This document shows positions 1 through 64,000 of a stretch of DNA of 64,000 nucleotides, one piece after another. This DNA is from Anthopleura xanthogrammica (Eukaryota; Cnidaria; Anthozoa; Actiniaria; Actiniidae). Under the pieces are notes generated by a model. That model did no database searches, was not told the origin of the DNA, and saw only the letters and a list, made by a program, of their open reading frames with translations. Within the stretch, counting starts at the first letter, position 1. Each line of letters opens with the position of its first letter. Where the stretch lies: positions 11,995,611-12,059,610 of the forward strand of contig OZ025215.1 in NCBI GenBank assembly GCA_964019055.1, read 5' to 3'. The position numbers and the translations under genes were made by a program.

Positions 1-1008
1 TTAATTGGTTTATTTCTTTGGACACATATATATAAATGACGTAATGCTACCAGTTGGTATCGCAAATCCGAAACAGCATATTTGGGATTCATTGTTATCC
101 AATATCAAATGCTTGTCACTAAGAGACATTTCAGTCATTAGTTTTGTTTATTTGTTTGATTGATTGTTTGTTGTTTATTTGTTTATTTATTTGTTTGTTT
201 GTTTGTTTGTTTGCTTTTTTGTTTGTTTTCAAGTCAAGACATGTTACCAGACAAGACTATATCTATTTTAACGATAATCTGATGAAGTTCAGTTTTCTAC
301 TTGAAATAACATCGATAAAGTCAATTTCCCTCTTGTGTTTTCTCTCTTTTATTCTTATTTGATGAGTATCATATCGTGTGATGTGGTTAGAGTAGACTGC
401 TAACAATCTCACTTTTCGTACCAGACTAAATATAAAATAGCAGGCTTTATTTATTAATTCATTTTAACAATATTTATACAGGGACATCCCATTTTTTTAT
501 TCATCAAATTTTTTTTCATACACTGGAAATTCGTCTATTCTTTTAGTTTCATTTTATTACATGTAAATAATTATTATAACCCGATAACATGTTTTTAATT
601 TGTTTGAAAAAATCGTGGCAACTTTTCGCTTTCTCGACTGTTTGCAGTTCCACTTTTTCGATCCCCTTAGGTCAGACTTCGCTGTGATAGATAGATAGAT
701 AAAATTTATATTAATAAACTAGAAATCCTAATGGAATTCATCTAACTAGACAACTTCCATAGTATTGTAATATCTAGAATATTTAAAATATATATAACAC
801 TAAACTATAAAATAGCTGTAAAATCTAAATTAAACCTTGAGAATAAATGCCTCCACGTAACTTCTTGTGTAGAGGTCAATTATTACACTTGCTACTCTCC
901 ACTGCGACGATTTCCAGTGTCCTAAGATACTATCGTTAGATCTTTAAACCTTACTATCTGGATGAATAGTCTCACTGTTTCAATATGATGGCCGATTAGT
1001 TACGGTAA
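1..1008. other. 3' flank of A1, no gene seen
   Basis: Mostly AT-rich sequence matching 10720-11800 downstream of A2. It holds a TTTG repeat at 141-229. A minus-strand AATAAA lies at 446-451 and could be a poly(A) signal, but this is weak. I see no coding sequence. Confidence 0.6.
141..229. repeat. (TTTG)n microsatellite, short allele
   Basis: An imperfect TTTG/TTTA array at the same place, relative to the A1 3' end, as the much longer array at 10855-11040 behind A2. The plus-strand open frames here are repeat artefacts. Confidence 0.9.
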
Positions 1009-1218
1009 CTACGCTTCCGTATCATCAGGAGATATGTTCTTACTGAAACCCTGACCAACATCCTCGTAGTCTTGTGCTGGTGCATACTTCTTGTGATGTA
1101 GTGTTTCATATTCAGTGTTTACTCTTGGTTTTAAGTCCATGTATTGCTCATGTCCCGTCATGCCTTGCGTGTGTGGTGTTTCATTTTTTCCAGGTCTGTT
1201 TGCAGGCTCTTGTATCGA

Positions 1219-1502
1219 CTAGTAAATCGTGTCACTGCTTTGTCTTGGTTTTAATTCCATGTAACCTGGAGTTTCTATTTCGTCAGCTTTTGCAGTTTCC
1301 TGTCTTCTTGAATTTTTGAAGACGTAATCTTGATAGTTTGAGTTGTCCATGACGTCATTCGTGATCCCTGTTTCATCTGTCTTGCTCTTCATTTTTTTCT
1401 CATGATTTTGTTGTTTTTCTTTTCGTAGCCGGTATACCAAGTAAACGATGCAGATAATCAGACCAAGGATGATCAATGCAAGTGGAATGACGTAAGGTAC
1501 AA
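1219..1502 (-). other. A1 transmembrane and tail exon with premature TAG
   Basis: The exon opens in phase 1 and encodes a helix rich in Ile, Leu and Val, then a Lys/Arg stop-transfer stretch (YRLRKEK) and an acidic tail containing NYQD and GYMEL. The TAG at 1219-1221 replaces the Gln that follows the next Tyr in A2 (DTVYQ in A2, DTIY then stop here). The original frame stays open for another 70 codons to a TAG at 1009-1011, still encoding YMDL and YETL, so the nonsense change looks recent. Confidence 0.8.
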
Positions 1503-4500
1503 CTGTTAAGTAATCAAAAGATCACATGACTATCTTATTACTTGACTATACCTAAGATCCTTGTCACAAAGGAGAATTTACATATGTATATATATGCAAC
1601 ATCAATTACATATATTTATTCATTACATTGCAATGCACTGTGATAAAGGGCAGGTCTAGGTACCACGAAAATGTGGCTTTTTTCTGTAAATAAGCCCCAT
1701 TACCCGCGTGCGTCACTCCGTCTCCCATTTCCATCGTGTTCTCTGCTGGTCCTGCTGAGAGGGAAGTAGGGGTTGGCTGTAGCTCTGTAAAGGAATCGGC
1801 AAACCCTTTTTAAAAACAGCTATTTTTGATACGGGGCTTTTGTGTTTTCAATGCTCTTACTTGCAAAAGGTTTAAATGCTGTGTATTTCTTCAATTCCAC
1901 TCTGTTTATTCGGTAAATAACCGTTCTTTCACTGTTTGTAGCAGTACATACATAGGTACCAAACTCCTTGTCACTTTTAAGGCTTATAATCAAATTGTTT
2001 CCCCTTATCTTGACAGTTGGGCTATCAACAACTAAGGGAGATCCTGTTTTTCTCCAGAGGTATTTAATTGGTTCATGTCCACTTGTATAACAGCCAATAG
2101 TGACCTCGTCGCCTTTTAAAGCCCAGATCGTCGAATTGGAATATTCTGTTGGATCTAAAACGACAAATAATGTAAGCTTACTAAAACAAAGTAACCAGGA
2201 CTTTAATATATTGTATTGTTTTTTTTTATCTGTTTTGTTTGTTCATTTGTTTGTGTTGTTGTTATTCCTTGTTGTTATGTTTTTTATCCCTTTTTTTTTG
2301 TTTATCCTTTTTTTTGTGCTAGGGAAGTAATATTTTTATATTTCCTTATTCAATTTTTTTCTAAATCGAAAAATCTTAACAATTAACAACAATATTGAGC
2401 TTTATACCTTGAGTTACTTCAATTGTAGCTACCACTGCTGCTTGGCCCGCGTAAATGTTCTTTAAATAAGTAAAATACGAAAAATCGGCATCAAGTTTAA
2501 TTTTAATTAACATGTAAAAGTAGTAGTCTGATATTTTATCATATTTTATTTTATTTTATTTTGACCATTAGATTTTGGTATCATAGGTATAGAGTAGAAT
2601 CACTCTGATATGACAAAAGTCATTTGTAATCATATTAATCATAATCTTAGTCTGATCAACTTACTCCAGGATGATTAGTAATCGCTCTTTCCCTTTAGAT
2701 AATACGACAAAAGTAATGTGTAATTTATAATAATTGTTAGATCTGAATAAGCATTTAGCACATTTTCGTTTAGTATCCTTTTGTTCTGTTCTCAAGTATC
2801 TTAGCCTTTGTTCTATTCGTCACATTCTTTAGTATTTTTCGTTATTGTTAGTTGTCCCTCAGGAGTTCGTACCGCTTTATATACGCCCTATATGATAATC
2901 TTTAGTTAGTTGGTGCTCGTCGTTCATCCCGTCGCGATCGTACACAATTGTAAGTTCTTCGTTTTTCCTTTTAGATCGTTTTTTACAGTTTCTTGTAGTC
3001 CTGTGTTTCTTGTTATTTCACTTTATTTACTCCTTTATTTATTTACTATTTGTAGTCTTTACCTTACATGTAAGAGTGTGGAATTAAATGTATTTGGGAT
3101 GTAGCACCGACAATAATCATAATCTCTGTTCTATCTACTTACTCCTTGATGTTCAGTAATCGCTCTTTCTGCAATAGCATAGGTCTTTCCTTTGTCTAGT
3201 TGTACGTTTTCATATTTTCCGTATTTTTTATTGTCACCAACAGGAAAAGAAGACTTCAACTCGTTTGGTTTCAGTTCTGCTGTGACGTAAAACTCTTTTC
3301 CATCTTTGTAGTCACTGATATTTGTTGGTAAGTTACTGGCATCTTTGTTCCCTTTTATTACGATAACTTGATATGAACTGAAACATGTTAAGAGTGAGGT
3401 TAATAGTGGATACGGGTGTATACTGAATTCACTATCTTTTACAGCTACTACTAGGTTATCCTCATACTAAAAGGTGCTGATTGCTACCACATGTTGTACT
3501 GAGCCCATCTGTCTTTGTTCATGAAAAATCGAAAAACACCCTGTCCTCCGATCGCGCCCGTGTACTGTTAACTGGATAAGTCTGCGCGAGATAGTGATCA
3601 AGGGTAGATCAACTGAAGAAACTTATGGAATCCGAAGAAAAACTTTCTTTTCCTTATGACGATTTCCGTTAATCTTCATCATGCATCACTGATTGTTTTA
3701 GAATATTGTACTGACTTCTTCTCCTGCCCTCGAAAACCAAATGACATGTATTAATATATATCTACCTGATTGGTCCATTGATGGGATCAACTGACCATAA
3801 TGGAACGTTAATTTTGTCCTTGAGAGTCACAGAATTCCCTTCAGGCTTGACGGGTTCTACGAGATTTGAATATGAAATATGAATCTTGCTGTAGGCAGTG
3901 AGGCAGAATACAAAACCAGCTTAGTTTATGGTACTTACTGTCAATGTCTGTGTCTCCTGTAATTGATGCACTCTTTTCACTCTTACCACATGCTGTTGAC
4001 GCCGTTACCCAGAATTCATAGCTTGTACCAGGCACTAGACCGTCGATTACCATGCTTGTTTGTGCTCCATTCTGCGTGTAAGTCTTCGAAAATGAGTACT
4101 GTGGCCAGTATGATTTAGAACCTTTAACATCAATCTAAGTCGAGTGGAATAAACTCCAATGAGTTATCAAAAATAAAAACACTGATACAAAAAATTCGTT
4201 GAAACTAATGAATAGTAATGACTGAAACGTAATCGTACCGTATATTCATCAACAACCAATGATATTGGCGAGGGTTTTTCCCATCTAACTTTAATAGAAG
4301 TTTTTGTTGGATTTCCGGTCTGTACATTAAAAGGTGTACCAGGCTCTGGATAGGTAAATTGATGTCGTTAGTATTATTTAAGAAAATATTATCAACATAT
4401 TTCAATATAGAAAAAAATCATTATCTTACGCGCATGCGAAGTCAAAACCTCAACAGTACTGCTTGGTCCTGGTCCAATACTCGTATAACCCCTGACAGAT

Positions 4501-7500
4501 ACAGTATAGTTTGTACACATTCTAAGGTTGTACAATGTGTACTGTGTACTCTGTGTTGTAGCAGTATACATCTCCTGTAATAATCTTCTTGAACGTCTCC
4601 CAACAACAACGAATGACCAAAAGATCTCGTAGTTCGTAACCACGCCATTGCTTTGAGCTGTTGTTAACGGTTGCCAGGTAACCAGGAATGTTGTATCGTT
4701 TATCTTTGTTGCTGTTGTATTTTGTGGGCCAATATCAGGAACTGAGAGAAAGAGGTTAAAGAAAACTTAAGGTATCAGGATATGATTAGGACCCCTTTAC
4801 GCGCTACCTCAAATTTCGCACGGGCTTTACAATATTTTGCCATAAAAGTATACATTTTCTTAAAGCTAAATAAAGGTAGTTTTCAAATATATATTCAAAA
4901 TTGTCTAATTTGGAACATAAAAAAAGTTGTTGAGTTCAAAGTGACATTCTACCTCACTTCATTTGACAACTTCCCGCAGGATCAGAATTTCCGCCTTGTC
5001 GATCAAAATTACATTAACATACCCTGTGGATAATGAACTTCAAAACAGTGTCTCAGATTTTTGATATCTTTTTTAGATCGCGCGCAATCACGTGTTAAAT
5101 CCGGATGTTTGAATTTTCGGAGGTCATAATTGCAAAATATACAAATTTGAGACAATGTTTTTTAGACCGCTTTGCGATTTATCATAATCCAAAGTTTCAG
5201 TTTGATCCGATGTAATCCGAATGAGCTACAATGTTTTAAGAAAGTTATTTTGGTCACTCAAAAACTGCGGAGAAACCCGATTAACTTTTTTTGTGTCACA
5301 AAACAGAAAATTTCAAATTGATTTTTGAAAACTACGTTTATTTAGCCTTCAGAAAATGTATACTTTTATATAATAATATTGGAAATGCAGCGCAAAAATG
5401 TGGCTCGCGCGTAAAGTAATCTCGAAGGCCTCGAACGTATCCTGATACCTTAAGATATATATGTAATCAATTAAGAAAAGTCAATACTATTGATTTTTTT
5501 TACTTAAAAGTAACTTTACATCTATTATTTATATATTTCTTACTATCTTCTGGTATTATTATCAAAGAAATGCTACTTTTAGGACCCATGCACGTACAAA
5601 GCTACAGCCACAATTAAGTTGTAAATTGTGTATTTTTTTAAGATTCGTTAGCGTTTCCATGTCAACTTTGCCCACATCAGTCTGTTTTTCAGTTGTGTAA
5701 GATGTAAAACCAGTACGAAATAATAGTAGTAATATAAACAGTAATAAAGCTCCTTCTATAAATATATACCAGCAGTCAACGTTCTAACATCCAGCCAACT
5801 GCTCCACAATCCCTGTCCCACAACACTTATTGTATTCATTCTGATGCTGTAGTTGGTGTATGGCTTGAGGTGTTTTACAATGTAGTTAAAAGTAGGATGG
5901 TGTGCATTGTGGGTGACGATTGATCCGCTCTGATTATGGAGTTGTATAGTGTACGAGGTGAAGTTACCAACGTCAACAGAAGCAGTCATTGCTGTCCAAC
6001 TCAGTGTTATCGACCTCTTGTTCGGTGGTGCCGCTGTCACTTTTGGCGCTTTCGGTACGTCTGCATTATAAAGAGAGCCGAATTTATGAAGTCAAAGAAA
6101 GTGCAAAGCGAAAATCTTAATGAATGATGAAATAAAAATGTTATTCCTTGACTTACTCAGATTCACCGTCACTTTCACCGATGCCTCATCCATTCCTCCG
6201 CTTGGCACGTAGCTTGGGTACGTTGCCCTACACGTGTAGAACGTGTTACAGGCCACAGCTCGTGTGTTGGGATCTTGTCTTGTACAATTATACTTGGACA
6301 CCACGTCTTCAGCAGAGATAAACTGTACTTGTAGTGTTGATTGTGTTGCACCGTTGATCTTTGTTCCATTGTTAAACCACTGTATGTCAGGTGTTGGTTC
6401 ACCAAGTACACTACATGTTAATGTTCTGGTCGAATTTCCTTTGATGCTCTGAAGAATGAGGTCAGCAGTATCTAAAATTACTTTTGGAACAACAACTGAA
6501 ATGACAATTAAATCATCGTCACTTAAGAGAATTGAATACTTCTATCAGATGTAGGAATCTCATTTCCGTTCCCGTATGACTTACCAATATCGCATCCATA
6601 GAGATCAAATCGTAGACAATGTCTACCCCCTGAGTTGTGGGTCTGAGGAATAATTCTGACATAACGTGCTGCTATTGGATGACGTAACCAGTTGACCTTG
6701 ACGCCATTCCTATTGGTATTGCCTTCTAAATTCTAAAAAGTAAACAAGAAATAATGGAAAAATTTAGAACCAAATTTGAAATACTTTTATTGATATTTGA
6801 ACAATATAGACTTTCTAAAAAACTCACAAATTTTAAAACCAGAAACACCAGTCATAAGAATTAGCTAGAAAAAGATGTACTCTTGAACCCTGGCATGATG
6901 AGACAAGACAGTTGTAAGTCCAGAAGTTATTACCTTGACAACCAGTCCTTCTTTGTAATCGTTCCAAGTTGTGCTATCAAAGCTGTAGCTAACTGTGTAT
7001 GACGTCACCCATGCATTGATACCATCTATTGGGTTACCTTGCGTTGCAATACCTGTCACTGTCTTGACTTGTGCAAGGTCAACCTGTATGTGTTCAGTAT
7101 TGCCTGTTGATGGGCTGCACCAAGACCAACTACCATACAGACGAGTAAGTCGTGCAACATATGTGCTCCAATGAGAAGATGACGTAATCATTGCGTCTGG
7201 TATTTGTAAATTCTCAAGACCAAGTGACGAAGTGCAGCCTTTGCAAAATAGACAAAAACATTTTTTTTTTTGCTTATAGGTATGACATGCAACGATACAT
7301 TTCACTTTTTGCTTACCTAATGGAAGTCCTTTTAAATCCACTCTAAGGGTTTTGTTGTTATGATAATCAGTTGGAATCACACGAACAAACTTGGCTCTGA
7401 ACGGGCTTGTTAATGTATTGGTAACCACCGTAGAACTGTCAGTGTTACCGATCAACTGTAGAATAAGGCAAGTGCAACGTTAGTACGAAAATATCTATTA

Positions 7501-10098
7501 ATAGGGGGTATATTTGACACGGGTTTCATCGATTTGAACTTATGTTTGGAAACAGATTTATACTTTTTTAAAAACCTGAACAAACTTTATATCGTAAGTT
7601 TATATCAGTCGAAATAATGTATCGAGGAACGCAACTGATAAATTCAGGTGTCACGTTTGTTGAGTTTCACGTGTCATTTTTATCTAAATCGATAATTTTG
7701 CGTGACATGAATTTCTTTTGCTACCCTTTCAAACTGCGTAATACTCTTCTCAGCACTTGTATATTTTTGCTGATTTGCTGTAGTGATCCTCTTCTTTTAC
7801 TTTTGAAATGATCGTCCTAGTTAACCATAGTTAATGGAGTCCACTCCATAAAACTATTAGTTAACAAATCATGGATCAGCCTACCTTCTCATCGCCAGAA
7901 TCGTCGATATATCTTGTCCAGTCTCTATTGTTTGTTGAGTATCATACTTTTTAACCCATTCATTCAATGAAATTTACACGAAATATGTCTGTTTCATTTA
8001 CCTTATCGGCTCCATTCTCTCTGTATGTATTCCACTGATTGTTGTTTGTTGAATACGATATTTTATACTTTGTAACATATTCATCCGCACTGTACCCATT
8101 CCCTTGAGTAGCTACAGCACATATGTAGAACACAGCACCAAGATCAACCTGAAGATATTCACCGCTATTTTTGTTTGATTGTGTAGCCCATGCTGAGGAT
8201 GCACCCAGTCTCCCTTTATGAGGCAAGTAAGAATTACTGTTTGCCGATGTTGCTGTAAACCTGTGATCAGGTACCAAGGCAGTACTCGGTATACCAACAC
8301 TGTGTCTGGAACAAGCTGATGAATAGCACGGAGAAGAGAATATTACTTTAATGAGAAACATTTACTCGTTTTTGGTGTTGTAGTACCATGCATCTAATAT
8401 ACATCAGGATTACCAGAGTGACTTTCTCATTTGAACAATAACAATAAGAAATATGAAATGATTTAAAAAGGAGGAAAGTAAGGGAGAATAGAATAAAACA
8501 TAAATACAAAAGAAGAGAAGAGAAAAAACATTTAACAGTTTACCTGTCTGGGAAGGATATCCATAGATCTCTGCCCTCAAGCACGCTGTACCAGTGTGAG
8601 ATGTCTTGGGTAAAATACGTAGATACCTTGCAACAATACCGTGATAAAGAATTCGTCTAACCACCGTTGTACGATTAAAGTTACCGTAGAATATCTTAAG
8701 ATAAAAACAAACGAAGAATGAAGAATGCTGGCCAATGTTAAACGTAAACACTTATTTCTACATCACCCAAATAACATCGTTGCCACATCACATTATAGTT
8801 ATTGCCCTCATGATAAGCGGTCAATGTCGTACTATTGGTGTATGTATTTAACTGATACGTCTTCACCCACTGATCTATCATACTATCACTAATGCTACAT
8901 TACCCAGTCAGTATTGTTCTCCTGATAAGTGGTCCATGTTGTACCATCAGTAGATGTATCTATCTGGTACGTCTTCACCCACTGATCTATCATACTATTA
9001 CTAATGCTACATACCCTGTCAGTATTGTTCTCCTGATAAGTGGTCCATGTTGTACCATCAGTAGATGTATCTATCTGGTACGTCTTCACCCACTGATCTA
9101 TCATACTATCACTAATGCTACATTACCCTGTTAGTATTGTTCTCCTGATAAGTGGTCCATGTTGTACCATCAGTAGATGTATTTATCTGGTACGTCTTTA
9201 CCCACTGATCTATCATACTATCACTAATGCTACATTACCCTGTCAGTATTGTTCTCCTGATAAGTGGACCATGTTGTACCATCAGTAGATGTATCTATCT
9301 GGTACGTCTTCACCCACTGATCTATCATACTATTACTAATGCTACATTACCCTGTCAGTATTGTTCTCCTGATAAGTGGTCCATGTTGTACCATCAGTAG
9401 ATGTATTTATCTGGTACGTCTTTACCCACTGATCTATCATACTATCACTAATGCTACATTACCCTGTCAGTATTGTTCTCCTGATAAGTGGACCATGTTG
9501 TACCATCAGTAGATGTATCTATCTGGTACGTCTTCACCCACTGATCTATCATACTATTACTAATGCTACATACCCTGTCAGTATTGTTCTCCTGATAAGT
9601 GGTCCATGTTGTACCATCAGTAGATGTATTTATCTGGTACGTCTTTACCCACTGATCTATCATACTATCACTAAAGCTACATACCCTGTCAGTATTGTTC
9701 TCCTGATAAGTGGTCCATGTTGTACCATCAGTAGATATATTTATCTGGTACGTCCTCACCCACTGATCTATCATACTATCACTAATGCTACATTACCCTG
9801 TCAGTATTGTTCTCCTGATAAGTGGTCCATGTTGTACCATCAATAGATGTATTTATCTGGTACGTCTTCACCCACTGATCTGCCATGTTATTTCCTTGTG
9901 TAGCCACAGCACAAATAAGGTGAGATGTCCCCAAGTCAATCTGTAGATATGGATTAGAGTCACTTGTAGAGGCACACCACGATGAGCCTGATGTGTAATG
10001 TAGTCTGGCATTCTTGGCTGGGTGTTGAGTAGAAGAAGCTGTTATACTGCCATCTTGAATAGCTCCTGATTCCATGCCAAGAGGAACGTTTTCACAAC
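1219..10098 (-). CDS. Receptor copy A1: 3xFA58C-Ig-FN3s-Ig-TM, 5'-incomplete, tail truncated
   Basis: Type-I membrane receptor copy, probably for adhesion or recognition at the cell surface. Exons, 5' to 3': FA58C-b 10098-9797, 8694-8544; FA58C-c 8315-8002, 7455-7317; FA58C-d 7238-6934, 6732-6585; Ig 6495-6157; FN3 6060-5770; FN3 4741-4430; FN3 4345-4239, 4134-3939; juxtamembrane FN3-like 3856-3766, 3377-3143, 2459-2408; Ig 2154-1861; TM plus tail 1502-1219. All splice phases agree and every exon is open (about 1185 codons). The first exon begins at an acceptor in phase 1, and no signal-peptide exon or first FA58C domain lies before the copy ends near 10500, so the start is missing. The tail stops at a TAG (1219-1221) where A2 has Gln. 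Either a decaying copy or a gene that borrows 5' exons from A2. It is the fullest example of the family A membrane-proximal region. Confidence 0.75.
4767..5453. mobile_element. TTAA-flanked MITE in A1 FN3 intron
   Basis: Inverted termini GGTATCAGGATA (from 4771) and TATCCTGATACC (to 5449) are each bordered by TTAA (4767-4770 and 5450-5453). This is the target duplication typical of piggyBac or Kolobok type transposons. About 680 bp with no convincing coding sequence, so non-autonomous. It lies in the intron between FN3 exons 6060-5770 and 4741-4430. Confidence 0.8.
8790..9797. repeat. 111/112-bp minisatellite from FA58C-b exon tail, about 9 units
   Basis: Tandem units carry the last part of the FA58C-b exon (encoding DQWVKTYQ through YQENNTDR), its splice donor and 22 bp of intron. 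The phrase atgctacat recurs at 8892, 9004, 9115, 9227, 9451 and 9786. Most units are 112 bp. Some lack one base (111 bp, 37 codons), so neighbouring units read in one frame, as in the minus frames 8895-9104 and 9454-9774. The array sits in the intron between the two halves of the domain and next to the true exon end at 9797. Related arrays occupy the same intron of A2, B1 and B2. Confidence 0.92.
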
Positions 10099-10719
10099 CT
10101 ATGAAATGAGGAAATTGGAAGCTAAAATTAATTCTTTGTAAAGGAATAGCTGGAGCTTTCAATATTATAGATATGGAGTAATCGTAAGTGATTGCTGATT
10201 TGATTACTCTGATTATATCTTAACTACATAGGATGATGAGTGTTTCCGAGAACCCATGCAGTGCATTTGTATCAGTTTGGACTTGATGTCACAGCCTATT
10301 AGTCCGGAAGCCCTGTAGTTTTGTGATTATCAATAATCATATGACTTTTGAACGACCTTAATTTCAGTGCAAGTACCATGGTTGAAATGTCAGAAGAAGG
10401 AAAACATTTCTATTACGCCCATTGAAGTGCATCTCTGAAGCGGTGAAGTGGATTCCATCTAAAGTTTTAAAATAGCGCCTGCGTCTTTGGCTGTAGAATG
10501 CTATACTCAGTATTGTATATATATAAAATATAGAACATATTCGTTGTTATTGTGTTAATGTAGAGTATCGTGACACTCAAAGAACTTCCGCTTCAGAACC
10601 GACTAAAAAGCTAGAAAGTGTATTTTATTCAGTGAATGAATAAGGAACAGCAGGATATATGAATGGTATTATACTCTCACTCTTTCGTTATTGACTCTTC
10701 ATTCAATAACCACTAGGCG
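10099..10719. other. Spacer upstream of A1, no exon found
   Basis: Positions 10099-10500 match the A2 intron at 18459-18860. Positions 10500-10719 are unique AT-rich sequence. An in-frame ATG at 10162 precedes FA58C-b, but it lies on the intron side of a good acceptor (TTTCATAG) and its leader is not signal-like. I see no promoter motif I would defend. Confidence 0.6.
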
Positions 10720-10854
10720 TTGATTGGTTTATTTCTTTAGACACATATATAAATGACGTAATGCTACCAGTTGGTATCGCAAATCCGAAACAGCATATTT
10801 GGGATTCATTGTTATCCAATATCAAATGCTTGTCACTAAGAGACATTTCAGTCA

Positions 10855-11040
10855 GTTTTGGTTGTTTGGTTGTTTGTTTGTTTGTTTGTTTGTTTGTTTA
10901 TTTGTTTGTTTATTTGTTTGTTTGTTTGTTTGTTTGTTTGTTTGTTTGTTTGTTTGTTTGTTTGTTTGTTTGTTTGTTTGTTTGTTTGTTTGTTTGTTTG
11001 TTTGTTTGTTTGTTTTGTTTGTTTGTTTGTTTGTTTATTT
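10855..11040. repeat. (TTTG)n microsatellite, long allele
   Basis: About 185 bp of nearly pure TTTG repeats in the 3' flank of A2. The corresponding array behind A1 is about half this length. The three overlapping plus-strand frames of VCLF repeats are not genes. Confidence 0.95.
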
Positions 11041-11825
11041 TCAAGTCAAGACATGTTACCAGACTAGATCTATTTTAACGATAATCTGATGAAGTTCAGT
11101 TTTCCATAGAACTTGAAATGACTTCGATAAAGTCAATTTCCATCTTGTGTTTTCTCTCTTTTATTCTTATTTGATGAGTATCATATCGTGTGATGTGGTT
11201 AGAGTAGACTGCTAACGATCTCACTTATCGTACCAGACTAAATATAACATAGCAGGCTTTATTCATTAATTCATTTCAACAATATTTATACGGGGACATT
11301 CCATTTTTTTATTCATCACAGTTTTATTCATACACTGGAAACTCGTCTATTCTTTTAGTTTCATTTTATTACATGTAAATAATTATTATAACCCGTTAAC
11401 ATATTTTTAATTTGTTTGAAAAAATCGTGGCAACTTTTCGCTTTCTCGACTGTTTGCAGTTCCACTTTTTCGATCCCCTTAGGTCAGACTTTGCTGTGAT
11501 AGATATATAGATATTTAATTTTATATTAATAAACTACAAATCCTAATGGAATTCATCTAACTAGACAACTTCCATAGTATATATTGTAATATCTAGAATA
11601 TTTAAAATATATAACACTAAACTATAAGATAGCTGTAAAATCTAAATTAAACCTTGAGAATAAATGCCTCCACGTAACTTCTTACGTAGAGGGCAATATT
11701 TACACTTGCTACTCTCCACTGCGACGATTTCCAGTGTCCTAAGATACTATCGTTAGATCTTTAATCCTTACTATCTGGGTGAATAGTCTCACTGTTTCAA
11801 TATGATGGCGGATTAGTTACGGTAA
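11041..11825. other. 3' flank of A2, no gene seen
   Basis: AT-rich, collinear with 230-1008 behind A1. Probably the 3' untranslated region and spacer. No coding sequence is supported. Confidence 0.5.
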
Positions 11826-12283
11826 CTACGCTTCCATATCCTCGTAGTCTTGCTCTGGTACATACTTCTTGTGATGTAGTGTTTCATATTCAGTGTTTAC
11901 TTTTAGTTTTAAGTCCATGTATTGCTCATGTCCCGTCATGCTTTGCGTGTGTGGTGTTTCATTTTTTCCAGGTCTGTTTGCAGTTTCTTGTATCGACTGG
12001 TAAACCGTGTCACTGCTTTGTGTTGGTTTTAATTCCATGTAACCTGGAGTTTCTATTTCGTCAGCTTTTGCAGTTTCTGGTTTTCTTGAATTTTTAATGA
12101 CGTCATCTTGATAGTTTGAGTTGTCTATCACGTCATTCGTGATCCCTGTTTCATCTGTCTTGCTCTTCATTTTTTTCTCATGATTGTGTTGTTTTTCTTT
12201 TCTCCGTTGCCGGTATACCAAGTAAACGATGCAGATGATCAGACCAAGGATGATCAATACAAGTGGAATGACGTAAGGTACAA
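11826..12283 (-). other. A2 transmembrane and ITAM-like cytoplasmic tail exon
   Basis: Single helix (about 20 residues, IILGLIICIVYLVY), a basic RQRRKEK stop-transfer stretch, then about 120 cytoplasmic residues. Tyrosine motifs in order: NYQD; GYMEL (near 12035); VYQSI (near 12000); QYMDL (near 11917); EYETL (near 11884); KYVPEQDYEDME at the end. YMEL and YQSI are 9 residues apart and YMDL and YETL are 7 apart. Both fit the ITAM pattern YxxL/I-x(6-12)-YxxL/I, and the second has canonical spacing. TVYQSI also fits the TxYxxI switch-motif form. Function is inferred from pattern only. Confidence 0.85.
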
Positions 12284-15200
12284 CTGTTAAGAAATCAAAA
12301 GATCACATGAGTATTTGATCTCGTGATAAACGCTCTTGTGATCACATTTACACATCTCATAACCATTAGTTATTTCATTAGATATGATCTATTCCCCAAT
12401 TTATTTTACATTATATTGCAAAAAGGGCAGGTACCGAGAAGAACATTCCACAAAATTAACACTTTCTGCCATTCATAACTAAAGATGTATCATAAAGACG
12501 TTGTCACGACGGCTGGCTATCCCCCTTACTCCATCTCAATTAAAATCGATTCGCAGTCCCTGTTGAAGGGGACTGGAGAGTAGTTAGAAAACGTTAAATG
12601 ACAATCTTGTAACAGCAAAATGTAGAAAAGCAAAACACCGTTAACATCGTGATACCTTCCTTTGCTTTGCTTTCACTCTTTTCTCTTGTATCTGCTTTGC
12701 GTGTTATGTATTTCTTCAATTCCACTCGGTTGATTCGGTAAACAACCGTTCTTTCGCTGTTTGTAGCAGTACATACATAGGTACCAAACTCCTTGTCACT
12801 GTTAAGGCTTATAATCAAATGGTTACCCCTTATCTTGACGGCTGGGCTATCAACAACTAACGGAGATCCTGTTTTTGTCCAGGAGTATGTTATTGGTTCA
12901 TGTCCACTTGTATGGCACCCAATAGTGATCTCGTCGCCTTCTAAAGCCCAGATAGTTGAATTGGAATATTCTGTTGGATCTGAAATGACATATAATACAA
13001 GTTTACTAAATTAGTCTGTGTAGTCAAGTCCCCACGGCAAACGCAAAATATAGTGAAGATATTGTTCTTTTCCTTATGATTTTTTATTTTCTAAGTATAG
13101 TTTGCACAAACTCTAAGGGTGTACAGTGTGCACTGGGTAGCCTGTGGTGTAGCATTAAACATTTCCTGTAATGATCTTCGTGAACGACGTTCCACAACAG
13201 CTAATGACCAAAAGATCTCGTACTTAGTAATCATTCTTCAATTTTAAAAATATATATACTACTAATTTTTAATGTACAGTGATATCTAGCATTTTTCTCT
13301 CAAATAAAGTCGCAGTATTGCATAAAACAAGTTTTTTTACGGCTCGAGATGCATAGTAGTGCCCAGTCTCCGCGCGTCATTCAAAATGGCGGCCAAATTT
13401 TCAAACTTTAGGACATAATATCTCCATAACAAGAACGGTAACCCCCATTTTTGTTGGAATTCCTTGTGGCTCTTTAGTTTTTTTTAATATATAACCAAAA
13501 AGAAAGCGGGAAAATTAAGTAGAACTTCCACTAATAGCGGGATATAATTATGAATTCAGTAGTACTGGCACGAATTTTGAAACTTGCGTTTTTTGCTCGC
13601 TCACCTAATTCTTTAAAAGGCTGTGATCAAAAATTCCATACATTTATATTCCTTAATGATACAGTGATTGAGAACATAATATAAAACTAGTTTCATATAA
13701 AAGACGCTAAAAAATTCAAGTAAAACCTACGATGATTTTTGAGGTTTGAGAGAGAGGTTTGACGAGGACAGTATACAACTGTAAACATCTTAAAAGACTA
13801 TTCAGGGATAGATTGAAATTGTTAACACCTTGTTAAGACAAGGAAACCGGTAGCACAGCTAATAGAGACGAGAGTAAAGATCTTTCTATATAATCAAGTA
13901 ATCTTAATGACAAATACCAGGAATTAGTGTTGAAGCATTCAGCCAACTGCTCCACAATCCTTGTCCCACAGCACTTATCGCATTCATTCTGATCCTGTAT
14001 TTGGTGTAGGGCTTGAGGTGTTTTATAGTGTAGTTAAAAGCAGGATGATGTGCATTATGGGTGACGATTGATCCGCTCTGATTATGGAGTTGTATGGTGT
14101 ACAAGGTAATGGTACCAACGTCATCAGAAGCAGTCATTGCTGTCCAGCTCAATGAAATCGACCTCTTATTCGGTGGTGCCGTTGTCACTTTTGGTGCTTC
14201 TGGTACATCTGCATTATAAAGAGAGCCGAATTTATGAGTCAAAGACATATACTTTTTTTCAAAGCAAAAACTTAATCAAGCAGCCGTATCAAAATATTAC
14301 TCATTCACTTACTCAAGTTTACCGTCACTTTTACTGCCTTTGTCTCTTTTATCCCTCCACTCGGCAGGTGAACTGGATTCACTATTCTACACGTGTAGAA
14401 CGTGTTACAGACCACAGCTCGTGTGTTGGGATCTTGTCTTGTACAGTTGTACTTGGACACCACGTCTTCAGCAGAGATAAACTGTACTTGTAGTGTTGAT
14501 TGTGTTGCACCGTTGATCTTTGTTCCATTGTTAAACCACTGTATGTCAGGTGTTGGTTCACCAAGTACACTACATGTTAATGTACTGGAACTTCCTTTGA
14601 TGCTTGGAAGGATGAGAACTTCGGCATCTAAGATTACTTTTGGGACAACGACTAAAGTGACACAAAATAATCATTACTGAATAGATTTTAATATTCCAAT
14701 CACATGTAGGAATCTCAGTCACGTTCCTACTTACATATATCACATCCATAGAGATCAAATCGTATGCAATATCCGCCTTCATAATTCAAAGGAGTAATTC
14801 TGACATAACGTGCTGCTATCAGATGACGTAACCAGTTGACCTTGACGCCATTCCTATTGGTGTTGCCTTCTAAATTCTATTTAAAAAATCCGAAAATATA
14901 CAAAAACTAAGTGAATTGTCTTTGTTGGCAATGATTCTCAATATTCTGCGAACTCAGACATTCCAAATGCTTGTTGTTAAATTTGTTTTTCGCTGCCGTC
15001 AATCAAAACTAATAAGTCGGCACCTTTGAAATTTTTGACTGGCGGCAGTGAAAAACCAAATTCCAACGGGCAACTCACAACTACAGAGTTCACAGAATAT
15101 TGAGAATCGCAGTAAAACAGCAAAATGCTTTTAATAAGCCGTCAAAAACACCAGTCATTAGTTCTGGATGTACTTTTGACAAGACTTGAATGACAAAAAA

Positions 15201-18200
15201 TCACGATCCAGACTAGTTTATTACCTTGACAACCTGTCCTTCTTTGTACTCGTTCCAGTGTGTGTTATCAAAGCTGTAGTTAACTTTGTATGACGTCACC
15301 CATACATCAACAGGTTTGCTACCTTGTGTTGCAATACCTGTCACTGTCTTGACCTGTCCAAGGTCAACCTGTATGTACTCAGTAGGGTTTACTGTTGGGC
15401 TGCACCATGACGAGCTGCCATACAGACGACCAAGTCGTGCAACATATATTTTCCAATGAGAAGAAGACGTAATCTTTGCGTCTGGTATTCGTAAATTCTC
15501 AAGACCAAGCGACGAAGTGCATCCTTTGCAAAATAGACAAAAACATTTTTTTTGCTAATTGGTATGACATGCAACGATACATTTCACTTTTTGATTACCT
15601 AATGGAAGTCCTTTTAGATCCACTCTAAGGGTTTTGTTGTTATGATAATCAGTTGGAATCACACGAACAAACTTGGCTCTGAACGGGCTTGTTAATGTAT
15701 TGGTAACCACCGTAGAACTGTCAGTGTTACCGCTCAACTGTAGAATAAGGCAAGTGCAACGTTAATACGAAAATATATATTAATAGGGGGTATATTTGAC
15801 ACGGATTTCATCGATTTGAACTTATGCTCGAAGACAGATCTAGCTAGATTTATACTTAAGAAAACTGAACGTCAAACTTTATATCGTAAGTTTATGATAG
15901 TCAGTTATAATTTATCAAGGAACGCATATTGCTGGGAATGAACTTGATTGTAGAATACGTTTAGTGTACATACATTTGATTTTAAAAACTCCTTGTCATT
16001 AGCATATTGCATGAAAAAACTTTTATAACTTCAAGACGCTGCACTCAAACTATGAAATTTATTTTGATCATTGAATAGCTCACTTCATGTAGAATCTATA
16101 CTGAAAATGTTGTCAGATGTGCCATGGGCACCTTAACGAAATACCGTACCTCCTCAGCGCCCGAATCGTCGCTGTATTTTGTCCAGTGTCTATTATTTGT
16201 CGAGTATGACACTTTATACTTTTTAACATATTGAACATCACCAGTCTTGCCAGTCCCTTGAGTAGCTACAGCACATATGTAGAACACAGCACCAAGATCA
16301 ATCTGAAGATAATCATTAGCTGTGTTTGTACTCGCCAGCCATGCTGAAGTTACACCAAGCCTTCCTTTATGAGGAAAGTATTCATTATTGAATACCGATG
16401 TTGCTGTAAACCTGTGATCAGGTACCAAGACAGTACTCGGTATACCAACACTGTGACTGGAACAAGCTGATGAATAGCACGGAGAAGAGAATATTACCTT
16501 AAGGAGTAACATTTACTCATACATCAGGATTACCAGAGTGACTTATATCAAATGATTTAAAAAGAAGGGAAGGAAAGGAGAATAAGATAAAACAAAAATA
16601 CGAGAGGAGAGGAGATCAGGAGAGGAGAGGAGAGGAGAGGAGAGGAGAGGAGAGGAGAGGAGAGGAGACATCGCCAGAAATTCCGAACGGGCATGCGCAG
16701 TTAAAGTCATGATACCTAGAAAATTCAGGGCTCAAATATGGTGGGAAAAGTATTGACAAATTTCGATAAAGTAAAATATTTAATTTTAACTGGATAAATA
16801 ATACAGCCCGAACCTCAAAAAACAATAAACTTCATTTGATCTCAATTTAATTCCGTTGGTGAGTTTTCAGCTCGGTAATTACATTTTAATGCCAAGGACT
16901 ATAATAGTCAGCCATTACCGTGGATTATCATAAGAATAACCGAACCTGGTCTCAAATCTTCGGCTCTCAGCTCAAAATAGTCAAACACGTTTTCCTTCCC
17001 GAACTTCCAATCGATTGAGGAAGTATGCCTTCAGCATTTCCCGAAATTTCAGAAGGAATATTTAAATTTTCGTCTCGGTTTCACGAGGTGAAGTTTAGCA
17101 TTAACAGGGCTTCCATTTCTGCCTCCATCTTGAGATGTAACTTGTCTTTGGAGTACAAGATGAAGCGCATTTTCACACTGAACTCTTCTAAAAGTTGTTT
17201 ATTCCGTTTATTCAATCTTGTTTAAAATCTTGGGTAAAATATCAACTGTGGAAGTGCTATCTAATGCCTTATATAACAATTTTTTTGACCGTCGAGACGC
17301 CATTATTATCGCAACCGGAAAGGTAAACATTCAATTGTCACATGATATAATAGCCCAATCACAATTGAACCTACATAATTGCTTGATTGACAAGGTAAAA
17401 ATCATGAATAATAAGCTCCGCCCAAAATGGTTTCGGAATTTCTGGCGATGAGAAGAGAAGAGAAGAGAAAAGAAGAGAAGAGAAGAGAACAGAAAAGAAA
17501 AGAAGAGATTGAAAAGAAGAGAAGAGAAGCTGACAAAAGAAAAAACATTTAACAGTTTACCTGTCTGTAAAGGATATCCATAGATCTCTGTCCTCAAGCA
17601 CGGTGTATTAGTCTGGGATGTCTTGGGTAAAATACGTACATACCTTGTAACAATACCGTTATAAAGAATTCGTCGAACCACCGTTGTACGATCATAGTTA
17701 CCGTAGAATATCTTAAGATTAAAAAAATAACGAAGAATGAGGAATGCTGGGCAATGTTAAACGTAAACACTTATTTCTACATCACCCAAATAACATCGGT
17801 GCCACATCACATTATAGTTTAGTATTGCCCTCATGATAAGCGGTCTATGTCGTACTATTGGTATATGTATCTATCTATCTGTTACGTCTTCACCCACTGA
17901 TTTATCATACTATCACTAATGCTACATTACCCTGTCAGTATTGTTCTCCTGATAAGTGGTCCATGTTGTACCATCAGTAGATGTATCTATCTGGTACGTC
18001 TTCACCCACTGATCTATCATACTATCACTAATGCTACATTACCCTGTCAGTATTGTTGTCCTGATAAGTGGTCCATGTTGTACCATCAGTAGATGTATCT
18101 ATCTGGTACGTCTTCATCCACTGATCTATCATACAGTATAACTAATGCTACATTACCCTGTCAGTATTGTTCTCCTGATAAGTGGTCCATGTTGTACCAT

Positions 18201-20930
18201 CAGTAGATGTATTTATCTGGTACATCTTCACCCACTGGTCTGCCATGATGTTTCCATGCGTAGCCACAGCACAAATAAGATGAGATGTCCCCAAGTCAAT
18301 CTGTAGATATGGATTAGAGTCACTTGTAGAGGCACACCACGATGAGCCTGATGTGTAATGTAGTCTGGCATTCTTGGCTGGGTGTTGAGCAGAAGAAGCT
18401 GTTATACTGCCATCTTGAATAGCTCTTGATTCCATGCCAAGAGGAAAGTTTTCGCAAGCTATGATCAGAAAATTGGAATCAAAAAGCAAATATTTGAATG
18501 CAATAGCTAGAGCTTTCGATGTGGACTAATTTTTGATCGGCATGCTCTGGATTACGGGGCAGATTATATCATTGGTACAGACTTGCCATGCAAGCCAAAC
18601 TGTGAATGTTTCCAAGAACCTGTGAATTCGTTTTAGTTTCGACCTGGCTGATGTCTACGTGAACCCTATTGTTTTGTGATCATCATGATTTAAGACTTTT
18701 AACGAATTAACCTTGATTTCACTGCAAGTACTAGCGGTTGAGACATCAGTTTGGAGATCTTAAAAGAAAGGTTATATTTCATCCAGTCGATTACATTTCA
18801 AAAGTGTGGTGTATCTAAAGCTTCAAAATAGCGCGTGTGTGTTTGCTGTGGAACGCTCAATATGGGTACTTATATTCCTCGACTAAAGGAAAAAAACAAA
18901 AAAAAACAAAGCGATTTGTATCTCAATTTTACTTTCTGAAATGTCACTGCATGGAGCGGTCTGATTGGACGATGATGTTTCTCTTCTTAAACAACGTTGC
19001 ATCGTCAGTTCTCCCGCGCCTCAAAGTTGAACTTTAACAATTTATGAAAGAATTAAAAACATATGTATTAATATAATTATAACTTCTATCTAAGTTCTTT
19101 CCACTGCTTTAGTTAGATATCATAAATTTTTACCTTATATTAGACATACATAAATAATTATTTTATATACTATTAGTTAGTCTTATAGTTCCATTTTTAG
19201 ATTTTCTTTCGTCTATTCTACGTTAATTGTAAAGTGCCATAGGGTTTTATATTTGGTGCTATATAAATATATTGTTACTATTTCATAATTTCGCACTCGG
19301 TATATATGCAGCATTTCTATTGATTAAGGGTTTCACCTTTTAAGTATCCATAGATCCCTACTCTCATTGTTTTCCAGGTATTGTACGTTGTAGGTATGAA
19401 TCTGATGTATCTCGCCAAGGGTTGAGTAAGGGTGTGTCTTTTTATAGTACTGTAGTCGGTGTTTCCAGTAAACCGCTGAAACAAAATAAATTCACAAAAA
19501 ATTATTTAATTTTGTCTTTATAAGTTTATTTTAGCTAGGCGGTATTTCACTTGATTCTTGATTTCCCTTGGTAAGTTTTGCTCAGACAGATAGGCATTTT
19601 ACCAAAAAAAAAGTTAAATGATTTTAGAGCATTTTCCAGCCGTCCATTTCCAGTTACAACATATTATTTTGGAAGTGTAGAAAAGTCGACTTTATTGTGA
19701 AGAGTTTGACAACTGTGATACTATTTTGTGATATGTACAGGAGAACAGAAGGGGTTGGCTGCAATAACAAGAACAAGAATAGCACTCTACCGTATTTCCC
19801 CGCCTCCCTTAGCGCAGTTAGCGACCGCAAGCAAAGCACTGCTTCATGACTGAGGTCTAAATGAGTGTATGTGTGGCTTGATTTCTCAATTTCTATTTTC
19901 ATTTTATTTTCAATTTTATTTTTTCTCACCTTTAGTGCCCCGTTCTCTTGGTAAAGCGTCCAATTTATATTATTCATCGACAGACTTATCTTATACTGTG
20001 TCACCCACTCACCACCAACACCCCGACCCTGTGTGGCTACAGCACAGATGACGTATGGAAGTCCAAGATCAATCTGTAGATGCTCATTTGAATCGGCGTT
20101 TGTGCTTGCAGCCCATCCTCTTAAGTTCCCGTTAAGTCTAGCGTGGTATGGAGAGTATCTGTTATCGAAATATGAAGTTGCTGTGAAACTGCTGTTAGGT
20201 ATGATGTATTTATTCTCTACACCAATAGTTGTGTCAGCACAACCTGTAGTAACATAACAAACAAAAAGGTCACATCAGTCAATATACTCAGAAGATACTA
20301 TTGAATTCTAATGTTTTGGTAAACAGAGTAAGGTAACTGTAACGTCTTTGGGTTTGAATTTAGAAATAATACATGGAGGAGAGCACACTTAAGCCTTCAA
20401 AAGGCATCGGTTTGTTCTTCGTCTACAAGCACATGTATATACTGTACTGCAATCACGTGACAGTAACCACGCCAGCACAATGGTATTTTCATTTTCTGTC
20501 AAAGCAAGCATTAGTCGACAATGACTCGAACTAGTTAATCAAATGTAAAAGCCAAGCGATCGTCTTGGGATGTAACGTAATAACCAAATGGTCATTACCG
20601 CTTCATACACGAGAACGATATTGCTATATGTTTTATATTTTCAGTTCAAGAATCACTCACTATTTTTATCATACATTATGAAGTACGTAATAACTAAATC
20701 AGTATATATATATGTATATATTTCAAACTGACAGATCGATCTCCGTCTAGTAGACTTGATCAGTCAACCTGATACCTCCCTGATAAGTTTTGCAGCTGAG
20801 TCTGTTAAACTTTATCTAGTAATTTAAACTTACAAAACTCACCTGCAAAAGATGTTGTTATATTGATCAGGAATATCAATCCAGTTGCGATGACCCGGAA
20901 ATAACGAGATGTGTAAATCAGTCCTTCCAT
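11826..20930 (-). CDS. Receptor A2: SP-4xFA58C-Ig-FN3-Ig-TM with ITAM-like tail
   Basis: Complete type-I receptor, 1100 residues in 13 exons. Signal peptide 20930-20843 (MEGLIYTSRY start, hydrophobic core, ends ..SFAG); FA58C-a 20243-19930, 19475-19337; FA58C-b 18458-18157, 17711-17561; FA58C-c 16466-16150, 15737-15599; FA58C-d 15523-15225, 14876-14735; Ig 14651-14313; FN3 14208-13918; Ig 12979-12656; TM plus tail 12283-11826. Exon lengths sum to 3303 bases with matching phases. FA58C domains show the family core ([15 protein letters not shown]) and bind lipids or glycans in known members. The tail carries five tyrosine motifs, including two ITAM-consensus pairs, so signalling through SH2 kinases is inferred. 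It lacks the extra FN3 and juxtamembrane exons of A1, and a remnant of one lies at 13094-13235. Intron borders are my reading of GT/AG sites. Confidence 0.87.
13094..13235 (-). pseudogene. Truncated FN3 exon remnant inside A2 intron
   Basis: The minus-strand reading ITKYEIFWSLAVVERRSR.. through TLRVCANYT matches the middle of the A1 FN3 exon 4741-4430 but has neither its acceptor side nor its donor side, and it ends in a stop. It marks the exons that A2 lost between FN3 (ends 13918) and the last Ig (starts 12979). Splicing across it is in phase. Confidence 0.75.
16617..17525. mobile_element. 780-bp inverted-repeat element in a GA-rich tract (A2)
   Basis: Termini ATCGCCAGAAATTCCGAA at 16670 and its complement ending at 17449 bound a 780-bp insertion absent from the matching A1 intron. 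It sits inside a GAGGA/GAAGA purine tract (16617-16669 and 17450-17525), so the target duplication cannot be read. No transposase seen, probably non-autonomous. Confidence 0.78.
17820..18157. repeat. 112-bp FA58C-b exon-tail minisatellite, about 3 units
   Basis: Same unit as the A1 array, with atgctacat at 17919, 18031 and 18145, in the intron between exons 18458-18157 and 17711-17561. The A1 array has about three times as many units, so copy number changes quickly. Confidence 0.9.
19040..19290 (+). mobile_element. Probable retroposon 3' tail
   Basis: AT-rich stretch ending in a GTAAAGTGCC..GGTGCTATATAAATA signature typical of LINE/SINE 3' ends in invertebrates, inside the intron just downstream of FA58C-a. 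No intact reverse transcriptase is visible. Family not assigned. Confidence 0.45.
20843..20930 (-). other. A2 signal-peptide exon
   Basis: ATG at 20930. The exon encodes a short basic-aromatic N-terminus, a hydrophobic core (IATGLIFLI) and a small-residue end (SFAG), then a GTGAGT donor in phase 1. The upstream in-frame ATG at 21023 would add a second hydrophobic stretch. I prefer the inner start because the A3 signal exon (MSILLFAHSFRV) has the same length and a matching FRVI motif. Confidence 0.8.
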
Positions 20931-21854
20931 CTTGTTTGTGTGAGAAGAAAAACGGCTCTTCTTGAAGATAAATGATATATATGCGTTCAAATATCCTACC
21001 AAAAGAAGGATTAAAAATAGCATCTCTTAATACATCGACAAAAACAAGATTATCTGTACAAAAATACGCTTCATACCAAGAGGTATAATCATTGCGCTGT
21101 ACTTAATTGTTATGCACATAACGTTGTGTTGTCGTTCTTCGTAAGGGTATACGGACACAAAACTATAGTAGTTGAACGATGACATATTTAAACCCTTAAC
21201 GTAAAACGTTTACTAATCAACCTCTATCAAGTAAAAAGCACTTACCAGATAACTGACGAGCTCGAGCATATTTAACTGAGTAGAACTGTCATCTAAGTGC
21301 AATAGTTGGGGGTTTACAATACCTGGTAATGCGTAAAATTTCCGCATTGAAACGCTTGAGCGGCACTCGAACATCTGAAGCCATATCCAATATCGCTGTA
21401 GGCAGGTTCAGCTTATACAATTCAATTCATACAATTGTAGCTCAAATCAGTGCGTTATAAAGGTCAACCCATTTATTTATAAGATTTACTTTTCCTCGCT
21501 AACCACCAATATAGGAACGAATTGATTTCCAGTACAGTAAAGTTTTAATCTTTTACATTGATTCGCCACAAACCTGTTGTATGTGACTAATCTGCAATTG
21601 TTTTGACAATTAATCAATTAAAGCCTGTGAAATGATATATTAAATGTCAATTCATGATATCAATTCTTGCAATTTATCTCTTCTGTTCTAGTAAAATAAA
21701 CAGTTTGCAAATGTGTAATCTAGATTTTGTTTTATATATTACTAAATCTAATAACTTTTACATTGAAGTCTTCTTCGCACTTCTTTTCTAAGATTCTTAA
21801 GAGACCAGGGTTCTAAATCTAGCATGTACACATCAAAAGATGTGTTATACTTTA
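20931..21854. other. Intergenic region between A2 and A3
   Basis: AT-rich, no coding sequence found. It should contain the A2 promoter and the A3 3' flank. I could not identify a convincing core promoter element. Confidence 0.5.
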
Positions 21855-23209
21855 AAAAGCCTGCTCAACATCCTTGTAGTCTTGTCCTGGTACATACTTC
21901 TTGTGATGTAGTGTTTCATATTCAGTGTTTACTCTTGGTTTTAAATCCATGTATTGCTCATGTCCCGTCATGCCTTGGGTGTGTGGTGTTTCATTTTTTC
22001 CAGATCTGTTTGCAGGCTCTTGTATTGACTGGTAAATCGTGTCACTGCTTTATCTTGGCTGTAATTCCATGTACGTTATGCTTCTATTTTGTCAACCTTT
22101 GAAGTTTCTGGTTTTCTTGAAGTTTTGATGACGTCATCTTGATAGTTTGAGTGGAGCATGACGTCATTCGTGATACCTGTTTCATCTGCATTTTTTTCTC
22201 ATGATTTGTTTTTTTTTCTTTTCGTAGCCGGTATACCAAGTAAACGATGCAGATAATCAGACCAAGGATGATCAATATAAGTGGAATGACGTAAGGTACA
22301 ACTATTGATAAATGAATGATCACATGACTATTGGATCACATGACTAACACGTGAATGAGGGAAGAACGTATAATAAGTCATCTATTATATATTTTCATTA
22401 CATAGTTATGTTACATTGCGATAACTCAAAGAAAAAATCTTATTTGCTAAATTTCGCTATTTTTGCATTCATACCTTCTTTCGCTTTGTCTTTATTCAGT
22501 TTATTCGCTTCTGGTTTGGTGTATTTCTTTAATTCAACCCTATTTATTTTGTAAACATCCTTTATTTCTGTATTTGTAGCAGTGCAGACGTAAGTACCAA
22601 AGTCTTTGTAGCTCCTTGGCTTTACAATCAATATTATCCCATTTAATTTAATTTCCGTACTACCATCTAGTTGAGACCCACTTTTTGTCCATGTGTATAA
22701 TGCTGTCTTATCTCCACCTGTATAACAACCAATGGTAACCTCGTCACCTTCCTGAACCCATAGTGTAGAATTTAGATACTCTGTAAAATCCACACCTGTG
22801 CATGAATGAATGAAACACTTTTTCTTCTATTTTAAGGAACATCTCAGGTACAAAGTGTAGGGTCAAGTTTCGTTCGAGTAAATTAGAGTAAATAAAGAAG
22901 TGGTCATAAATTAACATGGGGAGTTAATAAAGCTATGGATCTTATATAATTATATTAGGTAAACCTGAACTCACTTTTAGTCCTTGCCATTACCGGCGCA
23001 CTCTTTTCATTTTGACCACACCGCACTGTTGTTTGCCATTACCCAGAATTCGTAGCTTGTCCCAGGTCGTAGACCCTTGATGACTATAGCTCTGTTAATA
23101 AGGTGTTTGACTATGGTGAAGTGGTCATTGTTACCCTTAAAAAGCTGTAAGACATAGAGAACATCGTGATGGGATTTTTTGTTGTTGAGATATTTAGTAT
23201 ATATGTATA

Positions 23210-23913
23210 TTTAGTAAATAAACCCCTCCTGGCGGCTGGGATATCGGCTGATAATGTCCGAGGATGAGAAATGGTCCGAAAAAAGAACATTTGGCCGAGA
23301 AGCGAAGCTTCGAGGGCAAATGTGATATTTTGAAGACCATTTCTCATCCAAGGACATTATCAGCCGATATTCCAGTGAGCCAGAGGGGGTTTATTTATTT
23401 TATAACCCAACGACTTCACTGAAATGAATTCAGCAAACTGCATCGACTCGTCATCTCCAGAGTTTTCAAAAAATAATTCTCTCTCGTCTCCAAGCTGGAT
23501 ATAAAAACAATTATTTTGGTAAATGAAAGCTGTTTGACATTGAATTATTCTATTGTTTGACATTTGTTGTCGAATTCTTTGTTGGTTTTTAGTAGTTTAT
23601 AAAAACAATTTCGAAAACAAACCAAAAACTTCATTCACGAAACATGAATGCTTACCATTGAAGACATTTACAGTATATTTTGTTAATTTTTTCGTGTTTC
23701 CTGCGTAGTTTTCTCAACCAGTCTTTGTATTTTACTCTCACTTGTTTGTACAAACCGAGTTTCTTTGTTTTCCGTGTTTTTTCTTTTCTTTTTTAACGTT
23801 TTAGCCTTCTGCTGGACGAATATCACGTCGGACGGGGGATATCGCCTGATACCCGTCCTGCACGTGACCCATTTGAACCAATGACAGCGCGCGAAAATTC
23901 ATCGTTGGGTTAT
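23210..23913. mobile_element. Inverted-repeat element, copy 1, with large palindrome
   Basis: Starts TTAGTAAATAAACCCC. A near-palindrome spans about 23217-23395 and is centred on cgaagcttcg, with arms carrying the aaacccc/ggggttt, gatatcggctgataatgtcc and gatgagaaatggtc complements. It continues into a segment bounded by ATAACCCAACGA (23402) and TCGTTGGGTTAT (to 23913). Copy 2 at 24383-24954 lacks the palindrome. Confidence 0.75.
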
Positions 23914-24382
23914 AATGAGATATATTTCTCGCAGCAGACCTTTGTTATCACGACCATACAGAAACAGAAACATACAGAAACAGAAACATACAGAAACAGT
24001 TTTGATAAAAGTTAGTTCAGACTGCTGCCTAGGTTAGTTTATGTTGTCGTTTGCGCGGTATCCCTGTGGTTTTATACTTTTGGGCTTCCTTTGTCAAAGG
24101 AAAGGTTACCTAGGTAATTTCAAGATGGTGGACAGTTTGAGATATTTCATTGCTACAATATGTGCAGGATTTCATTCAATTTTTTAAGAATTTACAGAAA
24201 CATTTAGCAGAAAATTCACCAAAAGGGGATCTCCAGTCACTTCCAAATAAGGTAATCTTCCCAAATATGGTTATAGATTTGTTGAGCGTGCGAACGACAA
24301 TGTTATTGAAGAGAAAGTTTGATATAGTTTATAGTCAGACTGAACTTAAAACACTTCATTTCTTTGTATATCGTGTAAATAT

Positions 24383-24954
24383 TTAGTAAATAAACCCCTT
24401 CTGGCGGCTGTGATATATGTTTATAACCCAACGACTTCACTGGAATGGATTCAGCAAACTGCATTACGTTTTAACTCATCATCTCCAGCGCTAGAGTTTT
24501 CAAAAAAAAAAATTCTCTCTCGTCTCCAAGCTGGATATAAAAACACTTATTTTGGTGAATTAAAACTTCTTGACATTGAATATTCTATTGTTAAATATTA
24601 GTTACCGAATTTTTTGTTGGTTTTTAGTAGTTTATAACTGAAAAAATTTCGAAAAGAAACCAAAAACTTCATTCACGAATTATGGTTGCTTACCATTGAA
24701 GACATTTACAGCATATTTTTTTTTTCGTGTTTGCTGGCGTAGTTTCTCAACCAGTCTTTGTATTTTACTCTCACTTGTTTGTAAAAACCGAATTTCTTTG
24801 TTTTCCGTGTTTTTTCTTTTCTTTTTTTTTTACGTTTTTCCCTTCTACTGGACAAATATCAGTTCGGACGAGGGATATTGCCTGATACATGTACCTGTCC
24901 TGCACATGACCCATTTGAACCAATGACAGCGTGTGAAAATCGTTGGGTTATAAA
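24383..24954. mobile_element. Inverted-repeat element, copy 2, palindrome lacking
   Basis: Related to 23210-23913: same TTAGTAAATAAACCCC start, then directly ATAACCCAACGA (24423) and a closing TCGTTGGGTTAT. The internal text is shared (cgacttcactg, ctctctcgtctccaagctggat, ccatttgaaccaatgacagcg). It sits within the decayed A3 gene. Confidence 0.75.
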
Positions 24955-25494
24955 GATAGATATCATACTTTTGGTATTATACAAAACATTAACATTGTTT
25001 AAAAATTGTGAGTTTTTGAAATATATTTTTTAATTTTTGCATTGGATCAGAGTTTTATCAAGAAGGTATAAGAACAGAGACATGAAATGTATTTCTGATT
25101 TACCTTTACTTGTCTATTTTCCCAGTAAGGTGTCCATTTCATGTTATTTGATGATATATTGATCTTATATTCTCTAACCCATTGGTTATGATTATCACTG
25201 TTATCCTGTGTTGCCATGGCACAGATGCTGTAATATGAAGCCCAAGGTCAATTTGTAGATAATCATTTGGATTTGTAACTGTCTTTGGGCTCCATCCTTT
25301 GAGGCTGGCCTTCAGTCTACCATTGGATGGTTGACTCGAAGGACCCAAAGACAAGGACGCAGTAAAACTTTTGTCAAGTATAATGCATCTATTCTCCACG
25401 CCAATCGACATGCTCTCACAACCTGCGTGTGTAATACATACATTAATTATATGATTATCAATGAAATACCTATATATCTCTATTTCAAAAATTT

Positions 25495-25544
25495 GATATT
25501 TTCACATGTGAAAATAACATGTTATTTTCACATGTGAAAATATC
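25495..25544. repeat. Perfect 50-bp palindrome
   Basis: The 50 bases equal their own reverse complement. The palindrome is built from two TTTTCACATGTGAAAA units around aacatgtt. It lies just upstream of the A3 FA58C exon and could extrude as a cruciform. Confidence 0.95.
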
Positions 25545-26157
25545 GTCACTATGGTTACATACTTCTTATAGCAGAAAAAAGCTTGAAAAAGCCTTCTTTT
25601 CTTTTTCATTGATAATTATATAATAAACAGAATATTACATGGGCACTTGGAGATACTACGCTCGCCCCCGTGTAATATCCTCTATATATACAAATGTCCA
25701 TATATATATTCATATATCCATATACAAGTATAGTTTATTAGTTTAGTTTATTAGAATTTGCCACATACAGAAAACACAAAAATAATTTTTTACTATTACA
25801 AGAAAGTAAGTTAAATTTGAGAAAAAATGGAGAAAAAAAGTTGAGAGAGTTGGCTGGAGAAGAAAAACAATGCAAATGTTTGCAGAATCGAGTTTCAGAA
25901 GAGGGCCCTGGTTGATGTGGCTAATAGGCCAAATTCATCACTCAGGGACTTAGAATAACTAATTAGGCGATACCTTGTCTCTAAAAAAATTAATCGAAAA
26001 TGGTCAGACCTCAGCTTTGGCTGAGATAACCACATAAAATGGTGGTCCGTCTGACATAGAAACGTTAATCTTGGAGAGCTAAAATTAAGTTTCGTGATAG
26101 CCTTCTTCAAATAAAGCTTTCAAGAAGTCATTTCATTTGATGTCTTTACAAACTTAC

Positions 26158-26245
26158 CAGCAAAGGCTCCTGTTGTGTTGTGAAAAAGAAATAGCATAGT
26201 CATTATGATGACCCGGAAGGAATGCGCAAACAGTAGGATCGACAT
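26158..26245 (-). other. A3 signal-peptide exon
   Basis: ATG at 26245. The exon encodes a hydrophobic leader (VIIMTMLFLF) ending GAFAG with a GTAAG donor in phase 1, the same length (88 bp) as the A2 exon. It is intact although the rest of A3 is broken. Confidence 0.75.
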
Positions 26246-26543
26246 TTTTAGTGATTCTGGATATCAAACAACATGCCTCCAACTAGAAGATTAGGACTTC
26301 ATTTGATCATGAATTCTGGGTTGACTTGATAGATTATTCTCTGTTAGAAGCAAGGTGACTACAACTAATCAGCAATTTCATGAACGATTGAAACAGGCAC
26401 TAATCAATATTCGTGACTGTCGACTGGCAGTATGATCATTAATTATTGACTTCCTATGTGATATGCATGCCAAATAGTTCAACTAACAGCCATTTTTGTA
26501 CATGTCGCTCACATGAATTAAAGTGTCTTGAAAGAGTGAATAC

Positions 26544-26896
26544 TTAAAGGGGCACTTGGATGAAAACGCCCCATTTTCGAAAGTCCGAATAATTCAAATA
26601 TTTGAGGATAATATTACTCAATTATGATGAGGAACACCAGATTTGCGAAAACCTTAGCCTGGGAGCTACTTGCAGTTGAGAAATTTTGGTTAAAAAGGTA
26701 AAAGAACAATAGGGTTGAGTAAATGACGTCATTTACTCACAATTTAGATGCTGAAAAAAATGAACAATTTTTACCCACCACTTTTAACTGTGAAGAAAAT
26801 ATGTTGCTTGGATACTATTAGAGCCATATAGATAGGTTTAACCAAGTTTCAAGTCATTTCCAATTTTCATCGATTTTCGTCCAAGTGCCCCTTTAA
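26544..26896. mobile_element. TTAA-flanked MITE at duplication edge
   Basis: TIR AGGGGCACTTGGATGAAAA from 26548, with the mirror TTTTCGTCCAAGTGCCCCT ending at 26892, between TTAA at 26544-26547 and 26893-26896. About 345 bp, non-coding. It abuts the left breakpoint of the large duplication at 26903. Confidence 0.85.
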
Positions 26897-27391
26897 TTAA
26901 CGTAACTGCTGAAAGTCACTTATGTAACGATTATTAACTGCTACTTCGCACGTCACCCTAGTTTCTCTTATACAAATACTAAACCAATATCCAGCATAAC
27001 TTTAGCCAACATACCTACCAATTATAGTCTTATTTTAGTGAGTCTTTTATTCCGTGTACATCCAATTTGACGATGCTGGGCTTTTTTTCCTGTCATCTTC
27101 ATTAAAGGACTTTTTTCCGACTGAAAATCGTTGAGCAAGACGTTCAACATGGATAATTTTTTTCTGAAAAATGACTTCATGTATTCATTTTTGATTAATA
27201 GTTTCAAGGGTTCGATCCGAAACTAAACTATTAATAACTTTTAAAAAGTTCCTGTTATTAGTTGTATTGTATCATCCCTTCATTTATTGAACTAAGTGAC
27301 AAAGTTTTAAAACAAAACATTTTATTCTTTGAATTCTATAATTGTATTTTTACGAAACTGTGGGCAGCTGCATCGTCCGATTATATCCTTA

Positions 27392-27552
27392 AAGGCGCGG
27401 TCACACGGTGCAACATTAATGCACACAATATTGCTGACAATGTTGCTGAAATAAGAACGTTTTCTACTTCAGCAAAATTGCGTCGTTTGACATGGCTCAC
27501 AATATTGATTACCTGCAACAATGCGCGCAATCCTGCATCGTGTGTTCGTAGC
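27392..27552. mobile_element. Short MITE-like segment, left copy
   Basis: The ends TCACACGGTGCAACATT and, inverted, AATCCTGCATCGTGTG are imperfect complements. The right-hand copy (49698-49858) has the better matching AATGCTGCACCGTGTG. Lies in the B gene 3' flank. Confidence 0.5.
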
Positions 27553-28121
27553 TTCACTATGAATCTAAGTAGTTATAGCATGTATTTTATATAACTAACT
27601 TATGCACGTGATCTAGAAGTTGATTTCTCAGTCTTTGATGTTTACCTATTTCAATTGCAAGTCATTAAATTCAAGTTCTTTAAGTTTCCATGTTCAAGTA
27701 TTTAACTTTATATAATTGGCAAGTATTTTTATTCTATACACCACTTTCGTAAAGGCGTATTCCTGCTTTGTATTTTAGACAAATGTTTTAATGAAATCAT
27801 TACTCTCATGCAAACGACAAAGCTAAAATTAGCAATACAGCCAAATGTGAGATAAGGATCACTAAAGCCTGCAGAGTTATTGCGATTTAAATTTTAAAAG
27901 ATTTGCATGGAAAAGGCCCTCCTGGCCTTTCTTGTCTCGTTTTCATGTTTTTCTAAGTTTGAAATGTTGATATCTTCTTAATGATTTATGTTAGCACTTC
28001 AATACTGCATAACTCTGATTATTGGTAGTATTTACTTTCATGTGGTGGTGTTTGATTATTTGTAGACATTCATTTTCTAGTTTATGCTAATTAGATGAAA
28101 GAGGTCTATTTGGTAGCCATT

Positions 28122-28375
28122 TCAAATCTCATTTTCAGCCATTTGTTTAGTGTTGGTGTGCACTTCGTTAAATATGCCTCGGTCCATCAGGAATGACGTC
28201 TCTTGTCCCAGAGAATTCTTTCGAATGATAGCAGTCATAGGAATACCAAGTTCTTTGGAAGCAATTTTCTTGCCTTGCCGTTGGCGCCAAAACAAGTAGG
28301 CAGTGATCAGGATGCATACGATGACCAAGAGGGCTAGAACGATGACAAATGGCAGATATTTTCTCCCTGCCTTTT
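28122..28375 (-). other. B1 transmembrane and tail exon
   Basis: Encodes a 22-residue hydrophobic helix ([20 protein letters not shown]), a basic WRQRQGKK border and about 50 cytoplasmic residues ending QMAENEI. There is no tyrosine after the helix, so no ITAM, ITIM or SH2 motif, unlike family A. Confidence 0.85.
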
Positions 28376-31300
28376 CTGTCGATGAGGAAAAAACAGACGA
28401 AAAAATATTAATTTCGCTGATTTTTTGCTGCAATGATATGATAAATGATAATATATATATGTAAATGACAATCAACTCGATGGAATATGGAACTCAGGAA
28501 AAATTTGAGCCAAGATGGGATTCAAACCCACGACCCTCCGTATACTAATGTATACTATAGTGTATTTCTGTTTATTTATTTTCTATTTTTTTAAACAGTG
28601 CATAACATTGCAGCCTTAATGAAAAGGTTCTCGCAATGATTCAGGCCCAACATGACTTTGTGAACTGCTTTCCATTTCAAGCTTTTCAATTCAGGCTAAT
28701 CGCATTAATCAATGGAAGTCTAAAACTAACTTTGGTTGAAGACAAAAATTAGTTTATCCGCTTTGTGTGGACTATTATTGGAATTACCTATTGCTGGTTT
28801 TCAATTTTTCCCAAGAGAATAAAATAGCAAAAGACAAAGCGGCCATGTTGGTTGATATAACAAAAGAAACTGATTAAATTCAACCAAGAAGGCGGATGTG
28901 AACCAGCAATGAACATCAAGACACAGGAAGCCCGGCTTTAAAATGTGAGCCGTTCATCTTTTTCTAATTATCTAGAAGTTTAGTATATTAATAGCTCAAA
29001 AGTCTGAGGCGAGCTCCTTGCGATAAAGATTACCAACATTGCTTACCTTGTTGCGTTTGACTTGATTTCAAAGCTTCTGGTTTACCAGCGGTAACCTCAA
29101 GCAGTTCAATGGTATATGACACTGTTTCTTTTCCGTTTGTCACACTACATACGTATGTTCCGTAATCAGAAGATCTTCTGGGATATACCACTACAACGTT
29201 TTGAAGAACTTTGATCTCTGTCGAGCTCACTAAAGAGGTATCATTTTTTGTCCAACTGTATTTGATTGGTGGTGCTCCGGTTGCATAGCAACTAAGGCTA
29301 ACTTTATCTCCAATACTCGCTCTAACCAAGGACATCATTTTCTCACTTGAAATTTTAAGCTTCTCTGTATTAAGTTAATAAGAATAACGTTAACAAATAA
29401 CAAATCAGCTTAAGGAAAATTTTAAATACTCTAGTTTCGATTTCGAAGCCTCGATTTCGTATGGAATTATTTTGAATATTCATGCATTCCAGTGAAGGTC
29501 CGTGGACGAGATTTCAAAGTGTTTGTATGGTTGAAGTTGTGCATTCTTAGCTGCACTGTTGGTATTTGTGAATATTTAGACGCTGAAATGAGAGTATCCC
29601 TGAGTAAATGAGTCTGTAATCAAGGAACACAGCGTAGTATTGTACGAACTGGAGTATATTGAGCATTTTCTGCTAAGACCTTTATTTACCATTTAAAAAA
29701 CCTTAGCGTTAAGTACTTGTTATAAGTTCATACATTGCAATTTATTGACAACTCACCTTGGTTTCTTGTATTGTCGACACAGTTTATCAGCGGTTTCACC
29801 TCAGTCACATATGAAACTGTTTCGTTCTTGTTTGACACGCGACACGTATATTTCCCATAATCATCTGCAGTCGTCGGCTTTACAAACAGAATGTTATCTA
29901 TAACTTCTGCTGCTAGACTGCTGATTGGAGCACCGTCTTTTGTCCACTGGTACTTGATTGGTGGAACACCAGTTGCATAGCAACTAATGGCTGCCTTGTT
30001 TCCAATAGCAACATTTACAGAAGACATCATTTTGTTTCTTAAAATTGTTAATTTCCCTAAAAAGAGTGAATTCAAGTTAAGTTTTACGGTTTTTTTTTTT
30101 TGTATTTCCTTTTTTTTTTCTTTCTCTCTTTTATCCTTTTTCATTGCTTAGAAATATGATACTCGTAACTCACCTTCGGGCCTTCTTTCACCTCTATTCT
30201 CACAATTCTTCAACGGTTTCACTTCAGTTCCAAATGAGACTGTCTCGTTACTGTTGGAAGCGCTGCACAGATATCTCCCATAATCCATTGCAATCTTTGG
30301 CTGTATAAACAAGATGTTGTCAATCACGGTAACTGCTAGAGTACTAATTGGAGCACCGTTCTTTGTCCACTTGTAGGTGATTGGTTGAGGGCCAGTTGCA
30401 AAACAGCCAATTGTCGCCTTGTTTCCAATAGCAACATTTACTGAAGACATCATTTTGTAGCTCAAAATTGCCAACTTCCCTAAGTACATGAAAATAACAT
30501 AAGAAAATAATAGAAAGCGTACTGAGCAAAATGTATCTAATGTATCAAAATGATAGTATGCATGAATATTTATTCACCAACCTCGTTGGGGTTGAACTGG
30601 TGTGCTTCCTTTCAGGCATTCTTTGTAAGGGACAAGCTTGATTTCATAGGAAGCAACTTCTTTGCCACTCGAAGCTTTGCAGAGAAATGTCCCATAATCT
30701 TGTAATTTACTTGGTTGGACAATTACCGTGTTGCCTATTACTTTAGTTGAGGAACTTTTGATTGATGAACCATCCTTTGTCCAGATGTATTTGATTGGTG
30801 GAGCTCCGGTTGCATAGCAACTGAGAACGGCTTTTTCGTTTAATGCTGCCTTCACTATGGGTGTCATTTTGTCGGTCAAGATCATTAACTGCCCTGTTAA
30901 AATGTTCAAAATACAAATGAATGTGCAATTGACTGACTGACTGACTGACTGACTGACTGACTGACTGACTGACTGACTGACTGACTGACTGACTGACTGA
31001 CTGACTGACTGACTGACTGACTGACTGACTGACTGACTGACTGACTGACTGACTGACTGACTGACTGACTGACTGACTGACTGACTGACTGACTGACTGA
31101 CTGACTGACTGACTGACTGACTGACTGACTGACTGACTGACTGACTGACTGACTGACTGACTGACTGACTGACTGACTGACTGACTGACTGACTGACTGA
31201 CTGACTGACTGACTGACTGACTGACTGACTGACTGACTGACTGAATAATTAAACCTTACCATTAGCTTTTCCTAACAATGCGTTGCTTAGCAGTCCATCC

Positions 31301-34300
31301 TTCATAGTAAACGCCTGAACTTTGAATTCATACTCTATAGATTTGGGGAGTCCCGTGACTACAGCCGTTTTTGCTGTAGGACAGTCAATTGTAAAGACTT
31401 TCAGTGGATTTGATTTCTTTTTTGATTCCCTGTAAACAACTTTATACCCTCGTAAGACTCCATTAGTACACTTTTGATTTTGAAGTGATGACCAGATAAG
31501 AAGAACACTGTTAGATGAGAGACTTTGGACAGACTTTAGGACTGGTGCACAATCTGGTGCTGTAAAAAGAAAAAGCTTTGGATTAAAAATTGTACTTAGG
31601 AAGATACTTATTCACCACTTTGACATCCCCATAATGCTTTGCGTTTTGAGGGGCAACAATAACAAAAACTATTTGAAAATTCAAAACTTTTCGTGCAAAT
31701 GTTGAGTATATTTGCTATACGACATTCACCACTTTCACATCCCATAATGCTTTGCGTTTTTGGGGGCAGCAACGAGACAAAATCGTTAATAATGGCATGA
31801 AGATTAATGAAGCGAAGTGTAAATAAATACATTATTATCATTATTATTATTATTAATAAGAATTGAAGAAAAAAACATCTAAAATACTTAATATGCATCT
31901 ATGATAGACTCTATCAGAGTTACAGGGTGTAGCAAAATTTAGAAAGAAAGAAAATTGAACAGCTTTATGAGTAAAATTCGCAACATTTTTTAGGAAGTCC
32001 ATACATTGTCTGTAACACCAAACATTTCGTTATCCCATGCGCGTTGAATTAACTCTGATTAAACTGATACTGGATTTTTCAATGATAATAATGGTTTATA
32101 CTTATATTTCTGCCGTAAGGATTCAGGCAGACCCCAATAAACCTCAGGCTATATTAGTTCGCTTGCCTGAAGTGATGATATAAGTAAATACAACAGCGGG
32201 TACCATAAACAGGGTGACGCAGGGGTATCGATCACAAATCGCAGACAAATTTTTCATAAATCCACGAATCACGAAAAACGATTAGTGACTAACCTTGATA
32301 CAAGGATTTAGTGTGTAATACGAATTTTCACGGATCACGGTCTTCAAAATAGGCAGATCACGCATCACGGGGAGACTGAAATTCACGGGACATATATTTT
32401 TGAATTTCACGAATCACGGCCCAAAAAAAGCCAAACCACGCGTCACGCGTAACCCCTGTGCCACCCTGCATAAACAGTAGATGATTCTTATGAAGATTCT
32501 TACCATCTTCCAGAGTTCTTGTCTTGATCTCAGCACTTGACTTTCCTGTGTACATACTATTCATTACAGAAACAGTGACCTTATAGATTGTGTTTTTTTC
32601 CAGGGACGTCAGAGTGTACGTTGTCATGGTACCCACAACAATCATCGCTGCTGGACCTCCTTCCTTTGCATATTTGATCCTGAATCCAGCCATTGGTCCA
32701 TAGATTTTATCAGTTTCATTAAGCTGTTAAAAAACATACAGAAGACATGGTGAATCGTAATCTTTAGAAAGTTGGGTACCTGTCATCCAGTATGGCGGCA
32801 TCAACAAGCGCATATTTAGGTATTACCTACTTTAATTGATATAAGTCTCATTTTACATTATATAAGCGACTGACTGCTTAACAAGAAGTCATAGACCTTT
32901 ATTGTTTTTATCCACTATATGGCGATCACGATCACAACGATCTTCAATGAAACCGAGAAAGATTAGGTTTTACCTACTTAAATTATATTATCTTTTGGAT
33001 AAGATAGATGTGCCGTTGATATTACCTGCCAATTGATGCGAATACTCTGTGATGTCACAGACATAAGGCTGGTGATTGTTGGAATACAATCGGGCTCTGG
33101 TGAATGAGAGGGAAAAATTCCTTTCAGATAAAGACAAATAAGCTATCCCAGCCAACTCGCTCCTTCATTAACACCATCATGGTCATGGTCTTCACTGTCG
33201 TCACAACCACCATTTCGCCACTACCACCTCTCCACCCCCCCCCCCCCCCCCTCCATCAGCACCAGTCACCATCAACATGTCATCATACAATACAATAAAC
33301 ATTATTAGATTTACTAGCTAGATGGGATCTTCATACCTAATTTTCAAAATCATACTCAATATAAGCTATGATACTTAGGGCATTACCCGCTATCATGGTT
33401 CTAATATGAAGAAATTTGGTCCACAGTCCTTGTCCCACATAATTTGTTGCACTCATTCTCACATTGTAGTTTATGTAAGGCTTGAGGTTTGTCAAAGTGA
33501 AATGAGAAGCTTGATGACCAACAGATATGGTATTGATAGAACTTTGGTTGTTGAACTCTATTAAGTAGTTGGTGATCGTTCCAACCTTGTCAGACGGATT
33601 TGGCAGGGTCCAGTTCAGGTGTATAGAGCGCTGGAATGGAACTGCTGTGACAGTAGGAGCTTGTAGCACATCTTAAGAGTTAAATGAAAAAAGAAGAATA
33701 TTTTTCTAAATATCAAACGGCAGTTTAAGTTTTAAAGTAGGACAGTCAATATTCATCAAATGAATTATACGTGGATTGCATTTTAATAAGTTTTTCTTAA
33801 TTTTTGGAAAACCAACATCTTAACTCTCTGCAACTGATTGGTCCTCGGGTGTTGTCTATCAACAATCCACATACTTGGAAAGAAATTAAAGAGTGTTAAT
33901 TTCTGTAATGTAATTTTATGTGCACTTACTCAGTTTAACCGTCACTTTCACCGATGCCTCCTTTATTCCTCCACTTGGCACGTAGCTTGGGTACGTTGCT
34001 CTACACGTGTAGAACGTGTTACAGACCACAGCTCGTGTGTTGGGATCTTGTCTTGTACAGTTGTACTTGGACAGCACGTCTTCAGCAGAGATAAACTGTA
34101 CTTGTAGTGTTGATTGTGTTGCACCTTTGATCTTTGTTCCATTGTAAAACCACTGTATGCCAGGTGTTGGTTCACCAAGTACTCTACATGTTAACGCTTT
34201 AGAGGACTTCGGACTTGAGAGAACAACTTGTGGAATATCCACAGCAGCTTTTGGCAAATCCACTAGAGTGATATTAAAAAAAAAATAAGAAAGAAACCAG

Positions 34301-37300
34301 GGAAAGATCGTAGAGAATTTTCTCAAACTCTAAGGCTTGTGTCGTACCGTGTACGTGCTGTTGGTTCATACCCTAACATTATAGCTCTTAAAAATGTTAG
34401 ACCCTTCGTTAAAAACTAATTGCTTACAAAATTCGCAGCCGTAGAGATCAAAGCGTAAACAGATTCCTGTGTGCCAAGCTTGAGGTAAAATTCTGACATA
34501 ATGTGCAACTATTGGACGGGGGAGCCACTGTACATTGACGTCTTCTCTATTGGTATTGCCACGAAAGACCTTCAAAGATGAGAACAATTGGAACATGAAA
34601 TTACTTATAAACGAATGGCAATTTATAATCGAAATCGTATTTACCTTTGCAACTTGTCCTTCTTTGTATTCATTCCAATATCTGTTATCAAAGCTGTAGC
34701 TAACTTTGTACGACGTCACCCATTTGTCCAAATCTTTGTCACCTTGAGTTGCAATACCAGTTACTGTCTTGACCTGTCCAAGGTCAACTTGTATGTACTC
34801 AGTATTGGATGTTGTGAAGCTGCACCATGACGAGCTGCCATACAGACGACCACGTGGTGCAGTATGGGAATTATCCGATGACGAAGATGACGTTATCTGC
34901 GTGTCTGGTATTTGTGAATTCTCAAGACCAAGCGACGTGGTGCAAACTGTGTTGGGTTCATTAATTTACAATATTAACCCAATTAAACAACTGAGAAAAC
35001 TATATATTTGAAGTCAATTAAAAGGCTTTTTGAAAACACAAACATTCGCTTACCTGAAGGAAGTCCTTTGAAATCAACACGTAAGGTCTTGTGACCATTG
35101 TACGCAGTTGGTAGGATACGAACAAACTTGGCTTTAAATGGGTGTGTTATTGAATTTGTAACCACTGGCACATTGTCTGTGTTTCCTGAAAACTCCTATT
35201 TCCCAAGATAAATAACCAAAGTACATGGTTAGTTATGTAATGAAGCTATCACAAATTTCCACCCCTTTCGTACCCCTTTCGGGCGGAGCATCCCCGTATA
35301 GTCCATTATAGGGAGTACCCCCCCCCCCCCCCCCCCATGATGTACTCATTTCAGTAAAGTTATTCACCTGAAAAACTACAAAGCTGAGACTAAGGAATTA
35401 TGGATTTTACATTTTTCACCCTCTTGATAACTATTAATGGACTTGACATCTCTTATCCGTTAAAATTTCACCTGTTAGCATTGTATAAAAAGCTTTACTT
35501 GTTGCATAATGTTGTTTCTTGATCTTCTCTGGTCTCAGGTTTTTAGTATTTTTGATAACTACTAAACTTCATTGAAAAAGAGCAGTGATAACGTGGATAA
35601 GAAAGTCGTAATCAGTTTATATTTTTAAGCTTTTTAAACATTCATTTTTAATTAGTCCTAAGTTATTTTGTAAAGGGACCGTCGTTGTAATTGTGGCAAC
35701 CTGTGATGCCATCCCTTACCCCTCACCTGTGAGGTAAAAGTTGAATGAATGGATGAATGAATGAATGAATAGATGAATGAATGAATGAATGGATAAATAA
35801 ATGAATGAATGGATGGATAAATGAATGAATGAATGGATAAATGGATGAATGGATAAATGAATGAATGAATGAATGAATGAATGGATGAATGAATGAATGA
35901 ATAGATGAATGAATGAATGAATGGATAAATAAATGAATGAATGGATGGATAAATGAATGAATGAATGAATGGATGAATGGATGGATGGATGGATGGATAA
36001 ATGAATGGATGGATGAATGGATGAATGGATGGATGGATGGATGGATGGATGGATGAATGGATGGATGAATGAATGGATGAATGGATGGATGGATGGATGG
36101 ATAAATGAATGGATGGATGAATGGATGAATGGATGGATGGATGGATGGATGGATGGATGAATGGATGGATGGATGGATGGATAAATGAATGGATGGATGA
36201 ATGGATGAATGGATAAATGAATGGATGAATGAATGGATGGATGGATGGATGGATAAATGAATGGATGGATGGATAAATGAATGGATGGATGAATGGATGA
36301 ATGGATGGATGGATGGATGGATGGATGGATGAATGGATGGATGAAAGGATGGATGGATAGATGGATGGATGAATGGATGGATGGATAGATGGATGGATGG
36401 ATGGATGGATGGATGGATGGATGGATGGATGGATAGATGGATGGATGGATGGATAGATGGATGGATGGATGGATGAATGATGAAGCAAGATAATACTACT
36501 TTCCATGATAAAATAAATAAATGTAAACGAACTAAAAGTCTTATAAACTATCATTAATGAAACAAAGTACCTTTTCTACTCCACTTTCGTTGTAGGTGGT
36601 CCACTTAATGTCATTCTTTGAGTACATAACTTTATACTTTGTGACGTATTCTTTTGTAGTAATGTATGAATTTCCCTCAGTAGCTACAGCACATACGTGA
36701 AACATATCACCAAGGTCTATCTGTAGGTAGTCATCAGCTAAGCCGTTCGTTTTTGTTGCCCAAGAGGCTAGATCAGCACTAAGTCTACCGCCAAATGCAG
36801 AATAGCTGTTGCTATTAAAGGCGGATGTTGCAGTAAACCTGTGATTCGGTACCAAACTACGACTTGGTATACCAACACTGTGAGTAGAACAACCTGGAAG
36901 AAAAAGAGTCGTAAACCTCTTATTTGAACATGAATGAATCTTAAAACTGAGAAATATGGGGAACACTAATTTTTAACCACAACAACAACAGAATATTTTA
37001 ACAAGAAAAAACATCTATTATAAAAGCTGCTATCGAGATGAGTCCTGTAATTTTTGATGACATATTAATGAAATGGGTTGGCATTCATATTGACTATATT
37101 GAAAATGAAGAAACAACGAGAAAAAGACAATTTGGGATTAAATTTTACTACTGCTATTACTATTGCTTTTGTTATCGTATTCCAACTCACTTGTCTGGAA
37201 ATGATATCCATAGATCTCTGCCCTCAAGCACGGTGTATTAGTCTGGTATGCCTTGGGTACAATGCGTAGATATCTGGTAACAATACCATAGTACAGAATA

Positions 37301-40300
37301 CGACGTACAACAGTTGATCGATCATAGTTGCCGTAGAATGTCTGTGGATTCGCAAAAAAAGTTTATGACCCTTTTGTGAAAGCTATTTGTTCATGTCTGC
37401 GGATTGCATTATAGTTTTCTGAGAAGTGACCCTACTGATCTATCATACTATCACTAATGCTACATTACTCTGTCAGTATTGTTCTCCTGATAAGTGGTCC
37501 ATGTTGTACCATCAGTAGATGTAACTATCTGGTACGTCTTCACCCACTGATCTATCATACTATCACTAATGCTACATTACCCTGTCAGTATTGTTCTCCT
37601 GACAAGTGGTCCATGTTGTACCATCAGTAGATGTATCTATCTGGTACGTCTTCACCAATTGATCTATCATACTGTCACTAATGCTACATTACCCTGTCAG
37701 TATTGTTCTCCTGATAAGTGTTCCATGTTGTACCATCAGTAGATGTATCTATCTGGTACGTCTTCACCAACTGATCTATCATACTATCACTAATGCTACA
37801 TTACCCTGTCAGTATTGTTCTCCTGATAAGTGTTCCATGTTGTACCATCAGTAGATGTATCTATCTGATACGTCTTCACCCACTGGTCTGCCTTGCTGTT
37901 TCCTTGTGTAGCCACAGCACAAATAAAGTAAGATGAGCCCAAGTCAATCTGTAGATATGGATTAGAGTCACTTGTAGAGGCACACCACGATGAGCCTGAT
38001 GTGTAATGTAGTCTGGCATAATTTGCAAAGTTTTGAGGAGAAGAAACTGTTATACTGCCATTTGGAATAGCTCCTGATTCCATGCCAAGAGGAACGTTCT
38101 CGCAGTCTAAACATAAGTCAAAAACCAAATCTTCACTTGAAATGGTCCAAAAAGATATAAAAACATTTATCATATTCATTACTAATTCATTAGGGTGAGA
38201 CCCAATGAAATCGCAAGACTGGGGTCACATGAGAACACCGTAAATACAGCTCAGCTAATTAGTATTCTGTAGCGGATTTACAGAATACCGGCCAATTAGG
38301 CTAATTAGTATTCTGTAAATCCGACACAGAATACTAATTAACTTGTGGGAACGGCTTAAGGAGGATGGTTTCCCAGAGTCTTTTCAAAAGCTAATCCCAT
38401 CAAAAAGATCCAAAAACCCTACTCCTTGGTTTTTTAACCTAAATACAATAATCAATGTGGGATGCCCGTACCAAACACTGTGTGACGTCAGAAAACATTG
38501 TGCGCATGCTCCTAAAAGTTATCAAGCTGTATTTCCTGAAATAACACTGCTTTTAAAATCTACTTTTCAAAAATCAGTATCTTCATTAAAAAGTAATAAG
38601 CTAAGAAATATACAATATTTGTGACAATATTGTATGGGATATACAATAACTCGCCTCCGACTCGTGGTTGTATATTCCATACAACACGCATTGCCACTAT
38701 TATTGTATCTATTACTTAAAATGTTTGTCGCCCTTAAGTTTCTTATTAATATTAGTCAGATATTATTTTACCTTGTTTATATCCAAAGAGTCCAACTCCC
38801 ATTGTCTTGCGCATGTGATACATCACAGGAATGAAACGGATGTATCTTGCAAGCTGGTTGTGGATTGAATGTTGCTGAACGAGCCTGTTTTCTGAATTTC
38901 CTTGAAACACCTAAGTAGGGTAGGAAGTTCGAATTTGAAAGTCTCGTTCTGCATGCTGTTCAGTACTCACGCGCCTCGCATTAAAAGTCGTACATCTTAC
39001 CTTGTTCACTCCATTTTCTTGGTACGTCGTCCAATCCCTGTTATTCAGTGATACATTTATCTTGTAGGACATGACCCATTCGAGATAATTAAGGTTACCT
39101 TGTGTTGCTACAGCACAGATAATGTAAGGAACTCCGAGGTCAACCTGTAGGTAGTCATTGGGATCGGAATTTGTCTTTGCTGCCCATCCATTACGACCAA
39201 GTCTACCATAGTATGGCTTATAATCTTGGTAAACCGAACTGGCAGTAAAACTGCTATCAGGTATAAGGTATTTGCTTTCTAAGTTGATAGAATTTGTAGC
39301 ACACTCTAAGGAAACAAATAAGTTGTGTAAATGTATATGGCAAATGCTACTTGTTTGGATAGACAAAATCAGGACAAATAGGCCACCCTATCACTGCCTT
39401 CAGGCGTACCCCATTGTCAATCAAAGTTCCTTGGCACGCCAATAACTGTAGCAAACTAGACACCTCAAACAATTATCTATACAGTATACAAAATAAACAT
39501 TTTTTTCGCCAATGGAATATTTGGATATCTTTTGTATTTTCCTGAGTTCGAATCTAAGATAATTTTTGAAATGGCTCTGTTGGACCCCAGAGTTTGTCAC
39601 ACACATTAAGAGTTCAAGATATTAGAAGAATTAAAATATATACCTTTTTTGTAGCCAAATATCCCTACTCTCATGACCTTGCGTCCCTTGTATTTCGTTG
39701 GGTAAAATCTGATATACCGTGCTCTTGTTTTGGTAATGGAATTCTTAACGTATGATTTCCGATTTGTGTTTCCAGCAAATATCTAAAATAATCGTTTATT
39801 AAAAATAAATTATTAAAATAATCGTTTATTTTGAAAAACAATTACTCTTGGGTAACCTATAATATTACGTAGAAAATATAATACTATAACGATATTTAAA
39901 ATTAATGCTCGATAATCCATACCAGAAGCTATTATATCATGAGTGGCCATGCGTATCCAGTTGCTCAGTAGTTAGACCATCCAACTAGTATACGGAGGGT
40001 CGTGGGTAGGTTCGATTCCCATCTAGGGCTCAGAATTTTTCTGAACTCTGTGTGTGCATGTCAAGTATTTCTTTCTTTATCATACCAGGAGCATTCATTT
40101 TCTTCTAGTAAATCTCTTACACATCAAAAGCGAGGGTTATCTGCATTTTCATCTTATTTCAAAATGCGGCAGTCTTCGGAGAATACTGGTTTAAAGAACG
40201 AAGAAGGTACCACAGGAGGTACCACAGTATTTATTACTGATTTCTAAATCAAGGTTTAGTGTATGGTCTATGAATATTCCTCCTGTTCTTTTTTCCTCCT

Positions 40301-41838
40301 GTTCTTTTTTCCTCCTAAAAATTTTTTTTTAACCATGGATATACAATATATACCTTGTCGTTGCCATTCTCTTGATACGACGTCCAGTTTTTGTTGTTCA
40401 GCGACATACTGATGTTATACTCTGTCACCCATTCATCACCATTACCCCTACCTTGCGTAGCTACAGCACAGATGACGTAAGGAAATCCAAGGTCAACCTG
40501 TAGGTAGTCGTTTGGATTTGTTGATGTCTTTGCAGCCCACCCATAAGAAGCATTAAGCCTGCCATTATAAGGGAGACCGAAAGGATACAATGCAGACGAT
40601 GCTGTGAAACTGCTGTCAGGAATGATGTATTTGTTTTCAACACCGATCGAAGTTATGGTGCAATCTGGTAATTAGAATGACATTCATTATTATCAAATCC
40701 GGAAGTCGTTTTTTCATAGGACTGAGCACCATTGATTCTATGTTTGGTCTGCCGTACGTAAAATTTGATACTAGCATACTGATAGTGTGAGCGTAGAGAT
40801 AGTGTGTAAGGAGGGAAAAGTATTACTTTCCACTGACATCTTTTATATTATTTCCTCCTTACTTTACAAATGACGGCAATTCGTAAAACTTGACACTTGA
40901 GTGTGCAGCCGATCGTGTCCTAAAAACACGTGCTTTGTTGAAGCTTTGAATAACATCAATTACAGTGAGGACACTCGAACCGTGAATACTTTGAGGTTTT
41001 TTCATCCTTTTTTTCTCCTTTATCCCTTGTGTGAATCGATTGGAAATATGATTTATTTTGAACAATAAGATTATTTGAGTTCAGTGCTTCATTTTCAGAA
41101 GGTTTGAAAAAAATATATTTTATATTCAAAATATTTTATATTTAAAATATATTCACTGTAATGAATAAAAAAAAAATCAATTTTATTTGCTACCGTTGGA
41201 TTTTGCAGTCATTATTTCAAACAGAAAATTCGTTAGTGAGCTAACAGTGATAGCCAGAGGCTAGACAGGACAGTTAGCTCGATCGGTCACTGCACCATTC
41301 CTGTCAGACTTTTTGACTGGCTAAGATAGAATCCAATCAGTAGAGTAAAGTTAATAGAGTAAATCAATATCACACTAGACTAGCTAGCAAAAAACCCCTA
41401 CCTTTTGGCAAAAATAAGAACAAATTATGCAAAAAAATGTTCGTTTTCAAGGAGTTAAAATTTGGAATTCTATTTCTGATGACTTTAAGTGAAAAGTGAT
41501 GCTTTTCAAATTTAATTTATCTGTACCAGTGAAGTTTTGTATATTTAGGATACCCATTTTGACGTCACAGTCATTAACATATGACATAAACCTTCATATG
41601 GTATATTACATAAGTCAATTTTTGTTTGACAACATAAAAAGATGTGATTGACTTTGGTGACTCGAGATTGTACAGGTGGTATTCATGATAATATAGATAT
41701 TAAAGTTAGCCAGTGATTAACTTATATTATACGACACTTACCAAGCGTGATTGAAGCGATGGAAACAACAGATATTAGCAACAGGAGCAAAAAAAAAGCC
41801 TTTGAAAAATAGACGAAAGATAGAAGCAGTGCAGACAT
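28122..41838 (-). CDS. Receptor B1: SP-5xFA58C-Ig-3xFN3-4xIg-TM, tyrosine-free tail
   Basis: Complete type-I receptor, 1683 residues, 21 exons summing to 5052 bases. Signal 41838-41742; FA58C-a1 40664-40354, 39782-39644; a2 39305-39001, 38910-38772; b 38106-37805, 37341-37191; c 36893-36571, 35195-35054; d 34946-34645, 34569-34428; Ig 34262-33930; FN3 33671-33387; FN3 33096-33026, 32723-32504; FN3 31559-31260; Ig 30893-30582, 30479-30174, 30056-29757, 29364-29047; TM plus tail 28375-28122. FA58C cores ([15 protein letters not shown]) and Ig marks (C..TW/KW..DYGxYxC) are clear. The outer domains match family A closely, and the four inner Ig domains and tail do not. Likely a cell-surface recognition or adhesion protein. 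Ligand unknown. Every whole domain is bounded by phase-1 introns. Confidence 0.9.
28486..28556 (-). mobile_element. tRNA-derived SINE fragment in B1 intron
   Basis: Read on the minus strand: TATACGGAGGGTCGTGGGTT then GAATCCCATC, a B-box-like tRNA segment, followed by the SINE body. Same family as 39941-40075. The duplicate is at about 50765-50836. Confidence 0.65.
30931..31244. repeat. (CTGA)n microsatellite in B1, about 78 copies
   Basis: Pure CTGA array of 314 bp in the intron between FN3 31559-31260 and Ig 30893-30582. It begins 17 bp downstream of the FN3 donor. The matching B2 array is about 902 bp. The SVSQ reading frame on the minus strand is an artefact. Confidence 0.98.
31716..32090. 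mobile_element. 375-bp intronic segment, inverted relative to B2
   Basis: Core TATACGA..GATAATA. The same sequence lies at 54636-55011 in reverse orientation, while flanks on both sides (gtatatttgc and tggtttatac) are unchanged. Its first 60 bp resemble a neighbouring piece at 31611-31668. It may be a small mobile element or a true inversion. Non-coding. Confidence 0.85.
32210..32468. mobile_element. MITE with CATAAA duplication, B1 intron
   Basis: Starts CAGGGTGACGCAGGGG and ends CCCCTGTGCCACCCTG (imperfect TIR), with CATAAA on both sides (32204-32209 and 32469-32474). The interior has repeated atcacg words. A copy sits at 55131-55382 in B2. Confidence 0.75.
35196..36570. other. Long B1 intron with ATGA/ATGG array and poly-C
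   Basis: Intron splitting FA58C-c. Contains a C run (about 35319-35335) and a 735-bp ATGA/ATGG tetranucleotide array (35743-36478) that yields the spurious HPSI-repeat frame on the minus strand. The B2 intron has a different repeat here. Confidence 0.85.
35743..36478. repeat. (ATGA/ATGG)n compound microsatellite
   Basis: Tetranucleotide repeats ATGA, ATGG and ATAA interleaved over about 735 bp in the FA58C-c intron of B1. The equivalent place in B2 (60089-60379) holds GTGA and GTGCGTGA repeats instead. Confidence 0.95.
37425..37805. repeat. 112-bp FA58C-b exon-tail minisatellite in B1, 4 units
   Basis: atgctacat recurs at 37457, 37569, 37681 and 37793, a period of exactly 112 bp. It lies between exons 38106-37805 and 37341-37191, as in A1 and A2. 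Confidence 0.92.
39941..40075 (+). mobile_element. tRNA-derived SINE head
   Basis: Box A-like TTGCTCAGTAGTTAGACCA and box B-like GGTTCGATTCCC with tRNA spacing, followed by a non-tRNA body (gggctcagaatttttctg). The acceptor ends do not pair, so this is a SINE and not a tRNA gene. It sits just outside the duplication edge at 39921. Confidence 0.7.
41742..41838 (-). other. B1 signal-peptide exon
   Basis: ATG at 41838. Strong hydrophobic core ([11 protein letters not shown]) ending in SIASITLG with a GTAAG donor in phase 1. It joins in phase to FA58C-a1 at 40664. Confidence 0.85.
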
Positions 41839-42177
41839 GACGGTACAAAAGCCAAGCACAAACTTGGAGATGTAAAGATTTCAAGCTAGAACCATGAGTA
41901 GTACCTTAGCGTCTGAGTAAATTGTTGACTAGAGTCAGCCAGCTTTTATTGGCAACACGGTTCAATCAACCGATTAATTCATCAGCGGAACGACGAGCAC
42001 GTTGTGTTAAGGTAGCGTGATACCAGTCATTGACTCAGCAAGCATTTACCGGAAGCTGACTCTCCTCTTGTTATGATGGATATCCGGGTACTTGAAGAAA
42101 CAAATAAGATGTAAATGACAGAGAAGATAGCATACAAACTAATTCTAGTTGTATGCCGGGCACTCATGTACTAAGGG

Positions 42178-42215
42178 ACAGGGGGTAGGGGGGTGGAAAA
42201 AGGGGGAGGGTAATA
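42178..42215 (+). repeat. G-rich tract, possible G-quadruplex
   Basis: Five runs of three or more G within about 35 bp (acagggggtaggggggtgg, then agggggaggg). The pattern fits the G-quadruplex rule. It lies about 340 bp upstream of the B1 start codon. Confidence 0.6.
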
Positions 42216-43719
42216 ACTTTTTGAGCCCCTGAAAAAGGAGGGTCATGAAAAAATAGGTAGTGAAAAAGTGGAGGGTCACATGAATTTATCCTCTTGCAGA
42301 TGCCCCTCAAGACACTGGAAATCGCATTTCCAAGGCTCTCAATTTAAAATTTTCTCAATTTCAAAATGTCCCCGAACACCCCTAGATGCTCTCTCCTTCG
42401 GCGGTCACTACCCTTACTCCCCCCTCCCAAAAAATGCCCTGAACAATAATATCTCAACTGAAAGACAATATCGATTTACTTGTTGACAAGAGCAAGACAA
42501 AAAGCTATTACAAAATAAATGTAAATTTGCCTCTACCAAGAACATATAATATTTTCAGTATCACCGTAACACTGCTATTGACATCATCATCATCTTCTTC
42601 ATCGCCACTATTCTCATTCATGGTTAAAGGCACGTTGCTTGATATCAAAGAAAGATGATTTTACATACACTCCTATCATTTCCTAGACATATCAAACAAT
42701 GTGTTGAGAAATAGTCAGCGGTTTTGAAGAGCCACACCCACAACTTTTGAGAGACATGAAAATTGCCGAAAGAACATGAAATTTCGCCTATTTTCTCGAA
42801 TAACTTCGGAGTGCTTTATTATTTAAAAAGTGCCCACTCGGGATGTTAAAATATAGTCTTTTAGCTTTTATCTGCTATAAGTTTTGTTTCGATACGTCGA
42901 AAAAAGTTCATGTCAAAATCGCCTCGAAGTAAGTTGGTCGTATAAGGGAAATGTATGTAAACAAATGCCTCTTGTCGATTCATCGAATTATCTCTTTCTG
43001 CATGCAACAACGGAAAGTAGCCCACCCGGCATGATAAACTTCAGTTCTTTCTGAGCATTTTGGTATGTATTTTAATGGGATTGCTTGAGAAAAGTCCATG
43101 TCACTTTTGCACTGAATTTGGTGAGTAGAGTGCAATATCGGGACTCCTGGTTGTAAACACAGGTACGCCAAGCTATGTATGAGTATGCTTAGAAGGTGTA
43201 ATATATGCAAAATATTAAGAAAATTCTAAAAAAATAAATCATAAATCACATTCGAATTTTATCTCACTGTTATTGTCTTTAATTTAATCGTTGGAGAAGG
43301 TTTGAAGTCTTTGTACAGGCGAATTATTTGAGCGAGTTATAGTCTTTTGAACTCACCGTCAAGCTGTCGGTGTGTCGGGAGACTCAAATTACGTAGTCAA
43401 TTCACTTTGAAACGAAATAAATCGCTCCAGCACGATTGCACGATTTTTTTCTACCAAAACGTGTTTGCCTGATAAATTCCCTATAATTCTGATAAGTTTT
43501 GGTATCTTTTTCCTGATTATTTTATTATATTTTTATTATTTACTGATTTGTAATTCCTCGACGCCGAGTAACAAACTAGGCACAGGACAGATATAAACAC
43601 ATCTCATGTAACGACTAAACAATCATACTCTCCACGCACTTTGAAGATTTAAAAATACTCTTAGGCTTTCGAATTTTTAAATCCTGCTCATCAAGTTTAT
43701 ACTTTATTATACTTTACAT

Positions 43720-43875
43720 CTTATTTATATTATTTAATACATATTATTATACCATATATATATTTTCTTATTATTATTGTAAATAGTGTTAGTTTAGTAG
43801 TCTATAGTTTACATTAATTTAGTTAAATTGTAATTAGTATTGTAAAGCATAGAGACGTTGTATTATGCTTAATAA

Positions 43876-43920
<45 letters not shown>
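43720..43920 (+). mobile_element. Retroposon 3' tail ending in (ATT)n
   Basis: AT-rich sequence ending TTGTAAAGCATAGAGACG, then taataaattatt and about 45 bp of ATT repeats. This layout is common at LINE/SINE 3' ends. No coding part is visible. Confidence 0.5.
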
Positions 43921-43922
<2 letters not shown>

Positions 43923-44289
43923 GTTTGAGCAAATCTGACATTTGTAGGGGAAATTGTTTGATATGAGTTTATAAATATTTAGGGTTTCTGGATATATATG
44001 TTCAAGGACAGGTCTTATTTCAGTTTTGTTTGGGAAGTATTATCTGTGCAGGGGGGGGGGGGGGGGGGGTCATGATATTTTTGGCCAAGTCCAAGAGGAG
44101 GATCAGAAAATTTCATTCCCATCGCTAGGGATGGTCATATTATTTTCGGCGCTCAATTTCAAATATCCACCGCCCCTCCCCTCTCCCCCTGCTAATTTCT
44201 GACAAGTCCCTATGGAAGCATTTAACGGAAGCTGAATCTTCTCGTGTTATGGTGGATAATGGTCAGTATTTGTTACTTCATGCACTCAT

Positions 44290-44780
44290 GAACAGCTAAG
44301 GATGTATTTACCGGAAGCTGACTCTCCTCCTCGATATCCGGGTATTTGAAGAGACAAATAAGATGTAAATGACAGAGAAGATAGCATACAAACTAATTCT
44401 AGTTGTATGCCGGGCACTAATGTACTCGGCAAGCATTTATCGGAAGCTGACTCTCCTCGTGTTATGATGGATATCCGGGTATTTGAAGAGACAAATAAGA
44501 TGTAAATGACAGAGAAGATAGCATACAAACTAATTCTAGTTGTATGCCGGGCACTCATGTACTCAGCAAGCATTTATCGGAAGCTGACTCTCCTCTTGTT
44601 ATGATGGATATCCGGGTATTTGAAGAGACAAATAAGATGTAAATGACAGAGAAGATAGCATACAAACTAATTCTAGTTGTATGCCGGGCACTCATGTACT
44701 CAGCAAGCATTTATCGGAAGCTGACTCTCCTCGTGTTATGATGGATATCCGGGTACTTGAAGAGACAAATAAGATGTAAA
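44290..44780. repeat. 137-bp tandem satellite, about 4 units
   Basis: The phrase ggaagctgactctcct recurs at about 44313, 44442, 44579 and 44716, with a period of 137 bp between the last three. A solitary unit of the same family lies at 42030-42168 and a diverged piece near 44211. The array is upstream of B1. Confidence 0.9.
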
Positions 44781-46384
44781 TATATAGCTATAGAGCTGTT
44801 AAGTTCTGACGTGTTTTCGGGTCGAACTGCACTTAAAAACCGCAAAAATGTCAATGATTTAACATCTACCAGGTGAGAAAACAGTTAGAACTTTGGACAG
44901 CAAATCCTGTCAAGAAGAAAAAGTAAGAAATCTGCTTTTCGTTTTGGAGCCGGAAGTCGTTTTTTCATTCGATTGACATCCGACACTTGAAAGCTCTAGA
45001 TTCCTCAATCAAGCATGCAATTCATTTGATTTCAGTGATACTATCCATGAATAATAAATACTACTAGAAACGTTGATGATTTTTGCGTTTTCCGAGCATT
45101 GACAATGTAGGCAGAACGTACAATTTCCTTGGATACCCAGTTGTTTTTCTATAAACATTAATTTATGCTCTCAAAATATTATATGTTTTTGTTAATGCAT
45201 TTCATTGTTTGATCAAGATCAATATGCAATTGATAGTAGACAGACATGCAGTGAAACGATTTTATCAGCCTAACCCAATCAAAAATATTGTGTATGTGTG
45301 TGTGTGTGAGAGAGGGGGAAAGAGGAAGTGAGGAGGAAAGGGAGAAGTAATCACGGTCCGAAGATCACTTCGCATTTTCCACAGTTACGATTGAAATTAC
45401 TCGCTTGTTCATGTAGAACACAGAATAGTTTTACCGAAATAAACAACCGCGAGATGCGAAGTGGTTTCATTTAACCATATTACATATATATATATATTTT
45501 TCATATAACATATTATTCAGCCATAACACTCATCATTACTTTACGTTATTTTGTGTCTTTGTCTATTGAACCAAATTTGCTCACTTTGCACAACGACATC
45601 TTTTGTTGGCCACAGCATTTTTGCGTGCCTTGGAAATTAGCATATAGGCCTAAATTATGAGCTCATGTCCACACAATCAAGATTACAGTTAGATTATGGC
45701 TTTCCGTCGTTTGCCTGGAGATTGAAACTAAGAGATGCTTCTTCTATTGGTAAAGGGAGATGTAAGGCAGAATCCAAGCTGTGTTAAGAAAAATTCGTTT
45801 CCTAAGACGCCGGATTCTTCGAGAATGCACAAAGTTTGCTGAAGTTTGGGTGAGTAGTTTGTAATAATCTGTAGCAAAGACCTCGTGGAACCGACCTCAT
45901 TATTGAATTTGTTCACCCTAATACTACATACGAAACCGCTAGCACTCCATATATAGATATTTATTTAGTTTTTAAAGAACAATATGCTAAGCTCTTATTC
46001 AAAACGATAGCTTTATTTGGCTACGAACGTCTTCTCTTATACCATGGGTCTTCAACATATTGAATTATGAAGTTAATAACACAGACCATGTATAAATCTC
46101 AATCGCTATTACCATGTAATAATTTTCACTTTTTTTAAGAGAATTATCCTTTTATTATAGTTCTATCTTATAAAATGTTAGCTTTTTGGCTGCGGTTTGT
46201 ATGTACTGAGCTTGTAGCATGAGTATGTACTGAGTATGTACTGGCTTGTAGCACGGTTTATCTAGCACGTCAATGCATATAACCGCATTCAACTTGTGAC
46301 TTAGTTGGTCACAAAGAAAGCAATCCATATTTAAGTTGGGGACATTAATAGCGCTTTCCACGGATAACGTCAAAATGTTTTTTT

Positions 46385-46613
46385 TCACGCCAGTTCAACA
46401 GATGTAGATTGTCCTACAGCTGGAGCAACAGTAGGTTTCCCTGCTGTCTCTGTACAAAATATAAGAGAAAGTCAAGAAAAACAAGCATGTTTGACGTTGT
46501 TTTGTGTTTGTTTACTCACGTGCATGCGAAGTCAAAAACTCAACAGTACTTTTGAGACCTGGTCCAACACTTGTATAACCCCTGACAGATACAATATAGT
46601 TTGCACAGACTTT
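46385..46613 (-). pseudogene. Relic of a family A-like receptor, two FN3 exon pieces
   Basis: Minus strand 46613-46520 encodes KVCANYIVSVRGYTSVGPG.. through TSHA with a GTGAGT donor in phase 1, the second half of the A1 FN3 exon 4741-4430. After a short intron an acceptor leads into 46449-46385 (TAGKPTVAPAVGQSTSVELA), the start of the next FN3. There the expected core Trp codon is TGA. Order and phase match A1, so this is a gene remnant between B1 and B2. Its upstream end is lost 19 bp before a transposon. Confidence 0.75.
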
Positions 46614-48159
46614 AAGAGTGGCTGTCCGTAAACAGTCCGGGAAATCCGCAGATTAGGGTATCGCTTTGACGTCATCAAACTATTGTTCTCCGCTAATTTG
46701 CATAAATTTTAAAAATATCGGCAAATTTATTCAATTATAGCTTTCTATTTCGAGCCAGCACTAATTCTCCATTGAAAATAAGGGTATTGTACAAAGACAA
46801 GGCTTCGAAGATGATAATTATTGAGATTTAGACGTTGGAAAAGCTAGAAAACCACTCCTAAATACGGCCTTTTGAAACAAGATGGAAGCCTTTTTCAACC
46901 GTAATCAAAGGAATGTAATACTTTGTGTATGAAATTTCCATTGTCTCCCACTTTTTCTAAACATTAAACCATTTTTGTTGAGGACTTTTATATGTGTAGA
47001 ATCATTCCTGCAAATGTCGGTAAGTCCAACAATCTAGTTTTTGGGCCAAAAATACTTCGAAAATCTGTTGTGATTCACAAGATTAAGTTCAGTGTACGAT
47101 TCATGTACGAATCATGGTGCTTTGGACTCCTAAAAAGACTTAATGGATATTTTTTCAGATGATATGGACGTCTACCTGGAAAATCTACAGTCGAAAGTGC
47201 AGATTCTGTCATCGCGCAGAATGGCCTTTGTTTAAGGGACACTTTGATTTTTTTGGAATAAATTAACTAAAAATTCAGTGAATTAAAAGCTCGATTCCTA
47301 TTGGCTATTGGGTATTCTGGATTCTCACGTCGCATTCCAGGATCATCAAGTAACTTAACTAACAATGGATCAGTGAGCGGGAGCGAGCGGTTGTTGTCGA
47401 ACTATATAATCAGCATAATCCTCTGAAAATAACTTTTAAAGTGACATTTCTTAGTTTTTCCAGAAGGTAGTAGGTTTTTTTCAGCACTTTTAAAAAATTC
47501 AAGTATCATTTTATATTACATTTCAAAACCTAGAAGAAGCCGTGTGTAGGTTGTCGTCGCGCCTTTAAATTTAAGAGATACAGAGCCATGAATATTAGAG
47601 ATTTGGGTTTTTCCCATAAAATAAACTTGAAAGTCCCTAAGATTGTCATTGCCAAGGTAGTAGGTTTTTTTAAGAGTTAGACAGAATAAAAAGATCTATG
47701 TGATTGTTTGAAGCTTAATCTTTCAAAAGCCGTATCTATGTCATGAATTTGTTTTGAAAGAAATGCTAAAAACCGCGTTGAAGATGCATTGGTAACAGAG
47801 TTTCAGCCATTTTCTCTGTATTTGAATCTCCCGCCACTCATTAACTTCGCACTCCAAGCTCTTAATTAGATGCAAAAACCTATTTGACCCCTCATTCTGC
47901 GCGATTTGGACAAATTGATACAAAATCAAGAACTGCCCTGGAATTTTCAAGCTTAACTCAAACAATTTGGCAGGTAGACGTCACGTTCGACTCGCACAAC
48001 GTGAATCCATATTTGTCACCAGTCCGGTCACCTAAAATGCATAAAAATGGTTACCTGAAAGGAAAACTTGCCCCAAGTTATGACCCTAAATCCATTCTTC
48101 TCCTAATTAACAATTAGTCCTCGAATGGGCTATTGACTCGTAGGCCATGAGGGCGAGAG

Positions 48160-48335
48160 GTCTAATAGACCTTTTTAGCTTCGTATACAAATTGCCCATT
48201 TCAGACCACATGACATTCCCTTGAGAAACGTTCTTTAGTTAAAATATTAACACATGAAAGAATCAGCTCCAAAGAGTGGCATCACATGGTCTGAAATGGG
48301 GACAACAAACAACGAAGCTGAAAAGGTCTATTGTT
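48160..48335. mobile_element. Nested small inverted-repeat element
   Basis: The arms AATAGACCTTTTTAGCTTCG and cgaagctgaaaaggtctatt bound about 170 bp, with inner complements catttcagaccacatg and cacatggtctgaaatg. It lies inside the 2533-bp transposon. Confidence 0.7.
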
Positions 48336-48579
48336 TTAGTAAAAACCTACTAATCGGTCCAATATAAAAGGATGCAAAAAGTTTTGTATTTTGCTTTAAA
48401 TATATTTTTTTTGGTTTTCAAAACCGGCGCTTTTCGCTACTAGAGGTCTATCACTAATAGACCCCTAGTAGCTCAGCCAATCACATGGCTCGATTGGTGA
48501 TCGACCAATCGTATGTTTTTTCTAACTATTGTTAGTAAAATTCTACTACTATACTATTGCAAATCCTGCATTCTGATTG

Positions 48580-48840
48580 GCTAACGTACTCACTATCTAT
48601 CAGCCGATAGATAGTGGGTAGAGATAGCCGGACTTGTTTTGAAAAAATGGCGGCTTTTCCTTCGCGCTTTTGTGAAGTTTAGTTTAGTTTAGTATAGTAT
48701 AGTTTAGTTGAGATTTTTACTAAAACAATTAGAAGACTCACTCTCGATTTCTATCGGCTTTGATAGTTGACTCGGGGTCAGAGCCCCTCGTCAACTATCA
48801 GCCGATAGAAATCTCGAGTTCGTCTTCTAATTGTTAATTA
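48580..48840. repeat. Inverted repeats around agccgatag words
   Basis: Two hairpin-like blocks: cactatctatcagccgatagatagtg near 48590-48617, and ctatcggctttgatagttgac paired with gtcaactatcagccgatag at about 48750-48810. They lie within the larger transposon and are non-coding. Confidence 0.7.
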
Positions 48841-49170
48841 GCTCGAGTTTGGAGGACGGAAGAAGACAATTTAAGGCACTCCAGACCACAAAAATACACG
48901 AAAAGTATGGAAATATTTTTTCGAGTCTCTTCAAGTTTAACACAAATGATTAACGTTAACCTTCAGCATGAGATAAAATTTCCAAGTTTTGAGCTCTTTC
49001 ATCTCAAAATTGTCCTCATAGGGAACTTAATCCATAGATATAGAGCAGGAATAATTCCCTCGTAGATACGCCATCTTGGTTTATTTGTTTTGACACGTGA
49101 CTTTTTATTTTGAATGCGACTCAAATTTACATAAGAACAAAATAATCTGCGGATTTCCCGGACTGGTAAA

Positions 49171-50400
49171 TATCGACTATGGTCAGGAAAAAAAAATTCC
49201 CAAATTTAACTGCTGAAAGTCACTTCTGTAACGATTATTAACTGCTACTTCACACGTCACCCTAGTTTCTCTTATACGAATACTAAACCAATATCCAGCA
49301 TAACTTTAGCCAACATACCTACCAATTATAGTCTTATTTTAGTGAGTCTTTTAATTATTCCGTGTACATCCAATTTGACGATGCTCGGCTTTTTTTCCAG
49401 TCATCTTCATTAAAGGACTTTTTTCCGACTGAAAATCGTTGAGCAAGACGTTCAACATGGATAATTTTTTTCTGAAAAATGACTTCATGTATTCATTTTT
49501 GATTAATAGTTTCAAGGGTTCGATCCGAAACTAAACTATTAATAACTTTTAAAAAGTTCATGTTATTAGTTGTATTGTATCATCCCTTCATTTATTGAAC
49601 TAAGTGACAAAGTTTTAAAACAGAACCTTTTATTCTTTGAATTCTATAATTGTATTTTACGAAACTGTGGGCAGCTGCATCGTCCGATTATATCCTTAAA
49701 GGCGCGGTCACACGGTGCAACATTAATGCACACAATATTGCTAACAATGTTGCTGAAATAAGAACGTTTTCTACTTCAGCAACATTGCGTCGTTTGACAT
49801 GGCTCACAATATTGATTACCTGCAACAATGCGCGCAATGCTGCACCGTGTGTTCGTAGCTTCACTATGAATCTAAGTAGTTATAGCATGTATTTTATATA
49901 ACTAACTTATGCACGTGATCTAGAAGTTGATTTCTCAGTCGTTGATGTTTACCTATTTCAATTGCAAGTCATTAAATTCAAGTTCTTTAAGTTTCCATGT
50001 TCAAGTATTTAACTTTATATAATTGGCAAGTATTTTCATTCTATGCACCACTTTCGTAAAGGCATATTCCTGCTTTGTATTTTAGACAAATGTTTTAATG
50101 AAATCATTACTCTCGTGCAGACGACAAAGCTAAAATTAGCAATACAGCCAAATGTGAGATAAGGATAACCAAAGCCTGCAGAGTTATTGTGATTTAAATT
50201 TTAAAAGATTTGCATGGAATTTTCATGTTTTTCTAAGTTTGAAATATTGGTGTCTTCTTAATGATTAATGTTAGTACTTCAATACTGCATAACTCTGATT
50301 ATTGGTAGTATTTACTTTCATGTGGTGGTGTTTGATTATTTGTAGTATTCATTTTCTAGTTTATGCTAATTAGATGAAAGAGGTCTATTTGGTAGCCATT
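49171..50400. other. 3' flank of B2, no gene seen
   Basis: Duplication right copy starts at 49207. Carries the same MITE-like segment (about 49698-49858) as the B1 flank and probably the B2 3' untranslated region. Confidence 0.5.
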
Positions 50401-50654
50401 TCAAATCTCATTTTCAGCCATTTGTTGAGTGTTGGTGTGTGCTTCGTTAAATATGCCTCGGTCCATCAGGAATGACGTCTCTTGTCCCAGAGAATTCTTT
50501 CGAATGATAGCAGTCATAGGAATACCAAGTTCTTTGGAAGCAATTTTCTTGCCTTGCCGTTGGCGCCAAAACAAGTAGGCAGTGATCAGGATGCATACGA
50601 TGACCAAGAGGGCTAGAACGATGACAAATGGCAGATATTTTCTCCCTGCCTTTT
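50401..50654 (-). other. B2 transmembrane and tail exon
   Basis: Differs from the B1 exon by only a few residues near the end (EAHTNTQQ for EVHTNTKQ). It has the same helix and again no tyrosine in the tail. Confidence 0.85.
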
Positions 50655-53600
50655 CTGTCGATGAGGAAAAAACAGACGAAAAAAATATTAATTTCACTGA
50701 TTGTTTGCTGCAATGATATGATAAATGATAATATATATGTATGTAAATGACAATCAACTCGATGGAATATGGAACTCAGGAAAAATCTGAGCCAAGATGG
50801 GATTCGAACCCACGACCCTCCGTATACTAATGTATACTATAGTGTATTTCTGTTTATTTATTTTCTATTTTTTTAAACAGTGCATAACATTGCAGCCTTA
50901 ATGAAAAGGTTCTCGCAATGATTCAGGCCCAACATGACTTTGTGAACTGCTTTCCATTTCAAGCTTTTCAATTCAGGCTAATCGCATTAATCAATGGAAG
51001 TCTAAAACTAACTTCGGTTGAAGACAAAAATTAGTTTATCCGCTTTGTGTGGACCATTATTGGAATTACCTATTGCTGGTTTTCAATTATTCCCAAGAAA
51101 ATAAAATAGCAAAAGACACGGTGGCCATGTTGGTTGATATAACAAAAGAAACTGATTAAATTCAACCAAGAAGGCGGATGTGAACCAGCAATGAACATCA
51201 AGACACAGGAAGCCCGGCTTTAAAATGTGAGCCGTTCATCTTTTTTTAATTATCTAGAAGTTCAGTATATTAATAGCTCAAAAGTCTGAGGCGAGCTCCT
51301 TGCGATAAAGATTACCAACATTGCTTACCTTGTTGCGTTTGACTTGATTTCAAAGCTTCTGGTTTACCAGCGGTAATCTCAAGCAGTTCAATGGTGTATG
51401 ACACTGTTTCTTTTCCGTTTGTCACACTACATACGTATGTTCCATAATCAGAAGATCTCCTTGGATATACCACTACAACGTTTTGGAGAACTTTGATCTC
51501 TGTCGAGCTCACTAAAGAGGTATCATTTTTTGTCCAACTGTATTTGATTGGTGGTGCTCCGGTTGCATAGCAACCAAGGCTAACTTTATCTCCAATACTC
51601 GCTCTAACCAAGGACGTCATTTTCTCACTTGAAATTTTAAGCTTCTCTGTATTAAGTTAATAAGAATAACGTTAACAAATAACAAATCAGCTTAAGGAAA
51701 ATTTTAAATACTCTAGTTTCGATTTCGAAGCCTCAATTTCGTATGGAATTATTTTGAATATTCATGCATTCCAGTGAAGGTTCGTGGACGAGATTCCAAA
51801 GTGTTTGTATTGTTGAAGTTGTGCATTCTTAACTGTACTGTTGGTATTTGTGAATATTTAGACGCTGAAATGAGAGTATCCCTGAGTAAATGAGTCTGTA
51901 ATCAAGGAACACAACGCCGTATTGTACGAATTGGAAAATGGTCTATTGAGCATTTTCTGCTAAGACCTTTATTTACCATTTAAAAAACCTTAGCGTTAAG
52001 TACTTGTTATAAGTTCATACATTGCAATTTATTGACAACTCACCTTGGTTTCTTGTATTGTCAACACAGTCTATCAGCGGTTTCACCTCAGTCACATATG
52101 AAACTGTTTCGTTCTTGTTTGACACGCTACACCTATATTTTCCATAATCATCTGCAGTCGTCGGCTTTACAAACAGGATGTTATCTATAACGTCCGCTGC
52201 TGGACTGCTGATTGGAGCACCGTCTTTTGTCCACTGGTACTTGATTGGTGGAACACCAGTTGCATAGCAACTAATGGCTGCCTTGTTTCCAATAGCAACA
52301 TTTACAGAAGACATCATTTTGTTTCTTAAAATTGTTAATTTCCCTAAAAAGAGTGAATTCAAGTTAAGTTTTGCTTTTTTTTGTTTTTGTATTTCCTTTT
52401 TTTTTTTTTTTCTTTCTCTCTTCTTTTATCCTTTTTCATTGCTTAGAAATAAGATACTCGTAACTCACCTTCGGGCCTTCTTTCACCTCTATTCTCACAA
52501 TTCTTCAACGGTTTCACTTCAGTTCGAAATGAGACTGTCTCGTTACTGTTGGAAGCGCTGCACAGATATCTCCCATAAGCCATTGCAGTCTTTGGCTGTA
52601 TAAACAAGATGTTGTCAATCACGGTAACTGCTGGATTACTAATTGGAGCACTGTTCTTTGTCCACTTGTAGGTGATTGGTTGAGGGCCAGTTGCAAAACA
52701 GCCAATTGTCGCCTTGTTTCCAATAGCAACATTTAATGAAGACATCATTTTGTAGCTCAAAATTGCCAACTTCCCTAAGTACATGAAAATAACATAAGAA
52801 AATAATAGAAAGGGTACTGAGCAAAATGTATCTAATGTATCAAAATGATAGTATGCATGAATATTTGTTCACCAACCTCGTTGGGGTTGAACTGGTGTGC
52901 TTCCTTTCAGGCATTCTTTGTAAGGGACAAGCTTGATTTCATAGGAAGCAACTTCTTTGCCACTCGAAGCTTTGCAGAGAAATGTCCCATAATCTTGTAA
53001 TTTACTTGGTTGGACAATTACCGTGTTGCCTATTACTTTAGTTGAGGAACTTTTGATTGATGAACCATCCTTTGTCCAGATGTATTTGATTGGTGGAGCT
53101 CCGGTTGCATAGCAACTGAGAACGGCTTTTTCGTTTAAGGCTGCCTTCACTATGGATGTCATTTTGTCGGTCAAGATCATTAACTGTCCTGTTAAAATGT
53201 TCAAAATACAAATGAATGTGCAATTGGAAGAAAGAATAATTGACGAAAGAAAGGGACTGACTGACTGACTGACTGACTGACTGACTGACTGACTGACTGA
53301 CTGACTGACTGACTGACTGACTGACTGACTGACTGACTGACTGACTGACTGACTGACTGACTGACTGACTGACTGACTGACTGACTGACTGACTGACTGA
53401 CTGACTGACTGACTGACTGACTGACTGACTGACTGACTGACTGACTGACTGACTGACTGACTGACTGACTGACTGACTGACTGACTGACTGACTGACTGA
53501 CTGACTGACTGACTGACTGACTGACTGACTGACTGACTGACTGACTGACTGACTGACTGACTGACTGACTGACTGACTGACTGACTGACTGACTGACTGA

Positions 53601-56600
53601 CTGACTGACTGACTGACTGACTGACTGACTGACTGACTGACTGACTGACTGACTGACTGACTGACTGACTGACTGACTGACTGACTGACTGACTGACTGA
53701 CTGACTGACTGACTGACTGACTGACTGACTGACTGACTGACTGACTGACTGACTGACTGACTGACTGACTGACTGACTGACTGACTGACTGACTGACTGA
53801 CTGACTGACTGACTGACTGACTGACTGACTGACTGACTGACTGACTGACTGACTGACTGACTGACTGACTGACTGACTGACTGACTGACTGACTGACTGA
53901 CTGACTGACTGACTGACTGACTGACTGACTGACTGACTGACTGACTGACTGACTGACTGACTGACTGACTGACTGACTGACTGACTGACTGACTGACTGA
54001 CTGACTGACTGACTGACTGACTGACTGACTGACTGACTGACTGACTGACTGACTGACTGACTGACTGACTGACTGACTGACTGACTGACTGACTGACTGA
54101 CTGACTGACTGACTGACTGACTGACTGACTGACTGACTGACTGACTGACTGACTGAATGAATGAATAATTAAACCTTACCATTAGCTTTCTCTAACAATG
54201 CGTTGCTTAACGGTCCATCCTTCATAGTAAACGCCTGAACTTTGAATTCATACTCTATAGATTTGGCGAGTCCCGTGACTACAGCCGTTTTTGCTGTAGG
54301 ACAGTCAATTGTAAAGACTTTCAGTGGATTTGATATCTTTTTTGATTCCCTGTAAACAACTTTATACCCTCGTAAGACTCCATTAGAACACTTTTGATTT
54401 TGAAGTGATGACCAGATAAGAAGAACACTGTTAGATGAGAGACTTTGAACAGACTTTAGGACTGGTGCACAATCTGGCGCTGTAAAAAGAAAAAGCTTTG
54501 GATTAAAAATTGGACTTAAGAAAATACTTATTCACCACTTTGACATCCCCATAATGCTTTGCGTTTTGAGGGGCAACAATAACAAAAAATATTTGAAAAT
54601 TCAAAACTTTTCGTGCAAATGTTGAGTATATTTGCTATTATCAATGAAAAATCCAGTATCAGTTTAATCAGAGTTAATTCAACGCGCATGGGAGAACGAA
54701 ATGTTTGGTGTTACAGACAATGTATGGACTTCCTAAGAAATGTTGCGAATTTTACTCATAAAGCTGTTCAATTTTCTTTCTTTCTAAATTTTGCTACACC
54801 CTGTAACTCTGATAGAATCTATCATAGAAGCATATTAAGTATTTTAGATGTTTTTTTTCTTCAATTCTTATTAATAATAATAATAATAATGATAATGCAT
54901 TTATTTACACTTCGCTTCATTAATCTTCATGCCATTATTAACGATTTTGTCTCGTTGCTGCCCCCAAAAACGCAAAGCATTATGGAATGTGAAAGTGGTG
55001 AATCTCGTATAGTGGTTTATACTTATATTTCTGCCGTAAGGATTCAGGCAGACCCCAATAAACCTCAGGCTATATTAGTTCGCTTGCCTGAAGTGATGAT
55101 ATAAGTAAATACAACAGCGGGTACCATAAACAGGGTGACGCAGGGGTATCGATCACAAATCGCAGACAAATTTTTCATAAATCCACGAATCACGAAAAAC
55201 GATTAATGACTAACCTCGATACAAGGATTTAGTGTGTAATACGAATTTTCACGGATCACGGTCTACAAAATAGGCAGATCACGCATCACGGGGAGACTGA
55301 AATTCACGGGACATATATTTTTGAATTTCACGAATCACGGCCCAAAAAAAGCCAAGTCAAGCGTAACCCCTGTGCCACCCTGCATAAACAGTAGATGATT
55401 CTTATAAAGATTCTTACCATCTTCCAGAGTTCTTGTCTTGATCTCAGCACTTGACTTTCCTGTGTACATACTATTCATTACAGAAACAGTGACCTTATAG
55501 ATTGTGTTTTTTTCCAGGGACGTCAGAGTGTACGTTGTCATGGTACCCACAACAATCATCGCTGCTGGACCTCCTTCCTTTGCATATTTGATCCTGAATC
55601 CAGCCATTGGTCCATTGATTTTATCAGTTTCATTAAGCTGTTAAAAAACATACAGAAGACATGGTGAATCGTAATCTTTAGAAAGTTGGGTACCTGTCAT
55701 CCAGTATGGCGGCATCAACAAGCGCATATTTAGGTATTACCTACTTTAATTGATATAATAAGTCTTCATTTTACATTATATTTGAGACTCAACATTTTAG
55801 CGACTGACTGCTTAACAAGAAGTCATAGACCTTTATTGTTTTTATCCACTAATTGGCGATCACGATCACAACTGAGAAAGATTAGGTTTTACCTACTTAA
55901 ATTATATTATCTTTTGGATAAGATAGATGTGCCGTTGATATTACCTGCCAATTGATGCGGATACTCTGTGATGTCACAGACATAAGGCTGGTGATTGTTG
56001 GAATACAATCGGGCTCTGGTGAATGAGAGAGAAAAATTCCATTTAGATAAAGGCAAATAAGCTATCGCAGCCAACTCGCTCCTTCATTAACACCATCATG
56101 GTCATGGTCTTCACTGTCGTCACAACCACCATTTCGCCACTACCACCTCTCCACCCCCCCCCCCCCCCCCCTCCACCACCATCAGCACCAGTCACCATCA
56201 ACATGTCATCATACAATACAATAAACATTATTAGATTTCCTAGCTAGATGGGATCTTCATACCTAATTTTCAAAATCATACTCAATATAAGCTATGATAC
56301 TTAGGGCATTACCCGCTATCATGGTTCTAATATGAAGAAATTTGGTCCACAGTCCTTGTCCCACATAATTTGTTGCACTCATTCTCACATTGTAGTTTAT
56401 GTAAGGCTTGAGGTTTGTCAAAGTGAAATGAGAAGCTTGATGACCAACAGATATGGTATTGATAGAACTTTGGTTCTTCAACTCTATTAACCAGCTGGTT
56501 GTTGCTCCAACCTTGTCAGACGGATTTGGCAGGGTCCAGTTCAGGTGTATAGAGCGCTGGAATGGAACTGCTGTGACAGTAGGAGCTTGTAGCACATCTT

Positions 56601-59600
56601 AAAAGTTAAATGAAAGAAGAAGAATATTTTTCTAAATATCAAACAGCAGTTTCAAATTAAAGTAGGACAGTCAATATTCATCAAATGAATTATACGTGGA
56701 TTGCATTTTAATAAGTTTTTCTTAATTTTTGGTAAACCAACATCTTAACTCTCTGCAACTGATTGGTCCTCGGGTGTTGTCTATCAACAAGCCACATACT
56801 TGGAAAGAAATTAAAGAGTGTTAATTTCTGTAATGTAATTTTACTGATGTGCACTTACTCAGTTTAACCGTCACTTTCACCGATGCCTCCTTTATTCCTC
56901 CACTTGGCACGTAGCTTGGGTACGTTGCTCTACACGTGTAAAACGTGTTACAGACCACAGCTCGTGTGTTGGGATCTTGTCTTGTACAGTTGTACTTGGA
57001 CAGCACGTCTTCAGCAGAGATAAACTGTACTTGTAGTGTTGATTGTGTTGCACCTTTGATCTTTGTTCCATTGTTAAACCACTGTATGCCAGGTGTTGGT
57101 TCACCAAGTACTCTACATGTTAACGTTTTAGAGGACTTCGGACTTGAGAGAACAACTTGTGGAATATCCACAGCAGCTTTTGGCAAATCCACTAGAGTGA
57201 TATTTAAAAAAAAAATAAGAAAGAAACCAGGGAAAGATCGTAGAGAATTTTCTCAAACTCTAAGGCTTGTGTCGTACCGTGTACGTGCTGTTGGTTCATA
57301 CCCTAACATTATAGCTCTTAAAAATGTTAGACCCTTCGTTAAAAACTAATTGCTTACAAAATTCGCAGCCGTAGAGATCAAAGCGTAAACAGATTCCTGT
57401 GTGCCAAGCTTGAGGGAAAATTCTGACATAATGTGCAACTATTGGACGGGGGAGCCACTGCACAATGACGTCTTCTCTATTGGTATTGCCACGGAAGACC
57501 TTCAAAGATGAGAACAATTGGAACATGAAATTACTTATAAACGAATGGCAATTTATAATCAAAATCCTATTTACCTTTGCAACTTGTCCTTCTTTGTATT
57601 CACTCCAATATCTGTTATCAAAGCTGTAGCTAACTTTGTATGACGTCACCCATTTGTCCAAATCTTTGTCACCTTGAGTTGCAATACCAGTTACTGTCTT
57701 GACCTGTCCAAGGTCAACTTGTATGTACTCAGTATTGGATGTTGTGAAGCTGCACCATGACGAGCTGCCATACAGACGACCACGTGGTGCAGTATGGGAA
57801 TTATCCGATGACGAAGATGACGTTATCTGCGTGTCTGGTATTTGTGAATTCTCAAGACCAAGCGACGTGGTGCAAACTGTGTTGGGTTCATTAATTTACA
57901 ATATTAACCGAATTAAACAACTGAGAAAACTATATATTTGAAGTCAATTAAAAGGCTTTTTGAAAACACAAACATTCGCTTACCTGAAGGAAGTCCTTTG
58001 AAATCACCACGTAAGGTCTTGTGACCATTGTACGCAGTTGGTAGGATACGAACAAACTTGGCTTTAAATGGGTGTGTTATTGAATTTGTAACCACTGGCA
58101 CATTGTCTGTATTTCCTGAAAACTCCTGTTTCCCAAGATAAATAACCAAAGTACATGATTGGTTAGTTATGTAATGAAGCTATCACAAATTTCCACCCCT
58201 TTCGTACCCCTTTCGGGCGGAGCATCCCCGTATAGTCCATTATAGGGAGTACCCCCCCCCCCCCCCGGTGATGTACTCATTTCAGTAAAGTTATTCACCT
58301 GAAAAACTACAAAGCTGAGACTAAAGAATTATGGATTTTACATTTTTAACCGTCTTGATAACTATTAATGGACTTGACATCTCTTATCAGTTCAAATTTC
58401 ACCTGTTAGCATCGTATAAAAAGCTTAACTTGTTGCATAATGTTGTTTCTTGATCTTCTCTGGTCTCAGCTTTTTAGTATTTTTGGTAACTACTAAACTT
58501 TATTGAAAAAGAGCAGTGAACGTGGATAAGAAAGTCGTAATCAGTTTATATTCTTAAGGTTTTTAAACATTCATTTTTAATTACTGGGTTACCTGTGGTA
58601 AACCAGTCATAAAATACCTTCGTTTTTTACTGGGCTACCTGTGGTAAACCAGTCATAAAATACCTTCTTTTTTTTTTCTGATTCCTTCACGACAAAATGG
58701 CAAAGTTGCACAATACTACCCAGAGGGTCATTGCGGCCTTACCCAAGAGTCCTTATCGGGCATCTGCTACAGGGTTCCCATCTATGAATCCGATTAATTA
58801 ACATGTGTCACCTGTCAATCAATGCCACTACGTTGCTAAGTAATTAACAGAGGGCGGAGCTAGCTTATCACGTGACATAAATTAATGTCTACGCATGCTC
58901 TATTTCGTTGACTGCTGTAATTAAAGAGTGATCCGAGTCAGAAATTTTAATATACTCGTAAACAAGGATAATTCTAATCGAGCCAGGAATTCTGAAGAAT
59001 TTTCATTGCTCACGGCAAATGGCTAACGTTAACATTGATTAACTACTCGTGCTTTGACTCAGCTATTTAAAGCCGTGTTATCTGTAGTATCAGTACAAAA
59101 GGAAAAAGCTAGCCAAGGCCAATATTTAATTCTTGAGTTAAAGAATTTCTAAGCGCTCCAAGCTAAATCAAACCGATGGGATGTCCTGACTTCATTCGAG
59201 TTTTACCGACACGATTTTCGGATGCTTTATTTAATGGTTTGACTCAACAACACTACTACAAATAAATATGAGGTACAAAGAAGTTTATTCGGGCTTTCAT
59301 TTTGATATTAAGAACTGAAGAGTAATTAGAAACATTGTTAAATCGAACGCATGTATTTTGATTCTCAGATCGATCTCTTATAAAGTCATTCAACTCGCGA
59401 CTCACTCGTTAAACATTTACGAACTGTCGATTGATTTACAAATATATACGAACATAGAAAATTGTAAGATGTAAAGCAATTCTGAGGGTAGTTTTGAGCA
59501 ATTATTTGCTCGTCTTACCGTTCTAAACGAAGGATTCATGTAGTAAACAAATAATGCTGACCTCAAGCAAACGTGTCTCCGTCAGCTCGCTTTGCCTACT

Positions 59601-62600
59601 TTCTGTCTGCGACTTAATTACGTATGATAAAACTCGGACTGGAATCGGAATTAAGGATATGGAAGTTGGACTTCACCAAAATGGGTATTTTCGATGATTT
59701 AGTTTTTGATTTAACTTTTTTTTCCAAAATGGCTTTCACTGTACATTTATAGTAGGCAGTCTATCACTGTCTTTTGAAAAACGACGAAAAAAGAAAACGT
59801 GGGCCTCGACAGTACGATACATCAGAAATATTAAAAACCAAATTACAGTCAGCTTATTTTATAATTGATCACTCTTTTTCCACAAAGGGTGGGTCAAGGG
59901 CACCCTAGGACCCTCCCCCTCCCCCCTGCCCCTGGTCTCACCCGGTCCAGGTAACCCAGTGCACGCTCCCACCAGCGTCTTGTTAGTCCTAAGTTATTTT
60001 CTAAAGGGACCGTCGTTGTAATTGTGGCTACCTGTGATGCCATCCCTTACCCCTCACCTGTGAGGTAAAAGCTGAATGAATGAATGGATGAGTGAGTGAG
60101 TGAGTGAGTGAGTGAGTGAGTGAGTGAGTGAGTGAGTGAGTGAGTGAGTGAGTGAGTGAGTGAGTGAGTGAGTGAGTGAGTGAGTGAGTGAGTGAGTGAG
60201 TGAGTGAGTGAGTGAGTGAGTGAGTGAGTGAGTGCGTGAGTGCGTGAGTGCGTGAGTGCGTGAGTGCGTGAGTGCGTGAGTGCGTGAGTGCGTGAGTGCG
60301 TGAGTGCGTGAGTGCGTGAGTGCGTGAGTGCGTGAGTGCGTGAGTGCGTGAGTGAGTGAGTGAGTGAGTGAGTGAGTGAATAGATGGATAGATGGGTGGA
60401 TGGATAAATGAATGATGAAGCACGATAGCACTACTCTCCATGATAAAATAGATAAATATAAATGAACTAAAAGTCTTATAAACTATCATTAATGAAACAA
60501 AGTACCTTTTCTACTCCACTTTCGTTGTAGGTGGTCCACTTAATGTCATTCTTTGAATACATAACTTTATACTTTGTGACGTATTCTTTTATGTATGAAT
60601 TTCCCTCAGTAGCTACAGCACATACGTGAAACATATCACCAAGGTCTATCTGTAGGTAGTCATCAGCTAAGCCGTTCGTTTTTGTTCCCCAAGACAAAGA
60701 AGCACCAAGTCTACCGCCAAATGCAGAATAGCTCTTGCTATTATAGGTGGATGTTGCAGTAAACCTGTGATTCGGTACCAAACTACGACTTGGTATACCA
60801 ACACTGTGAGTGGAACAGCCTGGAAGAAAAAGAGTCGATAACCTCTTATTTGAACATATGAATGAATCTTAGAACTGAGAAATATGGGGAATACTAATTT
60901 ATAACCACAACAACAACAGAATATCTTAACAAGAAAAACATATCTATTATTAAAGCTGCTATCGAGATCAGTCCTGTAATTTTTGATGAAATATTAATGA
61001 AATGGGTTAGCATTCATATTGACTATATTGAAAATGAAGAAACAACGAGAAAAAGACAATTTGGGATTAAATTTTACTACTGCTATTACTATTGCTTTTG
61101 TTATCGTATTCCAACTCACTTGTCTGGAAAGAATATCCATAGATCTCTGCCCTCAAGCACGGTGTATTAGTCTGGTATGTCTTGGGTACAATGCGTAGAT
61201 ATCTTGTAACAATACCATAGTATAGAATACGACGTACAACAGTTGATCGATCATAGTTGCCGTAGAATGTCTGTGGATTCGCAAAAAAAGTTTATGACCC
61301 TTTTGTGAAAGCTATTAGTTCATGTCTGCGGATTGCATTATTGTTTTCTACTGATCTATCATACTATAACTAATGCTACATTGCCCTGTTAATATTGTTC
61401 TCCTGATAAGTAGTCCATGTTGTACCATAAGTAGATGTATCTATCTGGTACGTCTTCACCCACTGATCTATCATAGTATCACTAATGCTACATTACCCTG
61501 TCAGTATTGTTCTCCTGATAAGTGATCCATGTTGTACCATCAGTAGATGTATCTATCTGGTACGTCTTCACCCACTGATCTATCATAGTATCACTAATGC
61601 TACATTACCCTGTCAGTATTGTTCTCCTGATAAGTGGTCCATGTTGTGCCATCAGTAGATGTATCTATCTGGTACGTCTTTACCCACTGATCTATCATAC
61701 TATCACTAATGCTACATTACCCTGTCAGTATTGTTCTCCTGATAAGTGGTCCATGTTGTACCATCAGTAGATATATTTATCTGGTACGTCTTCACCCACT
61801 GGTCTGCCATGCTGTTTCCTTGTGTAGCCACAGCACAAATAAGGTGAGATGAGCCCAAGGCAATCTGTAGATATGGATCAGAGTCACTTGTAGAAGCACA
61901 CCACGATGAGCTTGATGTATAATGTAGTCTGGCATAATTTGCAAAGTTTTGAGGAGAAGAAACTGTTATACTACCATTTGGAATAGCTCCTGATTCCATG
62001 CCAAGAGGAACGTTCTCGCAGTCTAAACATAAGTCAAAAACCAAATCTTCACTTGAAATGGTCCAAAAAGATATAAAAACATTTATCATATTCATTACTA
62101 ATTCATTAGGGTGAGACCCAATGAAATCGCAAGACTGGGGTCACATGAGAACACGGTGAACCCCATACAGCTCAGCTAATTAGTATTCTGTATCGGATTT
62201 ACAGATTACCGGCCAATTAGGCTAAAATATTCTATAAATCAGAATCTTCATTAAAAAGTAAGAAGCTAAGAAATATACAATATTTGTGACAATATTGTAT
62301 GGGATATACAATCACTCGTCTCCGACTCGTGGTTATATATTCCATACAACACGCATTGCCACTCATATTGTAAGTTTCTTATTAATATTAGTCAAATATT
62401 ATTTTACCTTGTTTGTATCCAAAGAGTCCAACTCCCATTGTCTTGTGCATGTGATACATCACAGGAACGAAACGGATGTATCTTGCAAGCTGGTTGGGGA
62501 TTGAATGCTGCTGAACGAGCCTGTTTTCTGAATTTCCTTGAAACACCTAAGTAGGGTAGGAAGTTCGAATTTGAAAGTCTCGTTCTGCATGCTGTTCAGT

Positions 62601-63419
62601 GATTCACGCGCCTCGCATTAAAAGTCGTACACCTTACCTTGTTCACTCCATTTTCTTGGTACGTCGTCCAATCCCTGTTATTCAGTGATACATTTATCTT
62701 GTAGGCTATGACCCATTCGCGAGAATTAAGGCTACCTTGTGTTGCTACAGCACAGATAATGTAAGGAATTCCGAGGTCAACCTGTAGGTAGTCATTGGGA
62801 TCAAATTTTGTCTTTGCTGCCCATCCATTATGACCAAGTCTACCATAGTATGGCTTATAATCTTGGTAAACCGAACTGGCAGTAAAACTGCTATTCGGTA
62901 TAAGGTATTTGCTTTCTAAGTTGATAGAATTTGTAGCACACTCTAAGGAAACAAATAAGTTGAGTAAATGTATATGGCAAATGCTACTTGTTTGGATAGA
63001 CAAAATCAGGACAAATAGCCCACCCTATCACTGCCTTCAGGCGTAGCCCATTGTCAATCAAAGTTCCTTGGCACGCCAATAACTGTAGGAAACTAGACAC
63101 CTCAAACAATTGTCTATACAGTATACAAAATAAACATTTTTTTCGCCAATGGAATTTTTGGATATTTTTTTCCTGTCAGCCCGAGTTCGCATCTAAGATA
63201 ATTTTTGAAATGGCTCTGTTGGACCCCAGAGTTTATCACACACATTAAGTTCAAGATATTAGAAGAATTAAAATATATACCTTTTTTGTAGCCAAATACC
63301 CCTACTCTCATGACCTTGTGTCCCTTGTATTTCGTTGGGTAAAATCTGATATACCGTGCTCTTGTTTTGGTAATGGCATTCTTAACGTATAAATGATAAT
63401 TTGTGTTTCCAGCAAATAT
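50401..63419 (-). CDS. Receptor B2: FA58Cs-Ig-3xFN3-4xIg-TM, 5' end outside window
   Basis: Near-identical paralogue of B1, 1544 codons plus stop in the window, 19 exons, all open and in phase. FA58C-a1 second half 63419-63281; a2 62942-62638, 62546-62408; b 62022-61721, 61270-61120; c 60819-60506, 58125-57984; d 57876-57575, 57499-57358; Ig 57191-56859; FN3 56597-56313; FN3 56015-55945, 55637-55418; FN3 54479-54180; Ig 53188-52877, 52774-52469, 52343-52044, 51646-51329; TM plus tail 50654-50401. The copied block ends at 63548, before the place where the FA58C-a1 first half and signal exon would be, so these must lie beyond 64000 or be missing. Odd points: FA58C-b has LQIALG where the others have LQIDLG, and FA58C-c is three residues shorter. 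Confidence 0.87.
53255..54156. repeat. (CTGA)n microsatellite in B2, about 225 copies
   Basis: Pure CTGA array of about 902 bp at the same intron position as the 314-bp B1 array. It produces a 437-codon minus frame that runs into the Ig exon. Translation through the FN3 donor gives a stop in the FN3 frame (GGTAAGGTTTAA), so it is not coding. Confidence 0.98.
54636..55011. mobile_element. 376-bp intronic segment, inverted relative to B1
   Basis: Reverse complement of 31716-32090 with a few substitutions, set in otherwise collinear flanks. In this orientation its end forms an inverted pair with the related piece at 54532-54590. Confidence 0.85.
55131..55382. mobile_element. MITE, B2 copy of 32210-32468
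   Basis: Same terminal sequences and flanking CATAAA as the B1 copy, with a small deletion near the right end. It was present before the duplication. Confidence 0.7.
58581..59985. mobile_element. 1.4-kb insertion with TTA flanks, B2 only
   Basis: Absent from B1, where attagtcctaag is uninterrupted. The insert runs 58584-59982 between TTA (58581-58583) and TTA (59983-59985). It starts CTGGGTTACCTG, which is mirrored as CAGGTAACCCAG at 59948-59959, and has a tandem 38-bp repeat at its start. The TTA target would fit PIF/Harbinger-like elements, but no transposase is present. Confidence 0.75.
60089..60379. repeat. (GTGA)n / (GTGCGTGA)n microsatellite
   Basis: GTGA repeats flanking a higher-order GTGCGTGA block in the FA58C-c intron of B2, where B1 has ATGA/ATGG repeats. 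The THSLTH frames on the minus strand are artefacts. Confidence 0.95.
61351..61721. repeat. 112-bp FA58C-b exon-tail minisatellite in B2, about 4 units
   Basis: Same unit and place as in B1, between exons 62022-61721 and 61270-61120, with extra substitutions in the outermost unit. Confidence 0.9.
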
Positions 63420-63548
63420 CTAAAATAATCAAAAAAGTTATTTATAATTAATTGTATTTTGAAAAAAACTTACTCTTGGGTAACTATAATATTACGTATA
63501 AAATATAATACTATAACAGTATTTAAAATTAATGCTCGATAATCCATA

Positions 63549-64000
63549 TTATCATATGGCTACGATAGTACGCGCGCTCTGATTGGCTGATTTCCGGTCT
63601 GAGATTTTCCCATCTCAGACCGTTACCATGACAATTGGTCCGGAGCGTATATCAAATTTGCGAGTTTGTTTACAATTTTCACGTCGCGAAATTTGACATT
63701 TTTTTTGGGTTAAACAAGAAATTTATAAGCAAAATAAAACAAAAAGCGAACAAAGAAATTATGAGCTACGAAGAGGACCATTCTCCGAGCAAATTTTACT
63801 ACCCTGACAAGCTCGAAGTGGACATGAAAATCTTGTTTTGACTTCGCGTGAGGTTCGCTGGCCGTCAAATATATTTTTTTCAAAGAACCAAGTCTTTTTA
63901 CTAAGTCTTAGCCTTTTTTCTTGAAATGGGATCAAAAACAATAAATCAAAGCTTCAAATATCGGTTTTTTGGTTCACAATTAAAAGATGAAAAAGAAGAA
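63549..64000. other. Sequence beyond the duplication edge, no exon found
   Basis: Unrelated to the B1 locus. Contains a hairpin CGGTCTGAGAT..ATCTCAGACCG at about 63596-63623 beside gcgcgctctgattggctg, which resembles a MITE end. A 68-codon plus frame at 63635-63841 has no features I recognise. Confidence 0.55.

What the first reader, a model, noticed from the sequence alone, without database searches (positions are those of the whole stretch)
11826..12283. Two ITAM-consensus tyrosine pairs in the tail of an FA58C/Ig/FN3 receptor
The A2 tail holds YMEL-x9-YQSI and YMDL-x7-YETL. Both satisfy YxxL/I-x(6-12)-YxxL/I, and the second has canonical spacing. TVYQSI also fits the switch-motif form and YEDM is a possible PI3K site. 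ITAM/ITIM-type tails are known from vertebrate immune receptors and have been reported for Ig-family allorecognition proteins of Hydractinia. An ITAM-like tail on a multi-discoidin ectodomain, in a tandem multigene cluster, is not something I recognise. This is the best candidate for an undescribed recognition system here.
Basis: partly seen in the sequence, partly recalled or inferred. Interest (0 to 1): 0.85.

Follow-up and report, generated by a model that had tools for sequence, protein, structure and literature searches.

The report
Anemone receptor with twin immune-switch tail
A sea-anemone gene cluster encodes surface receptors whose tails carry two copies of the tyrosine switch used by vertebrate immune receptors, beside tyrosine-phosphatase receptors with a similar outer head, which makes it testable how simple animals may wire recognition to immune-type signalling.

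Summary
Window 11826-12283 (-) is one exon encoding a transmembrane helix and a 127-aa tail with YMEL-x9-YQSI and YMDL-x7-YETL. It is the last of 13 exons that I modelled in consistent phase (20930-11826): signal peptide, four discoidin (FA58C), Ig, FN3, Ig, TM, tail. The host looks like a sea anemone; the only named homologues found are from Actinia tenebrosa.

The pairs are conserved. In 12 aligned tails, 7 of 127 columns are invariant; 5 of the 7 are tyrosines, namely the four ITAM tyrosines and a C-terminal one. The other two tail tyrosines vary. The same kind of tail sits on an unrelated EGF/Ly6-like ectodomain on another contig and in A. tenebrosa. A Syk-type tandem-SH2 kinase gene lies about 0.4 Mb from the cluster.

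Beyond the finding: the 239-kb cluster also holds six receptor-phosphatase catalytic exons, each downstream of a copy of the shared discoidin exon. The one gene traced has the A2-type head, and an intact Ig-TM-ITAM exon pair lies 3' of it without a head of its own and in compatible splice phase.

Best reading: ITAM-type, Syk-recruiting receptors, probably balanced by phosphatase receptors. No RNA, binding or polymorphism evidence. New variant of a known kind.

The parts
11826..12283 (-). terminal exon of gene A2: TM helix plus cytoplasmic tail with two ITAM-type pairs
12213..12283 (-). transmembrane helix VPYVIPLVLIILGLIICIVYLVY, followed by basic juxtamembrane RQRRKEK
   Evidence: position read from sequence
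11991..12041 (-). ITAM pair 1 YMEL-x9-YQSI
   Evidence: both Tyr invariant 12 of 12
11877..11921 (-). ITAM pair 2 YMDL-x7-YETL
   Evidence: both Tyr invariant 12 of 12
11835..11846 (-). C-terminal YEDM; Tyr invariant 12 of 12, Met variable
12656..12979 (-). membrane-proximal Ig exon (Ig2), phase 1-1
   Evidence: Pfam Ig_3 2.4e-10; splice sites
13918..14208 (-). FN3 exon
   Evidence: Pfam fn3 5.2e-13
14313..14651 (-). Ig exon (Ig1)
   Evidence: Pfam Ig_3 6.2e-9
14735..15523 (-). fourth FA58C domain, two exons (15523-15225, 14876-14735)
   Evidence: Pfam 3.5e-18 for the first exon
15599..16466 (-). third FA58C domain, two exons (16466-16150, 15737-15599)
   Evidence: Pfam 6.4e-15 for the first exon
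17561..18458 (-). second FA58C domain, two exons (18458-18157, 17711-17561)
   Evidence: Pfam 6.8e-17 and, for the second exon, 4.7e-4 below cut-off
19337..20243 (-). first FA58C domain, two exons (20243-19930, 19475-19337)
   Evidence: Pfam 9.8e-18 for the first exon
20843..20930 (-). predicted signal-peptide exon MEGLIYTSRYFRVIATGLIFLINITTSFA, donor CAG/GTGAGT, phase 1
   Evidence: prediction only
13076..13234 (-). relic of the second FN3 exon that paralogue A1 keeps
   Evidence: 60% identity, one stop
1057..10099 (-). paralogue A1: FA58C domains 2-4, Ig, FN3, then FN3, FN3 and a PTPRU-type Fn3 that A2 lacks, Ig2, TM and tail; no first FA58C was detected; tail has an in-frame TAG directly after the second ITAM tyrosine
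21864..22790 (-). A3: Ig2 plus degenerate TM/ITAM-tail unit with frameshifts and stops
28125..40662 (-). gene B: similar head (FA58C, Ig, FN3), then other Ig domains and a TM exon whose tail has no tyrosine
50404..63416 (-). gene C: as gene B

Best explanation
A2 is a single-pass receptor of a sea anemone with an extracellular head of four discoidin, two Ig and one FN3 domains and a tail holding two ITAMs. On clustering by ligand, Src-family kinases would phosphorylate the paired tyrosines, and the anemone's Syk kinase would dock by its two SH2 domains and signal onward. Receptor tyrosine phosphatases with a similar head, encoded in the same cluster, would set the threshold by removing those phosphates. 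Shown here: a gene model, conserved pairs, Syk-type and Src-type SH2 exons, and RPTP exons in the cluster, one of those genes traced to the same kind of head. Inferred: phosphorylation, Syk binding, functional pairing, ligand and biological role.
For: Thirteen exons in consistent phase without a stop. Four ITAM tyrosines and one C-terminal tyrosine invariant in 12 of 12 tails, while two other tyrosines are kept in only 4 and 3 of 12 rows. Spacings 9 and 7 in 10 of 13 tails (others 9 and 6, 9 and 8, 11 and 8; on the motifs). The same kind of tail behind an EGF/Ly6-like ectodomain in the two C9 loci examined of three and in A. tenebrosa P0005. Tandem SH2 exons match SYK best (1e-47, 1.5e-33), then ZAP-70, with the next families near 2e-17, and keep the Arg of FLVRES / LIRE; a kinase exon of the same gene matches ZAP-70 and SYK. 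An SH2 exon closest to Fyn/Fgr. Six RPTP catalytic exons in the cluster; one such gene traced by exon matches.
Against: No transcript, phosphorylation or binding data. A full-length search found no homologue. Relatives of the tail were found only in A. tenebrosa (2 proteins) and in two unnamed contigs, so conservation beyond anemones is not shown, and the A. tenebrosa Ig-type model (503 aa) has no FA58C domain. Constraint on the ITAM blocks relative to the rest of the tail is weak in the four comparisons with A2 (Poisson 0.41, 0.17, 0.12, 0.047) and clear only in the other two, which are not independent (0.0003, 0.003). Several members are damaged (A1, A3, L011, L013, L014). Pair 1 has spacing 9, outside the strict 6-8. 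In the kinase-exon search one EGFR-named chain scored higher and TYK2 about equally.
Confidence: 0.78

Rival explanations
1. The tyrosines are docking sites for other SH2/PTB proteins (PI3K, Grb2, PLC-gamma), or are phosphorylated adhesion-receptor sites, so that the pairing is incidental and Syk is not the partner.
For: YxxM at the C-terminal tyrosine in 6 of 13 tails, and YxN forms in 7 of 13 tails, all of them outside the C10 group; many SH2 exons in the genome (50 matches).
Against: The four tyrosines occur as two pairs with narrowly kept spacing in all 13 tails, which single docking sites do not require.
Confidence: 0.12
2. The tails are inhibitory or switch-type (ITIM/ITSM) and recruit tandem-SH2 phosphatases such as SHP-2.
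For: TVYQSI/TIYQSI fits the switch form in 5 of 13 tails, and an ITIM-like match occurs somewhere in 9 of 13 tails.
Against: No ITIM match in A2, L009, L010 and L011 (0 of 4), and ITIM-like matches in the other tails fall at differing tyrosines. The residue at -2 of the four A2 ITAM tyrosines is P, T, E or T. I did not determine whether a SHP-type gene is present.
Confidence: 0.07
3. The ITAM tail belongs to a decaying, non-functional family: fast-duplicating copies drifting to pseudogenes, with tyrosines kept only by recent common descent and gene conversion.
For: A1 has a stop inside the tail; A3, L011, L013 and L014 are damaged; tail dS between A2 and the cluster copies A1, L009 and L010 is only 0.09-0.14.
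Against: A2 is open over 13 exons; tails on C9 and C13 at 29-36% identity and two A. tenebrosa proteins keep the same tyrosines.
Confidence: 0.03

Closest known systems
Alr allorecognition proteins of Hydractinia
   Same: Cnidarian multigene Ig-family receptors reported to include ITAM/hemITAM and ITIM motifs (statement read in passages of PMC12065747; the primary paper was not held)
   Different: Multi-discoidin plus FN3 head; cluster shared with receptor phosphatases; no polymorphism or fusion phenotype known here
Vertebrate ITAM receptors (FcgammaRIIA, CD3, Ig-alpha/beta; recalled)
   Same: Receptor chain with a YxxL-x(n)-YxxL/I pair, Syk-family kinase present
   Different: Two ITAMs in a tail behind discoidin domains; first spacing 9; I did not test for tail homology with vertebrate receptors beyond Pfam
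Oyster CgIgIT2 (five Ig domains, TM, ITAM; passage of PMC11999971)
   Same: Invertebrate Ig receptor with an ITAM
   Different: No discoidin domain mentioned in the passage read
Receptor protein tyrosine phosphatases (LAR, PTPRS, PTPRU types)
   Same: PTPRU-type Fn3 kept in A1 and L009; similar head on a clustered RPTP gene
   Different: A2 has no phosphatase domain
Discoidin domain receptors and neuropilins
   Same: FA58C domains; the second FA58C exon matches factor VIII, neuropilins and DDR2 among solved structures
   Different: No kinase domain; Ig and FN3 domains; ITAM tail

Membership tests
ITAM-bearing receptors | YxxL/I-x(6-12)-YxxL/I in the cytoplasmic tail | tested here: met
   two pairs in A2; two strict pairs in 12 of 13 tails
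ITAM-bearing receptors | canonical spacing 6-8 between the Leu/Ile and second Tyr | tested here: inconclusive
   pair 2 spacing 7: met; pair 1 spacing 9: outside the strict range
ITAM-bearing receptors | the chain spans the membrane with the motif inside | tested here: met
   TM and tail in one exon; signal peptide predicted only
ITAM-bearing receptors | Syk-family tandem-SH2 kinase available in the organism | tested here: met
ITAM-bearing receptors | phosphotyrosine-dependent binding of the tandem SH2 | not testable with these tools
   no binding data
ITIM receptors | [ILVS]xYxx[ILV] in the tail of A2 | tested here: not met
   none in A2, L009, L010, L011; at least one match in the other 9 of 13 tails
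Receptor tyrosine phosphatases | cytoplasmic PTP domain | tested here: not met
   the A2 model ends with the tail exon; PTP exons occur elsewhere in the cluster
Hydractinia Alr family | homologous Alr ectodomain and linkage to an allorecognition phenotype | not tested
   Alr sequences were not at hand; no population data
Discoidin domain receptor kinases | cytoplasmic tyrosine kinase | tested here: not met
   tail of 127 aa; Pfam finds only a weak TMEM154 match over the TM and juxtamembrane region

The most novel reading that the evidence does not exclude
A cnidarian paired-receptor system in which one recognition head is wired to opposite tyrosine outputs: an ITAM tail that recruits Syk, or a receptor tyrosine phosphatase that removes the signal. 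At C10:11.899-11.926 Mb the choice may be made within a single gene by alternative 3' exons, since the phase-1 donor before the phosphatase TM exon fits the phase-1 Ig-TM-ITAM unit that lies 3' without a head of its own. Such a system could underlie self/non-self or aggression decisions in sea anemones.
Probability: 0.25. Interest if true: 0.92.

Novelty: new variant of a known kind. Interest (0 to 1): 0.74.

Why it matters
Cnidarian Syk together with the CARD-CC/Bcl10/paracaspase proteins has been taken to point to ancient upstream ITAM receptors (PMC5978004, passages read; the passages shown name no cnidarian receptor). This cluster and the C9 EGF-type receptors are concrete candidates and make that proposal directly testable. 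A pairing of ITAM and RPTP outputs on one kind of head would be a different way to balance activation from the ITAM/ITIM balance discussed for Hydractinia and Botryllus (PMC12065747, passages).

Tried and rejected
A2 tail as a known Pfam domain: only a weak TMEM154 match (E 1e-4, 22.6 bits, below the 30.3 cut-off). Positive selection on the head: pairwise NG86 gave dN/dS mostly 0.2-0.9 with uneven dS between exons of one pair (A2-A1 0.03 to 0.38; A2-L009 0.10 to 0.70), read as mosaic exchange and not as selection; values above 1 (F2b A2-A1; F4a L011-L013; FN3c and tail A1-L009; F1b and FN3a B-C) rest on few changes. Rows for exons that one locus lacks (for example F1 of A2-A1; F1 and F2a of A2-L009) are hits to non-orthologous domains and were not used. 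The full-length homologue search found none. A MALT1-type family search did not complete, nor was a PTP family search.

Full report
Setting. The window is C10:11995611-12059610 of a 290-Mb genome in 125 contigs. The nearest named proteins are from the sea anemone Actinia tenebrosa, so the host is most likely an actiniarian; I did not identify the species.

The gene. On the minus strand, 13 exons from 20930 to 11826 join in consistent phases with GT-AG borders and no stop; the borders are my choice from the sequence. The product is 1100 aa: predicted signal peptide, four FA58C domains (each in two exons), Ig, FN3, Ig, TM, tail. Pfam confirms the domains. The finding's coordinates are the last exon, which holds both TM and tail. 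Paralogues A1 and L009 keep three more FN3-type exons, the last of PTPRU type; A2 keeps only a relic of one. No first FA58C domain was detected in A1.

The tail. It has YMEL-x9-YQSI, YMDL-x7-YETL and a C-terminal YEDM. In 200,000 shuffles of the tail one had two such pairs. I collected tails from eight further loci of the genome (C10: L009, L010, L011, L012; C9: L015, L016, L017; C13: L018), two A. tenebrosa proteins and two unnamed contigs. Twelve of the 13 have two strict-consensus pairs; L012 has one strict pair and two with Met at +3. Ten of the 13 have spacings 9 and 7. In a 12-row alignment (L017 left out as near-identical to L015, L012 and L018 shortened by hand), 7 of 127 A2 columns are invariant: Y57, Y70, Y97, L100, K101, Y108, Y122 of the tail. 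Five are tyrosines, while the other two tail tyrosines are kept in 4 and 3 of 12 rows (hypergeometric 1.7e-6). Against this, among the young copies the ITAM blocks are only mildly slower than the rest of the tail: Poisson 0.41, 0.17, 0.12 and 0.047 in the four comparisons with A2, and 0.0003 (A1-L010) and 0.003 (L009-L011) in the other two; the six are not independent, and A1 carries a stop.

A tail that moves between heads. Of the three C9 copies I examined the upstream exons of two (L016, L017). They carry the tail behind EGF repeats (Pfam EGF 3.8e-7 to 6.3e-5 in five exons) and a cysteine-rich domain with weak activin-receptor/Ly6 matches (best 4.4e-4, L017; L016 below cut-off), not the discoidin head. 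In L016 the exon before the TM exon joins it in phase 1; that exon had no Pfam match. A. tenebrosa P0005, named a sushi/nidogen/EGF protein by its source, has EGF domains, the same cysteine-rich domain (67% identity to L016) and YMDL-x9-YQAL plus YMDL-x7-YEKL. A conserved tail on two unrelated heads argues for a signalling module. The other A. tenebrosa protein, P0002, has Ig and FN3 domains, the PTPRU-type Fn3 and the tail, but its 503-aa model shows no FA58C domain.

The signalling partner. An SH2 scan of the genome gave 50 matches. Two adjacent SH2 exons at C10:11494257-11495232 match SYK best (1e-47 and 1.5e-33), then ZAP-70, with ABL and SHP-2 near 2e-17 and below, and keep the phosphotyrosine Arg in each. 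Kinase exons follow on the same strand by my reading; the one tested matches ZAP-70 and SYK at 1.5e-17 and 1e-15, with TYK2 close (5e-17) and one EGFR-named chain higher (2.9e-25). Another SH2 exon is closest to Fyn/Fgr. This shows that the parts exist, not that they bind. The Syk gene lies 0.37 Mb from the cluster edge.

The cluster. Copies of the second FA58C exon at 80% identity or more number 12 in C10:11877514-12086075 and 7 elsewhere; the scan scored 150 of 901 candidates, so these are lower bounds. Tails located in the cluster are of three kinds. ITAM units: 11898744, 11948853, 11996667 (A1, in-frame TAG after the second ITAM tyrosine), 12007439 (A2) and 12017474 (A3, degenerate). Tyrosine-free tails: 12023735 (gene B) and 12046014 (gene C); the only other match in the genome is at 7.04 Mb with one stop. 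Receptor phosphatases: a PTP catalytic exon has six copies at 81-100% identity in the cluster (11864793, 11885506, 11908443, 11931207, 11965872, 12103861), of 29 matches genome-wide. Each has a copy of the shared FA58C exon 7.5 to 25.5 kb upstream on its strand. Only one of the six was traced as a gene; the other five are placed by position alone. I could not fetch the whole cluster.

One RPTP gene in detail. Between 11925.6 and 11906.0 kb I found exons of all four FA58C domains (second half of the first one not detected), Ig1, FN3a, FN3b, FN3c, a PTPRU-type Fn3, a small exon, a TM exon and two PTP domains; not every splice site was checked and no signal peptide was sought. The first PTP domain has WPD, and the splice joins its signature as HCSAGIGRTG. 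Matches to solved structures are to LAR, PTPRS and PTPRF first. The head is 64-91% identical to A2 for F1a, F2a, F2b, F3a, F4a, F4b, Ig1 and FN3a, and 48% for F3b. About 6 kb 3' of its last PTP exon lie an intact Ig2 exon and TM/ITAM exon, with no second head detected between. The small exon ends in phase 1, and both the RPTP TM exon and Ig2 begin in phase 1; the Ig2 donor fits the TM/ITAM exon. Either end would be in frame. Whether both are used is unknown.

How it most likely works. Ligand clusters the receptor; a Src-family kinase phosphorylates the pairs; Syk docks by its two SH2 domains; RPTPs with a similar head counteract. Only anatomy and conservation are shown; the rest follows from known ITAM biology (recalled) and inference. 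The ligand is unknown; FA58C domains elsewhere bind lipids, glycans or proteins (recalled).

Known and new. ITAM/hemITAM and ITIM motifs are reported for Hydractinia and Botryllus allorecognition genes (PMC12065747, passages) and an ITAM for the oyster receptor CgIgIT2 (PMC11999971, passage). Cnidarian Syk with CARD-CC/Bcl10 was noted, with upstream ITAM receptors inferred (PMC5978004, passages). My ten answered paper searches (open-licence library only; two searches listed 20 of 67 and 20 of 55) listed no paper whose title or opening abstract describes an ITAM-tailed discoidin receptor or an ITAM/RPTP shared head; two searches returned none. I read passages of eight papers and the whole text of none. 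Verdict: a new variant of a known kind, well supported as an ITAM-type tail, with a clustering with phosphatase receptors that deserves experiments.

Noticed in passing
window 8800-9881, 17872-18241, 37429-37889, 61350-61805: A 112-bp minisatellite (9.7, 3.3, 4.1 and 4.1 copies) covers the 3' end of the second FA58C exon in A1, A2, B and C.
   Followed up: partly
window 1057-1521: A1's tail has an in-frame TAG directly after the second ITAM tyrosine, while the rest of the tail frame stays open.
   Followed up: partly
window 28125-28493 and 50404-50775: Genes B and C have a head similar to A2's but tails of about 55 aa with no tyrosine; the only other match in the genome is at C10:7.04 Mb.
   Followed up: partly
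L012 800-1681 (C10:9.01 Mb): ITAM tail with an internally duplicated block and Met at +3 of the second tyrosine of the first pair.
   Followed up: no
C10:11898000-11926000 (L010, L052, L053): Receptor tyrosine phosphatase gene with an A2-type head and an ITAM unit 3' of it, frame-compatible.
   Followed up: yes
L014 6482-9077 (C10:7.04 Mb): A B-type Ig/TM gene is followed 3' by a degenerate ITAM tail, the same order as gene B and A3 in the window.
   Followed up: no
window 30930-31244, 35745-36479, 53255-54164, 60089-60379: Long TGAC, ATGG, GACT and TGAGTGAG simple-repeat arrays next to or between exons, giving long spurious open frames.
   Followed up: no
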